A DNA stretch of 64,000 nucleotides from Terebella lapidaria. Lineage: Eukaryota > Annelida > Polychaeta > Terebellida > Terebellidae. Both the position numbers and the translations under genes were made by a program. The notes beneath the pieces were generated by a model. The model was not told the DNA's origin and made no database searches. It worked only from the letters and a program-made list of their open reading frames with translations. The DNA is taken from contig OX424570.1 of the NCBI GenBank assembly GCA_949152475.1, positions 14,876,694-14,940,693 on the forward strand, given 5' to 3'. This document shows, in pieces, positions 1 to 64,000 of this stretch (its first letter is position 1; each line of letters opens with the position of its first letter).

Positions 1-1
1 C

Positions 2-375
2 ATGTTGGCAAGGGGACGAGTCCGAAAATAATGTCTGTTTCGCTCTACGACGCACCGTTTCTGAGATATCGACGAAAATGGAAGTGCTGACTCAGCAAAA
101 AAAGGTCACGGTCAAAATTCATCCCTACTAGCCCTTAGACATGTTGTCCAGGGTCACGTGTCAGAAAAATTACGTCCGTTTCGCTCTACGACGCACCGTT
201 TCCGATATATCAACGAAAATGTAAAATGCTGACTCGGCAAAAATAAATTCAGGTCAAGATAAAAGTTCATCCCTAATACCCATTAGATATGTTTGTCTAG
301 GGCCACAGGTCAGAAAATAACTTCCGTTTTGCTCTATGACGCACGATTTCCGAGATATGCAGGAACCCTCAGCGA
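2..375. repeat. Degenerate ~140-bp tandem repeat, about 2.5 copies
   Basis: Three diverged units begin near 2, 140 and 288. Each starts with ATGTTG/ATGTTT-like sequence and contains CGCTCTACGACGCACCGTTT or a close variant. The period is about 138-148 bp. The array runs off the left edge, so its true length is unknown. I see no coding potential in it. Confidence 0.75.
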
Positions 376-389
376 TGACTCAGCTAAAC

Positions 390-547
390 CTATTTCGAGC
401 CCAAAGTCGAAGGTCGTTCAACGGATCGGCCTCAAAATCGAACGGCTTCTTCCCTGGTGGTATAGGAACCTCCATGCAAAGTTCCACATTCATTGCCTGA
501 AACTTCTTGAGGACATCACGGAGTCGGCTCAAAACAATATGCTTCTT
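390..547 (-). CDS. Orphan internal exon of an unrecognised protein
   Basis: The minus strand reads openly through 52 codons. The segment is bounded by an acceptor (GTGTAG before 547) and a donor (GTTTAG after 390). The peptide includes VELCMEVPIPPGKKPFDFEA and PLNDLRLWARNR, which is far more protein-like than the surrounding AT-rich DNA. I do not recognise the family. No neighbouring exon was found within 3 kb on this strand, so it is either part of a gene that continues past the left edge or an isolated remnant. A short plus-strand ORF over the same bases is its shadow. Confidence 0.45.
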
Positions 548-1319
548 CTACACAACATTTCTGACCAGGGATGAAAATTTTGCAGAGATACGTCGATGCA
601 AACTGAAGTTATCGTGCGGAAACAAAAAAGTGAAAAACAATAAGGAAAAAAATTGACAAAACCATAAAGGCATTTCTGCTGAAATTAGACTGGAAAATCA
701 AACACAGTAGGTTTTGTCTACACACAGCGGAAAAACAACAGCGACAAATGAAACTGAAGGACACGTTTCGATAGATTCTAACACCGTTTAGGATTCACTA
801 ATTATTCACTTAATAGAGTTAATATATGACAGGATTTTTTTTGTGTGAATTGCGGATGTCTCATCAGGGCGGATGCTTCTGAGTCACCAGATTACACAGC
901 ACAAGCTCATATGTCACTTGAACAAAACATGTACATCTAAACCCCTTTACAAACACAACGGATGAATGGAAAAAATAGTAGAGAACAAAGTACTTCAAAT
1001 CCTATAACATACTGATAATTCGCTTCGAATATTATGCCTACTAGTTCAAATATGACAAGTTTATACCTGCATAGACCCTGGGATACGTGTCTGCGTGTAT
1101 TCGCTCTTATATGAAATTGCGAGTATTACCTAACGTTTCCTGCATTCGAATCCATCTATACATATATTTACAATTTAATAGAAGAACTAAAGAAAAAGAG
1201 AATTTAGAATGGGATTAGAATTTCAAAAGTTAATTTTTATATCATAGATTTCCACGTGCACATTTGTTGTTTTAAGAAAATGTCACGCAAATGTAACGTT
1301 TTTGGATTATTCAATATAT
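548..1319. other. Non-coding, no gene seen
   Basis: This is AT-rich DNA without a supportable gene. About 700-810 is a diverged direct copy of about 3760-3895; both contain variants of AAAGGACA...TTCGATAGATT followed by GATTCACT. The block between them therefore belongs to an old duplicated repeat. Confidence 0.5.
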
Positions 1320-3300
1320 ATTAAGATTTTCTCCATTATTTATTTACATGTACTTTCTTTGATGTTTAAATCCAAATGTATTTTTCGGCTCTCTCCACAC
1401 TCAAGTGAAGAGCTCGTTAACTCCATTGGTTTAATGATATCCTGCCTCAATTGTTAAACATTATACCTGCAGTTGCCATAACACTGAGAGAGCTATAGCA
1501 CTTTTATGAATGAGTGAATATTGCAAGCTGCAAGTACGGTCAATCGAGCTTGAATTCGTATTTATAAATACACTTGCTTTCATCTTCGATTAACTCAATT
1601 TTCTCTTACTTGCATTAGATCTATGCATTCATTTCGACATTTTGATTTGATTGGGTACTTGTGAGTGATATTTTACAACGCTTATTACTTGTAACGCCTA
1701 TTACTTGTATTCAAATTGGAAAATGAAGTCCCTACATTGCCTATGCATACTGTCAGTTTGTCACACCTTTTGATCATATTTTGGATGACATGACACCAAA
1801 GTGGTGTATCAACAATTTTGATAAATGATATTTTACAAGTTCAATGGGATTTCAAGTGTAATCAAAGTGTGCGCTCCTAAAATTGATTGGGTTCTGCCTG
1901 ACAACGTAAACAACGAGATTACCTCTTTCCTGGCAACGCTGTTCACCACCAAGCCAAATACAAGTAGTGACTGTGCATCCGTATTCGGAACATTTTATAT
2001 CGAAATATTAGTGAATAGATTCTCGCTACTTTTCTTGATTTTTTTCGACATACACGTATCTAGTCTAGTACGTGTGCCCTAACTAGTTTCATTTCAAGCA
2101 TATAGCCAACACACTTCAGAAAAAGTTAAGATATATAACGTTTGTATGATGATCACAACGATAACAATTTGATGTGAACGATCATGACAATTTCACACGC
2201 CCGAGATTCTTCTAAACATTTTTACAACGGAAGATATCCGCGGTGGATTCCACAAATTACATAACGTTTGCGCATTTATTGACTGTGGAACATGTCAATG
2301 TATTTCTTTTTCATTGCAAATATCTCTCATTATTTGCTCTATAATGGTTCATATGCAAGTGTACATAGCTAACTAGTATAACTGATGTAATAGAGAAACA
2401 TAAAGATATTCAATATCCCTGTATTTACAAAATAGGCTAAATTTCTTTGAAGTTTTAACACATATGTTCTTTCATACCTCCAACACTCATGCGGAAAAGT
2501 TATGAATCATCGTTAGTTCAATGATATACGTTTCCACTTCACTCTGTTTATTACATGCAGTTGTCATAGTACTGAGGAATCTAAGCACTTTTGTGGTTGA
2601 GTGTATATTGCATGTTGGACCATCCAGCGTTAATTTATATGACTGCTCTTGACTTTATATTTGATTGGGTAAACTTTTTCAACTTAAATTTTATTAGATA
2701 TACACCTTTCATTTCGATTTAATGATTCGATTGAGTACTTATACGTAATATACTACAAGGCTCTGTGCTAGTTTTCAGATAAAGACTGAAATGCCGACAA
2801 AATCAATACTGTAAATTTGCCATGTGTTTTATTTCAGTCTTGTCAATGTAACTGGTATATATGAAGTACCCGAGTGGTGTATGAAAACGGGATTTCCACA
2901 TGATTACATGGTTGTTTTTCTAACAATAGGGTGAGGTCCTACTAATCATTGGCTCTGCCTGGCTACGCAAACATGCCATGTACTTAACCACGTGAAATAG
3001 TTTTTTTTTACCAACACGATGACCACTTTCCTGGCAACATTCTGTTCCGCCTACAAGTCAAACAGTGACTATACTTCCTTATTATTCGGGACTCCTCAGT
3101 TTGAATTAACTGTAGTGAATGGATTTGTACTATTCTCTTTATATATTTCTTGCCTTGAACATGGGTACTCTACTACTTGCTTTTACATAGTAGTTTATCT
3201 CATGCGAATAACCAGTGCATATCAACAGAATCTTGCTATTCAGTATATTACCATAAAAGTGAACTAAAATTTCAACGATGATAACAACAATATGTAACGG
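1320..3300 (+). repeat. Two diverged direct copies of a ~1.1-kb unit
   Basis: Several landmarks recur in the same order about 1.09-1.10 kb apart. GCAGTTGYCATARYACTGAG is at about 1470 and 2557. TCTGCCTG followed by AACGTAAACA/ACGCAAACA is near 1895 and 2955. CTTTCCTGGCAAC is at 1925 and 3025, and GTATTCGG/TTATTCGG also recurs. The copies are heavily mutated. The short ORFs in them are not conserved between the copies, so I treat the unit as non-coding repeat. Confidence 0.6.
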
Positions 3301-5130
3301 AATAATGAGATGATTTTAAACATTTTACCACAATAATTTTGAACTCAAAACGTCAAACAATTACATTCGAATTACCTCCACCCGATTTCGACCAAACACA
3401 ATTTTCTGACCAATTCTCAGACCTTAGATCCGTACTTGAACTTGACCTTGAACATTCCACAAGTGCGTCACTTATAACGTCTCGGGGTTTTTCTCGCTAT
3501 TTTTACGATCACCTTAATAGTTGAAGTGGTATCTTATCACGGTGTATCGAACTAAATTCAATAAATTATATTCAGAGATTCAAAAGTTTCGAAGTGTGAC
3601 AAACCAGAGGCAATGCATGAGAAACAAATAAACAACAGAGAAGGTAGACAAAATTCCTCCACATATTGTGTTTAGATTACCACTATAGGTAATGGTATGA
3701 CTACATTTACATACAACACTGTACAAACAGCATGCATAACAATATAAACAAGAAGAGAAATTCAAACACAGTACGCCCGTCCAAGCTACATTCCTGAAGG
3801 TGTCCCGAGAACAACACCAGAGAATGGAACTAAAGGACATCCTTCGATAGATTTTCATATGATACCCGTTGAGATTCACTGATGAACCACTAAGTAGTGT
3901 GAATGTCTGATTTGAGTTTGTTATGATTAACTGTTGGTTCTCACTCGTTCTTTGTCAGACGCCTGATCTCCGGACCCAGAAATAAATGTCATTCCAACAT
4001 CCAGTCTCAAACCTCTTTGCGGACACGACTGAACAAGAAAATGCAGCAAACTGCGGAAGACGACATTAGAACTTGAGCATATCATCAGGACCACGACCAC
4101 GACAGCTGAATATATCTTACACAACGTTAAGATCATCCAAAACAGAACTACGGCCAAAAAGCGTGTTTCACTGATGGATGAACTCGAGTTTAGGATGAAA
4201 AACATGACCTACTTCATTCATATTACTAATAAGTAAACATTTATTTTAAAATCGATCAATGGAACAGATACGCCTGCTAAAATGATATGGAACCTCATTA
4301 AAATATCCTCAAAACATTGGAAACTATGAGGAATATCTGCATCTGATATCATCAGATATAGCCTAACACATGCCTTTACTCAGTTACTGGGCAAATTAAA
4401 ATACCAGTTAAGAATAAAAAGACTTCGCAATCCAGCACAGAACACCAGCTTAATTGTCATGTTATAAAATACGTCAAATTACGGTAAATGTAGCCGTGGC
4501 ATCGCAGACGAATCGCTGTGTTTACTTCATAACGCCAATAATATCCCCACACAGATACCCACATGCATGTATGCAAGCACGAATTGCTGAACAAAAAAAT
4601 TGTGTTCCAAAATACGCGTGATTGTAGTAAAATTTGCTTCGCATTCGGGGAACGTCCATTTCCATTGGCTCCGCCATTTTGGGACGTTTTTAGATAATTT
4701 GAACATTTACGTAATTTTCTCAAACCTTGCGCATCGATTCATGCCTGATATATATGTGGAATAGTCAAAGTTTCCCATCAATTCGAGAGATTTTATGTCA
4801 AGGACAAAGAAAATCCTCATTTGAAGTAGGTATCTAAACGTTTAAATGCCAAAACGTGCGTCGATAGGTTGGCATGAAACCTCCACAAAAAAGTCAGCAC
4901 ATAGACATGTAGAAAATGGCTGCTGCCGAAAATTCCAAAAGTGACCCAGCTTCTTCTGCAAATGAAGACATGAAATTGGTGTCTATACCCATGATTTTGA
5001 TGACGAGAGGGAATCCAATGGTATCTGATGCCTTGAAAGTAGCATTGCGCTGAACATTCGTGTCGAACTTTGACTCAATACTCATCACTGGTATTGTATT
5101 GTCATACCGTGCTGGACAGATGTCTTCGTT
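3301..5130. other. Non-coding, no gene seen
   Basis: Only short, unsupported ORFs occur here. About 3760-3895 matches 700-810, as noted above. A minus-strand ORF at 4894-5163 is somewhat protein-like, but it has no family match that I recognise and no partner exon. Confidence 0.4.
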
Positions 5131-5135
5131 CACAA

Positions 5136-5530
5136 TTGTATTTCTCTCCTCTAATTTTACCAACTATTTAGAAATAAAGCTGGAGAATGAGAAAATTTAT
5201 AAACTGAGAACTACATTATATGACAAACGTGATGATGTCAGTTTTTTCCCAGGTCAATTTCCTTTTTTTTATCGCCAGCCTATGTCGTGTTTGTCTCACA
5301 ATAGTTGTAGATATGAGGACACTGTTCACCTAATAGCTGCATTTCAGAAATTCTATGGACGTCATCACGATCTAGTTGATAGGTGCACCAAATATGTGAC
5401 TATTATACAGCAGGACTTGTTTGCCTAAGGATTTTTTAATTCATTACGGGTGCCACAAGTGGGACAGGATATGTATACTTTTTTCCAGAGCACCTGATCC
5501 AACCCCTTAGGACCATATATCGGGGTTCAT
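5136..5530 (+). pseudogene. Relic of a retroelement reverse-transcriptase C-terminus
   Basis: The plus frame reads NYLEIKLENEKIYKLRTTLY, then DKRDDVSFFPGQFPFF, and ends FQKFYGRHHDLVDRCTKY...DLF. From memory, LEIK...LYDKRDDFNF and FYGRHHDLVD...DLF are the tail of a reverse-transcriptase-bearing retroelement family common in invertebrate genomes. The region normally between them, which carries a YGVYISQLIRYAR-like segment, is missing or scrambled. The sequence after the stop (GGGTGCCACAAGTGGGACAGG, then an AGAGCACCTGA segment) also matches the usual 3' flank of those elements. No upstream catalytic domain remains. It is a dead 3' fragment; the exact clade is not resolved. Confidence 0.6.
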
Positions 5531-6846
5531 GAAGTTCAATAACATTTTCTCGATATTTTGCCTGACAATGAACTTCGAGATTGGATAACAGACAGACTCT
5601 ATTTAGTTCGCTTGGATATTTTATACTTGAGTATTAATTCCATGTTTGATATCTCAAACACTAGGTAATATCAAATGTCACAAATCCATGGGATTCTTGA
5701 AATACCAAGCGAATGCATATGATATTGTTGGGTGCGTTCAACAAGGTGATGAGAATTGATGTGGTACCATGAATTTCGATTAATCCGGTCATGGATCCCA
5801 TGGTTTCCATTATTAATGGTGCATATCACAAATAAAGCCATTCGCTCCAAATACTACACATGTATATACTTTATATGATTCTTGCATAGTTTGCATGACA
5901 ATAGCTTTACACTCCCTCTTTATTGTATGATTTGAGGTGCGAATTACTAGGCGGGTCACACCTCAGTAAATCGGTCCTCTGTTTTGGTGCTTGCTTATCG
6001 AGATATCTGCCAGGTGTCCGTCAAATGTTCATCGCAGACGAACTAATCCTACAACATTTGTTGATGTCTCATTAATCTCTGATAATGAATTAATCTGAGA
6101 TTCGAACAATTCAAAGTATTTTGGTCAAGTCATGATGGAAGCATGTTTAAAATTGCCTCGGTATGCTATCCGATGACACTATGTGACAAACTTTTCAACT
6201 ACTTCAATGTATATCTACTTTATGAGGAATAATTGTTAGTCTGATGTCTGTTGACTGGGTTCGTGTCTACTGGTGTGCTCGTCAGGTCAACTAAGTGACG
6301 AGGAAATAGATATGTGGTTTGTTTCACATGGAGAGCACGATTGAAATATGCCCGAAATCGCATTACAATATCAATACTCTCGTCCTTTGAACTGGTACAT
6401 TATGATTCGAAAGTGCACTGATCGATGTGGTAGCAGTTGCGCCAAACTGAAATGTGCAGTCATTTTTGGTTTTATACAAGTGCAATTGTGCTATTTTCCA
6501 ATGAGCAGTACACAATTCAATTTGGGTTGCTCAGAACCACAACATGGATAAAACTATTTTTTGTATTCAAATGCATAACGTCATGATTTGCTACATCTTT
6601 ATTTATACATCCTTGTTAACATCTCGCGCAGTTACTGTCAGGATTTGACAGTTTACAGCCGCCATATTTGAAACAATGAAACTCTTCATAAAATATGCTT
6701 TCCTGAACTTGTGTGGAGTGACCATGTTTCTTCCAACCTGATATTGGATGTGTATTTCAATCAACCCTAGGTATGTTGTATGATGTGAAAGTCCGTAATG
6801 TGATTGTATGAAAAAACTAGAGAACACCGTCACTGCTTTTGCACTA
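5531..6846. other. Non-coding, no gene seen
   Basis: No ORF, repeat or RNA gene here could be supported. Confidence 0.5.
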
Positions 6847-6852
6847 TTTATT
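6847..6852 (-). promoter_or_regulatory. Candidate poly(A) signal of the fibrinogen-domain gene
   Basis: AATAAA on the minus strand lies about 115 bp downstream of the stop codon of the fibrinogen-domain gene, a typical 3' UTR distance. No second signal was looked for exhaustively. Confidence 0.4.
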
Positions 6853-6967
6853 GAACCAATGTGTAGGCTGCACATACCAAGAATATTAGTCTAGGAATTG
6901 AACAAGTCATTAGCCTATATTTCGCATCGTATGCCTCCTTATCTGTCTTTCTTCATCTTTCTGCTGA

Positions 6968-9900
6968 TTACAATTCATACATCTTAATTTTCATAGTGAC
7001 GAATTTGAGTCCGACATCTACTCCGAGCCAGGGCTTCCAATATATGCCCTTGGTGCGGTCTTGATCGACTCCGTATCGACCCTTGAACTTGCCATCAGGT
7101 TGGCAGTCGTCGGGGTCGAACCACCAACCGCCTATGAGGCTTGCCGCACAAACGTTCTGACCAGAGAACTCCATGCCACTTGACTTCGCCATCCCATCTC
7201 CTGAAATATATGGCATGACAATATAGCACCTGCGGAGCTTTTATATGCATATTTATACGAAACTCAGCACTTGTCTGATGGCATAGTGATAATGATAAAA
7301 CTGATTAATGTTAGATCTGACAGGGCATATAGTTTCTAACATTGTCATGTACCCACCACTGGCGTTGCCGCTGTAGCCGCCGACACTGAGTCTGTACCCG
7401 TCACTCTCCGGGCCGACACTGAACGTGCTGTACTCGGCATGTCGGCACTCTCCGTCAAACGACACCATCACGATACGGAGAGAGGACGTCTTTCCACTGC
7501 TCGTCAGGGCGTGCATCTTGTCATTTCCTTCAAAACTCAAAGGTATGGTAGTAGTCCATGAGCCCAGGTGGTCCACCGTGCACCCCCCCCCCCAGGACTC
7601 TCCGCGAGGGGTGTCATTTTGTTCAGGGGACCCTTGAGCTTCAGAATCCACTTGTTAACACTCGATATCCTGGGATGAACTATCCAATATGGCGGCTTTT
7701 CAAAATGGCCGCCATCAAAACCGAGACATTTCTTGAAACACAAATTTGTATTTTTCTTCGCCCCTAATTGTGCTACAGACACGAATTTGGTACCTAAACA
7801 TATGTTTTAGAGGTCAGGGAATGCAATAAAAATATTTTCAAATACTTCAGCCTATCCCTTCAGCATGAAATCCAAGATGGCGTCCATCAGAATCGCATAT
7901 TTTGTCATATTTTTTCTAAAACTTTTATATTTTGAGGAACTGTGTGGCCATAATTGACAATTATGTGCCCTAATACATGCTATTGGTACCTGATAACATC
8001 AGTGGCAAAAATAATAATGCCCCCAATGCCCTAATTGCTGAAAAATGTGTTGAGTTTGGCAATAAACACAATCGCGGCGAAACCGAATTTGATCAACAAT
8101 AAACGCAAAGTTGTATATATCTTTGCCCCTAATTGTGCTAGAGACACAAAGTTAGTACCTAAACATATGTTTTAGACGGCAAGGAATGCAATAAAAATAT
8201 TTTCAACTACTTCAGCATACCCCTTCTGCATGAAAGCCAAGATGGCGACCATCAGAATCGTATATTTTGTCATATTTTTTCCTAAAACTTTAATATTTTA
8301 AGGAACTCTGTAGAGATTATCAACAATTTTGTGCCTTAATACATGCTATTGGTACTTGATAACATCAGTGGCAATGATAACAATGTCCTCAATGCCTTAA
8401 ATGCTAAAAAAATACCTTGAATTGGCAATAAACACAATTGCGACAGAACCGAATTTAATCAAGAATAAACAAAATTGCATAAATTTTTGCTACTAATTGT
8501 GCTAGAGACACAAACTTGGTACCTAAACTTACGTTTTAGAGGTTAGGGAATGCAACGAAATTGTTTTCAACTACTTTAGCATAGCGCTTCGGCATGAAAT
8601 CCAAGATGGCGTCCATCATAATCGCATATTTTTTCATATTTTGTTCATGAAACTTTAATTTTTCAAACAAATGTGTGGTCATTATCACCAATTATGTGCT
8701 ACAATACATGCTACTGGTACTTAAAAACATCAGTGGTAGAATTAACAATGTCCCCTATGCCTTAATTGCTCAAGAATATGTTGACTATGGCAATAAACAC
8801 AATCGCGACAAGACCGAAATTGATCAATAATAAGCACAAAATTGCATATATGTATATCTTTATACCCTAATTGTGCGAACTTTGTACCTAAACATATGTG
8901 TTAGAGTTAGGAAATGCAATAATATTGTTTTCAACTACTTTAGCATTGTCCATTAGCATGAAATCCAAGATGGCAGCCACCAGAATGACATATTTTATCA
9001 TATTTTTTTCTCAAACTCTAATATATTAAAACGAATCTGTAGCCATTATCACCAATTTTGTGCCTTAAGTACATGCTGATGGTGCTTTATAACATCAGTG
9101 GTTAAAATAACAATGTCCCCAATGCCTCAACTGCTAAAATATATATTGAATTTGGCAATAAACACAATTGCAGCAATATTGAATTAGATCACAATCAACA
9201 GTTAAAGTCATGTAATGTGCATAAACGTGACGTTACATGTGATTAAGTCAGTTCATTTATCTGAAATATACACATGTACATGTACATTACAAAAGCCATT
9301 TCCAACAAGCAAAGCATTCAGCATAGGAAAAATCCAAGATGGCCACATTTGTGCATAACTGAACGAAGATAATGTACTCTCTTCATCGATATTTGGTCTA
9401 GAATTTGGTTTATTCTTATATTTCCATGTATTTAGATTTGAAATATGTACTTAGTTTGGCATGAAATTAACTACCCCTCCTGCAAAAGAACATATAAGGT
9501 CAAAATGGTTCTATGGAATGCCAAATCCAGGTATATATATTGTAATATGCCAGTGAATGTTTGTTATAAGATAATGACTAATATGTCCATTGCTAAGTTT
9601 TCACACATGCTGGATATAACGACACACATGTATTGGCAATTATCTTTATCATTTTGTCAGAAGTCAGGTTTACAACATTAAGTCATCCACATTCACTCAG
9701 TTCACACCATTGAGTCATCAGTAGTCAATCAGTCAATAAATATGTCATCAGTTATCACTCAGGAAAGAACATTACGTTACCAACATTCACTCAAATACCA
9801 ACATTACCATAAGTATTCTGTGACCACTTAACACTCAACAACATTATTTAACAACGTTAGGTCAGACAAAATCTCTTTTTTGTATGATCTTGATTTTACT

Positions 9901-12900
9901 CAACGATGTTACCTAAGCATTCAACAACTGTTCAGATAACAACATATTCAGTGGTATGTGGTAAAAGATTACTTACGGTAGTTTCGATATGTGAGTAGAT
10001 GTTGGAGAAATAATGTTCTTACCGGAGTGATAACTGATGACATTTATTGACTGATTGACTACTGGTGACTCAATGGTGTGAACTGAATGACTGTGGATGA
10101 CTTGATGTTGTAAACCTGAGTTCTGAAACAGTGATTTTTTGCAAAAACATGTGTGTCCTTATATCCTGCATGTGTGAAAAGTTAGCAATGGACATATTAG
10201 GCATCATTCTAAAACAAACAGTCACTGAAATATTACAATATAATTTACCTGGATTTGGCATTCCATAGAACCATTTTGACCTTATATGTTCTTTTGCAGG
10301 CGGGGTAGTTCATTTCATGCCAAACTAAGTACATATTTTAAATCTAAATACATGGAAATATAAGAATAAACCAAATTCTAGACCAAATATCGGTGAAGAG
10401 AGTACATTATCTTCGTTCAGTTATGCACAAATGTGGCCATCTTGGATTTTTTCTATGCTGAATGCTTTGCTTGTTGGAAATGGCTTTTGTAATGTACATG
10501 TACATGTATATATTTCAGATAAATGAACTGACTTAATCACATTAAACGTCACGTTTATGCACATTACATGACTTTAACTGTTGATTGTGATCTAATTCAA
10601 TATTGCTGCAATTGTGTTTATTGCCAAATTCAATATATATTTTAGCAGTTGAGGCATTGGGGACATTGTTATTTTAACCACTGAGTTATTAAGCACCATC
10701 AGCATGTACTTAAGGCACAAAATTGGTGATAATGGCTACAGATTCGTTTTAATATATTAGAGTTTTAGAAAAAAATATGATAAAATATGCCATTCTGGTG
10801 GCTGCCATCTTGGATTTCATGCTAATGGACAATGCTAAAGTAGTTGAAAACAATATTATTGCATTTCCTAAACTCTAACACATATGTTGGAGTGAGTGGC
10901 GCAGTGGATAAGGCGTCGGACTCGTAATCCAAAGATCATGGGTTCGAGTCTCGAGCTGGACTGCTGTGCCATTTCACTAGTGTCCTTAGGCAAGGCATTT
11001 ACCACTAATGTGTCTATCTTCACCCAGGATTAAATGGGTACCGTTTGATAATGGGTGTTGTATAGAGCGCTTTGAGTGTGGCAGCTCCAAGTACAATCAC
11101 TCAGACTGGGGTTAAAGTGTAAAGCGCCTTTGAAAGCGGATTTAGTTCGGCTGAAAAGAGCGCTATATCAAATCTGATAACTTTATAACTTTATGTTTAG
11201 GTACAAAGTTCGCACAATTAGGGTATAAAGATATACATATATGCAATTTTGTGCTTATTATTGAACAATTTCGGTCTTGTCGCGATTGTGTTTATTGCCA
11301 TAGTCAACATATTCTTGAGCAATTAAGGCAAAGGGGACATTGTTAATTCTACCACTGATGTTTTTAAGTACCAGTAGCATGTATTGGAGCACATAATTGG
11401 TGATAATGACCACACATTTGTTTGAAAAATTAAAGTTTCATGAACAAAATATGAAAAAAATATGCGATTATGATGGACGCCATCTTGGATTTCATGCCGA
11501 AGCGCTATGCTAAAGTAGTTGAAAACAATTTCATTGCATTCCCTAACCTCTAAAACGTAAGTTTAGGTACCAAGTTTGTGTCTCTAGCACAATTAGTAGC
11601 AAAAATTTATGCAATTTTGTTTATTCTTGATTAAATTCGGTTCTGTCGCAATTGTGCTTATTGCCAATTCAAGGTATGTTTTTAGCATTTAAGGCATTGA
11701 GGACATTGTTATCATTGCCACTGATGTTATCAAGTACCAATAGCATGTATTAAGGCACAAAATTGTTGATAATCTCTACAGAGTTCCTTAAAATATTAAA
11801 GTTTTAGGAAAAAATATGACAAAATATGCGATTCTGATGGTCGCCATCTTGGATTTCATGCAGAAGGGGTATGCTGAAGTAGTTGAAAATATTTTTATTG
11901 CATTCCTTGCCGTCTAAAACATATGTTTAGGTCCTAACTTTGTGTCTCTAGCACAATTAGGGGCAAAGATGTATACAACTTTGCGTTTATTGTTGATCAA
12001 ATTCGGTTTCGCCGCAATTGTGTTTATTGCCAAACTCAACACATTTTTCAGCAATTAGGGCATTGGGGACATTGTTATTTTTGTCACTGATGTTATCAGG
12101 TACCAATAGCATGTATTAGGGCACATAATTGTCAATTATGGCCACACAGTTCCTCAAAATATAAAAGTTTTAGAAAAAATATGACAAAATATGCGATTCT
12201 GATGGACGCCATCTTGGATTTCATGCTGAAGGGATAGGCTGAAGTATTTGAAAATATTTTTATTGCATTCCCTGACCTCTAAAACATATGTTTAGGTACC
12301 AAATTCGTGTCTCTAGCACAATTAGGGGCGAAGAAAAATACAAATTTGTGTTTCAAGAAATGTCTCGGTTTTGATGGCGGCCAATTTGAAAAGCCGCCAT
12401 ATTGGATAGTTCATCCCAGGATATCGAGTGTTAACAAGTGGATTCTGAAGCTCAAGGGTCCCCTGAACAAAATGACACCCCTCGCGGAGAGTCCTGGGGG
12501 GGGGGGGGGTGCACGGTGGACCCCCGGGGCTCATGGACTATAGAATTTAACTCTACAAGTTGTGATTCCACATTATTTGACAAGGCACTATGTCGAAATA
12601 TGTTTCGATGTGAACACGTTGTTAATTTGAATATAACTGTTTCTATGATGCTTACCTAGCCAGAACTCTGACTCCATTTGTCCGAAGCCGGCCTTGAACT
12701 GTTCATTCCACTTATTACGGAACTTCAGAGTCCCGTCATGACGCCGCATCAAGACCTGTCAGGAAAACAGATCAGACTAACTCCCCATAATTGACCGTAC
12801 GATTATGCTGAGCAAGTTTATGGTTGAACACCTTTTTTGTAAGGTGTACACCTCCGACAAACATTTGAAAACAATACTGATCACTAAAAACACGTGCTTT

Positions 12901-13093
12901 TCTCGTACGGTCAATAGCATACAACTGTATGATAATCAATGCAACCGTGTGAGTAGCCAATTGCTTACGATCCACTGCTCTCCTGTCATGTCCCGTTCCA
13001 CATACACGTCCATGTGACTGTCATTCCCATGGGGCACGGCGACTCGCTTGATCTGGCCTTGGAAGGGGGGCTCGGAACAACACTCACACGAGG
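6968..13093 (-). CDS. Fibrinogen C-terminal domain protein (FReP-like), four 3' exons
   Basis: The exons in transcript order are 12969-13093, 12656-12755, 7357-7527 and 6968-7200. Donor and acceptor phases match at every junction. The spliced product gives a whole fibrinogen-related domain: CECCSEPPF, DVYVERDMTGEQWI, VLMRRHDGTLKF, GFGQMESEFWLG, NDKMHALTS, YRLSVGGYSGNAS, CAASLIGGWWF, GIYWKPWLG and a TMKIKMYEL end. In animals such domains are secreted lectin-like recognition modules, often immune. The last disulfide pair (C in CAAS, C in DDCQPDG) is kept. The usual D-x-D-N-D calcium loop before that Cys is absent, and the Cys of the usual YCDM motif is replaced. The third intron position holds a 5.1-kb intron with a foldback element. 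The start codon, signal peptide and N-terminal exons were not found. The 13093 acceptor is the least certain boundary. Confidence 0.85.
7765..9200. repeat. ~365-bp tandem repeat within the foldback arms
   Basis: Four copies lie in the left arm, marked by CCTAATTGTGC followed by TACCTAAAC near 7767, 8128, 8493 and 8867. Each also has AAGATGGCGNCCATCAGAAT and a GGCAATAAACACAA segment. The same four units appear inverted in the right arm at about 10600-12320. The units within one arm differ from each other much more than matching units do between arms. The tandem array is therefore older than the inverted duplication, or the arms have been homogenised since. Confidence 0.7.
10889..11191 (+). mobile_element. 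tRNA-derived SINE inserted in the right foldback arm
   Basis: The first ~75 bp are tRNA-like, with a box A (GTGGCGCAGTGG) and a box B (GGTTCGAGTCTC). The anticodon arm TCGGA-CTCGTAA-TCCAA would carry CGT, a Thr-type anticodon, with one stem mismatch. The body and an AT-rich tail follow. TATGTT at 10883-10888 and 11192-11197 is a target-site duplication. The left foldback arm lacks this insert, which shows the empty site. The acceptor stem is degraded and a body is fused on, so this is a SINE rather than a functional tRNA gene. Confidence 0.75.
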
Positions 13094-13204
13094 CTGGGAC
13101 GGTGGGCGGAGGCGTGATTTCAGGAGGAAAACACATTTAAACACTTAAGCTTCACTGTAATCAACATCGGTAAAAAATACCTAAACTTCAATCTCTCTTC
13201 ACTT

Positions 13205-13352
13205 GCAAAATATCAGAAAGATTCGACCGTAAACTTCAAAGATAAAAATGTAGACAGACGCCGGACGACGGACGGACCATGCAGACGGACACCGGACATA
13301 GCGTCATGCCAATAGGTTATCAGACCAAAGGGTCGGTAACCTAAAAATGTGT
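13205..13352 (+). repeat. Right-end fragment of dispersed repeat family R1
   Basis: CAGAAAGATTCGACCGTAAA, a GGACG-rich microsatellite and a GGTTATCAGACCAAAGGGTC...GGTAACCT end match 16697-16830 closely. The same end lies inverted at about 38030-38100. The full family in this window is described at 15130-16830. Confidence 0.6.
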
Positions 13353-13974
13353 TTTTTCACATCACATCACATCACAAAATAGATCATATCAACGCACCAT
13401 AACAGGATATCAAAGTATCATATCTGAGAACAAAAATAATTATCAATTATTGGCTGATATATACATCGAAGGGTATCGCTATTATGAGTGTGCAGTATTT
13501 TATTATGCGCCATTGTGTTAATGTGGCAGCACCTTCAATGTAAGTATCGATCTATTACCAACAATACAGCCAAATTTTGATGATTCCAATAACAAACATA
13601 CAACATTTTGCAATAGTAACGAAGCCCGACCTATTGCTCTATCAATTACTTTATCAAAAGACATCAGGTTTCGAAGCAATGAATGTCTGAAAGTTTCGAA
13701 GCAATTCCTGAATGTCACACATATTCCTAGAATTTTACAGCGTTATGATGCAAGATTGTGTACATGATATCATGATGTGATCAATGTTGAGTAGGTGCGT
13801 ACTTTCAACTATAAAACATAATTCTTCTCTACTAGAATAGTAGTTATTTTCTGCCCACATATCATACACTGCGCCTTAACACTACTCGTCCACCAAATGC
13901 ATGCCGTCTGTCACCTTTTTAATCCTTATTGAATATACAGGAAGGCGCAGAATATGGTACTTGGGCCCTTAATT
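13353..13974. other. Non-coding, no gene seen
   Basis: A short TCACA microsatellite lies near 13359-13376. No gene is supported in the rest. Confidence 0.4.
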
Positions 13975-15129
13975 CCGGCTTTAAATCAGGTTAGGTGGTA
14001 GGCTGTTCCATAACCAGATGGCACTGGAGAACGAGGTCTGGTGCAGGATGACAAGGCTGTCTGGCAGACGAAACCGCACTGAGCACTGGTGGTCGTGGAA
14101 GCTGCATGGGATGAGTATGGTCTGACCCGGGATGTCGATGAGTTGACGGATGACTTTGTAGAGGATGGTGACTTTGGTAATCTGTAAGGGAGGCCATAGT
14201 AGGGGATAATCGCCGGTGACATAACGGTGACATAACGTGCTGCTCTTCTCTGGACGCTTTCTAACTGCTGCGTTTGGTTTTGGGTGGGTGGGTGTGGGGG
14301 AGAGTCCCATACACAGGCAGCATGTTCTGTTGTGGGACGAACAAGCACTTGCTAGCATTGGGCCTTGATGTATCGTGGACAGTTCTAGGTATTGCGCCGG
14401 AGGGACCCTAGGATTCTGTTCGCCTTCTTGGTCACAGAATTGATGTGGGTATTCCACGATAGGTCAGTGGATATGTTAACGCCCGGGTATTTTGCAACAT
14501 TGACCCTATTGAGTTGGATCGAATAGTTGTAGATTTGATATTTCCGCTGTTTGGTAATGGTGATGACTTCGCACTTAACTGGGTAGAAGGTCATCTGGCA
14601 CTGCTGCTCCCACTGCTGTAGGTGGTCGAGATCACGCTGCAATTCTGCAGCATCAAGAGGGGTGGAGATTTGCAATACAGCAAGCAGTCGTCAGCAAAAA
14701 GCCTCGTCTGTGACGTCACTCGGCCTGGCAGGTCGTTAGTATAAACGAGGAACAGGAGCGGCCCGAGGACGGAGCCCTGTGGAACTCCTGATGTGACGGG
14801 TCTGGGTGCTGAGGTAGACCACCAAGCATGACTTTCTGGGAATGATCGTACACATTGAAGAGTGCTGCCTCGGACTCTGTACCATTGAAGTTTATGTAGC
14901 AACCGATTGTGGGGGACACGATCAAAGGCCTTGGCAAAGTCAAGTAGTACCGTATCTACACTAAGTTTTGTTGTTTATGGACTCGGCTAAGTCGTGGATA
15001 ATGATTATGAGCTTTGATTCACATGATCGTTTCTTACGGAAACCGTGCTCAGGCGCGTAGCTAGGCGTACGCACGTACGCAGCTGCGTACACATTGATTG
15101 CTGATATAAAGAAAAACACTACAAAAAAT

Positions 15130-16830
15130 TAGCCCAAGGGCTAAGAAAGGTTACCGGACAATATACATTTTAGATATTAGCCTTTTGTCCAGTGACCTTG
15201 AAAATAATTTTTCAACAAATATATCACTTCTAGTATGTCCACAATAAATTCCTAAACTGTAAAGTCGATAATAAGTGAGATATTAGCCATTCTGTGATCG
15301 GTGATGTGACCTAGAAAATGAGGTCAAAGTTCAAGTTCATGAAAAGATTCAGTATATATTATTTCTCTATATTCGCAATTGATTCCTAAGCTGTAAAGAT
15401 GATAATAAACGACATATTAGCCATTTTGTTCTCTGACCTTGAAAATTGGATCAAAGGTCAAATTCTAGATCACCAAAATATTCAGCATACATCATTTCCT
15501 ATATGTTCACTATGGACCCCTAAGCTGTGAATTTGATAATAAGAGAGATATAAACCATTTTGTATTCTGACCTTGAAAATAAAATGACTGGCCTTGAAAT
15601 TAAGGTCAAAGGTCAAATTCAAGGTCATGAGAATATTCAGAATATATTATTTCCTACATGTTCACAATTGATTCCTAAGCTGTAAAGTTGATAATAAGCA
15701 AGATATTAGCCATTTTGTCCTAATTGTCCCTTGAAAATGAGGTCAAAAGTCAAATTCAAGGTCACTAGAATATTCAGCATATATCATTTCCTATATGTTC
15801 ACAATTGATTCATAAGGCGTAAAGTCACTAATAAGCAAGATATTGGCCATTTTGTCCTGTGACCTTGAAAATGAGGTCAAAGGTTAAATTCAAGGTCACA
15901 AAAATATTCAGCATATATCATTTCCTATATGTTCACAATTGATTCCTAAGCTGTAAAGTCGATAATAAGCGAGATATTAGCAACTTTGTCCTGTGACCTT
16001 GGAAATGAGGTCAAGGTCAAATTCGAGGTCACGAGAAAAATAGCATATATCATTTCCTATATGTTCACAATGTATTCCTAAGCTGTAAAGTCGATAATAA
16101 GCGAGATATTAGCCATTTTGTCATGTGACCTTGAAAATGAGGTCAAAGGTCAAATTCAAGGTCATGAGAATATTCAGCATATATTACTTCCTATATGTTC
16201 ACAATTGAATCCTAAGCTGTAAAGTCGATAATAAGCGAGATATTAGCCATTTTGTCATGTGACCTTGAAAATGAGGTCAAAGGTCAAATTCAAGGTCACG
16301 ACAATATTCAGCATATATCATTTCCTATATGTCCACAATTGATTCCTAGTCTCTAATCTCAATATTAAGTGAGATATTAGGCTTAATGTGTCCCATTATA
16401 AAGCATAGGAGAATTTAACATGGGAAAGTCCCATTTGGGCCGAGTTTGGGCCCAAAATGGCCCACTTCGAGCGATTCAAGGGCAACGAAATTTATACATG
16501 TCACAGGGGTACATATGAGGAGTGTTATGCATGAATAAGAAAAAAAGTTACTGAACAGATTTTGAGAAAACGACAGCCAAAGTCCAAAATTGGCCATTTT
16601 TCGACAAAAACGGCCACCATTTTGAAATAATTGCGAAAATCAAAAAACTAAAAAATACCTCCCTCTCGAAATATTTTTAGGCATTTTTGTGCAAAATTTC
16701 AGAAAGATTCGATTGTAAACTTTAAAGATAAAAATGTAGACGGACGACGGACGACGACGGACGACGACGACGGACGACGGACGCAACGCCACGGCAATAG
16801 GTTATCGGACCAAAGGTCCGGTAACCTAAA
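15130..16830 (+). repeat. Dispersed repeat family R1, longest copy
   Basis: The left end has AGCCCAAGGGCTAA then AAAGGTTACCGGAC; the right end has GGTTATCGGACC...GGTCCGGTAACCT, giving inverted termini around GGTTACCGGAC. It contains the 135-bp satellite and then a unique part (AAAATGGCCCACTTCGAGCG, GGCCACCATTTTGA, a GGACGAC microsatellite). Partial copies lie at 13205-13352, 26590-26800, 28745-29220 and, inverted, 38015-38530. It is nested inside the 15050-17632 element. Confidence 0.65.
15190..16385 (+). repeat. 135-bp satellite, about nine copies
   Basis: CCTAAGCTGTAAAGTCGATAATAAG or a variant recurs near 15252, 15387, 15521, 15674, 15809, 15944, 16077, 16212 and 16347, mostly 135 bp apart. 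Each unit also has GTGACCTTGAAAATGAGGTC followed by AAAGGTCAAATTCAAGGTCA. No reading frame is kept across the units. Confidence 0.85.
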
Positions 16831-18984
16831 AATAACGAACCCAATAGAATCATGCAACTTGTTATTTTATTTTCTTATGTATCCTGTACTTGAATGCCAA
16901 AAGATAGGCATAAATGGCATTGAATGTTAAACCGATTGCAGACTAAGACATTCAATATTGGATAAGGACCTTGATGTCAGTGACAGTGAAGACTGAAGTG
17001 TGATCAAGACACGACAAAAAATATTTCAGTTATGTTTCCAAATGGTAATGAATCATCAGTTTTTGCAAGCGATTAAAAGGTTACCCAAAAACACCAGTTA
17101 CACCACTTACAAGCCTCAAACGACCTCTTTCATTTGATCATTTACCAGTGATAATTCCAAAATCGGATTCTGTGAAATTATAAGACTACTATGTGCTGCA
17201 TATACATGTATCCTGTTTATATACTTGAGGAAAATATATGCCAATTTTTAGCATAATATTCCACCAGCATTCACATGGCATAATAAGTCGCTTCTATACT
17301 TGTAAGATATCGGGAGAAAATGCTAAATATTTAACGTTTTAGCCAAAATATTAATTTTTTTTTTTAATGTACTGCCTATTATAGCTTCGAATGACTTCCA
17401 AAAAGTGTTAAAAAAAATTAAAATGTGGAAAATATGTGAATAATTCTGAACATTTGTGGTCAAAATGTTGAATAAAAATCGTTGATTGTGCTGCTTAATA
17501 TAGCTTCGAATGGCTCCCAGAAACTGTCAAAGTTCAAAATTTTCTTGGGGGGCTTACGGCGCCCCCCAATCCCCCAGACCGAGTTGTTTAGGATTTTGAG
17601 TACACTTCATTAATATCTGGCTACGCCCCTGAGTGCTGATTATCAGTAAGTATGAATGCGTTTTCCAGGTGATTGATGACATGACTCTGCACTATGCGCC
17701 TATGTGTTCTATGTGTTCAAGTGTCTTGCAGCAGACTGACGTGAAAGTGATTGGTTTGTAGTTTAGTGGATCAGTTCGAAATCCTTTTTTGAATATTGGT
17801 ACAATTAGATCTTCTTTCCATTGATGCGGGACACATCCCTGTCTGATGGTTGCCTGGAAGATTAGCTGCAGGGCTGGTGCGATCACGCTTGATGTTTCCT
17901 TCAGGAATCTGGTGGGAATGCTGTCTGGTGGGCCAGCGGCTTTATGCGGGTTTAGCGTTGCCATTAGTTTTTTTACACCATCGGTCCCAACCTCTATGTC
18001 TCATATGCCTCTATGGAGGCTTGGTCCTTTGTCGGGCATGTTTGTAGAATCATCTACGGTGAATACAGAGGTAAAGGCTTCGTTGATGATACCCGCCTTT
18101 ATTTTAAGGCCGCTGTGTCGTGTTTCTTGAGGGAGGCTATGACACTGACTTCAGAGCGTTTGGATTTTATAAAGCTCCAGAACTTTTGGGGGTTGCTAGA
18201 ACCAGCCTTGTCGGGGTCGAACATGTCATTAATGTATCTATTATAGGTGAGTCGGCTGAAGAACTTGTTTACACAGTTTGTATTTGTTCCAGTCAGCATC
18301 ACTATGGGACGATTTTGCTTTTATAAAGAGTTTCTTTTTCTTTCGGCTCAGGGATTTGATGTTGTGGTTTATCCAGGGTTGGTTGTACCTTTTCGTGGTA
18401 ATCTTCGATGGCACTAACTTTTCCAAAATGTTGGTAACAATCTCTGTGAAGGTGTTCCATAAGTCTTCTGCGGAGGTTGATAATGTCGATGAAAGTATGC
18501 ATTTGTTCATTGAGTCCTGGGTTTTGCTATTGAGCAAGTCAATGTCAGTTTTATTCCACAGAAATATTTTGTGGGGTATGGGGCGTTGGCGATTGGCTGC
18601 AATACTGATATATGCATTCACTAATTCGTGGTCACTGAGGCCAGGTAATGGTTCACAAGAGTGTACTAGTGAAGGGCGATTGGTAAGAAGTAGGTCCAGT
18701 GTGTTGTTTACCCTTGTAGGAAACGTGACCATCTGTTCCATGCCCAGGTCATCTGCTGTGTTCAGGAAGTTGGTGTTGATTGGTACTCTGTATTGATGAC
18801 TCTTTATTGTTGAGGTTGGCCAATCGGTGTCAGGTAGGTTAAAACCTCCACCGATCCAGATGGATCCTCGACCATGGTGGATGCAGAGGAAACGTATGAC
18901 ATCACATAGCTTAGTTGAATAGTCAATATCCTAGTTTGTGGAGTGATATTATATCCTAAATAAAAAAGACGAATGTCCCATATA

Positions 18985-20715
18985 AGCTTCTCTACTATTT
19001 CCCTACAGTTATACCGATATATAAAAACAAAGATAAGACTGAAATAGGTAACTATCGACCTATATCTCTCTTACCCTCCATATCGAAAATATTAGAAAAA
19101 GCAGTTCATCATCGACTTTATTCCTTCTGTATAAAAAATCGAATACTGTTTGACAATCAATATGGTTTTCGACCCGGACATTCCACAATTGATGCAGTAT
19201 CTGTGTTTACAAGTCATATCAATAAATCATTAGAAAACAAGGAACTTGCATTGTCCGTATTTCTGGACCTCTCCAAGGCTTTCGACACAATTGACCACAA
19301 AATTATGCTAAAAAAACTTGAATATTATGGTGTTCGTGGCGTAGCCTTGGAGTGGTTCAGAAGCTATCTGACGGATCGATATCAATTTGTGATGTATAGC
19401 GGAGAGCGTTCTGCCGATCGTGGCGTCTCCTGTGGCGTACCGCAGGGTTCTGTTCTGGGTCCCCTCCTTTTTGTTTTATACACAAATGATCTTCCCAATA
19501 TTCTGAGATATTCTCGGTGTATACTATTCGCTGATGATACGACGCTATATTATACATCGACTGATATCACTCATCTCTGCTCCAGTATGGAAATAGATCT
19601 ATCGGCTCTTGCTGAATGGTTTGCTGCAAATAAATTATCGCTTAACGTACAGAAAACTAACTTTGTTATATTTCAGAACAAAATGTTGAAAGATGAAACA
19701 AGTTATATAAAACAGCTAAGACTAGGATCACAAAAAATTAACAGAGTGACCTGTACAAAGTTTCTAGGAATTTACATTGACGAATCGTTCGATTGGAACG
19801 AACAAATTAATTATATATGCCGCAAAATATGTAGCGGATCATATGCACTCACTGCTTCAAAACATATCTTATCCTCGAAAAACCTTCGACTTCTATACTT
19901 CTCACTTGTACATCCGCATTTGCTGTATGGGTTAATACTATGGGGATCTGCCACTAAATCCAAGCTACATAGAGTAGAGACATTGCAAAAAAGGTGCGTT
20001 CGAAATATCATGAAGGCACCATACAATTCTCACGCAACTCCTTTATTCAAAAAATTAAATATACCTAAGGTCTCCGATCTATACAATATTCAGCTAGGAA
20101 AATTGATGTTTCGTTTTCATAGCCAGAGCCTGCCACCACCCCTACTCACTATGTTCACGGCAAATGATTGTGTACATGGACACAACACCCGTCACCGAAG
20201 TGATCTGCATATCGAATCACATAATACAGCCAGAGCGTATAAATGTTTTAGTTTTCAAGGCCCAAAGCTGTGGCTTTCTCTCCCATTATCAATACGAACT
20301 TCGAAATCTATGGCAATTTTTATGTGTAATATACGCAACTACTATATAAATACGTATTGAATAAACACCAATCTCCTCATTAATTATTACGAAAAAATAA
20401 CCCCATGCAAGTAGGGTAACAATTACACTAGTATATCTATGCTGCAACGCAATTGCTGAGTATATAAACATATTGTATGTACATATAATTGTAGTATATT
20501 AACGTAGTCCGTCAACTGATCACTGGTTCATGGTAACTCCTCAATAGTTATAATAGTAAATTAATGTGTACGGGGTACAACGATTACAGGTAATGAATTA
20601 CCTTGTCGTATCCCCAAAACCTTTCTGCACCAAATGTTTCTTATATGTATCGAAATATGTATGTCTTGCATGTACAGGTTTTGAAATAAATATTACATTA
20701 CATTACATTAAACTA
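18985..20715 (+). mobile_element. 5'-truncated non-LTR retrotransposon with open RT/C-terminal ORF
   Basis: The frame is open from about 19008 to the stop at 20360, although the first ATG is at 19203. Motifs in order are [76 protein letters not shown] and LFADDT (catalytic ADD). The C-terminal region follows ([35 protein letters not shown]). This is a Jockey/CR1/L2-type RT. The 3' tail ends in a short ATTAC microsatellite at about 20691-20710, as is typical of this group. The endonuclease is missing, so it cannot move by itself. It abuts the older minus-strand LINE head to head at about 18935-18985. Confidence 0.85.
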
Positions 20716-21887
20716 ACCAGGGATTTACATTGGTTTGTATTAAAATGTCAGTTCATATTGCACTTTTGTGCTTTGTTTACATATGTGTGTGATGTAAAGG
20801 AAGTATGGAAACAGTGAATATAGTTCACAAAATCTCATGTGGAATACCTATTCAAATGAATACAATTCCCAGAGGATTAGTTGTAGTCAAATAATTGATG
20901 TAAGTACGTCCTGTTAATTCATGTTATCTCACATGTTAAATATGGAATTTAATTTAGAAAAATACATTGCCCACTTTGTAGTTAGTCCCTTCAATTTGGC
21001 CCCAGACAACAATCTACTCCAAGTTTGTGCAGTGAACATCTAGAAAGTTCTATATTATGTACTTTTGTCAGCTTTTATCGCCAGTGAGCTACAGGAACCT
21101 TGGTTCTACTCTTGGTTGTTTAGCTGAGTGCTACACCCCGTGCAACGCTGGCGTCGTCGTGCAAGAATCCCAAAGCACATGGTATCACTTTTTATACTTT
21201 CCACTTTTTAACACATAACCATCGGCATGCAGAATCAGTGCACTTGGTGAATGGCCTGGTTTGAAAGTCGACATGTGTCACTTCGTTTTGAGATAATGGG
21301 ATAAAGCTGAAAAATCATAAAATGGAGCACAAACCTGGTGCAGCCATGTGCTTTTGAATTCTAGACTTCCGACTCTATCAATGATAACAAATAGTACTTG
21401 GGTTCTGACCACATATATTCATTCATCCACAAATACGTTAGTAATACAGTGTACAATGCATGTAATAATTCAGTTACAAGTAAAGTTAGTTGCCTGATGT
21501 TAGCGTATTCACAGAATTTGTGTGACGACATTTTTATTTGTAACAAATGTACCATATTACCACATTCAATATAACATTATCCAATATTACTTTTGATATT
21601 CAATATAACAGCTAATTCTATTCAACCGACTATGATGTAAGGTTTGATTAATTAATTAATAAATCAAGCAAGCAGTTTATCCACCAATATTGTATTCGTC
21701 CACGAGGAGGTGGACATCGTCTAGATCGTTGTCTCTTTGTGTTCGACCTCACCGATGCCGAGCAGTCTAAATCGATCTACACAATGAAAATTCCATCAAA
21801 CAAATAAAAAACATTACCTTGTTTTGTTCATTGTTGATTGCTCGATTTAAAGTGATGCGTATGCCATTATTAGACTCACCAGTTCGG
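20716..21887. other. Non-coding, no gene seen
   Basis: Between the LINE tail and the last Schlafen-SH3 exon I see only AT-rich DNA with a TTAATTAAT run near 21646. The 3' UTR of the minus-strand gene should lie in its right part, but no obvious nearby poly(A) signal was found. Confidence 0.4.
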
Positions 21888-24800
21888 CTACACGCTGATT
21901 ACGAATTTGCTGGGAAAGAGACCTATTCTCCCATTCAGTTCTCCTAACCACCAGCCGAGTGTGCCCGTGTTTTTGTTGAGGACGTTGATGATTTCTCCTT
22001 CGTTCATGGAGAGCTTGTCTTCTGACTCAGCATCATATGCTGACAGTGCCCTCACTGTCTACAATAGAAATAACATAGAAGGATTAGCTATGTAGAAAAA
22101 AAGTTATGGACATTCTGTTGGGACCCTGTGCCGCATGGGATTTCTGGGATATTTCGAAATAACATGTATTTCCCTTAATGTTACAAACGTAAAACATAAA
22201 ATAGGGATCACAACGGATCAGTAAGATGAGCTTTTTCGCGGAAACATTGCCAAAAAAGTATTGGGAATGATCAACAGCTTTTAATCAACGGATTCGAGTG
22301 TGTGGGAACGTTCGTGTCAATTTGCGTGAATGCTTGCGAGAATCATGTCACACACTGTATTATATTCTAGACTTCCAAATGTATGACCCTGGAACTAACT
22401 AGTGGTTGTGTTGTGTAGGATTTCTGGAATAATCCAACTTCCCCTGTTCCCATCTTCTCGCCTTCCCACCAGTTATCTCGACCAGTCTCTTTCTGTATAA
22501 CTTTGATAACATCACCCTTCGTCAAGTTCAGTTCTCTCTTTTCACTCGTCCGAAATGTGTAGAGCACCCTGACCACCTCACCTGAAAACACCTTCGATTC
22601 ACCTAACACAGTACAGAGTATTACATTGTACAACTAAAGTGATAACTGCGTGTGTAAATAATTACCAATGAACAACTTTTCATCTGGTGCCGTTGTTGTT
22701 AATGTTGTTTCCGTATTCCTGAAATAGTGTCAAAACGCATGACAGAACTTTGGTGTTAGGTCACCGAATTGATTTTCTGTTTAATTTGCCGTACTCAAAT
22801 ATTCAATATACCATACTTACCTCAAGCTCACTGGAAGCCGGTTGAACTTCATTGCGTCAGCATGGGACGTGTCAATGTTTTCTTCTTGGAGAAATTCAAT
22901 GCGATCCCTACCTCTAGATGCAATGGCTATCCTGTACCTCGCATTCAACATTGACTTCAGAGACACTGCTGGTACTGCAGATTTCAGTTCCTTCGGCAAG
23001 ACGAAAATGACAACTGCGGCTTCCAGTCCAGAGAAATTTGACAACGTGTCGATGATGAGACCCTCAACTGGAAAGGTTGCTGCATCCTGAATGCGACACT
23101 GGGGATAGTACGACTTGAACAACCTCGTGAACATCTCAACCTCTTTGTTGGCCGTTTCCTCATTGTGATGATCTGTTAAGATCGCAACGTCACTCGCTGT
23201 GTATCGTTTAAGCTCATTTTCCGTCTCAGAAAGCACCTGTTTCACGTATGTGATGAGTCCGTTGTTTTTGTTGTTTGTGTGAAGATCCCTGACATGGACT
23301 AGATAGGTATCATCCCCCTTGACTCCAGTCACGATCGTGACCCTATTGATGTTTGGGTTTTCAACCACGTCAGGTATTTGAGCCACAATGTACGACCCAA
23401 CTACCCAAGAGTTTCTTCGTATTTCAGTTAGGAGTTTCCAGTTTGGAGCACCATATTTGGATTCATGATCATTGAGAAACTCTCGAAATGAAAGCGTGCT
23501 CTTTAGGTCTTGGTAGTTGTGGTACCTGCAGTCCTCAAACACATAGAGCCTTCTCTTTTCCTCCGTCGCGATGTTAGCACAGATTTGGTGTAGAATAACA
23601 TCAGTATAAGTGTAATTGTGATTATCATCTATCACAATATGGGTCTTCTTGGCTAACGGACCTTTCAGAAGATGCAAAACGTCATTGCTGTCTTGTGCAA
23701 AGTGGACGCTGATGCCACAATATCTGACTCGATTATTTAGACCAAGGCAGGCACTGATGTATGCTGCGTCTTCTTTCAACTGTTTGCAGAGGTATTGTGC
23801 CAAAACTGTCTTCCCACTGCCTGGGGGACCTTCTATTATATTGAATTTGTTTCGGTCTAGGAAGACAAGTGATCGGATCTGCTCGTTTGAGAGAACGATG
23901 TCAGTGTTACGCTGAATTGCATCACGGATTTTTGTTTGTTTTCCAAAGAAGATCTTAGCCAGTGCCAAGCACAGGTCTCGAACCAGTTGTTTACTTTCAA
24001 AGCTCAAGAGACAGCTTGGTAACCACTTGCGGTAGAAATCCGAACATCGGAATGTGGTGTTAGGGCACAAAACGGTGCAGCTCACACTGACATATTTGTA
24101 TCCATCAACCCACTTCATACGTTCCAACACTTTCTTCTTGAGTGTTCTTCCCAGGATTAGGGCATATGACACCAGGTCAGATGTTGCTTCCAATTTTCCA
24201 CAAGCGTAGCCTATAACATACAAGAGCAGTGGGCTGGTGTTGGTGACTACGAGCAAGTCCATGATGTGGTTGTCCGGTTTCTTCAAGAGAGTACCTTGTT
24301 GACCTGAGAATTCTGCTAGATCAACCTCATGGTCGATGCTCGAAAACAGCGTCGGAGCTTGAATACCATGTGCTACAGTGTCGCTCACCTCTCGTTTGAT
24401 CACTTCTAATACGTTCCCAGGCCAGTCATCATTGCACGGTGCTTGTTGTAATTCATCTCTTATTCGGCTCTCTTCTGGTGTATAGGAAATTGGTTTGGTT
24501 AAGGCAAACAGACCATCATGCTGGGCTTCCTCGTTGGATGACCCAGTCTTTCCCAGCTCTTCAAAGTGGGAGCTGTGATCTGTATAAGATATCTTTGTAT
24601 CATCCTTCAAGGTTTCTATTTTGTCCTTTGGTATGAGTGGTTCAAGTATTTGACCCTCTGCTTTCGATATGCTGAGGCTATCTCTAAGTTTGTCCCCGAT
24701 GCGTTGTATTTTAGGCTGAATACCTGCATTGTGTCCACGATGGTGTGAGAGCCACTGGTTGAAACTGAGTGAAGAAATTGATCCGTCGTCATTCATAATT

Positions 24801-25834
24801 GTTGCATGGGGCAGCTGCTCAAAAACACCCCCTGGGCATGGATTCATGTGTATGCTTATCAGTACCCTCCGTTTGCCGGGGGGCAGGTATTGGCTTTTTT
24901 TTCTGATAGGAATGAAGTTGCAAGACCATTGCTCCCCTTCCGCTGGTGTTTCACTTGGAAAACCCCAGATCCTCTTTGTAGTCTTTCCTGTCTCGGCTTG
25001 CTGGTTTGTGACGTTCAATTTCTTCGTACATCCCTCTTCATTTCGACTCGTGTCTTCTTGTTCACCAGTCTGTGTCAGAAGGGTTCCCAATCCTTGTCGG
25101 AAATACTCCTCCTCTGATTCGTCGAGCTCCTGACCTTGGTATGTATATGGATGGCTTTTGTCATCTTTGTGTTCATTCTCTTTGATTCCAAGCACTACAC
25201 GTCCACCAGAGCTGTTCGCCATTGCAAGTAAGACTCGGATGGTTCTGTCCTTCCTGCTCGACAATCGATTGATCAGGTCCTTCGCTGATCTGCAGTTTGT
25301 AAAGTTCTTGAATTCAACATGTTCGGTTTCAATTTCCCAGCATTTGGAGTTGTATTCATGCTGCTCTCGAAGGAATGTTGGAACATTCTCATCAATCGCA
25401 TTGTAGCTCCTGTGTCTTATGACATTAGTGATGCTGTTGTGATACCTGACATGATGCAGATTAGCTCCTTTTCTAATATGCAAGTATGACTCAATGCTCA
25501 CGAAATACCTAGATTTTCTGACAAAGATGAACTCGTTGCCATCGTTGTGTGTATACGTGATGCACGTCGTGTAGGAATCATCTGGTATGAAATTCAACTT
25601 GTCTCTCAAGTTGTTTCGCCATTGATCGAACCTCAGATATGTGTCTTCTGGTACCAGCAGCTTTATCACACCCCCACTTGTGTTCAGCATAGCACATATG
25701 ATTTCGTGGAAGAAGGGGTCCACTTCGAGTTTAAGATTAGAATTTAGTTTGAGTTCAACGTAATATGCATATTCTGGAATTGATAGTTCACTGATTGGTA
25801 GAAGGTGGTCGCTGTTGGAACCCGCATCAGAAAT
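21888..25834 (-). CDS. Schlafen-type AlbA_2/P-loop helicase protein with two C-terminal SH3 domains
   Basis: The exons in transcript order are 22821-25834, 22666-22718, 22400-22602 and 21888-22058. All phases agree and the stop is in 21888-21890. The product is about 1146 residues, minus a start exon not found upstream of the 25834 acceptor. The first exon opens with the Schlafen core. Its N-lobe has ICAMLNTSGGVIKLLVPE. Its C-lobe has ETEHVEFKNFT and LLAMANSSGGRVVLGI (AlbA_2), keeping the two Glu of the RNase site known in SLFN13. A long linker follows. Next come an SF1-type ATPase Walker A (GPPGSGKT at 23807-23830), a Walker B-like HIVIDDNHN and a helicase C-terminal part (YRIAIASRGRDR). A 17-codon exon links to SH3-1 (VVRVLYTF, DNWWEG, VGLFQKSY) and SH3-2 (RALSAYDA, GWWLGE, GLFPSKFV). 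The CTA/GTTAGT donor joining the two SH3 exons is the weakest step. A soluble antiviral or tRNA-targeting role is only inferred from the family. Confidence 0.82.
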
Positions 25835-26589
25835 CTGTGTACATGAAAGTTCAACTTAATTTCAGTTTATAACGAAAATTTATACCAACAGTTTCATAAA
25901 AAAATTGATGTCGGAAAAGTAGCGTCTCAAGACTATGATCAATGATAAGAAAGAGGTCTCATGACTCAATATTTTGTGGGTGTCAAAATGACATTGTGTA
26001 ATCATTTTGTTGTAATGTCATAATATTTGTTTCATATTTTTATTTTTTGTGTGGAATTCATTCTCAAACATATCGTCATGCTAGAATCACCCAACCTAGG
26101 AGACAATACGCCATTATTTCTTAAAGTGGAATAATCGGTTTTTGGTTTTCTGGTTGGACGTGATCAACAGCTGTCCCCAGAGCAGCTGTACAGTTCAAAA
26201 GTTCCAATGCGCACACCAATTTGTCAGAATTTGACATTGAAATTTGGGTTTTAAAAATATTTTCGAACGGAACTGTTCCCATGCAATGGAACGGTTCCCA
26301 TGATGCAAAATTAACAAAGATAGCTGAAAATATAGACAAATACACATCCTCTATCACTTGAAACTCATATATGTAAGGTATATTATAGTGATGGAACCCC
26401 AAATATTCAGTTTGATTCTTTTGTGTTGAATATAACGACAATATAGGGAAATTCATGTCTCTGTTTATGTCAGCGCAGATGTAAACGTTCACATCGTGCG
26501 TTTTTACGGTATGTTCAAACTCCACTGCAGAGTCTTCCGGACGTAATTTGGAGGTTCTAACTATGTTATATCATCTAATATATATTTTT
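25835..26589. other. Intron or 5' region of the Schlafen-SH3 gene; no exon identified
   Basis: The large exon has a clear acceptor at its 5' edge (TACACAG), so a start exon should lie at a higher coordinate. A minus-strand ORF at 26121-26525 gives no recognisable protein, and I cannot place the initiator. Confidence 0.35.
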
Positions 26590-27430
26590 TTTTCAAAATG
26601 GCGGCCATAATTGACCAAAAATAGCTAATTTTGGACTCTGGCAGCCATTTTCAAAAAAAAAAATCTGTCTATAACCACTGTTGAGATTTTTTTTCGAAAA
26701 ATTCCCCCTCTGTACAAGTTTCATTGCCTTTTAATCGCCGGTCTGTGCATGGCGGCCATTTTGATTTTTTGACGGGTCTGCGAAAAATTTTTTTTATCCC
26801 AAATCAAGTCATAATAATCGTTTTGAGTGATTTCCAGCTAAAAAAAAGTTTTAAAAGAATTTGCCCCTTTGAACAATTTTTGTACTTAGCAAATTTCACC
26901 CAATTTTTCCTTTATAACGGGGGCTGTGAAATAAACTCCTACAACACTTCAAGATAGAGCTTAAATAGTGTCACATTCAAATGGGAAATCATATATGGCG
27001 AATTTACAGGAGACGTTGAATTTGACCTTGAAAAGTCAAAACGGCAATTTTGATGGAAAAAGTTGTGGTTTAACACTAAACATTTCTCCGTTAACCTTTC
27101 TTAGACCTTTGGCTAAGTTTTGGAATATCATCAGTCCATGTGGAGGAAAAAATCGGGGTAGCCTGCTGATCGAATTATCTCATGAATTTACGCTAACACA
27201 GCTCGAGTTATTATATTGAGCCTTTTTTACTTTATTTTTTATTGAACAATTTTTTTTCAAAGCAGGCACCCATTTTGTTCCAGAACAGTGAATTTTTTCA
27301 CATCTTCCTAATTCGTTCATTGCCTTCTGAAAAATCACAAGATACAGGAAGTACAACGACAAATCTCTTATGCATCACTGCGAATGGATTGCCGGACAGG
27401 CGTCGCACAACGAAAATGCATTTTATTATG
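26590..27430 (+). repeat. R1-family and related decayed repeat
   Basis: AAAATGGCGGCCATAATTG, GGCGGCCATTTTGATTTTTTGACGG and a nearby TGACCTTGAAAAGTC segment match parts of the copies at 16440-16640 and, inverted, 38160-38360. The short plus-strand ORFs inside are by-products. Confidence 0.5.
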
Positions 27431-27554
27431 GGAATTCCATAGTCCAACTCATTAAGTAATAAACTGACTTCAATGCAATATAATGTGTCCTGTGGGTTTG
27501 GTTATATGTAGTTTTCCGTGAACTACAGTATTTTGTTTCCTATATTTCTCGTGT

Positions 27555-27770
27555 CCTAGTCGGGGATCCAGACCCTGGAAATAATGATGGACCGGACACC
27601 GATTCCTATACTTTGCAGACCTTATTTTTTATGTACTTTGATACCTCTGGATCAAGAATCAAGAGGCCTGCTCGGTCGGATTTATTGCGAACACCCCTAG
27701 TTATTAGTTTGGATGATACCACCCTTAAGAAATTTGTGCAATTTTCGATACTGCTTATTTTAAAGAAATT
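27555..27770 (+). repeat. Dispersed ~220-bp repeat R4, plus copy
   Basis: GTCGGGGATCCA, GACACCGATTCCTATACTTT, GATTTATTGCGAACACCCCT and ACCACCCTTAAGAAATTTGT recur in inverted orientation at 32880-33120 with modest divergence. A short ORF runs through both copies and is partly shared. The repeat may therefore be a fragment of a coding element, but I recognise no domain. Confidence 0.65.
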
Positions 27771-28564
27771 TTGCCATTACTCTCACAATTTTGATGCGAT
27801 CCAGCTAATATTCAGTACATATATCAATTCATGCACGGTAAATCGTGTTTCAAAAAATCACATTTCACATTAATACAAGGCTCTTATTGGTCATTTTTAG
27901 GCCAAAAAAAAATTATATGTTTCTGGTTACAACGGTCTTCCAAAAGTGATGCGGTGACCCGAATTTTTTTTTTCTTTTTTTTTTCCTAAATCGGCACAAG
28001 TCGTGCTCGCCGCAGCCATGTAAGCTTCAATGTGGCCAGTAAAACACCTATATGTTAAATATATTATGTGCATAGTACATCTTACTGCTTTTTAATATAA
28101 AAGAACATTTTTTATTCATTTTATTAACTAAACGTTATGTGGCCAGATGCTTTGTAGCATTACGCATGTTTTGTACATATCATTGTCCAAGTTCCTTCCG
28201 TGTTTTATTATTTCCTTTCGTCCATATTCAAACCTATTTGCATCTGCATTTCATTCATCCCATGGGTGTGATTACAGGTAACTATTGTCCGCCATGTGAT
28301 TCCCGGCCGCGCACGTGTAAAACAGTTTGCTAGCCGTGATTAGCCACTCAATTGACCGATGACGGTTACACCGCACAGTTACTCACTCGACATCATTATC
28401 GCTTGCAGATCGCCGCACTGTGAATAGATGTACATTGTTATTAATATCAGCGTTTCTGATATTTGAGCTAACACACACCACAGCACGAACACGGCTACAT
28501 TTATGCATTGATGAAGGCCTATTGTATTCAACACAAACAAAACTCACAATATTCCAATCCTTTA

Positions 28565-29430
28565 TAATAGGGACATCCGGAGTTCCACGTTTAAACCCAC
28601 GTTTATTCAGTCGTGCCTCCGTACGAGCCTCATTATTTCATACCTCAGTGGATACCGGCATGTACACTATGGCAAAGTCATACAAAACAAATTGATTCGT
28701 GTTATAGTAATCCTTTAATCTTTTTTATTCTTCAACAAAATGAAAAAATAAGTATCTAAAATTAACCCAGGGGCTAATAAAGGTTACAGGAGAAATGTAT
28801 ATTGTTAAGTCACAACTGTTTTCCCACCAATATTGACTTCCCAAATGACTGGATATTTAAGCTCGACATGAAGTATACCAGGAGTATACCAGTTTCCATA
28901 CAACTCACATTATGAAGGAAAAAGTGGATGTAAGTTGTCAATTCCCCCCAAATTTTTTTTTACGTTCGGGGGGGGGGGACAATCAATAAATTTAATAAAA
29001 TATTTTCACCAATTTGAATAAATCTAATAAAATATTTTCACCAGTTTGATCAAATTGGGTAAAATCAGTTTTGTCGCCAAGCATAGACCGGCGATTCAAG
29101 GGAAACAAAAGTGTATAGGCCTACACATGATGAGAGTACACAAGGAGAGTCCTATGCATTAGGAAAAAGCTATCAGGCAGATTTTGATATTTCACGATGA
29201 GCGTTGAGAAAACGATAATATTATCAGCTATAATATGGTGACATTTCAAAGGAATGTACAGCTGGAATTATATAAATATCATTATTGCATACCACACGTA
29301 ATGAATGCAATTGAAGAAACGTCACTAGAATGCGAAAATGAACGACCCCCTAAACGTGGATTTAGTCGTACGTAGGCACGAATAAATATACGTGGGTTTA
29401 AACGTGAAACTCCGGATGTCCCTAATAACT
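28565..29430. mobile_element. ~0.87-kb inverted-repeat element (MITE-like) with nested R1 fragment
   Basis: GGGACATCCGGAGTTCCACGT then TTAAACCCACGTTTATTC at 28570-28615 recurs inverted at about 29360-29425 as GAATAAATATACGTGGGTTT then AAACGTGAAACTCCGGATGT. The inverted repeats are about 65-70 bp long and imperfect. The interior has no ORF; it holds an R1 left-end fragment from about 28745 and a G tract at 28970-28978. No clear target duplication was seen. Confidence 0.6.
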
Positions 29431-32279
29431 GCCAGCTAGGGAACAAGTGGTCAGATAACACAATACCAACAAATTTATGCTGCAGAAGATACTCCAAGTT
29501 CCAACTCATTGTAGGAGCGTTCTCATCTGATCATGCTGATATGAAAACATTTCCTCAGAGCAGCACAAAAAGGAAGACCAGCGAGAGGCCTCAAGGAAAC
29601 AAAGTCGTCACGACAGTGAGGAGATCCCCAGTGGCTGAATCAACTGAGTTGAAACCCTAACAAACCATCTATAATTGACGGAACTGCCAGAGGGAGACAA
29701 AGCGAAAGTGAGGAGATCCTCAGTGGTTTGAGCAACCATGTTAAAACTCTAAAAAAATATCTGATTATGGGAGAACTGTCTGGAGGTAAATCGATTCAGT
29801 TCAACCATTCCTGAATACATATATACTGAAGCATTGCACAACTAAATCTACATTAGCATGTAAGCCCCGACGAGCGCGGATGGTAGCAGAATAGCTTGGG
29901 GTAGCACGATTCAGAGGATTAGGGTTGGAAGCTGAGAAGTTTGGCTTGGTAGAGGTAGGAACATAGCTGCAGATGCCTCTCGATGTGCATTTATTTTCCG
30001 TTAAAGGCCTTTCGATGATAGTTATAAATTGAACTGCACACTATAGGATAATTTTCTGCAAGGGTGAGTCCATAATTTGCTTTAGTTTGACAGTAGTGAC
30101 CAAAGTAGGAAGTCTGTTCAATCTTTGGAACCACACTGATGATGGTATTCTAGTTGAATTCAACACAGCATCTTCTGATGTTTTTCGAGCCATTATGTTT
30201 CAGATTTTTCATGCAGTTCGCCAGCGGTGCAGTTCGTTGTTGATAGCATCTCAAGTGTGGATTTGATAGAAATATATGCAGAATAAATGTTTGTCACAGT
30301 CAACAGATATACACTATATGAATGTTTTCTTGTATTTGTTCTTTGTTCGTGTGTTTTTCAGTACGGTGATGGGATGAAAGAGTGTATGTTTTTTGTGCAG
30401 CTCTGTGCCCGTAGCAGGATATACATCACAGATGAGGCATATTTGTCGCAGGATCGACATTCAGGTGCCAGGTATTTTCTCTTTCCAGTGTTTTTCACAG
30501 TGTTGAGTTCCAAATCAAGATTGTTATAACATCTTTCACAGGATGAATTGTGTAATAATGGCCATCTGCATAGGCATTATCTACATGCATCACGATTTGA
30601 GGCTCTGTCGGACAGTTTGAAAGCAACACTATATCCTCCTCAGTCTTGACCCACAATATATACATGTAAGGCAAGGGACAGGCCTTGGTATGAGGTTTGC
30701 AAGGGTCACAGAGTTGTCAATGAGAATGTTCACTACATAGTAAAATCTGTATCATCAATAATAGGCAAAATATTTGGAAATATCCCAACAAACCAAAACA
30801 TATATGCGGAGACGGTCAGCCTGACAGAGTGGCTTCACCTGCGAGATGTCTGCAGATATGAGGCACTCCATCAGAGGAGGGTCCCATTCTTGTCATCTAA
30901 AACGTTTTTGATGCCCCTAGCAGATGCTTCAGGAGGAGCTAGCCTTCCAGGAACACTGTGGTTCTTGGAGTAGAACAACTACAACCGTTCTACCACCTTG
31001 TGCAATGGCACAGAAAAACAGGCAGACCCTCTCAAATCAATCAGTCAAGGCTTTCACATAGGTGGAGTTCTTAGCACCACTGACTATAAAAACCTATATT
31101 GACCACATGTCGCTCCACTTAGCCACGTAGATTGGTGTCACGAGACATCCTTTTGAAATATGTTGCAGGCTTTGTATTTTCGTTATGTGGGTAAAAATTG
31201 TTGTCGTGAAATTTACTGCAGTGAACTCAGTTTTCTGGAGGTGTTCCGCAGGCCTAAGAGACGTGCTACATTACATTTTGCTTTCTTGAATTAACGTATT
31301 GGTTGCAATCACTGACGAAAATGATGTGATATCTGGCGTGGAATGTCCTAACGATGTCGCTACATTCGCTGTCAGATTTGGTGAGTTCCACTGCTGATTC
31401 CTTAGCTGCTCCGACCACTGAGGATCTGCTCACTTTCATTGATGTACTTGTCTCTCTCAGCATGGTTGTTTTCCTGACAGTACTGGCATCTCTTTGTGCT
31501 GCTTTGAGGGAGTGTCATATCAGGACAGGAGAATGGCCTCATAATTGTTCGGAGCTCAGAGCTACTTTTGCAGCCTCAATTCATCAGAATTTTGTGGCGT
31601 TTTGCTCATTTTCTGCTTAGCTTGGAAAGATTGGAGGATTGCTCTACCTGCTGATACGATAATTGCCGCATGCATGTGTCTAGAATAATTAATTATTAGT
31701 TGATTATAATGCAAAAGTTACAACATCAAAATTCTATATCGGACTTGCACTAGAAGAAATAATTATAAAATATTCTATGACCAAATGGGAAATATACAAT
31801 TTTGTTGTCCCGAGGGTCATAAATATTCCCCGAGGTTTGCCGAGTGTGATACTGTATTCTAGACCCGAGACACTGTTTTCATTATTACACACTATTTGCA
31901 TTATTATTCATTTCGTTATGACATTCGGGAAATATTCATTCCCTGTCTTGCATTTGATTGACTGTTCTCATGACTGACGTCATTCGGGAAATATTCATTT
32001 TTATTTGGAGGGGTATATTCTATTTCTTGTGAAATTGTACTTTTATTTAGTAAAATTGTAGGAGGCGACTATCTTCTCAATGGATAATAATAGTTTATAT
32101 TGAAGTGTGTTAGAAATGTCATGTCTGACCTCAGTTTTGAATTCCCTGGCATCACAAATTTGTATTCAGAACAAAGTGTAGTTATTGTAAACCTAATATG
32201 TGGGAAATCAAGATTTCACAGCAGGCATCTTGAATTTGCCATCATATTTGGAAAGGTGCTCATATTTGTTATGTCTATC
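29431..32279. other. No supportable gene; possible decayed coding traces
   Basis: The minus strand at about 30400-30660 gives short protein-like stretches (KYLAPECRSCDKYASSV, PQIVMHVDNAYADGHYY) broken by stops. They could be a dead transposon gene, but I do not recognise the family. The rest is AT-rich DNA with isolated short ORFs. Confidence 0.35.
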
Positions 32280-32289
32280 TTCACGAAAA

Positions 32290-32400
32290 GATATTACGAT
32301 GATGATACGATGATGATACTTTATTCACAAAGGGGCCTTCGGCCCATATGCAGAATGGACAATTTCACACACCACAAACGTTGGATACATGAAAAGATTA
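32290..32400 (-). mobile_element. 3' end of a LINE- or SINE-type retroposon, minus strand
   Basis: On the minus strand, GGGCCGAAGGCCCCTTTGTG then AATAAAG is followed by an ATC-rich microsatellite tail (32288-32320 on the plus strand). A GGCC-GGCC hairpin followed by a short tandem tail is the usual 3' terminus of several invertebrate LINE/SINE pairs. The body beyond about 32400 is not recognisable. Confidence 0.5.
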
Positions 32401-32879
32401 TGCTACATATCAAAACAATACTTGTTATGGACATTCATACCATGGAACACATTCGACATTGAAATCAGATTCCTTGACCTCAAAAACCTAGACACCAGTA
32501 ACTTACTTATAGCTAGTGCTGGCCCCGAGATACGAAGCGTTTTCAAACTTCGCTGTAACCAACTTGAGTTTGTCCCTCTGGCCGAGTTAGTCAAAAGTTT
32601 GAGAGGTATATCCCAGCTTATTTTGTTCAGCACGACCAAATTGTCTAAAATCAACCCTCAAATCATGATCTCAGAGAATTGGTCATGGTTTCTAACTGAG
32701 GGTCTCGTGTTATGATATTTCATTAATATTGACCGATAATAGCCCTGTAAAAATGACCAATAATAGCCTTGTATTATTGTAAAGTGTAAATTTTGATGCT
32801 ATCGCATGATGTACTATGCATAAATTGATATAGGTCATGAATTTTGTCTGGATAGCACCAATATTGATAGAGAAATGAC

Positions 32880-33120
32880 GAAATATCTAAAATAAATATG
32901 TGGTATCGAAAATCACACAAATTTCTTAAGGGTGGTATCATTCAAACCAATAACTAGGGGTGTTCGCAATAAATCCGACCGAGTAGGCCTCTTGATTCTC
33001 GATCTAGGGGTACCAGAGTACATAAAAGATAAGGTCTGCAAAGTATAGGAATCGGTGTCCAGTCCATCTAAAAATAAGGCTCTTTTGAGTTTTGGATCCC
33101 CGACTATAAGGAATAGGCAG
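32880..33120 (-). repeat. Dispersed repeat R4, inverted copy
   Basis: This is the inverted counterpart of 27555-27770. ACAAATTTCTTAAGGGTGGT, AGGGGTGTTCGCAATAAATC and AAAGTATAGGAATCGGTGTC are shared. The two copies are 5.1 kb apart with no common flank. Confidence 0.65.
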
Positions 33121-34980
33121 CTTTTTATATGAGGAGAACAGATATAGACTCGACAAAAAAAATAGACTTTATGTGATAGATGTTGTTGTGTGTCACCGTC
33201 GAGTGGATTCATCGATATGGATAAGTGGTTCACACCAACCCAATCCACCCCACCACATTTTATTCGTCTGTCGTCACCGATAATTGTATAGTTTTCGAGT
33301 TATTTACAAGAAAAAAGTCTCAGGCACGTTGTCCGGTAAATGTTGCAAGCTTTATTCGTGGAAAATTCATTCAGTTCTACTCGAGTTGGAATGATGTTAA
33401 AATATCATGTTATATTCAAAAGAAAAAAAATAAAGGCCAATGTTATGTTTTACAAAACCCCAAAACTCTAATTTCGTTCTTCTATGCTCACAAAATCCTG
33501 ATTGCAACAGCAAAATTTAATCTCCTTTCAAACCAATGAGCATAATGATAATGGCTATGCATGATGTTACGTAAGGATATCGTTTAAATTAGATGTAATG
33601 AAGATAATATTTATACCCATATTCGTAATATGTATACAGTCACATTGGCAATCATTCACAACTTACAGATCATACAAACATGGTCCGAGCCTGACATCTG
33701 AAATCATATTGCAATTCATCATATGGGTTTTACTAAAAGCTCACATTCGATAGTTATCAATTGCCATTTGTGTGTGTTGCTGTTATAAACTAACTAACCG
33801 ACTGGGATTTGACCTTGGTTTATTTAAAAATATAATTATTTAAATTATAATATACAAACATAATGAAGTTGAGGTAGTTAGAATAAAATGAATAAAATCA
33901 GTCACCATGAGAAATGAGACATAATTATTGGAAATGGGTTATGACTAAACAATGACCATGACATGTGGGTAAATAACACAAATATGATCGATAAAAATCG
34001 GGTAGCTAAATGAATATTCTTGGCACTTGAGACCGGTTGACATTCTATGTCTGTGGTAAGAAATACTTGTTTCGACCTGCGCTGGACTATGTTTGCACTG
34101 TTCTCGTCAAGTAGCCAAGTCCTCATAAACGTCAAGACCACTTGTACCTAGTCCCGAATTAATACTTTATCGTCAGATATACTGTGGGTGTGACAACGAT
34201 CTTGACCAAAGTACATTATGCGCGGTCGAGAAATATTTTGAAGAAAAATTCAATGATCCTATGAGTAAAGAACGAACAGATCGATAGCATTTTATCGATG
34301 GGTGAAACAAAACTGAAAACAACACACACAGTTTGATGAGTTTGAGACTAGGCTACGGGGGGGGGGGGGGGTGCAGGTCACCCAAAAACTAGACGAACGC
34401 AGCGAGTGACTGGTGAACCATTTGTGCTCGAAGGACCGATGAACCATTTTGCGCTTCTGAAGTAGAACATGAAGTTTAATCTAAGAGCTCAATAGCCAAT
34501 AGTGATTTGGCTTGTCAACTCTGATAAAAATTAATAGTAGCTTATGATAGCTTGGTGGAGTTGGGTGTACAGACCGTGGACATTAATTTAATCCCATGCA
34601 TGTTATATATTACGGAGTCGACATGTCAATCCCAGTATGTATTATTATGTGATTTTGGCAATAGTGAATACTAATAATATATATGAACATTATGAGCATA
34701 TGGCATTGTTTCGAGTGCTAGATCGGTTTTTCTAGCCGGAAGGCTCGGCCTAGATTCGGTGACAGAGTGCTAGATAAACAGATCTAGCACGAGAATACAA
34801 TGGCATATGCATTTTTCGCACGACATGCCAATAAACAGCTGTCACGGCAAACAGATTATACCATCGGTCAGGCAGCAAATGATAGGAATTGAGCACTGAA
34901 GAATACAAAATCAATAAGGGAAATTAATCACTAATATAAGTTATTGCAACGTTTCGATTTTTATCTGACCTTGACCTTGT
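33121..34980. other. Non-coding, no gene seen
   Basis: Nothing is supported here apart from a run of about 14 G at 34359-34372. Confidence 0.4.
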
Positions 34981-35800
34981 CGTTCAATATTGGGCTGTAA
35001 AATTTCAGAGTATTGTTTCTATCATCCAGGCACATCTCCTAAACGAAAATGGGTTAAAACGAATGAAAACTAGCTTCACAATATATGGCCTTGAGGCTCA
35101 GAACACACAAAAGTCGTAAAATTATGACCGTTAATTTTTCGACATTGGGCGATAATGGAGGGTTTTCGTGGTATGACCATCGGTCGCACACCATGCGGTC
35201 CGGAAATGGCCAAAGAAAAATACAAAAAATAGTTGGAAAAATTAATATCAAGTAGAACCAGAGTTATAGCCAATTATGAGATTTCACTTTTTCCGTTGCC
35301 ATGGCAACCGTTTTTAATTAATTTTGACGAAATTTGACGGACACCGAGCCATAGCGTTCCAGTCCTATAAATTTCAGAACAATAGAACCGTTTGTCTTTG
35401 AGTTATAAGTGCAGACATTTGCCTTGAAAAGTCGCTGGTAAAACAATAACCGAAATCGTGAACCCCCAACTTTTTGACATTGGGCTATAATGGAGAATTT
35501 GAGTCGTACGACCATTGGCTGTACACCATACGATCCGGAGTTGGCCAAAGAAAAATACGAAAATACTTGGAAAAATTAATATCAAGTAGAGCCGGAGTTA
35601 TAGCCATTTATGTGATTTTCACGTATTCCGTTGCCATGGCAACCGTTTTTATCCGATTCCGACAAAATTTGAGGAGAACCGAGCCACTGCCATACCGCTT
35701 CATCTCCATAATATAAGTTTGAAGTCGATATTACCATTCGTTTTCGAGCTATGCGCGCGGTCAGACAGACAGACAAACGAGAGCCCATAGGGCACACACT
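34981..35800 (+). repeat. Dispersed repeat family R2, tandem ~336-bp units
   Basis: TTGCCATGGCAACCG at about 35295 and 35631 marks two tandem units. Both also have GACATTGGGC, ATAATGGAG, TGGCCAAAGAAAAATAC and AATTAATATCAAGTAGA. It ends in a run of CAGACAGACAGACAAAC. A further copy is at 59260-60240. Confidence 0.75.
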
Positions 35801-35999
35801 TGCCAGAACCAAAATATATGTCATATGCCAATGACATGACATATGGATTTAACAAATTGACGAAACTTACTTCCCTACTTACTACGTTTACTTACTTACT
35901 TTACTTCATTTTACTTCACTTTACTTCACAAACTACTCATACTGTCATTGTTACCTCATTGAACGTCACAGTGCCAAAAATGAGACATCACTGGACTTA

Positions 36000-37590
36000 G
36001 GAGACCAAAAACTTTCTAAAGGTATACTACCCGATATGGTGAGTTGAACTTCGTACTTGCCCTCGACATTGAGCTCATCACAAAGTCTCAAGAACAAGGT
36101 CAAAGGTCAAATTCAAAGTCAAATAAGGAAGATTTTTTAATATGCTGCAATATGGTCTTAGTTTGAACTCTCTACGACGATTAGTTTCGAAGTAATGGCC
36201 ATTTATGTGATTTTGACGTAATTATGACGTCATTTGTCGTCAATTCTATGCTGCAAACTTACTGTGAAATGATTTTTTTGAATATGCATGTCAAAATAAT
36301 TTATATATGTATTATATTATCAGCAGACAAGATCATAATATCTTGAAATAATAAGTTATCTTTGAAAATTTAGCGATTTGTTGCCACAAAAACGTCAATT
36401 ACGTCAAAATGGATATATGGATTGAGCTAAAACTTGACAGAGAGCATCATAGGCCGAATCCACATCGTTTGCAGCTGTTAGGTCCGCAGTGAATCTTGTA
36501 AGTTTGCACACCTGACACTCAAAAGGCCTAAATGTCAGTCTGAAATCACATTCGACGTCATTATGACGTCAATTGACGTCCGATTCCAAAAATGACAACA
36601 CATTTGGAAAGTACTCTTGAAGACCTTTCAAATGAGTTAATACTCGATATTTTTGCAAAAGGTCAAGGTCAAGGTCATTTTTAAGGTCAATTTCGACCTT
36701 AGGCGCTTGCAAAGGCTATCGGTCATACGCCTTAGGTGTGATGGCAAAAGTTGTTAGGCTAAGTGAGTGCATTACTGTGGATTTACTTTCGTGTCTCTAT
36801 CTTGCTTACTTTCTGAGATATAGTGACCTACATGGCTTTCACTTGCAGGTCAATGTTGACCTTGACTTTCGACCCTTGACCTTAAAATTTTTTGGAACAT
36901 AAGAACTTATCCTTGACTATAAACGGGTTTATCATTAGATTTTTACGCACAATATTGACGCTTTTATCAGCATGGACAGCTTGAAACATGCAATTTCGCT
37001 TATCATGGGACTGATTTTGTTGCCATAGAAACGTCAATTACGTCATAACGAATTGACCGATCGGGCTAAAAACTGACATTGAGCATAAGAGACCAGTCCC
37101 ACGTCGTTTCCAAGCATCAGATCGAAAATCGGAGGAGGTGACCTCCAAGGTCAAATATTCGACCTCAGGCGAACTTCTCAAGGTCAAGGTCAAATGTCGA
37201 GATCAAGGTCACAGAAGATAGAACTCGAGTTTACCTACAATATGCACTTGATTTGAAGTCTCTACGACAATCAGAACCGGAGTTATGGCCACTTATATGT
37301 TTTCGATGTTTTGCGTGACCTTGACCTTGACCTTTGACCTAGACACACCAAAATAGGACGTTGTTTGCCGAGTATCCTACAGATTGTGCACACGAACTTT
37401 GAAAGGTTTAACTCAAGAATCGTGGACGCTAGAGAGGCCACAGACAAACAAACAAACACACAAACACATAAACCCACAAACCAACCGACCAACATACTTG
37501 CCAAAATCGAAGATTCTGGCAAGTACCAAACAGACCCAAATGCAATACCCTCTCCCGCTATCGGGGCGAGGGTAAAAATTCATCATGTCC
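36000..37590 (+). repeat. Dispersed repeat R3 with ~640-bp units and hairpin terminus
   Basis: TTGTTGCC, AAACGTCAATTACGTCA and a TGAGCATMAKAGRCC-like stretch recur at about 36375 and 37015. It is rich in TGACCTTGACCTTGACCT-like strings and has several TGACGT sites. It ends in an ACAAACAAACAC-type simple repeat, then AATGCAATACCC and a GC-rich hairpin (37546-37573) like that of the R2 copy ending at 60232. Confidence 0.65.
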
Positions 37591-38014
37591 ACAGCATGGT
37601 ACGAATTATCTGACAATTTATAAGACATACCTGTTATCGATATAGGCCTATCCAGTTGTAGCATATATTACAGGTAGAGCCCGGCTCCTAAAACCCTTCC
37701 CCTAAGTACATACAGAAATACATAAAGAGGGTATGTATTTCTGGTACATAGATGCTCACATCACAATATACTATGGCCCCGAACTCGGCCTTTCCAGTGA
37801 GCATTCGCGTGCTCCTGGTTCACAAACACGCGCCTGCATACATGACAAGCAAATCATAACCACCTAAACAGCATGCATCAATCAAGACACGTACAAACTT
37901 GACACGGGGTCCGACTGTTTGTGAGAAGACCCTATAGTCAGAAGGCCTGTTTGTTAGAATTTAACATGAAGTTAAAAAATTAGTCTAAACATTTCACATT
38001 TAGCTCATTAGTCA

Positions 38015-38530
38015 GAAGCATTAGTCCGTCGCGTTGCATCCGTCGTCTGTCCGTTCACACTTTCATCTATAAAGTTTACAATCGAATCTTTCTGAACTTT
38101 TGCACAAAAATACCTAAAAAAATATTTCAAGAGGGAGGTATTTATTTATTTTATTTTCTAGCTTTTCTTCAAAATGGCGGCCATGTTCATCGAAAAACAA
38201 CCAATTTGGGACTTCGGCTGCCAATTTCTCAAAACCTGTCTGATCAGATTCTCATTTCAAAAGATTCTCTTCGTGTACCTCTGTCATGTGTATAAGTTTC
38301 GTTGTCCTTGAATCGCCGTTCTGCACGTGGCGGCCATTTTGATTTTTTGACGGATTGGTAATTTTCTCTTCCGAATCGCATTACTATCCATTTTTGCCAT
38401 TTCTAGGCAAGGAAAAATCAATCTTTGAAGAAAAAAACTTTTTTTTCGATACCCTTTAAAGATCAAAACGACCATTTGGGGGTCAAAAATTCCCAAAGTT
38501 GCGTTCACAGACGAAATACTTGTAGATAGA
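38015..38530 (-). repeat. R1-family repeat, inverted copy
   Basis: Reading the minus strand, the GGACG microsatellite, AAGATTCGATTGTAAACTTT, GGCCATTTTGAAG and GGCAACGAAACTTATAC-like blocks match 16440-16800 in order. Confidence 0.6.
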
Positions 38531-39799
38531 GCTATGTTTGCATTATGAGCACAAAGAATGTCGTATACGGACCAACTGAGAATAAGTGAATTTTAGATAA
38601 CTGAGATGAATTGCCCTCTGAGACCAATGAGGCCACAGAGAGGTTTCGATTGCGTTATAAGCTTATAAAAAATTCATATATATTGGTGACCTTGAACTTG
38701 ACCTTATACGACCTTGAAGGTTATATCTCAAAGTCTCGCCTGACCTGAAATGTGTCAAGTGGCCTCCACAGATAAAATACTTGTTAGTAAAGCTTATATT
38801 TTTATATCTTGAACATACATGTATAGGAAGTCGAATGCAGTACACCCAATGGTGAAGTCCACAAAGATGACCTTGACTGGTGAATCTCAAGGTCGTATGT
38901 CACCTGCAATACACAAAGCTGTCCGGGGACCTATTCTATCTTTGGGCTACTTTTTCTAACTAGCTCACACCGGTTTTCGAAAATATTTTTAAGACGGTGA
39001 ATGGTATCGTTCTATAACTTGGCATACTTCACATGGGAGTCAAACAGCAATTTCCAATTGGGTGGTTTTAAGTTTACGGGGACTAAAGCTTCTGAACTAT
39101 TCACTGACATATTCACCGCGAATGGATATATATATATTTCATACCGAAAATCTTTTCCATCCAAGTTGTGCCTAATAGATATGTTTCAATCAATTTCTTA
39201 CCCTAATCCCGATAAGTTTTGCTGAAAATTGGACCGGAAGTCGTGACGTCTTGAATCTCGCTTGTGTGTCGTATTTATGCATCATCATACACACACAGTC
39301 GTAATCAATTGTTTGATTGTAAATACTATGCAATTATCGATCATATATACGATTGACACAAAGAATCTGTACAACCCAACCAATCTGGCGTTATGCCTCA
39401 AAATAATAAGTCAGAGTAATGATTATCTCATGTTTACCTTTGGAGTCTTGTTGTCGTTTTCGCTTGACTCCAACGCCTGACGATCTTCCTCCATGATTCA
39501 CGGGATTCTATCGACAATTCCTTGCGCTTACGGTGCCCAGGACGAATATATAGTCACCCATGTCACCAGGTGGAGCCGGTATCTCAACTGACGTCACTAG
39601 CACTTGGCGCGATCTTGCTCTTCAACTGTCTAGGACTGAAGTATGTACTGCAATCAATAGTCGTATTTCAATCAATGTAGGTGTTGACTTCTGAACCTGA
39701 ACGCATATTTCAGAATTTTTATCGACAATCAACACTTGAGTTGCTTGATTTATGGAGACACCATTCAAACTGTGAAAATATAAAGTGTAACATGCAAAT
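38531..39799. other. Non-coding, no gene seen
   Basis: AGGTCA/TGACCT-rich DNA near 38690-38900 resembles the other dispersed repeats. No gene is supported. Confidence 0.4.
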
Positions 39800-40164
39800 A
39801 ATACCCCCGTCACACTGGATTGGCAGTGCCACTACGGTACCACAACCGTTTTCAGTCAAAACCGCCATCACCGTAGTGACACCTCCAGTAGGGTTTTCGT
39901 ATTTTTCCCCTCTCATCAAACATGAGTTTTTCTTCACGGTACTACTGAGGATCCAGAGAGGAAGCACGGCGGCGTCATTGCGGATATGGCGATCCTACTG
40001 AGTTACCACTACGGTTTGGTTGGCGGTTCCATGGCGATCATTGGCGGCAGTACTACGGTGTTGGGGGAAACATTGAGGGGCCACTGAGGTGCTACTACGG
40101 GGATGGCGGTGCTACTGAGGTGCTACGACGGTGGCACTGCGGCAGCATCGCGGAACGACGCGGT

Positions 40165-40174
40165 TATATAAAAG
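40165..40174 (+). promoter_or_regulatory. TATA box of the MADF-type gene
   Basis: TATATAAAAG lies 69 bp upstream of the ATG at 40243, just inside the GC-rich subterminal region. It is a strong match to the TATA consensus. Confidence 0.65.
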
Positions 40175-40403
40175 AGAGGTGGTTTTCAGTGAAATTCATT
40201 ACCCTTTTTTTGCTGAAGACGTATACAGTGACTACAGTCAATATGCCGAAACGTACGACATCAAGGGGAAGAGCTACTAAACGCCCTCCTATGCCCCCTC
40301 CACCCTCAGAAGAGGAGTCTGCCCATGAAGATGATGCTAATGCTGCCGTTCTTGATGAAGGTGGTGATGAGTCAACAAAAAAAGGACAAAAATCAGGACT
40401 GAC

Positions 40404-40704
40404 CTAACTCAGGATCACTTCGTGTATGTGTGATCGCAGGAAGTGGAATCTCCGGATGATCCAGGCATCCCTTTCTGTCTGTTCAGCCCCTGCACCTGAC
40501 TTCATCTTAATCAGCTTGCCGAACCGTGTTCTAACCGAACGGTACCATACCAGCAGGAACTCCACTGGCTTTCCAAGACTGGCGGCTTGCTCTGCCCAAA
40601 GCGCGTCCTTCTTTGCTTTATCTTTATAGCCGTTGAGCTTTTTGTTATACAGCTCTTTGTGATCACAGATCCAGTCTGCCATGTTGTCCAAGCCCCGTAA
40701 TGTC
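40404..40704 (-). other. 301-bp inverted segment carrying the MADF domain
   Basis: CTGAC at 40399-40403 and GTCAG at 40705-40709 are inverted copies at the two breakpoints. Flipping the block between them restores an uninterrupted reading frame from the upstream exon into the MADF domain. Its direction in the window is minus while the rest of the gene is plus. Confidence 0.75.
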
Positions 40705-41271
40705 GTCAGTGTGAGTGTGATTTGTGCTTGTAATTACTGTGTGCTCATAACGTGTTTCATTATTGAATTGTAATTTCATATCATGCATACTACTAGTATA
40801 TTTTTTTACTTAATGCCATGTTCAAACATTTGCAGTTCCGAAGCAAGCTGGCTGGGCCGACACCCCAAGACACCGAGGATGACACTGAATCTTTGGACGT
40901 AGACCTGGACAGCGACGTTGCCGGACCATCACAGCCATATGGACCATCAGAGACGGTGGCAGGACCATCCAGCGATGTGAGGCCTCCGATGTCAGTGAGG
41001 CCTAAGCGATCGATGACCAGGGCCCAGGCCGATGATGATAAGCTGTTAACCACTCTGGAGGAGCGTGGGCGACAGTCACTAGATCTCCAGCAGAAGTTGA
41101 TCGACCTGATCAAGCCAGCGAAGCCAACGAATGAGAGAGAGGGATATGCTGACTGGGCAAATCTGTGATACTGGGGCTCCATCCGAGTCTGTGGCACCAG
41201 TTCCAGGCAGAGCAGTCTACTCTGCTTGCACGCTACTTGGACTTGAATGATCGTGCCAGAGGAATCCAAGC

Positions 41272-41738
41272 CCAGCAGCCGACTCCACAACAGCAGTTAC
41301 AGCAGCGAATTCCACAGCAGCAGGTCCAGCAGCCGACTCCACAACAGCAGGTCCAGCAGCCGACTCCACAACAGCAGGTCCAGCAGCCGACTCCACAACA
41401 ACAGGTCCAGCAGCCGACTCCACAACAGCAGATCCAGCAGCCGACTCCACAACAGCAGGTCCAGCAGCCGACTCCACAACAACAGGTCCAGCAGCCGACT
41501 CCACAACAACAGGTCCAGCAGCCGACTCCACAACAGCAGGTCCAGCAGCCGACTCCACAACAGCAGGTCCAGCAGCCGACTCCACAACAGCAGGTCCAGC
41601 AGCCGACTCCACAACAGCAGGTCCAGCAGCCGACTCCACAACAGCAGGTCCAGCAGCCGACTCCACAACAGCAGGTCCAGCAGCCGACTCCACAACAGCA
41701 GGTCCAGCAGCCGACTCCACAACAGCAGGTCCAGCAGC
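41272..41738 (+). repeat. 27-bp coding minisatellite (Gln/Pro), about 17 copies
   Basis: The unit encodes QVQQPTPQQ and is nearly perfect in all internal copies; variants occur at the left edge (LQQRIP) and a few synonymous CAA/CAG changes elsewhere. It lies in the C-terminal part of the MADF companion gene. Long ORFs in the other frames and on the minus strand here are artefacts of the repeat. Confidence 0.9.
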
Positions 41739-42303
41739 AGTCTCAGTGGGAGCAGGACTCCGGTTGGCAACTACTACACCAGAACTGTCAGCAGTCTACG
41801 CCCAATACGACCTCAATCTGGAAATCACCAAGCGACACGTGGGTTCAGAGTGTGATGCAGCCAGGAACGAGCACAGCCACAGCTGCTCAGGATACAACGG
41901 CGAACAGCTCACAGAGCTCGTTTTCCCAGTTCCTGGGGGATTCGTCGTTCACGGAATTGCTGAACCGTGTTGAGCCAGAAGATTCATAGAATGCTAGGAG
42001 TACATTCGAACTGTGCTATGTGCCTTTGAACTTGTGTCTTGTGCCCTAACTGTGCTTAACTGTTTACTAGTCTGATTTTGCTATGTGCAGATTTCTGTTT
42101 CATTGTGTTATGTAATGTTGTGCTTGAACTATGTTCAATTGTTTATCACTCATTGATTCTTCCCGTGTGCAGATTTCTGCCTGATTCTGTTTTGTGATGT
42201 TTCTGCCTGAACTGTATTCAACTGACGATTACTCGTCATGTGCATATTACTGTCAATTACATATTCCTGACATTGTTATGTAATTTTTAGTGGATGAATA
42301 TTT

Positions 42304-42442
42304 AATAAATTGTTGCTCAGGAAGAAGTTCTTTGTTCTATATTTTTGTCCATTAATTCAGGCAAATATTTCAGAATACTCAGTAAAAACTGGTGTCAAAA
42401 ATATTCAATGTATATCCGAAGGACTCAATGTAGTAATTTATT
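42304..42442. terminator. Convergent poly(A) signals between the two Harbinger genes
   Basis: AATAAA at 42304-42309 (plus) serves the MADF gene. AATAAA on the minus strand at 42437-42442 lies 93 bp past the transposase stop. The two 3' UTRs therefore overlap by about 130 bp. Confidence 0.5.
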
Positions 42443-42534
42443 AATCATGCATTTTGACCTTAAGGAGAAATACCACAATAACAAGTGATGGCATATACAC
42501 TTTCAAAGAAACACACTCAGATCATATCGTCCTG

Positions 42535-43806
42535 CTAGTCCACAGCTCCTGCTGGCGAATTGCAGTAAAGTTTTAGGTATTCCCGTTGACGTTTTGCAGC
42601 AGTGCTGTCCACGTTGCAACCTCGTGCTTGAGCAACGTCGTGCATATTGGCATTTTCTCTCCAGGCACCGAGCACAATGGTGTGATTGTCGTTTTCCCGA
42701 TCCACTACAGCATTCTGCATTGCTGGGAACCGAATGCGCATGAGATTGTGGAGGCAGACACATGCCTCCACAATCAGTCGAGCAGTGTCTGGTTCCTGCT
42801 GCATCGTTCCTAACAGAACTTGCCAGCGCTGGGCAAGAATGCCAAATGCATTTTCGACGACCCTCCTGCCCCTCGATATCCTGTAGTTGTAGATCCTCTG
42901 CTCCTTTGTTAGGTACCTGGCTGCGTAGGGCTTCATCATGTAGGTACGTAGGGCGAATGCGTCGTCAGCTAACAGGAAATATGGCGTGTCCTGATCGTCC
43001 CCAGGAAGTCTGTCTGGTGCTGGCAGGCCGATGGCTCCATTAGCCAGGAGCTCTTTGAGCTCGGAATCGTTATAAATCTGCGCATCAGACATGTGTCCAT
43101 CTCCACCAGTGTCTATCCACAGGAACTTATAGTCCGCGTCCACAAGTCCCATCAAGACCACTGAATAGAAGCCTTTACAATTGTGGAACAGGCTTCCACT
43201 TCTTGGTGGCTTGCGGATTGCGACATGCTTTCCATCCAGAGCCCCACAAGCATGTGGGACATTCCAGCGCTGCTCGAACTTGTCAGCTACAGCTTTCCAT
43301 TCGTCTTGGGTCGTAGGGCACTGGATCACCTCATCTTTATACTCATCAACGATGGCTTGGCAAACTTCTTTCACCAGCATAGAGAGCGTGTTTGCTGGGA
43401 TCCGGAAATCAAACTTCATACTTGCATATGTGTCTCCAGAGGCTAGATGGCGGAGAGTTGCAGCCAGCTTGGTCCCTGGATCCAAGGCCTTCCTGTAATT
43501 CGTGTCCTTCTTTGTGATACGTGGTCCAACCCTGGCAAGTAATTCACCAAACATCTCCGGCTGGATCCTGAGGAAATTCTGTAACGAGGCTTGGCCTTCT
43601 CTTCTGAGCTCGACCATAAGCTGGTTGTAGTGGCCAAGCTGCTCACGTCTCACATTGCCCAGCCAAGGTCTCACCCACCATCTCCTTCGTCTTGCTCGTC
43701 TTCTTCGTCTTCTTTGCAACAGGGCAATCATTGCTTGCTCATCTGCCTGCTGTTGCTGCACCTGCAGCAAGTTTTGCATGACGATCAGATTTCTGTTATC
43801 TGCCAT
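42535..43806 (-). CDS. PIF/Harbinger transposase (DDE_Tnp_4 type)
   Basis: The single exon encodes 423 residues with no break. An Arg-rich N-terminus (RRRRRRARRRRWW, residues 32-44) could be a nuclear signal or bind DNA. A helical region follows (LQNFLRIQPEMFGELL), then the DDE nuclease: D191 in GALDGKHVAI, D281 in LLADDAFAL and E318 in RRVVENAFGILAQRW. The C-terminus has the conserved VEACVCLHNLMR. In this superfamily the enzyme cuts and pastes the element into short TWA-like targets, usually with the MADF/Myb-like partner encoded alongside. All catalytic residues are present, so the enzyme may be active. The start at 43806 is the first ATG downstream of a TATA box and gives the usual length. 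Confidence 0.92.
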   Translation of the reverse strand: MADNRNLIVMQNLLQVQQQQADEQAMIALLQRRRRRRARRRRWWVRPWLGNVRREQLGHYNQLMVELRREGQASLQNFLRIQPEMFGELLARVGPRITKKDTNYRKALDPGTKLAATLRHLASGDTYASMKFDFRIPANTLSMLVKEVCQAIVDEYKDEVIQCPTTQDEWKAVADKFEQRWNVPHACGALDGKHVAIRKPPRSGSLFHNCKGFYSVVLMGLVDADYKFLWIDTGGDGHMSDAQIYNDSELKELLANGAIGLPAPDRLPGDDQDTPYFLLADDAFALRTYMMKPYAARYLTKEQRIYNYRISRGRRVVENAFGILAQRWQVLLGTMQQEPDTARLIVEACVCLHNLMRIRFPAMQNAVVDRENDNHTIVLGAWRENANMHDVAQARGCNVDSTAAKRQREYLKLYCNSPAGAVD

Positions 43807-43883
43807 TATTTTTTATCAATGAATCGATCTGGAGTGTTTCAAAACTTTCAGAACACTGTTGAAATTTATTCAGAAAACCAAAG

Positions 43884-43892
43884 CCTTTATAT
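43884..43892 (-). promoter_or_regulatory. TATA box of the Harbinger transposase
   Basis: ATATAAAGG on the minus strand lies about 80 bp upstream of the transposase ATG, matching the arrangement of the companion gene at the other end. Confidence 0.55.
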
Positions 43893-44301
43893 GCAAAAAT
43901 TTGACCGCAGTAGCACCATGCAAGACCCTCAGTGCAACCTCCGTGCAACCGCAGTGGAAACGCCCTTGCCGTAGAGACACCTCAATAACACCGCCACCAC
44001 CGCCGTGTGAACGCAGTGGCATCGTAGTAAGATCCCCTAGTTTTCTTGAATTCCTCATTAAGTCCGCCGTGGCACCCCCATACCCGCAGTGCTCCCGTGG
44101 TAGCACCTCAGTAGCACCGCCATCACCGCCACTTGATCGCAGTAGGGTCGCCAGTTTACTTTTCTGGCGGTTGCACGGCGGTCTTACTGAGGATGCAAGA
44201 CGGTTATGGAGATGCTAATGAGGTCCTTGTACGGTTCCGCGGCAGTTATGGCGGTGCCACGACGATCCTACTGCGGATTGGCCCCACTCGCGGTGGCACT
44301 G

Positions 44302-44331
44302 CGGAAGTTTTGAACATGTTCAAAACTTCCG
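44302..44331. repeat. 30-bp perfect palindrome in the Harbinger subterminal region
   Basis: CGGAAGTTTTGAACA followed immediately by its reverse complement. It lies between the transposase promoter and the right terminal inverted repeat. No loop is left, so it would be an ideal two-fold binding site or cruciform. Confidence 0.85.
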
Positions 44332-44492
44332 ACATCCCACCGCGAAGGTCCGCGGTGTTGACAGTTTTCCGTGGTGCTACGGCGATCAAACGCGGAATCG
44401 CCAAGGAACCCCGGCGATCATGGCGGTGCCACGGTGATTTACATCGTACAAGCCCCGCCGTGGCACCGCCAATCCGGTGTGACGGGGGTAAT

Positions 44493-46231
44493 AGGTACAT
44501 GAGAAGGGCCTTATGATATGTTTCGAGTATGTTGGTAAAATTCGTCATTGTAATGTATGTTCAATAACCCTGCCATGATTTTTTTGGCGAATCTGCGAAA
44601 GTTGTTTATTGAGCCATATATACAATTAACGATTATTTCAAATCAAACCGGTAGCAATACTCGTAATACACACTAATAACGAAATGAAAATATAATAGCT
44701 ATTATAAGGTGACACATAGCTATTGGCTGTCTTCCTGTGCCACCTCCACCGGAACTCCAGTGAAAAAAAAAAGAAACGAGGCAATCAGAGACACGAAAAA
44801 GTGACTTGTTTTAAAAATGAAGTTAAACATCTACTGAGTATATAGACAACAGAAATGGTATCAATTGGGGCTCAGATTGTCGAGAAATTGACCTGAACAG
44901 CCGTTGTGCCAATGACCTAGATAAAAATGGATTGGCCAATGAGTATCCTCATAGAGCGTTTGTGACGTGCGCATCCGGCCGCCATTTTGAAGTGTGGAAC
45001 GAAATGTAAACAAACAAGCGTACATACCACATGCGTGTGATCAAAGGACATATTCTTTGTTTTGAATATTGGAATTCGCCTTATAACATGAAGAACACGA
45101 CATGAACGTTTGATATGATTTTTTCCCCTATAGAATAGACGAATAGGTCAACTGGACGAGTTGATCCACAGTTTATCAGTCAGTGACAGTAACAATGACT
45201 CGAGTCGACGAGTGGTTTGAGGGGGGGGGGGGCAGTAACTTACGATCAGTGAGACTTTCTAGATAAAGTTGTGTATATTTAGCATCAACATTCGTCGGAT
45301 CGACTTGGCCTCATAGCTCAGGGGCCGACAATAACACATAGGTATTTGACCGTCGAGAAAATCGTCAGATTATTAATACAATCAGCTGATCAGTATTGCA
45401 GTGTCCACTATCCAGTTTTCCCGGCCTATGCTTTTGCCTTAAGCTTCAACAGATTAGAACTGAAGTGTTTTGCATATCAATTGCAAATTACTTTCCTACG
45501 TATTTATCCTACAGTATCAGGAGTATGGAAAAGAGTGTTCCTCAGGTTATTTCAACTAAAATGTATCTTCATGCCAAATTGTCTGTAGGCTAATCTCAAA
45601 ATACTCCCGTTGTTTATTAACAATGGAATACTTGAAGTTAATTGAAAATGAAATGAATTCCTTCCCTCAAAACAAACCCCCCACTACCAAAAATCTTTTT
45701 CCCCGACTGGAAAGCCTGTAGATAACTTCATTGTGCATCTAAAAGCCGTAAATCAATAAAGATTCAACCGTGGAAACATTTTATTTTCAGACATCAATAT
45801 GCAGAATTCCCAATAATTCTAGACAAGTTCATTCACATTATGAATCACATTCATATCACATCACATTCTGAACACTTCACTAAAATTTTCAATGTTCTTC
45901 ATTTTCATTCACAGTATTCAACTTGCAGTCCACCTTGTTGATTTTATTCATTCAATTTACTTTGTACCATATCATTCTGGACACATATCAATCAAATGTT
46001 GGGTTTCATTATTGTGTAAACATTGTTTTACAACAAATATCACCTGGTGGCCTAAACCGGAACATCTAGAAATAGCTTTCCACACCGGTAACACCAGAAG
46101 TCGCTTGGGTGTAAGTAGCTTAAGATAGCATGTTTGAGATATGAAAAAGCTTTCAACCAACAGAAAACAGTTTTGCAAGAATAAGTCATTTGTCATGAGT
46201 CATTGAAAGTCATTTGGCTTCGCGTCAAACT
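44493..46231. other. Non-coding, no gene seen
   Basis: This is AT-rich DNA with a G tract at about 45222-45232. No gene is supported. The rightmost part should hold the 3' UTR of the P-like transposase gene. Confidence 0.4.
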
Positions 46232-47013
46232 TCATTGACCTTTGAAAAGCACCAGTTTGTTGAGTTTGTTTCGGAGCTTTTTGCCTTGCAACTTCAAGTT
46301 GTGGAGTCGAACAATGTGATGGTAACGAACATCAAAGAAGGCTCGAACCAGATATCGGACCAAGTCAAAGCGGTGATTGTCTATGCCTTCAGACGTAGTT
46401 CGAGCATGGTCGTCCATGTCAAAAGCTTCAGCAACGACATCTGCCAGGACAAGCTTCTCAAGGCGCAGTTGAGAACAGCCGCATTGGACCCTATGCACAT
46501 CAGTGAGGCGGCGGAGGTGTTTCTCAGCACACATGATCACTTGGATGGAGGCATCAGATGGCACTTGCAGTCCACCAAGATTCTTGATGTTCAGGAAGGT
46601 GAAGGACTCCTTGAAGCAAACAGATGGTTTGTTTGCAACAAGTAAGCCTCGACAGACTTCACAACGGAGTTTCCCCAGCACCTTCTTCACTATCCAGCCT
46701 ACAACAGAAATACACAACAAATAGAATATTTTTTTACAGGTATATGAATTAAAACTTTCAAAAAATATTGATGGGAGGTTGGTTGGTTGAGTAAAATCTG
46801 CAGAAAATGGCTAATCTTGGGGACAAAGATAATAAAAAAAAATTGTCGATTACGCACCCGCAACATAAACCATGATATTCTCCACCAGAACTCCCAGTCT
46901 ATTGCTGTCATACGAGTGGTCACGTAGGACATTCAACTCATCACTGCAATCTTCGCTCATGTCGTCGTCATCTTCGTGTATCTGAAGATTGGAGAATTGT
47001 TTGTCATTTATTT
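46232..47013 (-). pseudogene. P-element/THAP9-like transposase, 3' part (split by gypsy element)
   Basis: The last exon, 46232-46698, reads WIVKKVLGKLRCEVCRGLL, LNIKNLGGLQVPSD and HNLKLQGKKLRNKLNKLVLF, ending FKGQ. This is the hallmark C-terminus of P-type transposases. The preceding exon part, 46858-47013, reads INDKQFSNLQIHEDDDD to VENIMVYVAG, with a GTGCGT donor and a TTGTAG acceptor at the intron. The upstream half of this exon lies on the far side of the retrotransposon at 57982-58210. If the insert and one ATTT copy are removed, the frame and phase are exact (381 bp, correct phases at both ends). Confidence 0.8.
47010..47013. other. Target-site duplication, left copy
   Basis: ATTT precedes the TG of the 5' LTR and is repeated at 57982-57985 after the CA of the 3' LTR. 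It is 4 bp, within the 4-6 bp range of Ty3/gypsy integrases. Confidence 0.8.
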
Positions 47014-47097
47014 TGTAACAAAACCATGCAACTGCCGCGCTGAAACGTTCGTTAGGAACGGTCACGTGATCTACAAAGTCCACTTGCGAAGACACCG

Positions 47098-47317
47098 TTC
47101 GCGGAAGAACCGTTCGCGGAAGCACGATTGCGGAAGCATCATCAGCGGAAGCATCGTTCGCGGAAGAACCGTTCGCGGAAGCACGATTGCGGAAGCATCG
47201 TCAGCGGAAGCATCAGTCGCGGAAGCACCGTTCGCGGAAGAGGAGCCTTCGCGGAAGAACCGTTCGCGGACGCAGTCTTCACCACGTGGAGAAGAGTGCG
47301 GAAGATACGTTCGCGGA
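47098..47317 (+). promoter_or_regulatory. U3 array of TTCGCGGA motifs (8 exact copies)
   Basis: Eight exact TTCGCGGA copies, usually inside CCGTTCGCGGAAG, plus at least five variants such as ATTGCGGAAG and TCAGCGGAAG, spaced in steps of roughly 15 bp. The array ends about 28 bp before the TATA box. The same array lies in the 3' LTR at 57170-57389. Confidence 0.85.
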
Positions 47318-47344
47318 CGAAGATGCGCGCGCAGCCACCCTGGC

Positions 47345-47351
47345 TATATAA
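47345..47351 (+). promoter_or_regulatory. U3 TATA box
   Basis: CTATATAAGG just downstream of the motif array. The 3' LTR copy is at 57417-57423. Confidence 0.75.
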
Positions 47352-47912
47352 GGGAGAGCGGACGGCCGCTCTGAGAGCACTGCAACAGCGACATCGACCG
47401 TGGGGAGATCGTCACCGCCACAGCCAAGGGACTCGACGAACTCCGTGCGGACGACTCCTTCTTCAGGGCCTTAGAGTCAACCGGGATTTAGACCGACTAC
47501 CTGGAGAAACCATTCGACTAAGCGGGACGGGAAACTTCAACGGGAAGGGACAGAGAGACGCCGCCGGCTAAGAACTCTTTTTAGTTGTGCCCTCGTGCAC
47601 TATTTATTTTTGAAATGTGATCATACAGTGCTCCATGTCTGAACTTCATATTTGTACGTCACGTGGGTGACCAGCCATACAATTGTAAGTTGATTTGATG
47701 TATATAAATCTTCAATTTATTTACATCTGAGTTGCTTCTTGCCTAAGTGAAGCCGGTGAGCTACGGAGTGATGATACACCAGCGTTGGGGGACACCAATT
47801 TAGTGACGGCTCTCGAATCACAACGAGCGGGAGTTACATAAAGTCTATACGATCAGAGAAACCAGGTTTTTTGGGCCACACCGAAAACAAGTCATTACCA
47901 AACGTCACAACT

Positions 47913-47930
47913 TGGTGCACGTGACCAGGA
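47913..47930 (+). promoter_or_regulatory. Candidate primer-binding site
   Basis: TGGTGCACGTGACC starts 3 nt after the 5' LTR, as expected for pairing with a tRNA 3' CCA end. I could not name the tRNA. Confidence 0.55.
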
Positions 47931-47973
47931 TCCCCGAGGGTCTACTGCCAGGGAACGAACCTCAGCATCACTC

Positions 47974-50532
47974 ATGTCCGGCGAAAACGACGAAACTGCC
48001 CCAGGGAAGACAGGAGGTGAAGAGGAAGACTCTTCGCGGACGGCCTCACTTGCGGACGAGGAAGACAGCGGTTCGCGGAAGCCGACCTTTGCGGAAGAGG
48101 GAGACGACCGTTCGCGGAAGACGTTCGCGGAAGACGACCGTTCGCGGAAGACGTTCGCGGACGACAACCGTTCGCGGAAGACGACCTTGGCGGAAGAGGC
48201 CGACGACCGTTCGCGGAAGACAACGTTCGCGGAAGACGACCGTTCGCGGAAGAGCAGCTTCACAGCCAGGGGTAGACGGGACGTTTCGACGAGTGAGGAG
48301 CAACCAGGGAGGTCGAGACCTTCCATGGGCCAGTCGACTAGTCAACAGAGACCCCGGAGCCAGACACCCGACAACCGTTTTCTTTTCAGACACGACTCTG
48401 GGTGGCAGCACGATCGAGACAGGGAGAGGTCAACCTACCTTGAGAGCGTTAGGAGGGGCCCCGAGTTCCGACGAGTGCTGGGACCGGAGTACGTCAATCT
48501 GGACGGGGAGGACGGCGAAATCTGGGCGAGGAGGGATCGGCTACAGCTACCGGAGCAGAGTCCAAGTGTGGCACCTCCAGAGAATGCAGCATTGAGACGG
48601 CTTTGGGACCAGTCCCAGCAGCAGTCTGGTGCAACAGAGCAGCAGTCTGGTGCAACAGGGCAGCGGTCGGGTGTGACGAGTCGACAAACGGGAGTGACTG
48701 GAGGACGGGTTACTTGGGCTCCGACCCAAGAGAGCAGCTCGAGAGGGAGAGGACTTTTCGCGGAAGAGAACATTCGCGGACGAGAGGCATTCTTCGGCGA
48801 CAGGGACGCTTGCAGCCGGGGATCCTTCGTGGATGAACGGGCTCGTGGGCGAGGGGGAGTCTTTGGTGACGAGGACGCTTGTGACCGGGGAGGGCCCTTC
48901 GCGGACGACCACGTTCGCGGACGAGGACGACTCGCGGAAGAGAGTGTTCGCGGAAGAGAGGAGTCTTCACCCAGACGGCGGCTCGACGAAAGGAGTGATC
49001 CAGGCGACCAATCTTCCTTTCCAGTTTTTCAGAATAGACGGGGAAGACCATTCGCGGATGAGCCGGTTCGCGGAAGACTCGCGGAAGATGGCGTTCGCGG
49101 ACGTGCATCTTTTGTGGAGGGACGTCTCCGAGACATCTTGGCGGACGAGCCCGTTCGCGGAAGACTCGCGGAAGACGGCGTTCGCGGAAGAGGCCTGTTC
49201 GCGGAAGAACTTCTTCGGGAGCTGTTGGCGGAAGAGTCCGTTCGCGGAAGGTTCGCGGAAGACAGTGTTCGCGGAGGGTTCGCGGAAGACAGCGTTCGCG
49301 GAAGAGGGAGGTCTTCACCCAGTCGACAACCGAGACAGCCAGCCTCCTGGAGAAATCCAGCTTCTATTTCAGTCACCCAGGGAGGCCGGAGACAGCACCC
49401 TTTCTCATCATCGGGCGATGAGGGGCCTTCATCTGATGGAGGGACCGACAGCAGCCATGGTTACCCAGGACGGGGGAGGAGACCACCGAGGCGGGGACCG
49501 CCGCTGCACCGACGAAGCCCTAGGCCGAGACGGAGGCAGGAGGACTCGTCGTCCGAGGACAGCACAGTCTGGAATCAGAACGGCAGAAGGAACCGGAAGA
49601 TGCTGACCCCTGACAAGTTCGATGGGACTTCCATAGAGTGGCCGGTGTACCGGGCCCACTTTGACGTCATCGCAGAGGTCAACGGATGGAGCAAGCGGGA
49701 ACAGGGCGTCTACTTAGCCGGGAGCTTGACAGGAGAGGCGCGACGAATGCTGACCAGCCTGAGTCCTGCAGACCGGAGGGACATCGACGTTCTGACCGAC
49801 AAGCTGACCCTACGATTCGACCCTGACTGTCAGGAGGAGTCCTACAAGGCGACCTTGGGACAAAGAACCCGCAGGAAGGCAGAGACACCCCAGCAGTACG
49901 GCTATGAGTTGCAGCGACTGGCCGGCCGTGGTTATCCGGATCTGAACTCCGCAGCTCAGGAGGCTATCGCCTTAGACCACTTCTGGAAGGGCCATCCAGA
50001 TGGGGACATGAAGGTGATGGCGCTCATGAGGAAGATGAAGACCATGGAGGAGGCCATAGCGTTCGTGACCCAGTACGAATGTGTCAAACCCAAGCCTGGG
50101 AAGCCGGTAATGTCCATAGAGTCGGAGGACTCCGAGCCAGCTCTAGGACGGGTCCTACAGCTGTTGAAGAACCAGCAGGGAGGCGAGATTACCACCAGTG
50201 GGCAGCAGAGCAACCAGCCGAACGTAGCGGGTCTACCCAGACTTCCCTACTTCAAGGGGCTCTTTGAGAGCCAAGACAGGAAGCTGGATCGACTAATCGA
50301 GCTGTGTGAGCAGGTGCTATCCATCAAGCCGAGGGCCGCCACTGCTGAGAACAAGGGACCAAGCGCTAGGCCGGGACCAGATGACTGTTGGTACTGTGGG
50401 AAGCCGGGTCATCGGAAGTACCAGTGTCCAGATCGGCCGCCACCTCGGACCAAGGAGGAGCGCTTGAGTCGACTAATCGAGGAGATTGGTGAGCGGAACA
50501 GTTTGACAGACGAGGAGTCGGAAAACCAGTAG
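47974..50532 (+). CDS. gag: Gag polyprotein with motif-derived low-complexity N-terminus
   Basis: It encodes 852 residues. Residues 1 to about 530 are low-complexity, rich in Arg, Glu, Asp and Ser. Much of this is built from about 26 copies of TTCGCGGA read as FAE/FAD, VRG or SRK depending on frame. A gag core follows at about 542-700 (TPDKFDGTSIEWPVYRAHFD, LTDKLTLRFDPD, ETPQQYGYELQRLAGRGYPD). Near residue 806 is one CCHC knuckle, CWYCGKPGHRKYQC. It packages RNA in cytoplasmic particles, by family knowledge. It ends in TAG at 50530-50532, and the pol frame (-1) is open from 50493, giving a 40-nt overlap. The first ATG downstream of the primer site was taken as the start. Confidence 0.9.
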   Translation: MSGENDETAPGKTGGEEEDSSRTASLADEEDSGSRKPTFAEEGDDRSRKTFAEDDRSRKTFADDNRSRKTTLAEEADDRSRKTTFAEDDRSRKSSFTARGRRDVSTSEEQPGRSRPSMGQSTSQQRPRSQTPDNRFLFRHDSGWQHDRDRERSTYLESVRRGPEFRRVLGPEYVNLDGEDGEIWARRDRLQLPEQSPSVAPPENAALRRLWDQSQQQSGATEQQSGATGQRSGVTSRQTGVTGGRVTWAPTQESSSRGRGLFAEENIRGREAFFGDRDACSRGSFVDERARGRGGVFGDEDACDRGGPFADDHVRGRGRLAEESVRGREESSPRRRLDERSDPGDQSSFPVFQNRRGRPFADEPVRGRLAEDGVRGRASFVEGRLRDILADEPVRGRLAEDGVRGRGLFAEELLRELLAEESVRGRFAEDSVRGGFAEDSVRGRGRSSPSRQPRQPASWRNPASISVTQGGRRQHPFSSSGDEGPSSDGGTDSSHGYPGRGRRPPRRGPPLHRRSPRPRRRQEDSSSEDSTVWNQNGRRNRKMLTPDKFDGTSIEWPVYRAHFDVIAEVNGWSKREQGVYLAGSLTGEARRMLTSLSPADRRDIDVLTDKLTLRFDPDCQEESYKATLGQRTRRKAETPQQYGYELQRLAGRGYPDLNSAAQEAIALDHFWKGHPDGDMKVMALMRKMKTMEEAIAFVTQYECVKPKPGKPVMSIESEDSEPALGRVLQLLKNQQGGEITTSGQQSNQPNVAGLPRLPYFKGLFESQDRKLDRLIELCEQVLSIKPRAATAENKGPSARPGPDDCWYCGKPGHRKYQCPDRPPPRTKEERLSRLIEEIGERNSLTDEESENQ

Positions 50533-50555
50533 GGCTCATACCAGCCCCCAACCGT

Positions 50556-53500
50556 ATGGGCCATTGGCAGGTGTGTGCACGGCTTCACAGGCGAGAAGCT
50601 CGACGAAGACGTGAAGAACACATTGCCAGGGGGGAATTTTTAGTTTCACAGATTTTTAATAGGTTTTTCCGGTGTGCATCCGAAGTAACTGGATGGGCGC
50701 AGGAGGAGCTCGAGGATCGAATTCTCGACTATTTGGAGGGCAAGCCTGTCAACACAGACGGGAGTGCCAATGTACAGCAAACCGATGGAGCCGTGGAGCG
50801 TCTAATGCCCCGCGGAGACGTCAAGGAAATGCAGACCGATGGAGCCGTGGAGCGTCTAATGACCCGCGGAGACGTCGACGAAATGCAGACCGATGGAGCC
50901 GTGGAGCGTCTGGGGACCCACGGAGACATCAACGAGGTTTCTGCTAGCAGCAAGGAGAACCAACAGGTTACAACCTTGAGGCTGGAGGCTGCGAAACAGC
51001 AGGGACCCCCCTATGCAACTGAACCACAAGCGGCCGTGAAAGAGGAGACGGAGGGCCGGTGGAGCGGAATGACCAAGGGGCCAGCGCAGCAGCTATTGCT
51101 GGTGGACGACTCATTACTTATCCGGAGCGGCGGTTCCGAGGGGAGTGATTCCCTTAAGACTGACAGAGAGGACCAGGGTGGTGCATCACTGTGGGTGGAC
51201 GACTCAGTACTTATCCAGGGCGGCGTCCCTGAGGAGAGTGGCAGCTCTCTTAAGATTGACAGAAATGGCCAGGTGGTGTCGCTGTCAGCCGGTGCCCGAG
51301 GCACATTGGCGTGGTATGCGGCGTGCCACGTTATGGGGAAGGCGACTCGTATGTTGGTGGACACGGGTGCCTCTTCCACCGTTCTGGACGAGTGTCTCTT
51401 CGACCAAATGGATGACGGACATAAAGCAATGATAAGGCAGACGAGAATAAGGTTACGGGCAGCAACCGGAGACTACTTACAGGTTCAAGGAGAGATGACA
51501 GTTCAACTTCTACTGGGCACACGACTCGTGTCGGCAGATGTACTGGTAGCCAAACTAGGGATCCCGGGAGTGTTGGGGCTTGATGTACTTCAACAGATTG
51601 GGGGACAGCTGGATCTGCGTAAGGGCGAGTGGCAGGTGGGCGACACTACCGTAGTGATGAGCGCGGGCCACGAGGACGCCGTCTACACACTGGTGACGGA
51701 GGAGACGGTCGTCTTGCCACCCTTTTCAGAGATGATGGTGGACCTCAAGCTGACAGGAAGTGAGGGAGGAGTTCCGAAGGCCGGCCTCGTGCAGTCCGCA
51801 AGAGAGCCGTTGGAGGACGACCCCCTCGTAGTGGGACGAGCCCTGGTACGACCCCGAGGACGCCTGGTACCGGTGGTACTTCTGAACGCCGGCGCTGGAG
51901 CTTGCACTGTGCTGATGGGGACCATCCTAGCCGAGCTTCACGGAATAGAGGCCGTGATCGACCTGGGATTTCGTCCCGATGGAGGGAAAACAACCCAGAA
52001 TGAACCTAAAAGGGAACAGTGGTACCGGGAGGAGAGCGGGAGGGAGCATGAGCCCCTTACACCAAACTCCACCAAGTGGCGGAACCGGACGCCTGAGCAG
52101 CCCGAAACCAGAGTGCACGCCATGCACGCAGAATCGTCGACGAAGACACCAGAGTGCCCGGAGCATTTAGAACCGCTCCTGGAGGGAATGCATCCGAACT
52201 TGACGGAAAAGGAGGTGGAGGTCGTCAGCGATCTCCTTCGACGCCACCAGCAGGTCTTTATGGGACCAGATGGGAGGTTGGGCCGGACGTCCCTGGCGAA
52301 ACACGTCATCGACACGGGAGATCACCCCCCGATCAAGCAGCCTCTGAGGAGAGCCCCGTACTACCAACAAGAGCTGATCGAGGACGAGGTCGACAAGATG
52401 TTGAAAGCTGACGTTGTGGAGCCAAGTGACAGTCCATGGTCGTCTCCCATCGTGCTAGTGAAAAAGAAGGATGGTGCACTGAGATTTTGCGTCGACTACC
52501 GCCGTCTAAATGATGTCACCCGGAAGGATGCGTACCCCCTGCCTCGAGTCGACGAGAGTTTTGATACCTTGTCAGGAGGACGATATTTTTCGACGCTAGA
52601 CTTGGCTAGTGGTTACTGGCAGGTCGAGATGGACGACAGGGACAAGGAGAAGACGGCGTTCACTACCCGTAGTGGACTCTATCAATTTAAAGTGATGCCG
52701 TTTGGATTGGCGACGGCCCCGGCTACTTTTGAACGTCTAATGGAGCTGGCACTGAGGGGACTCCAATGGAAGCGTTGTCTAATTTATTTGGACGATGTCG
52801 TCTGTCTTGGAAAGACTTTCCAAGAAGCCGTGGACAACCTCGAGGACGTGTTCCGGAGACTGCAGGCTGCCGGGCTGAAGCTGAAACCCGCCAAGTGTGA
52901 GCTGTTTCGACAACAGGTCAACTTCCTGGGCCATGTCGTGTCCGACCGAGGCATCCAGTGCGACCCTGCCAAGGTCGAAGCTGTAACAAAAATGGTTCCT
53001 CCGACCACCTTGACAGAACTAAGGAGCTTCCTTGGGTTCGTGGGGTACTACCGCAGATTCATCCCTGACTTTGCCACCCGAGCGGGACCCCTCAACCACC
53101 TGTTAAAGAAGGAAGTCAACTACCATTGGAGCGAGGCTCATCAGCAGGCGTTCGAGGCGCTGCGTCAACCCCTGACCGAGCACCCCCTGCTGGTGTACCC
53201 TGACATGGACCAAGAATTTATTTTAGATACTGATGCTAGCGGCTACGGAGTGGGAGGCGTCTTATCCCAAGTGCAGGACGGACGAGAGCGGGTGATCGCC
53301 TATGCTTCCAGAACCCTGAGGGACACCCAGCGGAATTACTGCACCACCAAGCGGGAGCTCCTGGCCGTCGTCAGTATGATACACCATTTCAGACATTTCT
53401 TGTGGGGGAGAGCGTTCTTACTACGAACCGACCACGCCTCTCTCAAGTGGCTACTGAACTTTCGGGATGCGGAAGGAATGATCGCTAGATGGGCAGCTCG

Positions 53501-55628
53501 CATCGCCAGCTACGCCTTCAGGTGTGAGGTCCGACCGGGAGTACAACACGGGAATGCAGACGGGATGTCCAGATGCCGACAGTGCCGGAGACCGGATTGT
53601 CCCGCCCCTCGCCACACCACAAGACCCGAAGGAGAAGAGGAGGCCTGTCCGACTCAGGAGGAGTGTCCCCTACCCCTGGAGGACCTCTCTGACGAGGATC
53701 TGCTTCCACCGATCAGCGGAGAAGGATGGAGCCCCGGAGGACCTCAAGTTAACATCTTGCGGGAGGTCCCTGTGGAGCCCTGGACGGAGGACTACTATTG
53801 CGGAGATGGAGTCGGGATATTCCAGATCTGGGAGGTGCGCTGCCAGGAGGACCCGAGGACGACTACCCAGCCGACCGAGGAATGCCTGCCTGACCGGAGC
53901 CCCCCACAGACGGAGGAAGGAGCCAGGAGCGTCTGCAGAACCCTGCATCAGCTCCGCCCCTCTGCCTGGGTTTGGTTTCTCCTGATGATGCTCCTCGCAC
54001 TGCATGGTTTGGGACCGGAGGTTGTGGCCGGAGCAGCGATCGGCGCGACGGCCGACGTGTGGATGCGCTGCCGAGAGGAGCCCTTCCTGGACCCATGCCC
54101 CAACCCTGTGCTCCGAGATCCAGACAAACAAATGCTAGCTGTCACGCGGGCTATGGCTACGGGAGGACGCCGGAATCCGATGGAGGGAGCCCCGGAGGCC
54201 CAGGTCCTGAATGGTTATTCCCAGGAGGACCTAGTGACCCTTCAACGAGCCGACCCTGAAGTTGGAGGCATCCTCGGGTGGAAGAATATTTTCACTGAGA
54301 GACCTGCATGGCCCGAAGTCAGAACAAAAAGTCAGCAAATGAAGACTCTGTGGCAACAGTGGGACCAGCTGGAGCTACGTGATGGGCTTCTGTACCGGCG
54401 GTACCAAGCGGCTTGCCAGAACGCACCAATCCATCAACTGGTCGTTCCACAGGTCCTGAGACGCGCCGTCATGAAGGAGGTCCACACCGGCAAGCTGATG
54501 AGCCACCAGGGAATCACCAAAACAGTCCACCGACTAAAAGCGAGAATGTACTGGCCGGGTATGACGAAGGACGTGGAGCGTTGGTGCCGGGAGTGCCTGA
54601 AGTGTAGTGGGAGAAAGCCGCGACCGGGGCCCAAGTACCACCCCATGGGAAATCTACCGGTAGGCGATCGGCTAGAAAGGGTGGCCATGGACATTTTGGA
54701 GCCTGGAACGATCACCAATTCTGGGAACCGGTATATACTGGTCGTGGGTGATTATTTCACCAAGTGGACTGAGGCCTACGCTCTACCCAACCATGAGGCT
54801 CAGACGGTGGCGGACGTCTTTGTGACTGAGTTCGTGTGCCGCCTGGGAATGCCAGCCAAGATACACACCGACCAGGGACGAGAGTTCGAGAGTAAGCTTT
54901 TCCTTGAGATGATCAAGATCCTAGGAGGGGAGAAGACTCGGACGACCCCTTATCACGCCAAATCAGACGGGATGGTCGAGCGATTCAACCGGACCCTGCT
55001 GAACCTTCTGGCCGTGGTCGTGGACGAGAACCATGACGACTGGGACGACCATCTGCCCTACGTGATGGCGACTTATAGAACATCAGTACACGAAAGCACC
55101 GGGTGTACACCATTTCGAATGATGATGGGACGGGAGGCAACCACCCCATTGGACCTGAGGTACCGGACGAAACCGGACGATTTGGGAGGACCAGTCCCCG
55201 AGTGTGCGTCCGAATACGTCGAATGGGTGAAGGAAGCCACCATACAAGCTCACGAGACTGCCCGAGAGTGCCTGAAGACGGCTACGGTGCGACAAAAGCG
55301 CCATCATGACATAAAATCAGCCGCTCGACATTTTCCGGTGGGCACCTGGGTGATGTATTGGTACCCTCCAAAGGCTAGACCAAAACTAGGACTAGGGTGG
55401 ACGGGACCTTATCTCGTTGTGAAGTCTCATCTCGGATGGATGGTGTCCATACAAGATCGACCCGGTGGCAAGATTAAAGATGTCCACATTGACAATATAA
55501 AAAGGTGCTGGTTCACCCCTGAAACCGACGCCTGGATACCCAATCCGGACGATGTGACCCCAGTCCGGACCCCCAGTGATGACGAGGGACGAGTGGAAAA
55601 CAGCGGGAATGCAGTCCAAACGATGTAA
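50556..55628 (+). CDS. pol: Pol polyprotein: protease, RT, RNase H, integrase
   Basis: It encodes 1690 residues in the -1 frame relative to gag. The protease has LVDTGASSTV (about residue 267). RT has CVDYRRLNDVTRKDAYPLPR and IYLDDVV (about 741). RNase H has LDTDASGYGVGG (about 889). Integrase has the zinc module HTGKLMSHQ...CRECLKCSG (1311-1347), then catalytic D in AMDILEP, D in HTDQGREFE and E in VERFNR, and a GPY-type end (GWTGPYLVV, about 1614). A 180-residue spacer between RNase H and integrase is Pro/Glu-rich and holds a strongly hydrophobic segment (WVWFLLMMLLALHGLG, about 1136-1151). The N-terminal ~200 residues include a triplicated TDGAVERL repeat. Translation is by -1 frameshift in the 40-nt overlap or by reinitiation. 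No canonical slippery heptamer stands out; GGAAAAC at 50520-50526 is a weak candidate. Confidence 0.93.
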   Translation: MGHWQVCARLHRREARRRREEHIARGEFLVSQIFNRFFRCASEVTGWAQEELEDRILDYLEGKPVNTDGSANVQQTDGAVERLMPRGDVKEMQTDGAVERLMTRGDVDEMQTDGAVERLGTHGDINEVSASSKENQQVTTLRLEAAKQQGPPYATEPQAAVKEETEGRWSGMTKGPAQQLLLVDDSLLIRSGGSEGSDSLKTDREDQGGASLWVDDSVLIQGGVPEESGSSLKIDRNGQVVSLSAGARGTLAWYAACHVMGKATRMLVDTGASSTVLDECLFDQMDDGHKAMIRQTRIRLRAATGDYLQVQGEMTVQLLLGTRLVSADVLVAKLGIPGVLGLDVLQQIGGQLDLRKGEWQVGDTTVVMSAGHEDAVYTLVTEETVVLPPFSEMMVDLKLTGSEGGVPKAGLVQSAREPLEDDPLVVGRALVRPRGRLVPVVLLNAGAGACTVLMGTILAELHGIEAVIDLGFRPDGGKTTQNEPKREQWYREESGREHEPLTPNSTKWRNRTPEQPETRVHAMHAESSTKTPECPEHLEPLLEGMHPNLTEKEVEVVSDLLRRHQQVFMGPDGRLGRTSLAKHVIDTGDHPPIKQPLRRAPYYQQELIEDEVDKMLKADVVEPSDSPWSSPIVLVKKKDGALRFCVDYRRLNDVTRKDAYPLPRVDESFDTLSGGRYFSTLDLASGYWQVEMDDRDKEKTAFTTRSGLYQFKVMPFGLATAPATFERLMELALRGLQWKRCLIYLDDVVCLGKTFQEAVDNLEDVFRRLQAAGLKLKPAKCELFRQQVNFLGHVVSDRGIQCDPAKVEAVTKMVPPTTLTELRSFLGFVGYYRRFIPDFATRAGPLNHLLKKEVNYHWSEAHQQAFEALRQPLTEHPLLVYPDMDQEFILDTDASGYGVGGVLSQVQDGRERVIAYASRTLRDTQRNYCTTKRELLAVVSMIHHFRHFLWGRAFLLRTDHASLKWLLNFRDAEGMIARWAARIASYAFRCEVRPGVQHGNADGMSRCRQCRRPDCPAPRHTTRPEGEEEACPTQEECPLPLEDLSDEDLLPPISGEGWSPGGPQVNILREVPVEPWTEDYYCGDGVGIFQIWEVRCQEDPRTTTQPTEECLPDRSPPQTEEGARSVCRTLHQLRPSAWVWFLLMMLLALHGLGPEVVAGAAIGATADVWMRCREEPFLDPCPNPVLRDPDKQMLAVTRAMATGGRRNPMEGAPEAQVLNGYSQEDLVTLQRADPEVGGILGWKNIFTERPAWPEVRTKSQQMKTLWQQWDQLELRDGLLYRRYQAACQNAPIHQLVVPQVLRRAVMKEVHTGKLMSHQGITKTVHRLKARMYWPGMTKDVERWCRECLKCSGRKPRPGPKYHPMGNLPVGDRLERVAMDILEPGTITNSGNRYILVVGDYFTKWTEAYALPNHEAQTVADVFVTEFVCRLGMPAKIHTDQGREFESKLFLEMIKILGGEKTRTTPYHAKSDGMVERFNRTLLNLLAVVVDENHDDWDDHLPYVMATYRTSVHESTGCTPFRMMMGREATTPLDLRYRTKPDDLGGPVPECASEYVEWVKEATIQAHETARECLKTATVRQKRHHDIKSAARHFPVGTWVMYWYPPKARPKLGLGWTGPYLVVKSHLGWMVSIQDRPGGKIKDVHIDNIKRCWFTPETDAWIPNPDDVTPVRTPSDDEGRVENSGNAVQTM

Positions 55629-55643
55629 ACGATGACGGGAGCG

Positions 55644-55755
55644 TTCGCGGAAGAACCGTTCGCGGAAGCAGCGTTCGCGGAAGCAGCGTTCGCGGAAGTA
55701 CCGTTCGCGGAAGCACGTTCGCGGAAGCAGCGTTCGCGGAAGAACCGTTCGCGGA
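55644..55755 (+). promoter_or_regulatory. Internal TTCGCGGA array (8 copies) upstream of ORF3
   Basis: Eight exact copies, all as GTTCGCGGAAG, begin 16 bp after the pol stop codon. The DNA between the copies resembles that in U3 (AACC, CAGC, TACC). No other U3 sequence is shared, so this is not a simple LTR duplication. Confidence 0.85.
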
Positions 55756-55825
55756 AGCAAGCGAAAAACGTTATTTCGTTCCACGACAATGCTTTTTCCC
55801 CCAGATCCCTGGTCCGCGCCTTTTC

Positions 55826-55833
55826 TATATAAG
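55826..55833 (+). promoter_or_regulatory. Internal promoter TATA box for ORF3
   Basis: CTATATAAG lies about 35 bp upstream of the ORF3 ATG (55868) and 70 bp after the motif array. Array, short gap and TATATAAG repeat the order seen in U3. Transcription would start close to the ATG. Confidence 0.65.
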
Positions 55834-55867
55834 CAGGCCGGCCTACGATTCCGTCATCACTTCAACC

Positions 55868-56965
55868 ATGAACACACCAACTCTGCAGATCATTGAGATA
55901 CCCGCATTTGCAGACGAAGATTTCGGGGACGTTCCAGATTTCGACTTGGCTGACTTTCTGCCCCTTGAAGTCGACAAGATGAGCGACCCACCTACCAAGA
56001 TAGACAAGCCTGACCGGAAGCGGGAGCGCTCGAGGAGCCGGGAGCGTCGTGAGGAGCCCCGAGGAGGTCGACGGTCCCCTGCCCGGAAGTTGTCCACCGA
56101 GAGAGGGCGACGCTGGTGCAGCCCCTGCCGGATCCACGTGACGGCATCCAACTTTAGCCGACACGTGGCGACCAAACACACGCAGAAGGAGGGGCGGCAC
56201 CTCTGCAAGATGTGCAGCCAGCGATTCGCCCGCCGAGCTGACAGAGACCGGCATGAGACGTCGCATGCCAGCGGCAACACCCTCAAGCCAGGACGGAGGA
56301 GGACGACGACCGACACGCCCGTGTCCGACCCCCGAGATGGTCCGACTACTGTGTCTGCCCCTGAGCTGAAGACTGTCAGCTTTGCGGCCAGCGGGACGAC
56401 CAGCTCCACGCCGTCAAGCCCCCGGGAGGACGCCCCCAGGTCAGAGGACGCCCCAGACCCCGAGGACGACCCCCCGAATAGCGAAGAGGAACCGGAGTCT
56501 CAGCAGGAGCGGAGAGAGGCGGAATCCCCGGAGGCCCCCACCCCCGAGGACGACGGACCCCCCGTTCCCAGAGACTCGGCCCCTACCTACAAGCCCCTAG
56601 ACCTGAGTTGGTACCTCAAGCCCGTTCCGGAGGAGGAGGACCAACTGCGACCGTATGTGGAGGGCCTGGGCAGAGCGGTCACTGCCGGAGAGAAGGCCCT
56701 GGAGGACCTGGCGTCCACGATAGCCATGGGACGACGCCACCTCACCCAAGCGGAGGCTCGGCTCCAAGCCAAGGAGGAGCAGAGACAGCTCGAGGCCGAG
56801 GTGCTGCAGCTGCGAGGGGAGGCCTCTCAACGAGAGAAGAGCCACCGGAAGGAGCTGCGAGCCCACGTCCGAGAGACCAAGCTGCTCCGGGAACAGCTCC
56901 GAGCATATACAGACACTCGAGACAGGCTGGCGGAGACGTCCGAAAGCGAGGTGGATCGCCAGTGA
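55868..56965 (+). CDS. ORF3: C2H2 zinc-finger, coiled-coil protein with acidic N-terminus
   Basis: It encodes 365 residues. Residues 13-36 (FADEDFGDVPDFDLADFLPL) are acidic and hydrophobic, like a classical activation domain. A basic Arg/Ser stretch (RKRERSRSRERR, about 50-61) may be a nuclear signal. Two C2H2 fingers follow: C84, C87, H99, H104, and the canonical C113, C116, H129, H133. An acidic Pro/Ser-rich linker leads to a long helix with heptad-like character (about 275-350, LEAEVLQLRGEASQREKSHR). It lacks a signal peptide and membrane helix, so it is not an envelope protein despite its place after pol. The layout suggests a dimeric DNA-binding regulator. I infer, without direct evidence, that it acts on the TTCGCGGA arrays. 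I recall no described gypsy ORF like it. Confidence 0.85.
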   Translation: MNTPTLQIIEIPAFADEDFGDVPDFDLADFLPLEVDKMSDPPTKIDKPDRKRERSRSRERREEPRGGRRSPARKLSTERGRRWCSPCRIHVTASNFSRHVATKHTQKEGRHLCKMCSQRFARRADRDRHETSHASGNTLKPGRRRTTTDTPVSDPRDGPTTVSAPELKTVSFAASGTTSSTPSSPREDAPRSEDAPDPEDDPPNSEEEPESQQERREAESPEAPTPEDDGPPVPRDSAPTYKPLDLSWYLKPVPEEEDQLRPYVEGLGRAVTAGEKALEDLASTIAMGRRHLTQAEARLQAKEEQRQLEAEVLQLRGEASQREKSHRKELRAHVRETKLLREQLRAYTDTRDRLAETSESEVDRQ

Positions 56966-57007
56966 AGTGGAGGGAGAGAGCCCTGTAAACATCAGACAGG
57001 CAGGAAA

Positions 57008-57085
57008 AGACGAAGAAGGAGGAAGAAGAGAAAAGAAGAGAGAGAAAGGATCAACGGGGACGTTGATCTCCAGAAAGGGTGGAGT
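57008..57085 (+). promoter_or_regulatory. Polypurine tract region before the 3' LTR
   Basis: A long purine run (GAAGAAGGAGGAAGAAGAG and following, to about 57051) and a short one, CAGAAAGGGTGGAG, directly before the LTR TG. The second is the likely plus-strand primer. Confidence 0.6.
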
Positions 57086-57981
57086 TGTAACAAAACCATG
57101 CAACTGCCGCGCTGAAACGTTCGTTAGGAACGGTCACGTGATCTACAAAGTCCACTTGCGAAGACACCGTTCGCGGAAGAACCGTTCGCGGAAGCACGAT
57201 TGCGGAAGCATCATCAGCGGAAGCATCGTTCGCGGAAGAACCGTTCGCGGAAGCACGATTGCGGAAGCATCGTCAGCGGAAGCATCAGTCGCGGAAGCAC
57301 CGTTCGCGGAAGAGGAGCCTTCGCGGAAGAACCGTTCGCGGACGCAGTCTTCACCACGTGGAGAAGAGTGCGGAAGATACGTTCGCGGACGAAGATGCGC
57401 GCGCAGCCACCCTGGCTATATAAGGGAGAGCGGACGGCCGCTCTGAGAGCACTGCAACAGCGACATCGACCGTGGGGAGATCGTCACCGCCACAGCCAAG
57501 GGACTCGACGAACTCCGTGCGGACGACTCCTTCTTCAGGGCCTTAGAGTCAACCGGGATTTAGACCGACTACCTGGAGAAACCATTCGACTAAGCGGGAC
57601 GGGAAACTTCAACGGGAAGGGACAGAGAGACGCCGCCGGCTAAGAACTCTTTTTAGTTGTGCCCTCGTGCACTATTTATTTTTGAAATGTGATCATACAG
57701 TGCTCCATGTCTGAACTTCATATTTGTACGTCACGTGGGTGACCAGCCATACAATTGTAAGTTGATTTGATGTATATAAATCTTCAATTTATTTACATCT
57801 GAGTTGCTTCTTGCCTAAGTGAAGCCGGTGAGCTACGGAGTGATGATACACCAGCGTTGGGGGACACCAATTTAGTGACGGCTCTCGAATCACAACGAGC
57901 GGGAGTTACATAAAGTCTATACGATCAGAGAAACCAGGTTTTTTGGGCCACACCGAAAACAAGTCATTACCAAACGTCACA
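57086..57981 (+). repeat. 3' LTR of the gypsy element
   Basis: It is 896 bp, the same length as the 5' LTR. I found no differing base in the stretches compared, and the ORFs across both LTRs translate identically. ATTT (57982-57985) follows as the right target copy. Confidence 0.93.
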
Positions 57982-59081
57982 ATTTTATATACAACCAAAT
58001 TCTGGTGAGCTAAAAACTTAAGCATTATATCAGACCATAAGCGCACCTTCACTGCGGGTTGATATGTGGAGGTTGCAGCCTTGATGACTTCGGTGTCTTC
58101 CAGTGTGGCAACCTTGGCTTGTACTGAGGCCGACAGACATCCTGCTCTAGCTAGTAGTTTCCGCATTATGGACTTGAACTGGAGAGCCGTGGGGTTGTTA
58201 CTCCAACTGCCTATTAAATCATGGAGCAAACTTTCACCAAAGTGTTGTGATAATGTATCCTGTTCGAATTTGTTCAATTTTTTATGACGTAATCCAATGA
58301 TATTTGCTCCTAGACGATTGATTTTTAATATATGGCTGATGATGAACATTCGGAAATACATTACACATGTACATATCATCATGCTGGTTTTTGTTTGTAC
58401 CTCAAATAATTGCTAAAACTATAGGAGGAATTTCTTACCACACTGTCGGACAGCACTGAAGAATAACTCCAGGTGATCTTGACTGGTTTTATACATCAGA
58501 AGATACCTGAAGCCTTGACTCCCGGTCATGAGTAAATCAGTCACCAATCCAGCTGGGCCATGCATGCAGGAACTCAAACGCACAATGCATGTGCTCCTTA
58601 GAGAGTAAAGAAGAGAATTCGATATTATCTAGGCTTTGGAACAGATACAAGGGCCAAATAGGTTGATCGCAGCTAAAGTATTTTAATGGTGAATTTACTA
58701 CATCGGGTCTAAATATACAGGTGGGTCTCTGAATTCGACAAGTTATTCTAATCATGTAGGAGTTGAATGTGAACATCAAATTAACTTTTTTATACATTGC
58801 ATCAGACAGCAACTGGTTATTCAAACAATACTAAAATTATAATTTTTTCTGAAGATAAAAAGTCTAGCTAGCGGATACTGTATACAATGAAATAGACCAT
58901 ATATTTGCCTTTGAGTCAAGTACAGTGGAATCCCGTCAACAGTAGTCAAACTCATCAGGTAGGACTGAGTCTCATTCAGAGTCTTCAGACAAGTGGGCCA
59001 GTCACGGAGGCTGATGGGTTTCTTCGAACCTTTTCCGAAAGGTGAGCGGCTGTTCAGGATGTCGAACAGGATGTCAATCCT
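57982..59081 (-). pseudogene. P-element/THAP9-like transposase, 5' exons of the surviving part
   Basis: Exons in transcript order are 58898-59081 (RIDILFDILNSRSPFGKG, LKTLNETQSYLMSLTTVDG), 58439-58552 (YKTSQDHLELFFSAVRQC) and 57982-58210 (SWSNNPTALQFKSIMRKLL), which continues beyond the retrotransposon at 47013. Phases agree. The SQDHLE segment carries the acidic residue that completes the active site in this family. The N-terminal half (THAP domain and first catalytic Asp residues) was not found above 59081, where an R2 repeat begins near 59260. The 58898 donor (GTCTAT) is weak. It is probably a truncated dead transposon or a broken THAP9-like gene. Confidence 0.72.
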
Positions 59082-59259
59082 CTGGAATGACAACAATATC
59101 TCCAATACTTTAAACAGATTCACACAGACGAATCATTACTGCTACAGTGTAAACGCAAGTCGAAAGATGAGGTGAATTACACCTTGTTTGATAGAAGCAG
59201 TCGTGCATATCATGTCCATGGCCCTTTAAAGCTGGTGACCCTGCCTGGGTGATAGATCG

Positions 59260-60240
59260 AAGACTTGGGTCGTACGTTCATTGGTCATATATCAAATCGT
59301 TGGGAGTTGGTCATAGAAATTTTTTTTTCAATCATGGGAGAAATAATCATCAATAAAAGTAGAGTTCTTGCGATTTTTCTATTTTGAACCTATTCTCGAC
59401 CACGACCTCAATTCTTGAACTGACCTCCCAAATTTCCTAGGCCTTTCAGATCTATACTGTATACGTACTTATGTTCAATTCTCTACTGAATATCGCCAGT
59501 TTTGGAATTAATCTTACTTGAAATACCACAAATCAGTTATTTCAGCTGATGAACATTGCATTCTCCACCTAGGGCGATGATGGGGATTTTTTTTCATACA
59601 AACATCGGTCATATAGCGAATGATGGGGAACTGACCATAGAAAAATACAAAATTAATTAATAAAATTAATCATGAATATAAAAAGAGTTATTGCAATTTT
59701 TCGATTTTGACATTTTCTGTGATCTTGACCTTGTTCTTCAAAATTGAGCTGTAAAATTTCACAGTATTGTTTCTTATTATTGAGACACATCTTACGAACG
59801 AAAACGTTCTAAAAAGATTGAAAACTGGCCTCACAATACAATGTGTCTTGAATCTCAGAACACTCAAAAGTTGTAAATTTTCCACCTTGGGTGATGATAG
59901 GGAGTTTTGGTCTTGAGGCCATCGGTTGTACACTGTACGGTTGAAAATTGGCCAAAAGAAAATTACAAAAAAAATGAATATTGATTGGAACCTGAGGTAT
60001 AACCAATTATGTCATTTTCACTTTTTCGGTTGCCATGGCAACCATTTTAATCAACCAATTGGCAAACCATTCAAATATACCGCTTCATCTCTATAACTTT
60101 CAATTTGATCGGAATATTTGTCTTTCGAGTTATGCGCACTGACAGGGAGACAAATAAGCAGACAGGGAGACAGACAGACGGACAGACCTAAATGCAATAC
60201 CCCTCCGCCCCCACTATCAGGGGGCGGGTAATTAAAATAA
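59260..60240 (+). repeat. Dispersed repeat R2, second copy with hairpin terminus
   Basis: ATCATGGGAG/GGCGATGATGGGGA, TGGCCAAAAGAAAATTAC and GGTTGCCATGGCAACC match the 34981-35800 copy. It ends with CAGACAGACGGACAGACC, AATGCAATACCC and a GC-rich hairpin at about 60199-60231. Confidence 0.7.
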
Positions 60241-60789
60241 ACACGACTAGCAGGGATTTAACAGGTACAAATGTGCAGGACGACGACATCATAAACATAC
60301 AGAAGTAATTGTCATGAATCACGGTTCCATGGTGATAATAGCGAATATTTTAAATTGTTTAATATTCAATCTATGGAGCTATATCTATTGGTTTCGATCT
60401 CGGGAGTAAGAAGTAAATTTTCACTTGAAAATACATCATTTTTGAAAAAAAAATAGTGCTTAGGTAGATATAGAACTGTCGATTTCTAGTTTTATGTGTA
60501 TCGGCTATCAATAAACATTTGAGAAAGACAAGATGAAGCCCCAATAAAATAATCAAACGCAAAAATTAGTATTTGAAGTTTATGCATGTCTGATTGGCCT
60601 AGAATATTTTCGAATTCAATATTATACAAATATTGACTTTTGGTGAGATGAATAGGTGAAAATATGTACCTCTCGCAAAAGACATATTCACCGAAACCAA
60701 AAGTTAATATTTGTTTTATTATATAATACATGTGAAAATTTCCTGCGAATACTGAAGCAATGTTTATGTATGACGTGGATGTATAATAT
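60241..60789. other. Non-coding, no gene seen
   Basis: AT-rich DNA between the R2 copy and the second LTR element. Confidence 0.4.
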
Positions 60790-61207
60790 TGTAACGGTTT
60801 TGGGGCGTACCCAAACGTTTCCCCTAGGTAATTCTGTTAGTGTTTTGTGATATTATGGTTAAATAACCGTTTATTAAAATGTATATGTGTTTAAAGGTTC
60901 ATACGGTTCCGTATTGTTAATGTTTTAAAGGTTTTCCGTCTCGGAACTTAGTAATTTATGATGTCGGTAAAGCCGGAGACGGAGCCGGAACCGGAGACGG
61001 AACCGGACACGGAGCCGGAACAATGGAGTACAAAAACGTAATGACGTTATTTCCGGAAGGTCATGTGATCAGCCTCGTTTTCGGTTTAAAAGGTGACGTG
61101 TCAGCCACTGATTGGTTCTAGAGTGTTTTTAGAAATCCGGAAAATATCAGTGTTTTGGCGGACTATGACGTCACAATAGGTTGGTCACGTGACGTGGGTC
61201 TCAGGTC

Positions 61208-61215
61208 TATAAAAG
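61208..61215 (+). promoter_or_regulatory. TATA box in the second LTR
   Basis: TATAAAAG follows a GGTCACGTGACGTGGG stretch (CACGTG plus TGACGT sites) and precedes a GC-rich leader. Transcription should start near 61240. Confidence 0.65.
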
Positions 61216-61356
61216 CCCCCGCTTCACAGCGGACGGCGGAGTTGGTGTCCTGACGTCGACCTGTGCAGACCCCTTCTCCCATAGCAGAGTACTCCCTTGT
61301 TCCGGATAGAGTCATCCAGATGATAGCAGTTAAGTCTTCCGACTGTGCACTTGGAA

Positions 61357-61362
61357 AATAAA
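61357..61362 (+). terminator. LTR poly(A) signal
   Basis: AATAAA lies about 145 bp after the TATA box, giving an R region of normal size. Confidence 0.55.
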
Positions 61363-62183
61363 CATGAAAACTTCAACCGAGTTGTTTTTCCGTGTTCGTT
61401 AGGGAACTGGAAGTTATAATAAAGTTAGTTCACCGGAAAAGACAGTAATACGGAGTAAAGGGAGATAAGACTACAGTCGGTTAAGACCAAGTTGTAAAGA
61501 CGTCTTAGGGTGATCTAAGAACCCAGATCACCGAGGAAGGAGACGGAGACGGAGACGGAGGTGGAATTCAACGGAGCAACTACGGAGGCGGTATCGGACG
61601 GAGCAGTTGCAGAGACGGGAACGACGAAGCAGTTGCAGAGGCGGTACCGGACGACGGAGTTGCAGAGGCAGTACCTGACGGAGCGGTTGCGGTAACCGGA
61701 AGTGGGAACACTTCCGAGATACTCCATTTCAGGTGCAGTCGCAGGTTGCGGTGAGGCGGAGCCAACCGGAGCAGATTGCAGTGCGGCGGAACCTGGCAGA
61801 GCGGTTGCAGTATTCGGAAACGGCAACGTTCCCGGATTCTTTATTCCAGGCGCAGTCGCAGTTTGCAGTAAGACGGAAAACGACGGAGCTGTTGCAGTAA
61901 AGCGGTATCCCGACGGAGCAGTTGCAGTACCCGGAGACGGAAACGCCTCCGGATCCTTACTTTACAGGTGCAGTTGCAGATTAGCAGTCGGACAACGGTT
62001 AAGAGGTCCATTCCAGACCACGCTACCAACCTTAGAGACTTCTAGCCGGAGTTTATCCGTACAGCAGTAGCAGTTTTCCGGAGTTTTACCGTTTCAGCTC
62101 CGGTTAAATAACAACTCACCCACCTCCCTAGAAAACCGGTTCATCAAGACGTCACAGAAGGGTGAAAACCCGTTACAACTTTT

Positions 62184-62202
62184 TGGTGGCAGCGGTGGGA
62201 TC
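62184..62202 (+). promoter_or_regulatory. Candidate primer-binding site
   Basis: TGGTGGCAGCGGTGGGATC starts 6 nt after the LTR end. The long match to the TGG-initial form expected of a tRNA 3' complement supports it, but I could not assign the tRNA. Confidence 0.6.
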
Positions 62203-62211
62203 ATCTGCAGT

Positions 62212-64000
62212 ATGACTACTAGACGGGGCAAATTGGCGGAACAGCAGCTGAAAGCAGCCGTGTCGGACACGGAGCAGCCTGTAGGAGCAGTAGGAGCTGA
62301 GCCGTTGCAGGTGCCGGTTGCGGTAAAGGAAGCAGTTCGTCCTGCTGAGAGAAAACTGTTGCAGCCGGAAATGCAGAAAGCAGTTGCAGAAGAGCCCCTT
62401 CGGGTTCCTCAAGGAGTACAGCCTGCAGAGCAGTTAGCAGAGGCGGAAATTAACTTTCCGGACCAGGCTGGCGATCGGGAACCGGATGCGGAACCGGAAG
62501 GCGGAGAGAATTTAGTTGACAACCTGACCAGATTATTGGCGACCCAAATGGAGGTGTTTCAGCAGCACCTGGCAGTAACCGGAAAGCAGCAGCAGGCAGA
62601 AGCAGTACAACAACCCGCACCAAGGGCAGGAGTAGCCAGATTAATGACGTACGACGGAACTGATCCGTGGCCGGAGTATGAGGCTCACCTCCTTGAATAC
62701 GCTCGGTACTACCGTTGGACAGCAGAGGAAAAGGCGCTGAACTTATGTGTCAGTCTGAGGGGTAACGCTCGCAGCATACTACTGGATCTGTCCGCGGAGC
62801 AGAGACGCAGCTTTGATACGGTTGTGGCGGCATTAAAACAGCAGTTTTGTCCGGGAGAGAAAACATTTGTTTTCCAGGCGGAATTGCAGACACGGAAATT
62901 GCAGCCGGAGGAGGAGCTGTCCGAGCTGGCCAGAGACATACGGAGCAAGACGCGGCTAGCTTACCCAAAAGCAGATCCGGCAACAACAGAAGTGCTCATG
63001 AAGATGCATTTCTGCAACAGTCTGACTAACCGAGATATGCGGTTGTCGGTATTGAAAAGCCACCCGGAAACGCTGTCGCAGGCCCTGGCTTTCGCTACCG
63101 AGTATGAGAGTATTATGAAGACGGACAACAGCAGACCAGCGGAGCGACACCGGACGAGGCAGCTGAACACGGAGCCGGAGTGGAGCCAGCAGGTGAACGA
63201 ATTGCGGAAGCAAGCCGAGCAGACTCAGCAGCAGTTGGCGGATCTGATGACTCAGGTCAAGGAAGCGGTTAGCCGGCAGCAGCAGCAGCGCAGTTCCCGA
63301 GCGGATTTAGAATGCTTCAACTGTGGCCGAAAAGGGCATTTTGCCCGAGACTGCAGATTGCCGAGACAACAGCAGCAAAGGCGGCAACCCCAGCAGCAGC
63401 AGCAGCAACAGCGGCAACCACTGCAGCAGCAGCAGAGACAGCAGCAGCAACAGCGGATTGCCCGGATTGTCCGACAGACCCGAAGTAGTGGAATTCCACA
63501 GCCCAAGCCAAGGAAGGGAGGTCGTCGGAGTCAGTTACGGAAACAGCAGCACAGACCAAGAGCAGATCTGGAGTGTTTTAACTGCGGCAGGAGGGGGCAT
63601 TTCGCCCGAGATTGCAGGCTCCCGAGACCACAGCAGCAACGGCGGCAACCACCGCAACAGCAGCAGAGACGGCAGCAGCAACGATGGATTGTCCGGATTG
63701 TCCGGCAGACCCGGAGCAGTGAAACTCCAGAGCCCGAACCAAGGAAGGGGGGACGCCGGAGGCGGTCGCGGAAATCAGCCGGAGAAGCAGAGCTGGCAGA
63801 AGAGGAGTCTCCGGTAAAAGCAGAATCCAAGGCGGTTGCGGTGGCGGAGAAAGCTGTTCCCGGAAGGCCGGTGGCGGTTGCAGGGAAGGCGGATGCGGAG
63901 AAAGCAGTGTCCCGGAAGCCGGTTGCGGTTACGGTGACGGAGAAAGCAGTGTCCCGGAAGCCGGTTGCGGTTGCGGTGACAGAGAAAGCAGTGTCCCGGA
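62212..64000 (+). CDS. gag: Gag of the second retrotransposon, incomplete at the window edge
   Basis: The frame is open for 596 codons from the first ATG after the primer site and runs off the window. The N-terminus is Ala/Glu/Gln-rich. A gag core follows (VARLMTYDGTDPWPEYEAHL, RSILLDLSAEQRRSFDTVVA, LSELARDIRSKTRLAYP, SQALAFATEYESIMK), about residues 143-305. Two nearly identical knuckles, CFNCGRKGHFARDC (about 368) and CFNCGRRGHFARDC (about 455), sit in a 261-bp tandem duplication with Gln-rich spacers and RIVRQTRSS. The C-terminal part becomes a VAV/EKAVSRKP repeat that continues past 64000. The start could lie slightly downstream, but the first ATG fits the spacing. Confidence 0.88.
   Translation, partial: MTTRRGKLAEQQLKAAVSDTEQPVGAVGAEPLQVPVAVKEAVRPAERKLLQPEMQKAVAEEPLRVPQGVQPAEQLAEAEINFPDQAGDREPDAEPEGGENLVDNLTRLLATQMEVFQQHLAVTGKQQQAEAVQQPAPRAGVARLMTYDGTDPWPEYEAHLLEYARYYRWTAEEKALNLCVSLRGNARSILLDLSAEQRRSFDTVVAALKQQFCPGEKTFVFQAELQTRKLQPEEELSELARDIRSKTRLAYPKADPATTEVLMKMHFCNSLTNRDMRLSVLKSHPETLSQALAFATEYESIMKTDNSRPAERHRTRQLNTEPEWSQQVNELRKQAEQTQQQLADLMTQVKEAVSRQQQQRSSRADLECFNCGRKGHFARDCRLPRQQQQRRQPQQQQQQQRQPLQQQQRQQQQQRIARIVRQTRSSGIPQPKPRKGGRRSQLRKQQHRPRADLECFNCGRRGHFARDCRLPRPQQQRRQPPQQQQRRQQQRWIVRIVRQTRSSETPEPEPRKGGRRRRSRKSAGEAELAEEESPVKAESKAVAVAEKAVPGRPVAVAGKADAEKAVSRKPVAVTVTEKAVSRKPVAVAVTEKAVSR
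63301..63830 (+). repeat. 261-bp tandem duplication of the gag zinc-knuckle module
   Basis: GATYTRGARTGYTTYAACTG begins both copies, at about 63305 and 63566. Each unit encodes a knuckle, a Gln-rich spacer, RIVRQTRSS and PRKGGRR. Confidence 0.8.
63835..64000 (+). repeat. GC-rich coding minisatellite at the window edge
   Basis: GAGAAAGCAGTGTCCCGGAA then GCCGGTTGCGGTTACGGTGA repeats with a period of about 54 bp and runs off the window. It encodes VAVTVTEKAVSRKP. Confidence 0.75.

Follow-up and report, generated by a model that had tools for sequence, protein, structure and literature searches.

An intact Ty3/gypsy element with an additional gene

Positions 47014–57981 of the window (the whole 64-kb stretch of DNA analysed here) hold an intact, young Ty3/gypsy retrotransposon of 10,968 bp, probably from an animal, that carries an extra gene after pol. 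Its features are as follows, with the functions of ORF3 and its parts being putative.

47014..47909, + strand: 5′ LTR, identical to the 3′ LTR; target-site duplication ATTT
47098..47317, + strand: U3 array of the 5′ LTR; 8 TTCGCGGA, 14 GCGGA cores, period mostly 15 bp
47345..47352, + strand: LTR TATA box TATATAAG
47974..50532, + strand: gag ORF; CCHC knuckle match slightly under the Pfam cut-off
48033..49302, + strand: 26 TTCGCGGA within gag, in all three reading frames
50556..55628, + strand: pol ORF; protease, RT, RNase H and integrase; 0 TTCGCGGA
55644..55755, + strand: internal array in the pol–ORF3 gap; 8 TTCGCGGAAG, 15-bp period
55803..55804, + strand: AG, possible splice acceptor behind a pyrimidine run; candidate alternative route to ORF3 mRNA
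55826..55833, + strand: internal TATA box TATATAAG; ORF3 ATG 42 nt downstream
55868..56965, + strand: ORF3; 365 aa, open frame, ATG start; putative self-recognising regulator
55904..55975, + strand: acidic/hydrophobic N-terminal stretch, residues 13–36, from sequence; possible activation domain
56117..56179, + strand: C2H2 finger 1, residues 84–104; C-x2-C-x11-H-x4-H; contacts T/S/N/R
56204..56266, + strand: C2H2 finger 2, residues 113–133; contacts R/A/D/R
56636..56959, + strand: long C-terminal helix, residues 257–364; modelled with pLDDT mostly >90; coiled coil likely
57086..57981, + strand: 3′ LTR; U3 array 57170–57389, TATATAAG at 57417

The LTRs, gag and a pol ordered protease–RT–RNase H–integrase place the element among the Ty3/gypsy elements (Metaviridae). 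Pol matched 4909/7979 scored proteins at E ≤ 1e-50, with gypsy pols closest among the best 120 listed; the names of some listed matches refer to transposon 17.6 or K02A2.6, which we take to be gypsy-type. Because the LTRs are identical and 112 ORF3 copies stand at 100% identity among the matches listed, we regard the element as young, and expression should therefore be measurable. The eight top ORF3 copies (1–9 synonymous and 0 non-synonymous changes) were ranked by protein identity, and purifying selection on ORF3 is not claimed. Rfam families and tRNAs were sought across the 64-kb window and none was found.

One motif is arrayed in U3, in gag and ahead of ORF3

TTCGCGGA occurs 51 times in the 64 kb, against 1.15 expected, a count equalled in 0/100 shuffles. 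All 51 copies lie on the + strand and 50 belong to the element: 8 in each LTR, 26 in gag and 8 in the gap between pol and ORF3, with none in pol or ORF3 and a single copy elsewhere in the window. The motif counts and the open ORF3 frame thus bear out the order given in the original prediction, in which pol is followed by eight TTCGCGGA, TATATAAG and an ATG-initiated ORF. The same prediction saw this order repeated in U3, where eight perfect copies are indeed followed by a TATA box; however, 14 GCGGA cores precede that box and only eight of them belong to a perfect TTCGCGGA, so U3 is richer than the ‘eight and eight’ of that description. It also held the two promoters to be otherwise unrelated, which, judged by eye, seems to hold for the sequence flanking each TATA box (the core promoters) but not for the array spacers. 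These are common to both and include an identical 29-nt block, so the two arrays are probably of common origin.

The 26 gag copies, left out of the coordinates first considered, fall in frames 0, 1 and 2 (9, 10 and 7 copies, respectively). The exact motif encodes 10/10 occurrences of [VI]RG in gag (0.07 expected), 7/7 of SR[KTRSIM] (0.15 expected) and 9/10 of FA[ED] (1.1 expected), which makes the repetition a DNA-level rather than a protein-level one. An array serving as a Gag protein repeat was rejected, given copies in three reading frames. Within U3 and the gap, GCGGA ranks second of 512 merged 5-mers, and the internal array holds 5–9 perfect units per insertion in the 27 insertions examined. 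Each TTCGCGGA contains two CpGs, and LTR and gap have CpG observed/expected ratios of 1.33 and 1.78, respectively, compared with 0.83 in pol.

The fingers of ORF3 predict the array core

The sequence and the structure model confirm the layout first proposed for ORF3: an acidic N-terminal region comes first, then a basic stretch and the pair of C2H2 fingers, and last a long helix that is likely a coiled coil. As also proposed, the protein may lack a membrane segment: no hydrophobic span was seen by eye in the translation. No env family was found among its Pfam matches. Both fingers have a zinc-ligand set of the form C-x2-4-C-x11-12-H-x3-5-H and a modelled β-β-α fold (finger block pLDDT about 59–80), and the Pfam zinc-finger matches fall under curated cut-offs. 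Foldseek with the whole ORF3 model returned nothing at E ≤ 0.001; a PDB search returned zinc-finger entries, including Zif268 variants and the Tramtrack DNA-binding domain, as weak matches (E 0.002–0.03).

Finger 2 has the same contacts (R-1, A2, D3, R6) as RADR, a Zif268 variant of solved structure (PDB 1a1i/1a1j/1a1k) that binds GCG and whose listed Kd is 0.035 nM on GCGT, 0.068 on GCAC and 9.3 on GACC (PMC3002361, Table 1). Finger 1 carries N3 and R6 and should read GA; helices of the form xxxNLVR are assigned to GAN in two tabulations (PMC5260015, Zinc Finger Tools column; PMC9705829, Table 2). With finger 2 reading GCG and finger 1 GAN, the predicted ORF3 site is 5′-GCGGAN, which equals the array core. 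Sequence-specific recognition by ORF3 of its own element’s arrays is, as a prediction from these residues, well supported. Three observations are contrary. T-1 of finger 1 suggests T at base 6, yet the base after GCGGA at the 57 sites in U3, gap and gag is A at 45, C at 10 and T and G at one each; a T-1 finger in a related family (family b, below) likewise faces C rather than T; and the conserved unit TTC.....AAG exceeds the length that two fingers account for. It also counts against the prediction that arginine at position 6 is common among C2H2 fingers.

A protein search with ORF3 returned only an identical protein, and a two-sequence ORF3 profile gave no matches but also missed its own rows, which marks it as insensitive. 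A relative from another record, P0011, is a single predicted protein of 2469 aa in which pol is followed by a repeat peptide (14 AE, that is, GCNGAR), two fingers and a coiled region. Its contact residues are identical to those of ORF3 at 6/8 positions, compared with 2/34 of the other non-ligand positions (Fisher p = 1.4e-4). Tandem tails behind integrase were seen in 4/21 pol homologues showing GW.GP[YF]L[VI], which is suggestive. Viral contigs searched with ORF3, pol, A2, P0011 and P0008 yielded no relative; array patterns occurred in those contigs in 4 and at least 120 stretches. Among 127 loci compared, only L005–L007 (MAG contigs, via integrase alignment) matched the window pol. Twenty 10-kb tiles taken at round positions of contigs C1–C5 (one half masked) held no array, and 3/20 gave weak pol matches (26–44% identity).

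A TATA box is conserved ahead of ORF3

With both strands counted, the window has three TATATAAG, at 47345 and 57417 in the LTRs and at 55826. None of 20,000 simulated 60-nt leaders (order-1 model of the element) contained it, and the fraction containing TATAWAWR was 0.0001. All 27 copies examined keep TATATAAG at −42 from the ORF3 ATG. The sequence thus points to a TATA-type promoter inside the element ahead of an accessory ORF, as in foamy viruses, from which an ORF3 transcript would start near 55855.

Fingers and arrays in related elements

The original prediction proposed asking whether finger residues and arrays change together, and relatives in the same genome suggest that they do, with family c as a case against. 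Family a has the key residues of the window element (finger 1 N3 and R6; finger 2 R-1, D3 and R6) and GCGGAG arrays (TGCGGAGG), mostly in the opposite orientation; GCGGA is found 47 times against 8.3 expected, and the remaining GCGGN 4–11 times against 6.7–8.1. Family b, with H3 in finger 1, has GCGGGC/GGGCGA arrays (GCGGGCGA), some directly 5′ of a TATA box and zinc-finger ORF, and GCGGG occurs 20 times in locus L179 against 5.4 expected. GGGCGA occurs five times (four within one of five copies) at most 90 nt upstream of TATATATGG, and a candidate ATG lies 35 nt past the start of TATATATGG: the array–TATA–ORF order is that of the window element, with a different motif. Contrary to a simple match, the internal promoter of family b carries NNGGGCGA rather than GCGGG (count 1, rank 366/512), and a further in-frame ATG overlaps the TATA box.

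A second gypsy element, with T3 in finger 1, has 19 GCGGT against 5.2 expected and TATA boxes ahead of two zinc-finger ORFs; on the + strand of its locus, L136, TATAAAAG is found only in the LTR and ahead of these two ORFs. Against this, GCGGT ranks 8th there, with stronger motifs present, and GCGGA is raised too (11 against 5.4). Family c retains the fingers and the ORF, but in the 2.7 kb examined no array stands out clearly (GCGGT rank 116), a case that touches a refutation named in the original prediction, relatives that keep ORF3 but lack an array. Among pieces of family a or b kind, the zinc-finger ORF is absent from L178 and from L185, which is family-a-like and truncated, and in L186 (family b) an inserted LINE-like ORF stands in its place.

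Switches among N, H and T at finger 1 position 3 appear to accompany array switches among GCGGA, GCGGG and GCGGT, respectively, in a comparison that has one or few pieces per family, for which GCGGN was picked after the families had been read, and in which tandem duplication renders motif copies mutually dependent. We think it fairly probable that they represent private self codes across the clade, each family encoding after pol a two-finger protein matched to an array in its own promoters and so keeping its regulation apart from that of other families and of the host. The comparison suggests that element families may encode private, co-evolving regulators of themselves.

A predicted positive loop and its rivals

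We judge it likely that ORF3 is an element-encoded, sequence-specific regulator that would activate both the LTR and its own internal promoter through the arrays. The two fingers would read 5′-GCGGAN inside the TTCGCGGAAG units of U3, gag and the internal promoter; the C-terminal helix may pair ORF3 protomers, favouring dense arrays; and the acidic N-terminus may recruit the transcription machinery. ORF3 would thereby raise LTR transcription, and hence genomic RNA, as well as transcription from the TATA promoter ahead of its own gene, a positive loop like that of the foamy-virus internal promoter and Tas. Across this gypsy clade, each family would have its own finger/array pair, both changing together. 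Binding, dimerisation and activation by ORF3, as well as the internal start site, are inferred from sequence. The autoregulator originally proposed for the TTCGCGGA arrays is partly supported: it is favoured by contacts that predict the core, by covarying fingers and arrays, by the retained TATA box and by the matching order in family b, and weakened by family c, by the single predicted protein P0011 and by zinc-finger frames that stay open through the array.

How ORF3 is made is a separate matter. Its message could instead be a spliced one that begins in the LTR leader, or the protein could be made as a Pol–ORF3 fusion (for example, by frameshifting), with TATATAAG incidental; we consider this possible but rather doubtful, and it is compatible with the other rivals since ORF3 may still bind the arrays. 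Spliced messages are described as typical for LTR-element ORF3s (PMC5408684). A donor-like GTAAGT lies in the LTR at 47685, and a pyrimidine run with CAG at 55803–55804, although the latter is a mediocre acceptor (11/14 pyrimidines by manual count, failing a 12/14 screen). The frame of ORF3 is open for 95 codons 5′ of the ATG, across the array into the end of pol, that of the family b zinc finger is likewise open through its array, and P0011 is one protein; yet TATATAAG is confined to the LTRs and this site and kept in 27/27 copies, and a separate TATA box precedes the ORF of family b as well as each of the two zinc-finger ORFs in the second gypsy element. The main rival concerning what ORF3 does is an anti-silencing factor like VANC, which would coat the arrays in U3, gag and the internal region and remove or block repressive marks, the arrays marking self rather than acting as classical enhancers. 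The single strand of the 50 element copies, the variation of 5–9 units over 27 insertions, the spread into gag, the two CpGs per unit and the CpG richness of LTR and gap relative to pol are all consistent with it. VANC motifs, however, are reported to be chiefly non-coding (PMC5735166), whereas the copies within gag lie in coding sequence; in both the window element and family b, TATA boxes are found close to the arrays; and the make-up of ORF3, with its acidic N-terminus and its C2H2 fingers, also speaks against it. We consider this reading unlikely.

Two further explanations remove ORF3 from the arrays or the arrays from transcription. A host factor of ETS, STAT or E2F type might bind them while ORF3 does something else, such as binding RNA or particles. 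ETS proteins recognise a CGGAAG core, with [CA]CGGAAG preferred, and STAT proteins TTCN3GAA; U3, gap and gag together contain CGGAAG 46 times and TTCNNNGAA 32 times, matching these cores, but the ETS-preferred form and the E2F form occur once each, and a motif match for the HSE gave 0. Such a factor would also leave unexplained why the array core tracks the fingers across families a and b and the window element, and why the finger contacts are the residues conserved with P0011, and we consider it improbable. Still less probable is that the repeat works at the RNA level, serving in packaging or condensation of genomic RNA and recognised by Gag or ORF3, or that it is a functionless slippage expansion. 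The window element’s arrays have one orientation throughout, would be present in genomic RNA at gag, the gap and the 3′ U3, and change copy number in 15-bp units, as this would expect; against it, the arrays of families a and b match their own fingers, that of family a is mostly in the opposite orientation, arrays lie near TATA boxes, and the gag copies keep an exact core in three frames.

Should the predicted loop be true, retrotransposons beyond the complex retroviruses would regulate themselves through their own zinc-finger transcription factors, in a retroelement counterpart of VANC, and the finger code would make the target legible from the protein. Several families in one genome would offer a natural, replicated test of protein–DNA co-evolution, and hosts might find in such elements C2H2 genes and arrays to co-opt.

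Comparison with known systems

A literature search for a gypsy element with such a self-targeting regulator found no comparable system. LTR retrotransposons of bdelloids carry extra post-pol ORF3s that are family-specific and in many cases non-envelope; the types named are env, GDSL, DEDDy, coiled-coil and membrane, and the main text contains ‘zinc finger’, ‘DNA-binding’ and ‘transcription factor’ zero times (PMC5408684). Sireviruses are LTR retrotransposons with conserved non-coding motifs, but are plant Ty1/copia elements, and the opening of the abstract mentions no matching element-encoded binding protein (PMC2829016). In its fingers, ORF3 resembles Zif268, finger 2 having the RADR contacts and finger 1 (TSNR) being close to DSNR; unlike Zif268 and Tramtrack, finger 1 is spaced C-x2-C-x11-H, and overall similarity is weak.

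The VANC proteins of VANDAL, Arabidopsis DNA transposons, are closer in organization. VANC21 motifs are described as forming dense, single-orientation arrays that evolve by tandem repeats, with protein and motif co-evolving (PMC5735166), and the window element likewise has dense, same-orientation arrays and an encoded protein predicted to bind them. It differs in being an LTR retrotransposon with C2H2 fingers and arrays beside TATA boxes and within gag, and any demethylation would be hypothetical. The foamy virus Tas (Bel1) is described as a retroelement transactivator of both the LTR and an internal promoter (PMC8670036, PMC4929722). ORF3, by contrast, is a C2H2 protein with arrays of a single short motif, in a Ty3/gypsy element without recognised env, and its activation is only predicted. 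Because its Pfam scan and PDB search returned zinc fingers and no Tas/Bel family, ORF3 may work like a Tas rather than be one.

Structure and copies of the element

The window element is a Ty3/gypsy retrotransposon with two identical LTRs of 896 bp each and a 4-bp target duplication, ATTT. Its parts are:

47014–57981, Ty3/gypsy LTR retrotransposon, 10,968 bp
47974–50532, gag, open frame
50556–55628, pol, open frame (protease, RT, RNase H, integrase)
55868–56965, ORF3, open frame

A search of the genome with ORF3 (761.6 Mb, 438 contigs) gave 1,707 first-look candidates; all 112 that were scored, the window's own copy included, are full length and 100% identical. This identity points to a recent burst of the window family, with diverged copies absent among the 112 scored. 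Homologues of pol are numerous, their named owners being an arachnid, molluscs, frogs, fish and a nematode, which suggests an animal host.

Elsewhere in the window, a 968-aa ORF on the minus strand (22817–25723) matches Schlafen AlbA_2 and, less strongly, NTPases. A 27-nt unit is repeated about 17 times at 41272–41738, one of its frames reading as a Q/P-rich stretch, close to a DDE_Tnp_4 transposase ORF (42535–43806).

Motif arrays

The window holds 51 copies of the 8-mer TTCGCGGA, where 1.15 would be expected, and all are on the plus strand: 8 in each LTR, 26 in gag, 8 in the gap between pol and ORF3 and 1 elsewhere, with none in pol or ORF3. The original observation of eight motif copies, a TATA box and an ATG-initiated ORF after pol is confirmed: all eight gap units are perfect, and the TATA box TATATAAG, which the window has nowhere but in both LTRs and at 55826, stands at this last place 42 nt upstream of the ORF3 ATG. 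That U3 repeats this order stands in that each LTR carries eight TTCGCGGA plus TATATAAG, and a 29-nt block is identical between the two arrays, but U3 up to the TATA box holds more than eight cores, its commonest 5-mer being GCGGA with 14 copies, 8 of them inside TTCGCGGA. The base following GCGGA in U3, gap and gag (n = 57) is A in 45 cases, C in 10, and T and G in 1 each.

Within gag, TTCGCGGA falls 9, 10 and 7 times in reading frames 0, 1 and 2, and the peptides able to hold it are encoded by that 8-mer in 10 of 10, 7 of 7 and 9 of 10 cases, against 0.07, 0.15 and 1.1 expected from pol and ORF3 codon use, the copies being mutually dependent through tandem duplication. Because TTCGCGGA is read in three frames, this argues that the repeating unit is DNA, not peptide.

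The ORF3 protein and its predicted site

ORF3 bears out the originally noted acidic/hydrophobic start (residues 13–36), basic stretch and two C2H2 fingers, which single-sequence AlphaFold2 models as beta-beta-alpha folds at 81–133 (block pLDDT about 59–80); Pfam C2H2 matches were under cut-off. The proposed coiled coil agrees with one long C-terminal helix at 257–364 (pLDDT mostly > 90, with little structure elsewhere), through which protomers would pair. Solved chains weakly similar to the fingers include several C2H2 proteins, among them Tramtrack and Zif268 variants, one of which is the RADR peptide.

C2H2 fingers bind DNA antiparallel, and the two-finger site of ORF3 is therefore 5′-GCGGAN; this predicted site is the array core. 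The finger 2 contacts (helix positions −1/2/3/6), R-1 A2 D3 R6, are RADR itself, for which Table 1 of PMC3002361 gives affinities of 0.035 nM for GCGT, 0.068 nM for GCAC and 9.3 nM for GACC. Finger 1 has T-1 S2 N3 R6; for helices that combine N3 and R6, the tables of PMC5260015 and PMC9705829 give GAN, the helix columns of the latter running opposite to its target columns. Base 6 is matched less well: TSGNLVR is listed for GAT, and the arrays mostly have A.

Related families in the same genome

The pattern GW-TGPYLV, with window-family codons excluded, gave 63 sites in several gypsy families. We read family a from L178, L184 and the truncated a-like L185; family b from L176, the downstream piece L179, four further promoter pieces (L180–L183) and L186; family c from one copy, L175; and family d, a window-family copy that has diverged, from L177. 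Two-finger ORFs with finger 1 spaced C-x2-C-x11-H occur in families b (L176), c and d and in one of two family a copies (L184, in which a stretch resembling a coiled coil comes next, in a different frame), and are absent from the post-pol pieces read of L178, L185 and L186. The family a pol tail (L178 1–534) ends in a hydrophobic segment, WLPWLLGLGGILALSYV, possibly a membrane anchor on the Pol C terminus.

A second gypsy element spans window 60800–64000 and L136 1–8400 (G000:C17:14940600–14950500), and duplicated integrase pieces precede both of its C2H2 ORFs; finger 1 of its protein B has x12 spacing. On the L136 plus strand the octamer TATAAAAG occurs only three times:

L136:4523–5188, zinc-finger ORF A, TATAAAAG at 4271 upstream of ATG 4523
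L136:5491–7341, zinc-finger ORF B, TATAAAAG at 5406 upstream of ATG 5491
L136, LTR of the second gypsy, TATAAAAG at 8032

Thus, in two gypsy lineages of one genome, C2H2 ORFs that follow pol are preceded by TATA boxes. Between ORFs A and B lies a run of 28 A (L136 5285–5312), as though the element had taken up a copy of a polyadenylated message. The non-coding parts show strong strand bias for GCAGT, GCGGT and GACGGA.

Beyond this genome, the pol homologue P0011, a single predicted protein of 2,469 aa, carries after its integrase 14 AE dipeptides, which may stand for GCGGA and are spaced by 7 residues (21 nt) in 10 of 13 intervals; two C2H2 fingers come next, and then a region of helical appearance. 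Its whole tail matches ORF3 at E = 2e-5 (two-sequence BLASTP), and in a finger alignment with gaps partly placed by hand, 6 of 8 contacts but 2 of 34 other non-ligand positions are the same (Fisher p = 1.4e-4). BLASTP among P0011, window ORF3 and families a, b and c gave pairwise E of 4e-6 to 0.02, with some pairs unlinked. The close pol homologues P0006, P0008 and P0009 end in short tandem peptides (periods 12, 5 and 12 residues), a hint that the pol end may hold arrays there too.

Fingers against arrays

GCGGAN was predicted before families a–c were read; GCGGN was chosen as the comparison only along with those families.

Contact residues (−1/2/3/6) of fingers 1 and 2 (F1, F2) and array cores, scored as merged 5-mers with ranks out of 512
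Window: F1 T/S/N/R, F2 R/A/D/R; U3 and gap GCGGA 23 against 2.8 expected, rank 2; other GCGGN 0–1
Family a: F1 L/K/N/R, F2 R/G/D/R; GCGGA 47 against 8.3 (L184, rank 2) and 29 against 2.3 (L178, rank 1)
Family b: F1 T/S/H/R, F2 R/D/L/K; GCGGG 20 against 5.4 (L179, rank 2)
Second gypsy, protein B: F1 S/H/T/R, F2 R/E/G/K; GCGGT 19 against 5.2, rank 8
Family c: F1 Q/R/S/R, F2 R/G/D/V; no clear array

Arrays and finger residues had been expected to change together in relatives, and in the four cases with enriched GCGGN, finger 1 position 3 (N, N, H, T) is matched by A, A, G and T at base 5; as a general rule, T at position 3 goes with base T. The expectation falls short in family c, which has fingers and, in the one copy read (L175), no clear array; its top non-coding 6-mer, CCGGTT, is compatible with NCGGTN at a small count of 5. 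The family a unit is TGCGGAGGT, the L184 plus strand mostly showing ACCTCCGCA (16 against 2). In the second gypsy, CCGGA, GCAGT and GACGGA are stronger than GCGGT, and GCGGA reaches 11 against 5.4 expected.

The family b finger 1 helix is TASHLSR, against TASNFSR in the window; the nearest designed helix, TSGHLVR, is listed for GGT in the table of PMC9705829. The family b promoter itself has no GCGGG enrichment (1 copy, rank 366) and carries five GGGCGA in four of the five pieces read and four in the remaining one, at most 90 nt upstream of TATATATGG; a candidate ATG lies 35 nt from that box, which another in-frame ATG overlaps. A further GGGCGA run lies downstream of the zinc-finger ORF (L179 865–1310), past TATAAAAG at 221, and may be LTR, flank or the gag of an adjacent copy.

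Mechanism and comparison with known systems

Judged from sequence, ORF3 very probably binds its own arrays; the full statement, that it binds them and activates transcription of both LTR and internal promoter, is favoured with less assurance. After binding, such activation would be the likeliest output because the arrays lie close to TATA boxes and the N termini are acidic (window residues 13–36; family b MSDDIIDLFPEGDDELLMEADD; family a EDDLTKMLMDDVHGLTDDDD), stretches that we infer to function in activation.

For the internal promoter, TATATAAG lies at −42 in all 27 ORF3 copies examined (the window copy and 26 of the 112 matches: 8 search-best, 15 taken for odd upstream-frame length and 3 of usual length, a sample tilted to unusual arrays). 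Array length changes between these copies, mostly by whole units (9 perfect units in 1 copy, 8 in 12, 7 in 11, 6 in 2 and 5 in 1), while the TATA box is constant. Alternatively, the ORF3 message could arise by another route such as splicing: the ORF3 frame is open for another 95 codons upstream, the LTR has GTAAGT at 47685, a pyrimidine run and CAG lie at 55803–55804, and a passage of PMC5408684 states that ORF3-type ORFs are usually expressed by splicing. This route is compatible with the other rivals and, because it is non-exclusive, the odds of the readings do not sum to one. The main rival to transcriptional activation is that ORF3 would be an anti-silencing factor in the manner of VANC, whose motifs likewise form dense, single-orientation arrays according to a portion of PMC5735166.

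Our literature search, which took in only a minority of subscription papers and bioRxiv preprints, found no account of a gypsy element that encodes a C2H2 protein after pol together with arrays to match. The proposed system has unusual value because finger–array co-evolution appears to be replicated inside one genome. Element-encoded regulators of their own sequences are already known in foamy Tas and VANC, and the window element shares with the VANC system, as described in that portion of PMC5735166, same-orientation motif arrays of high density.
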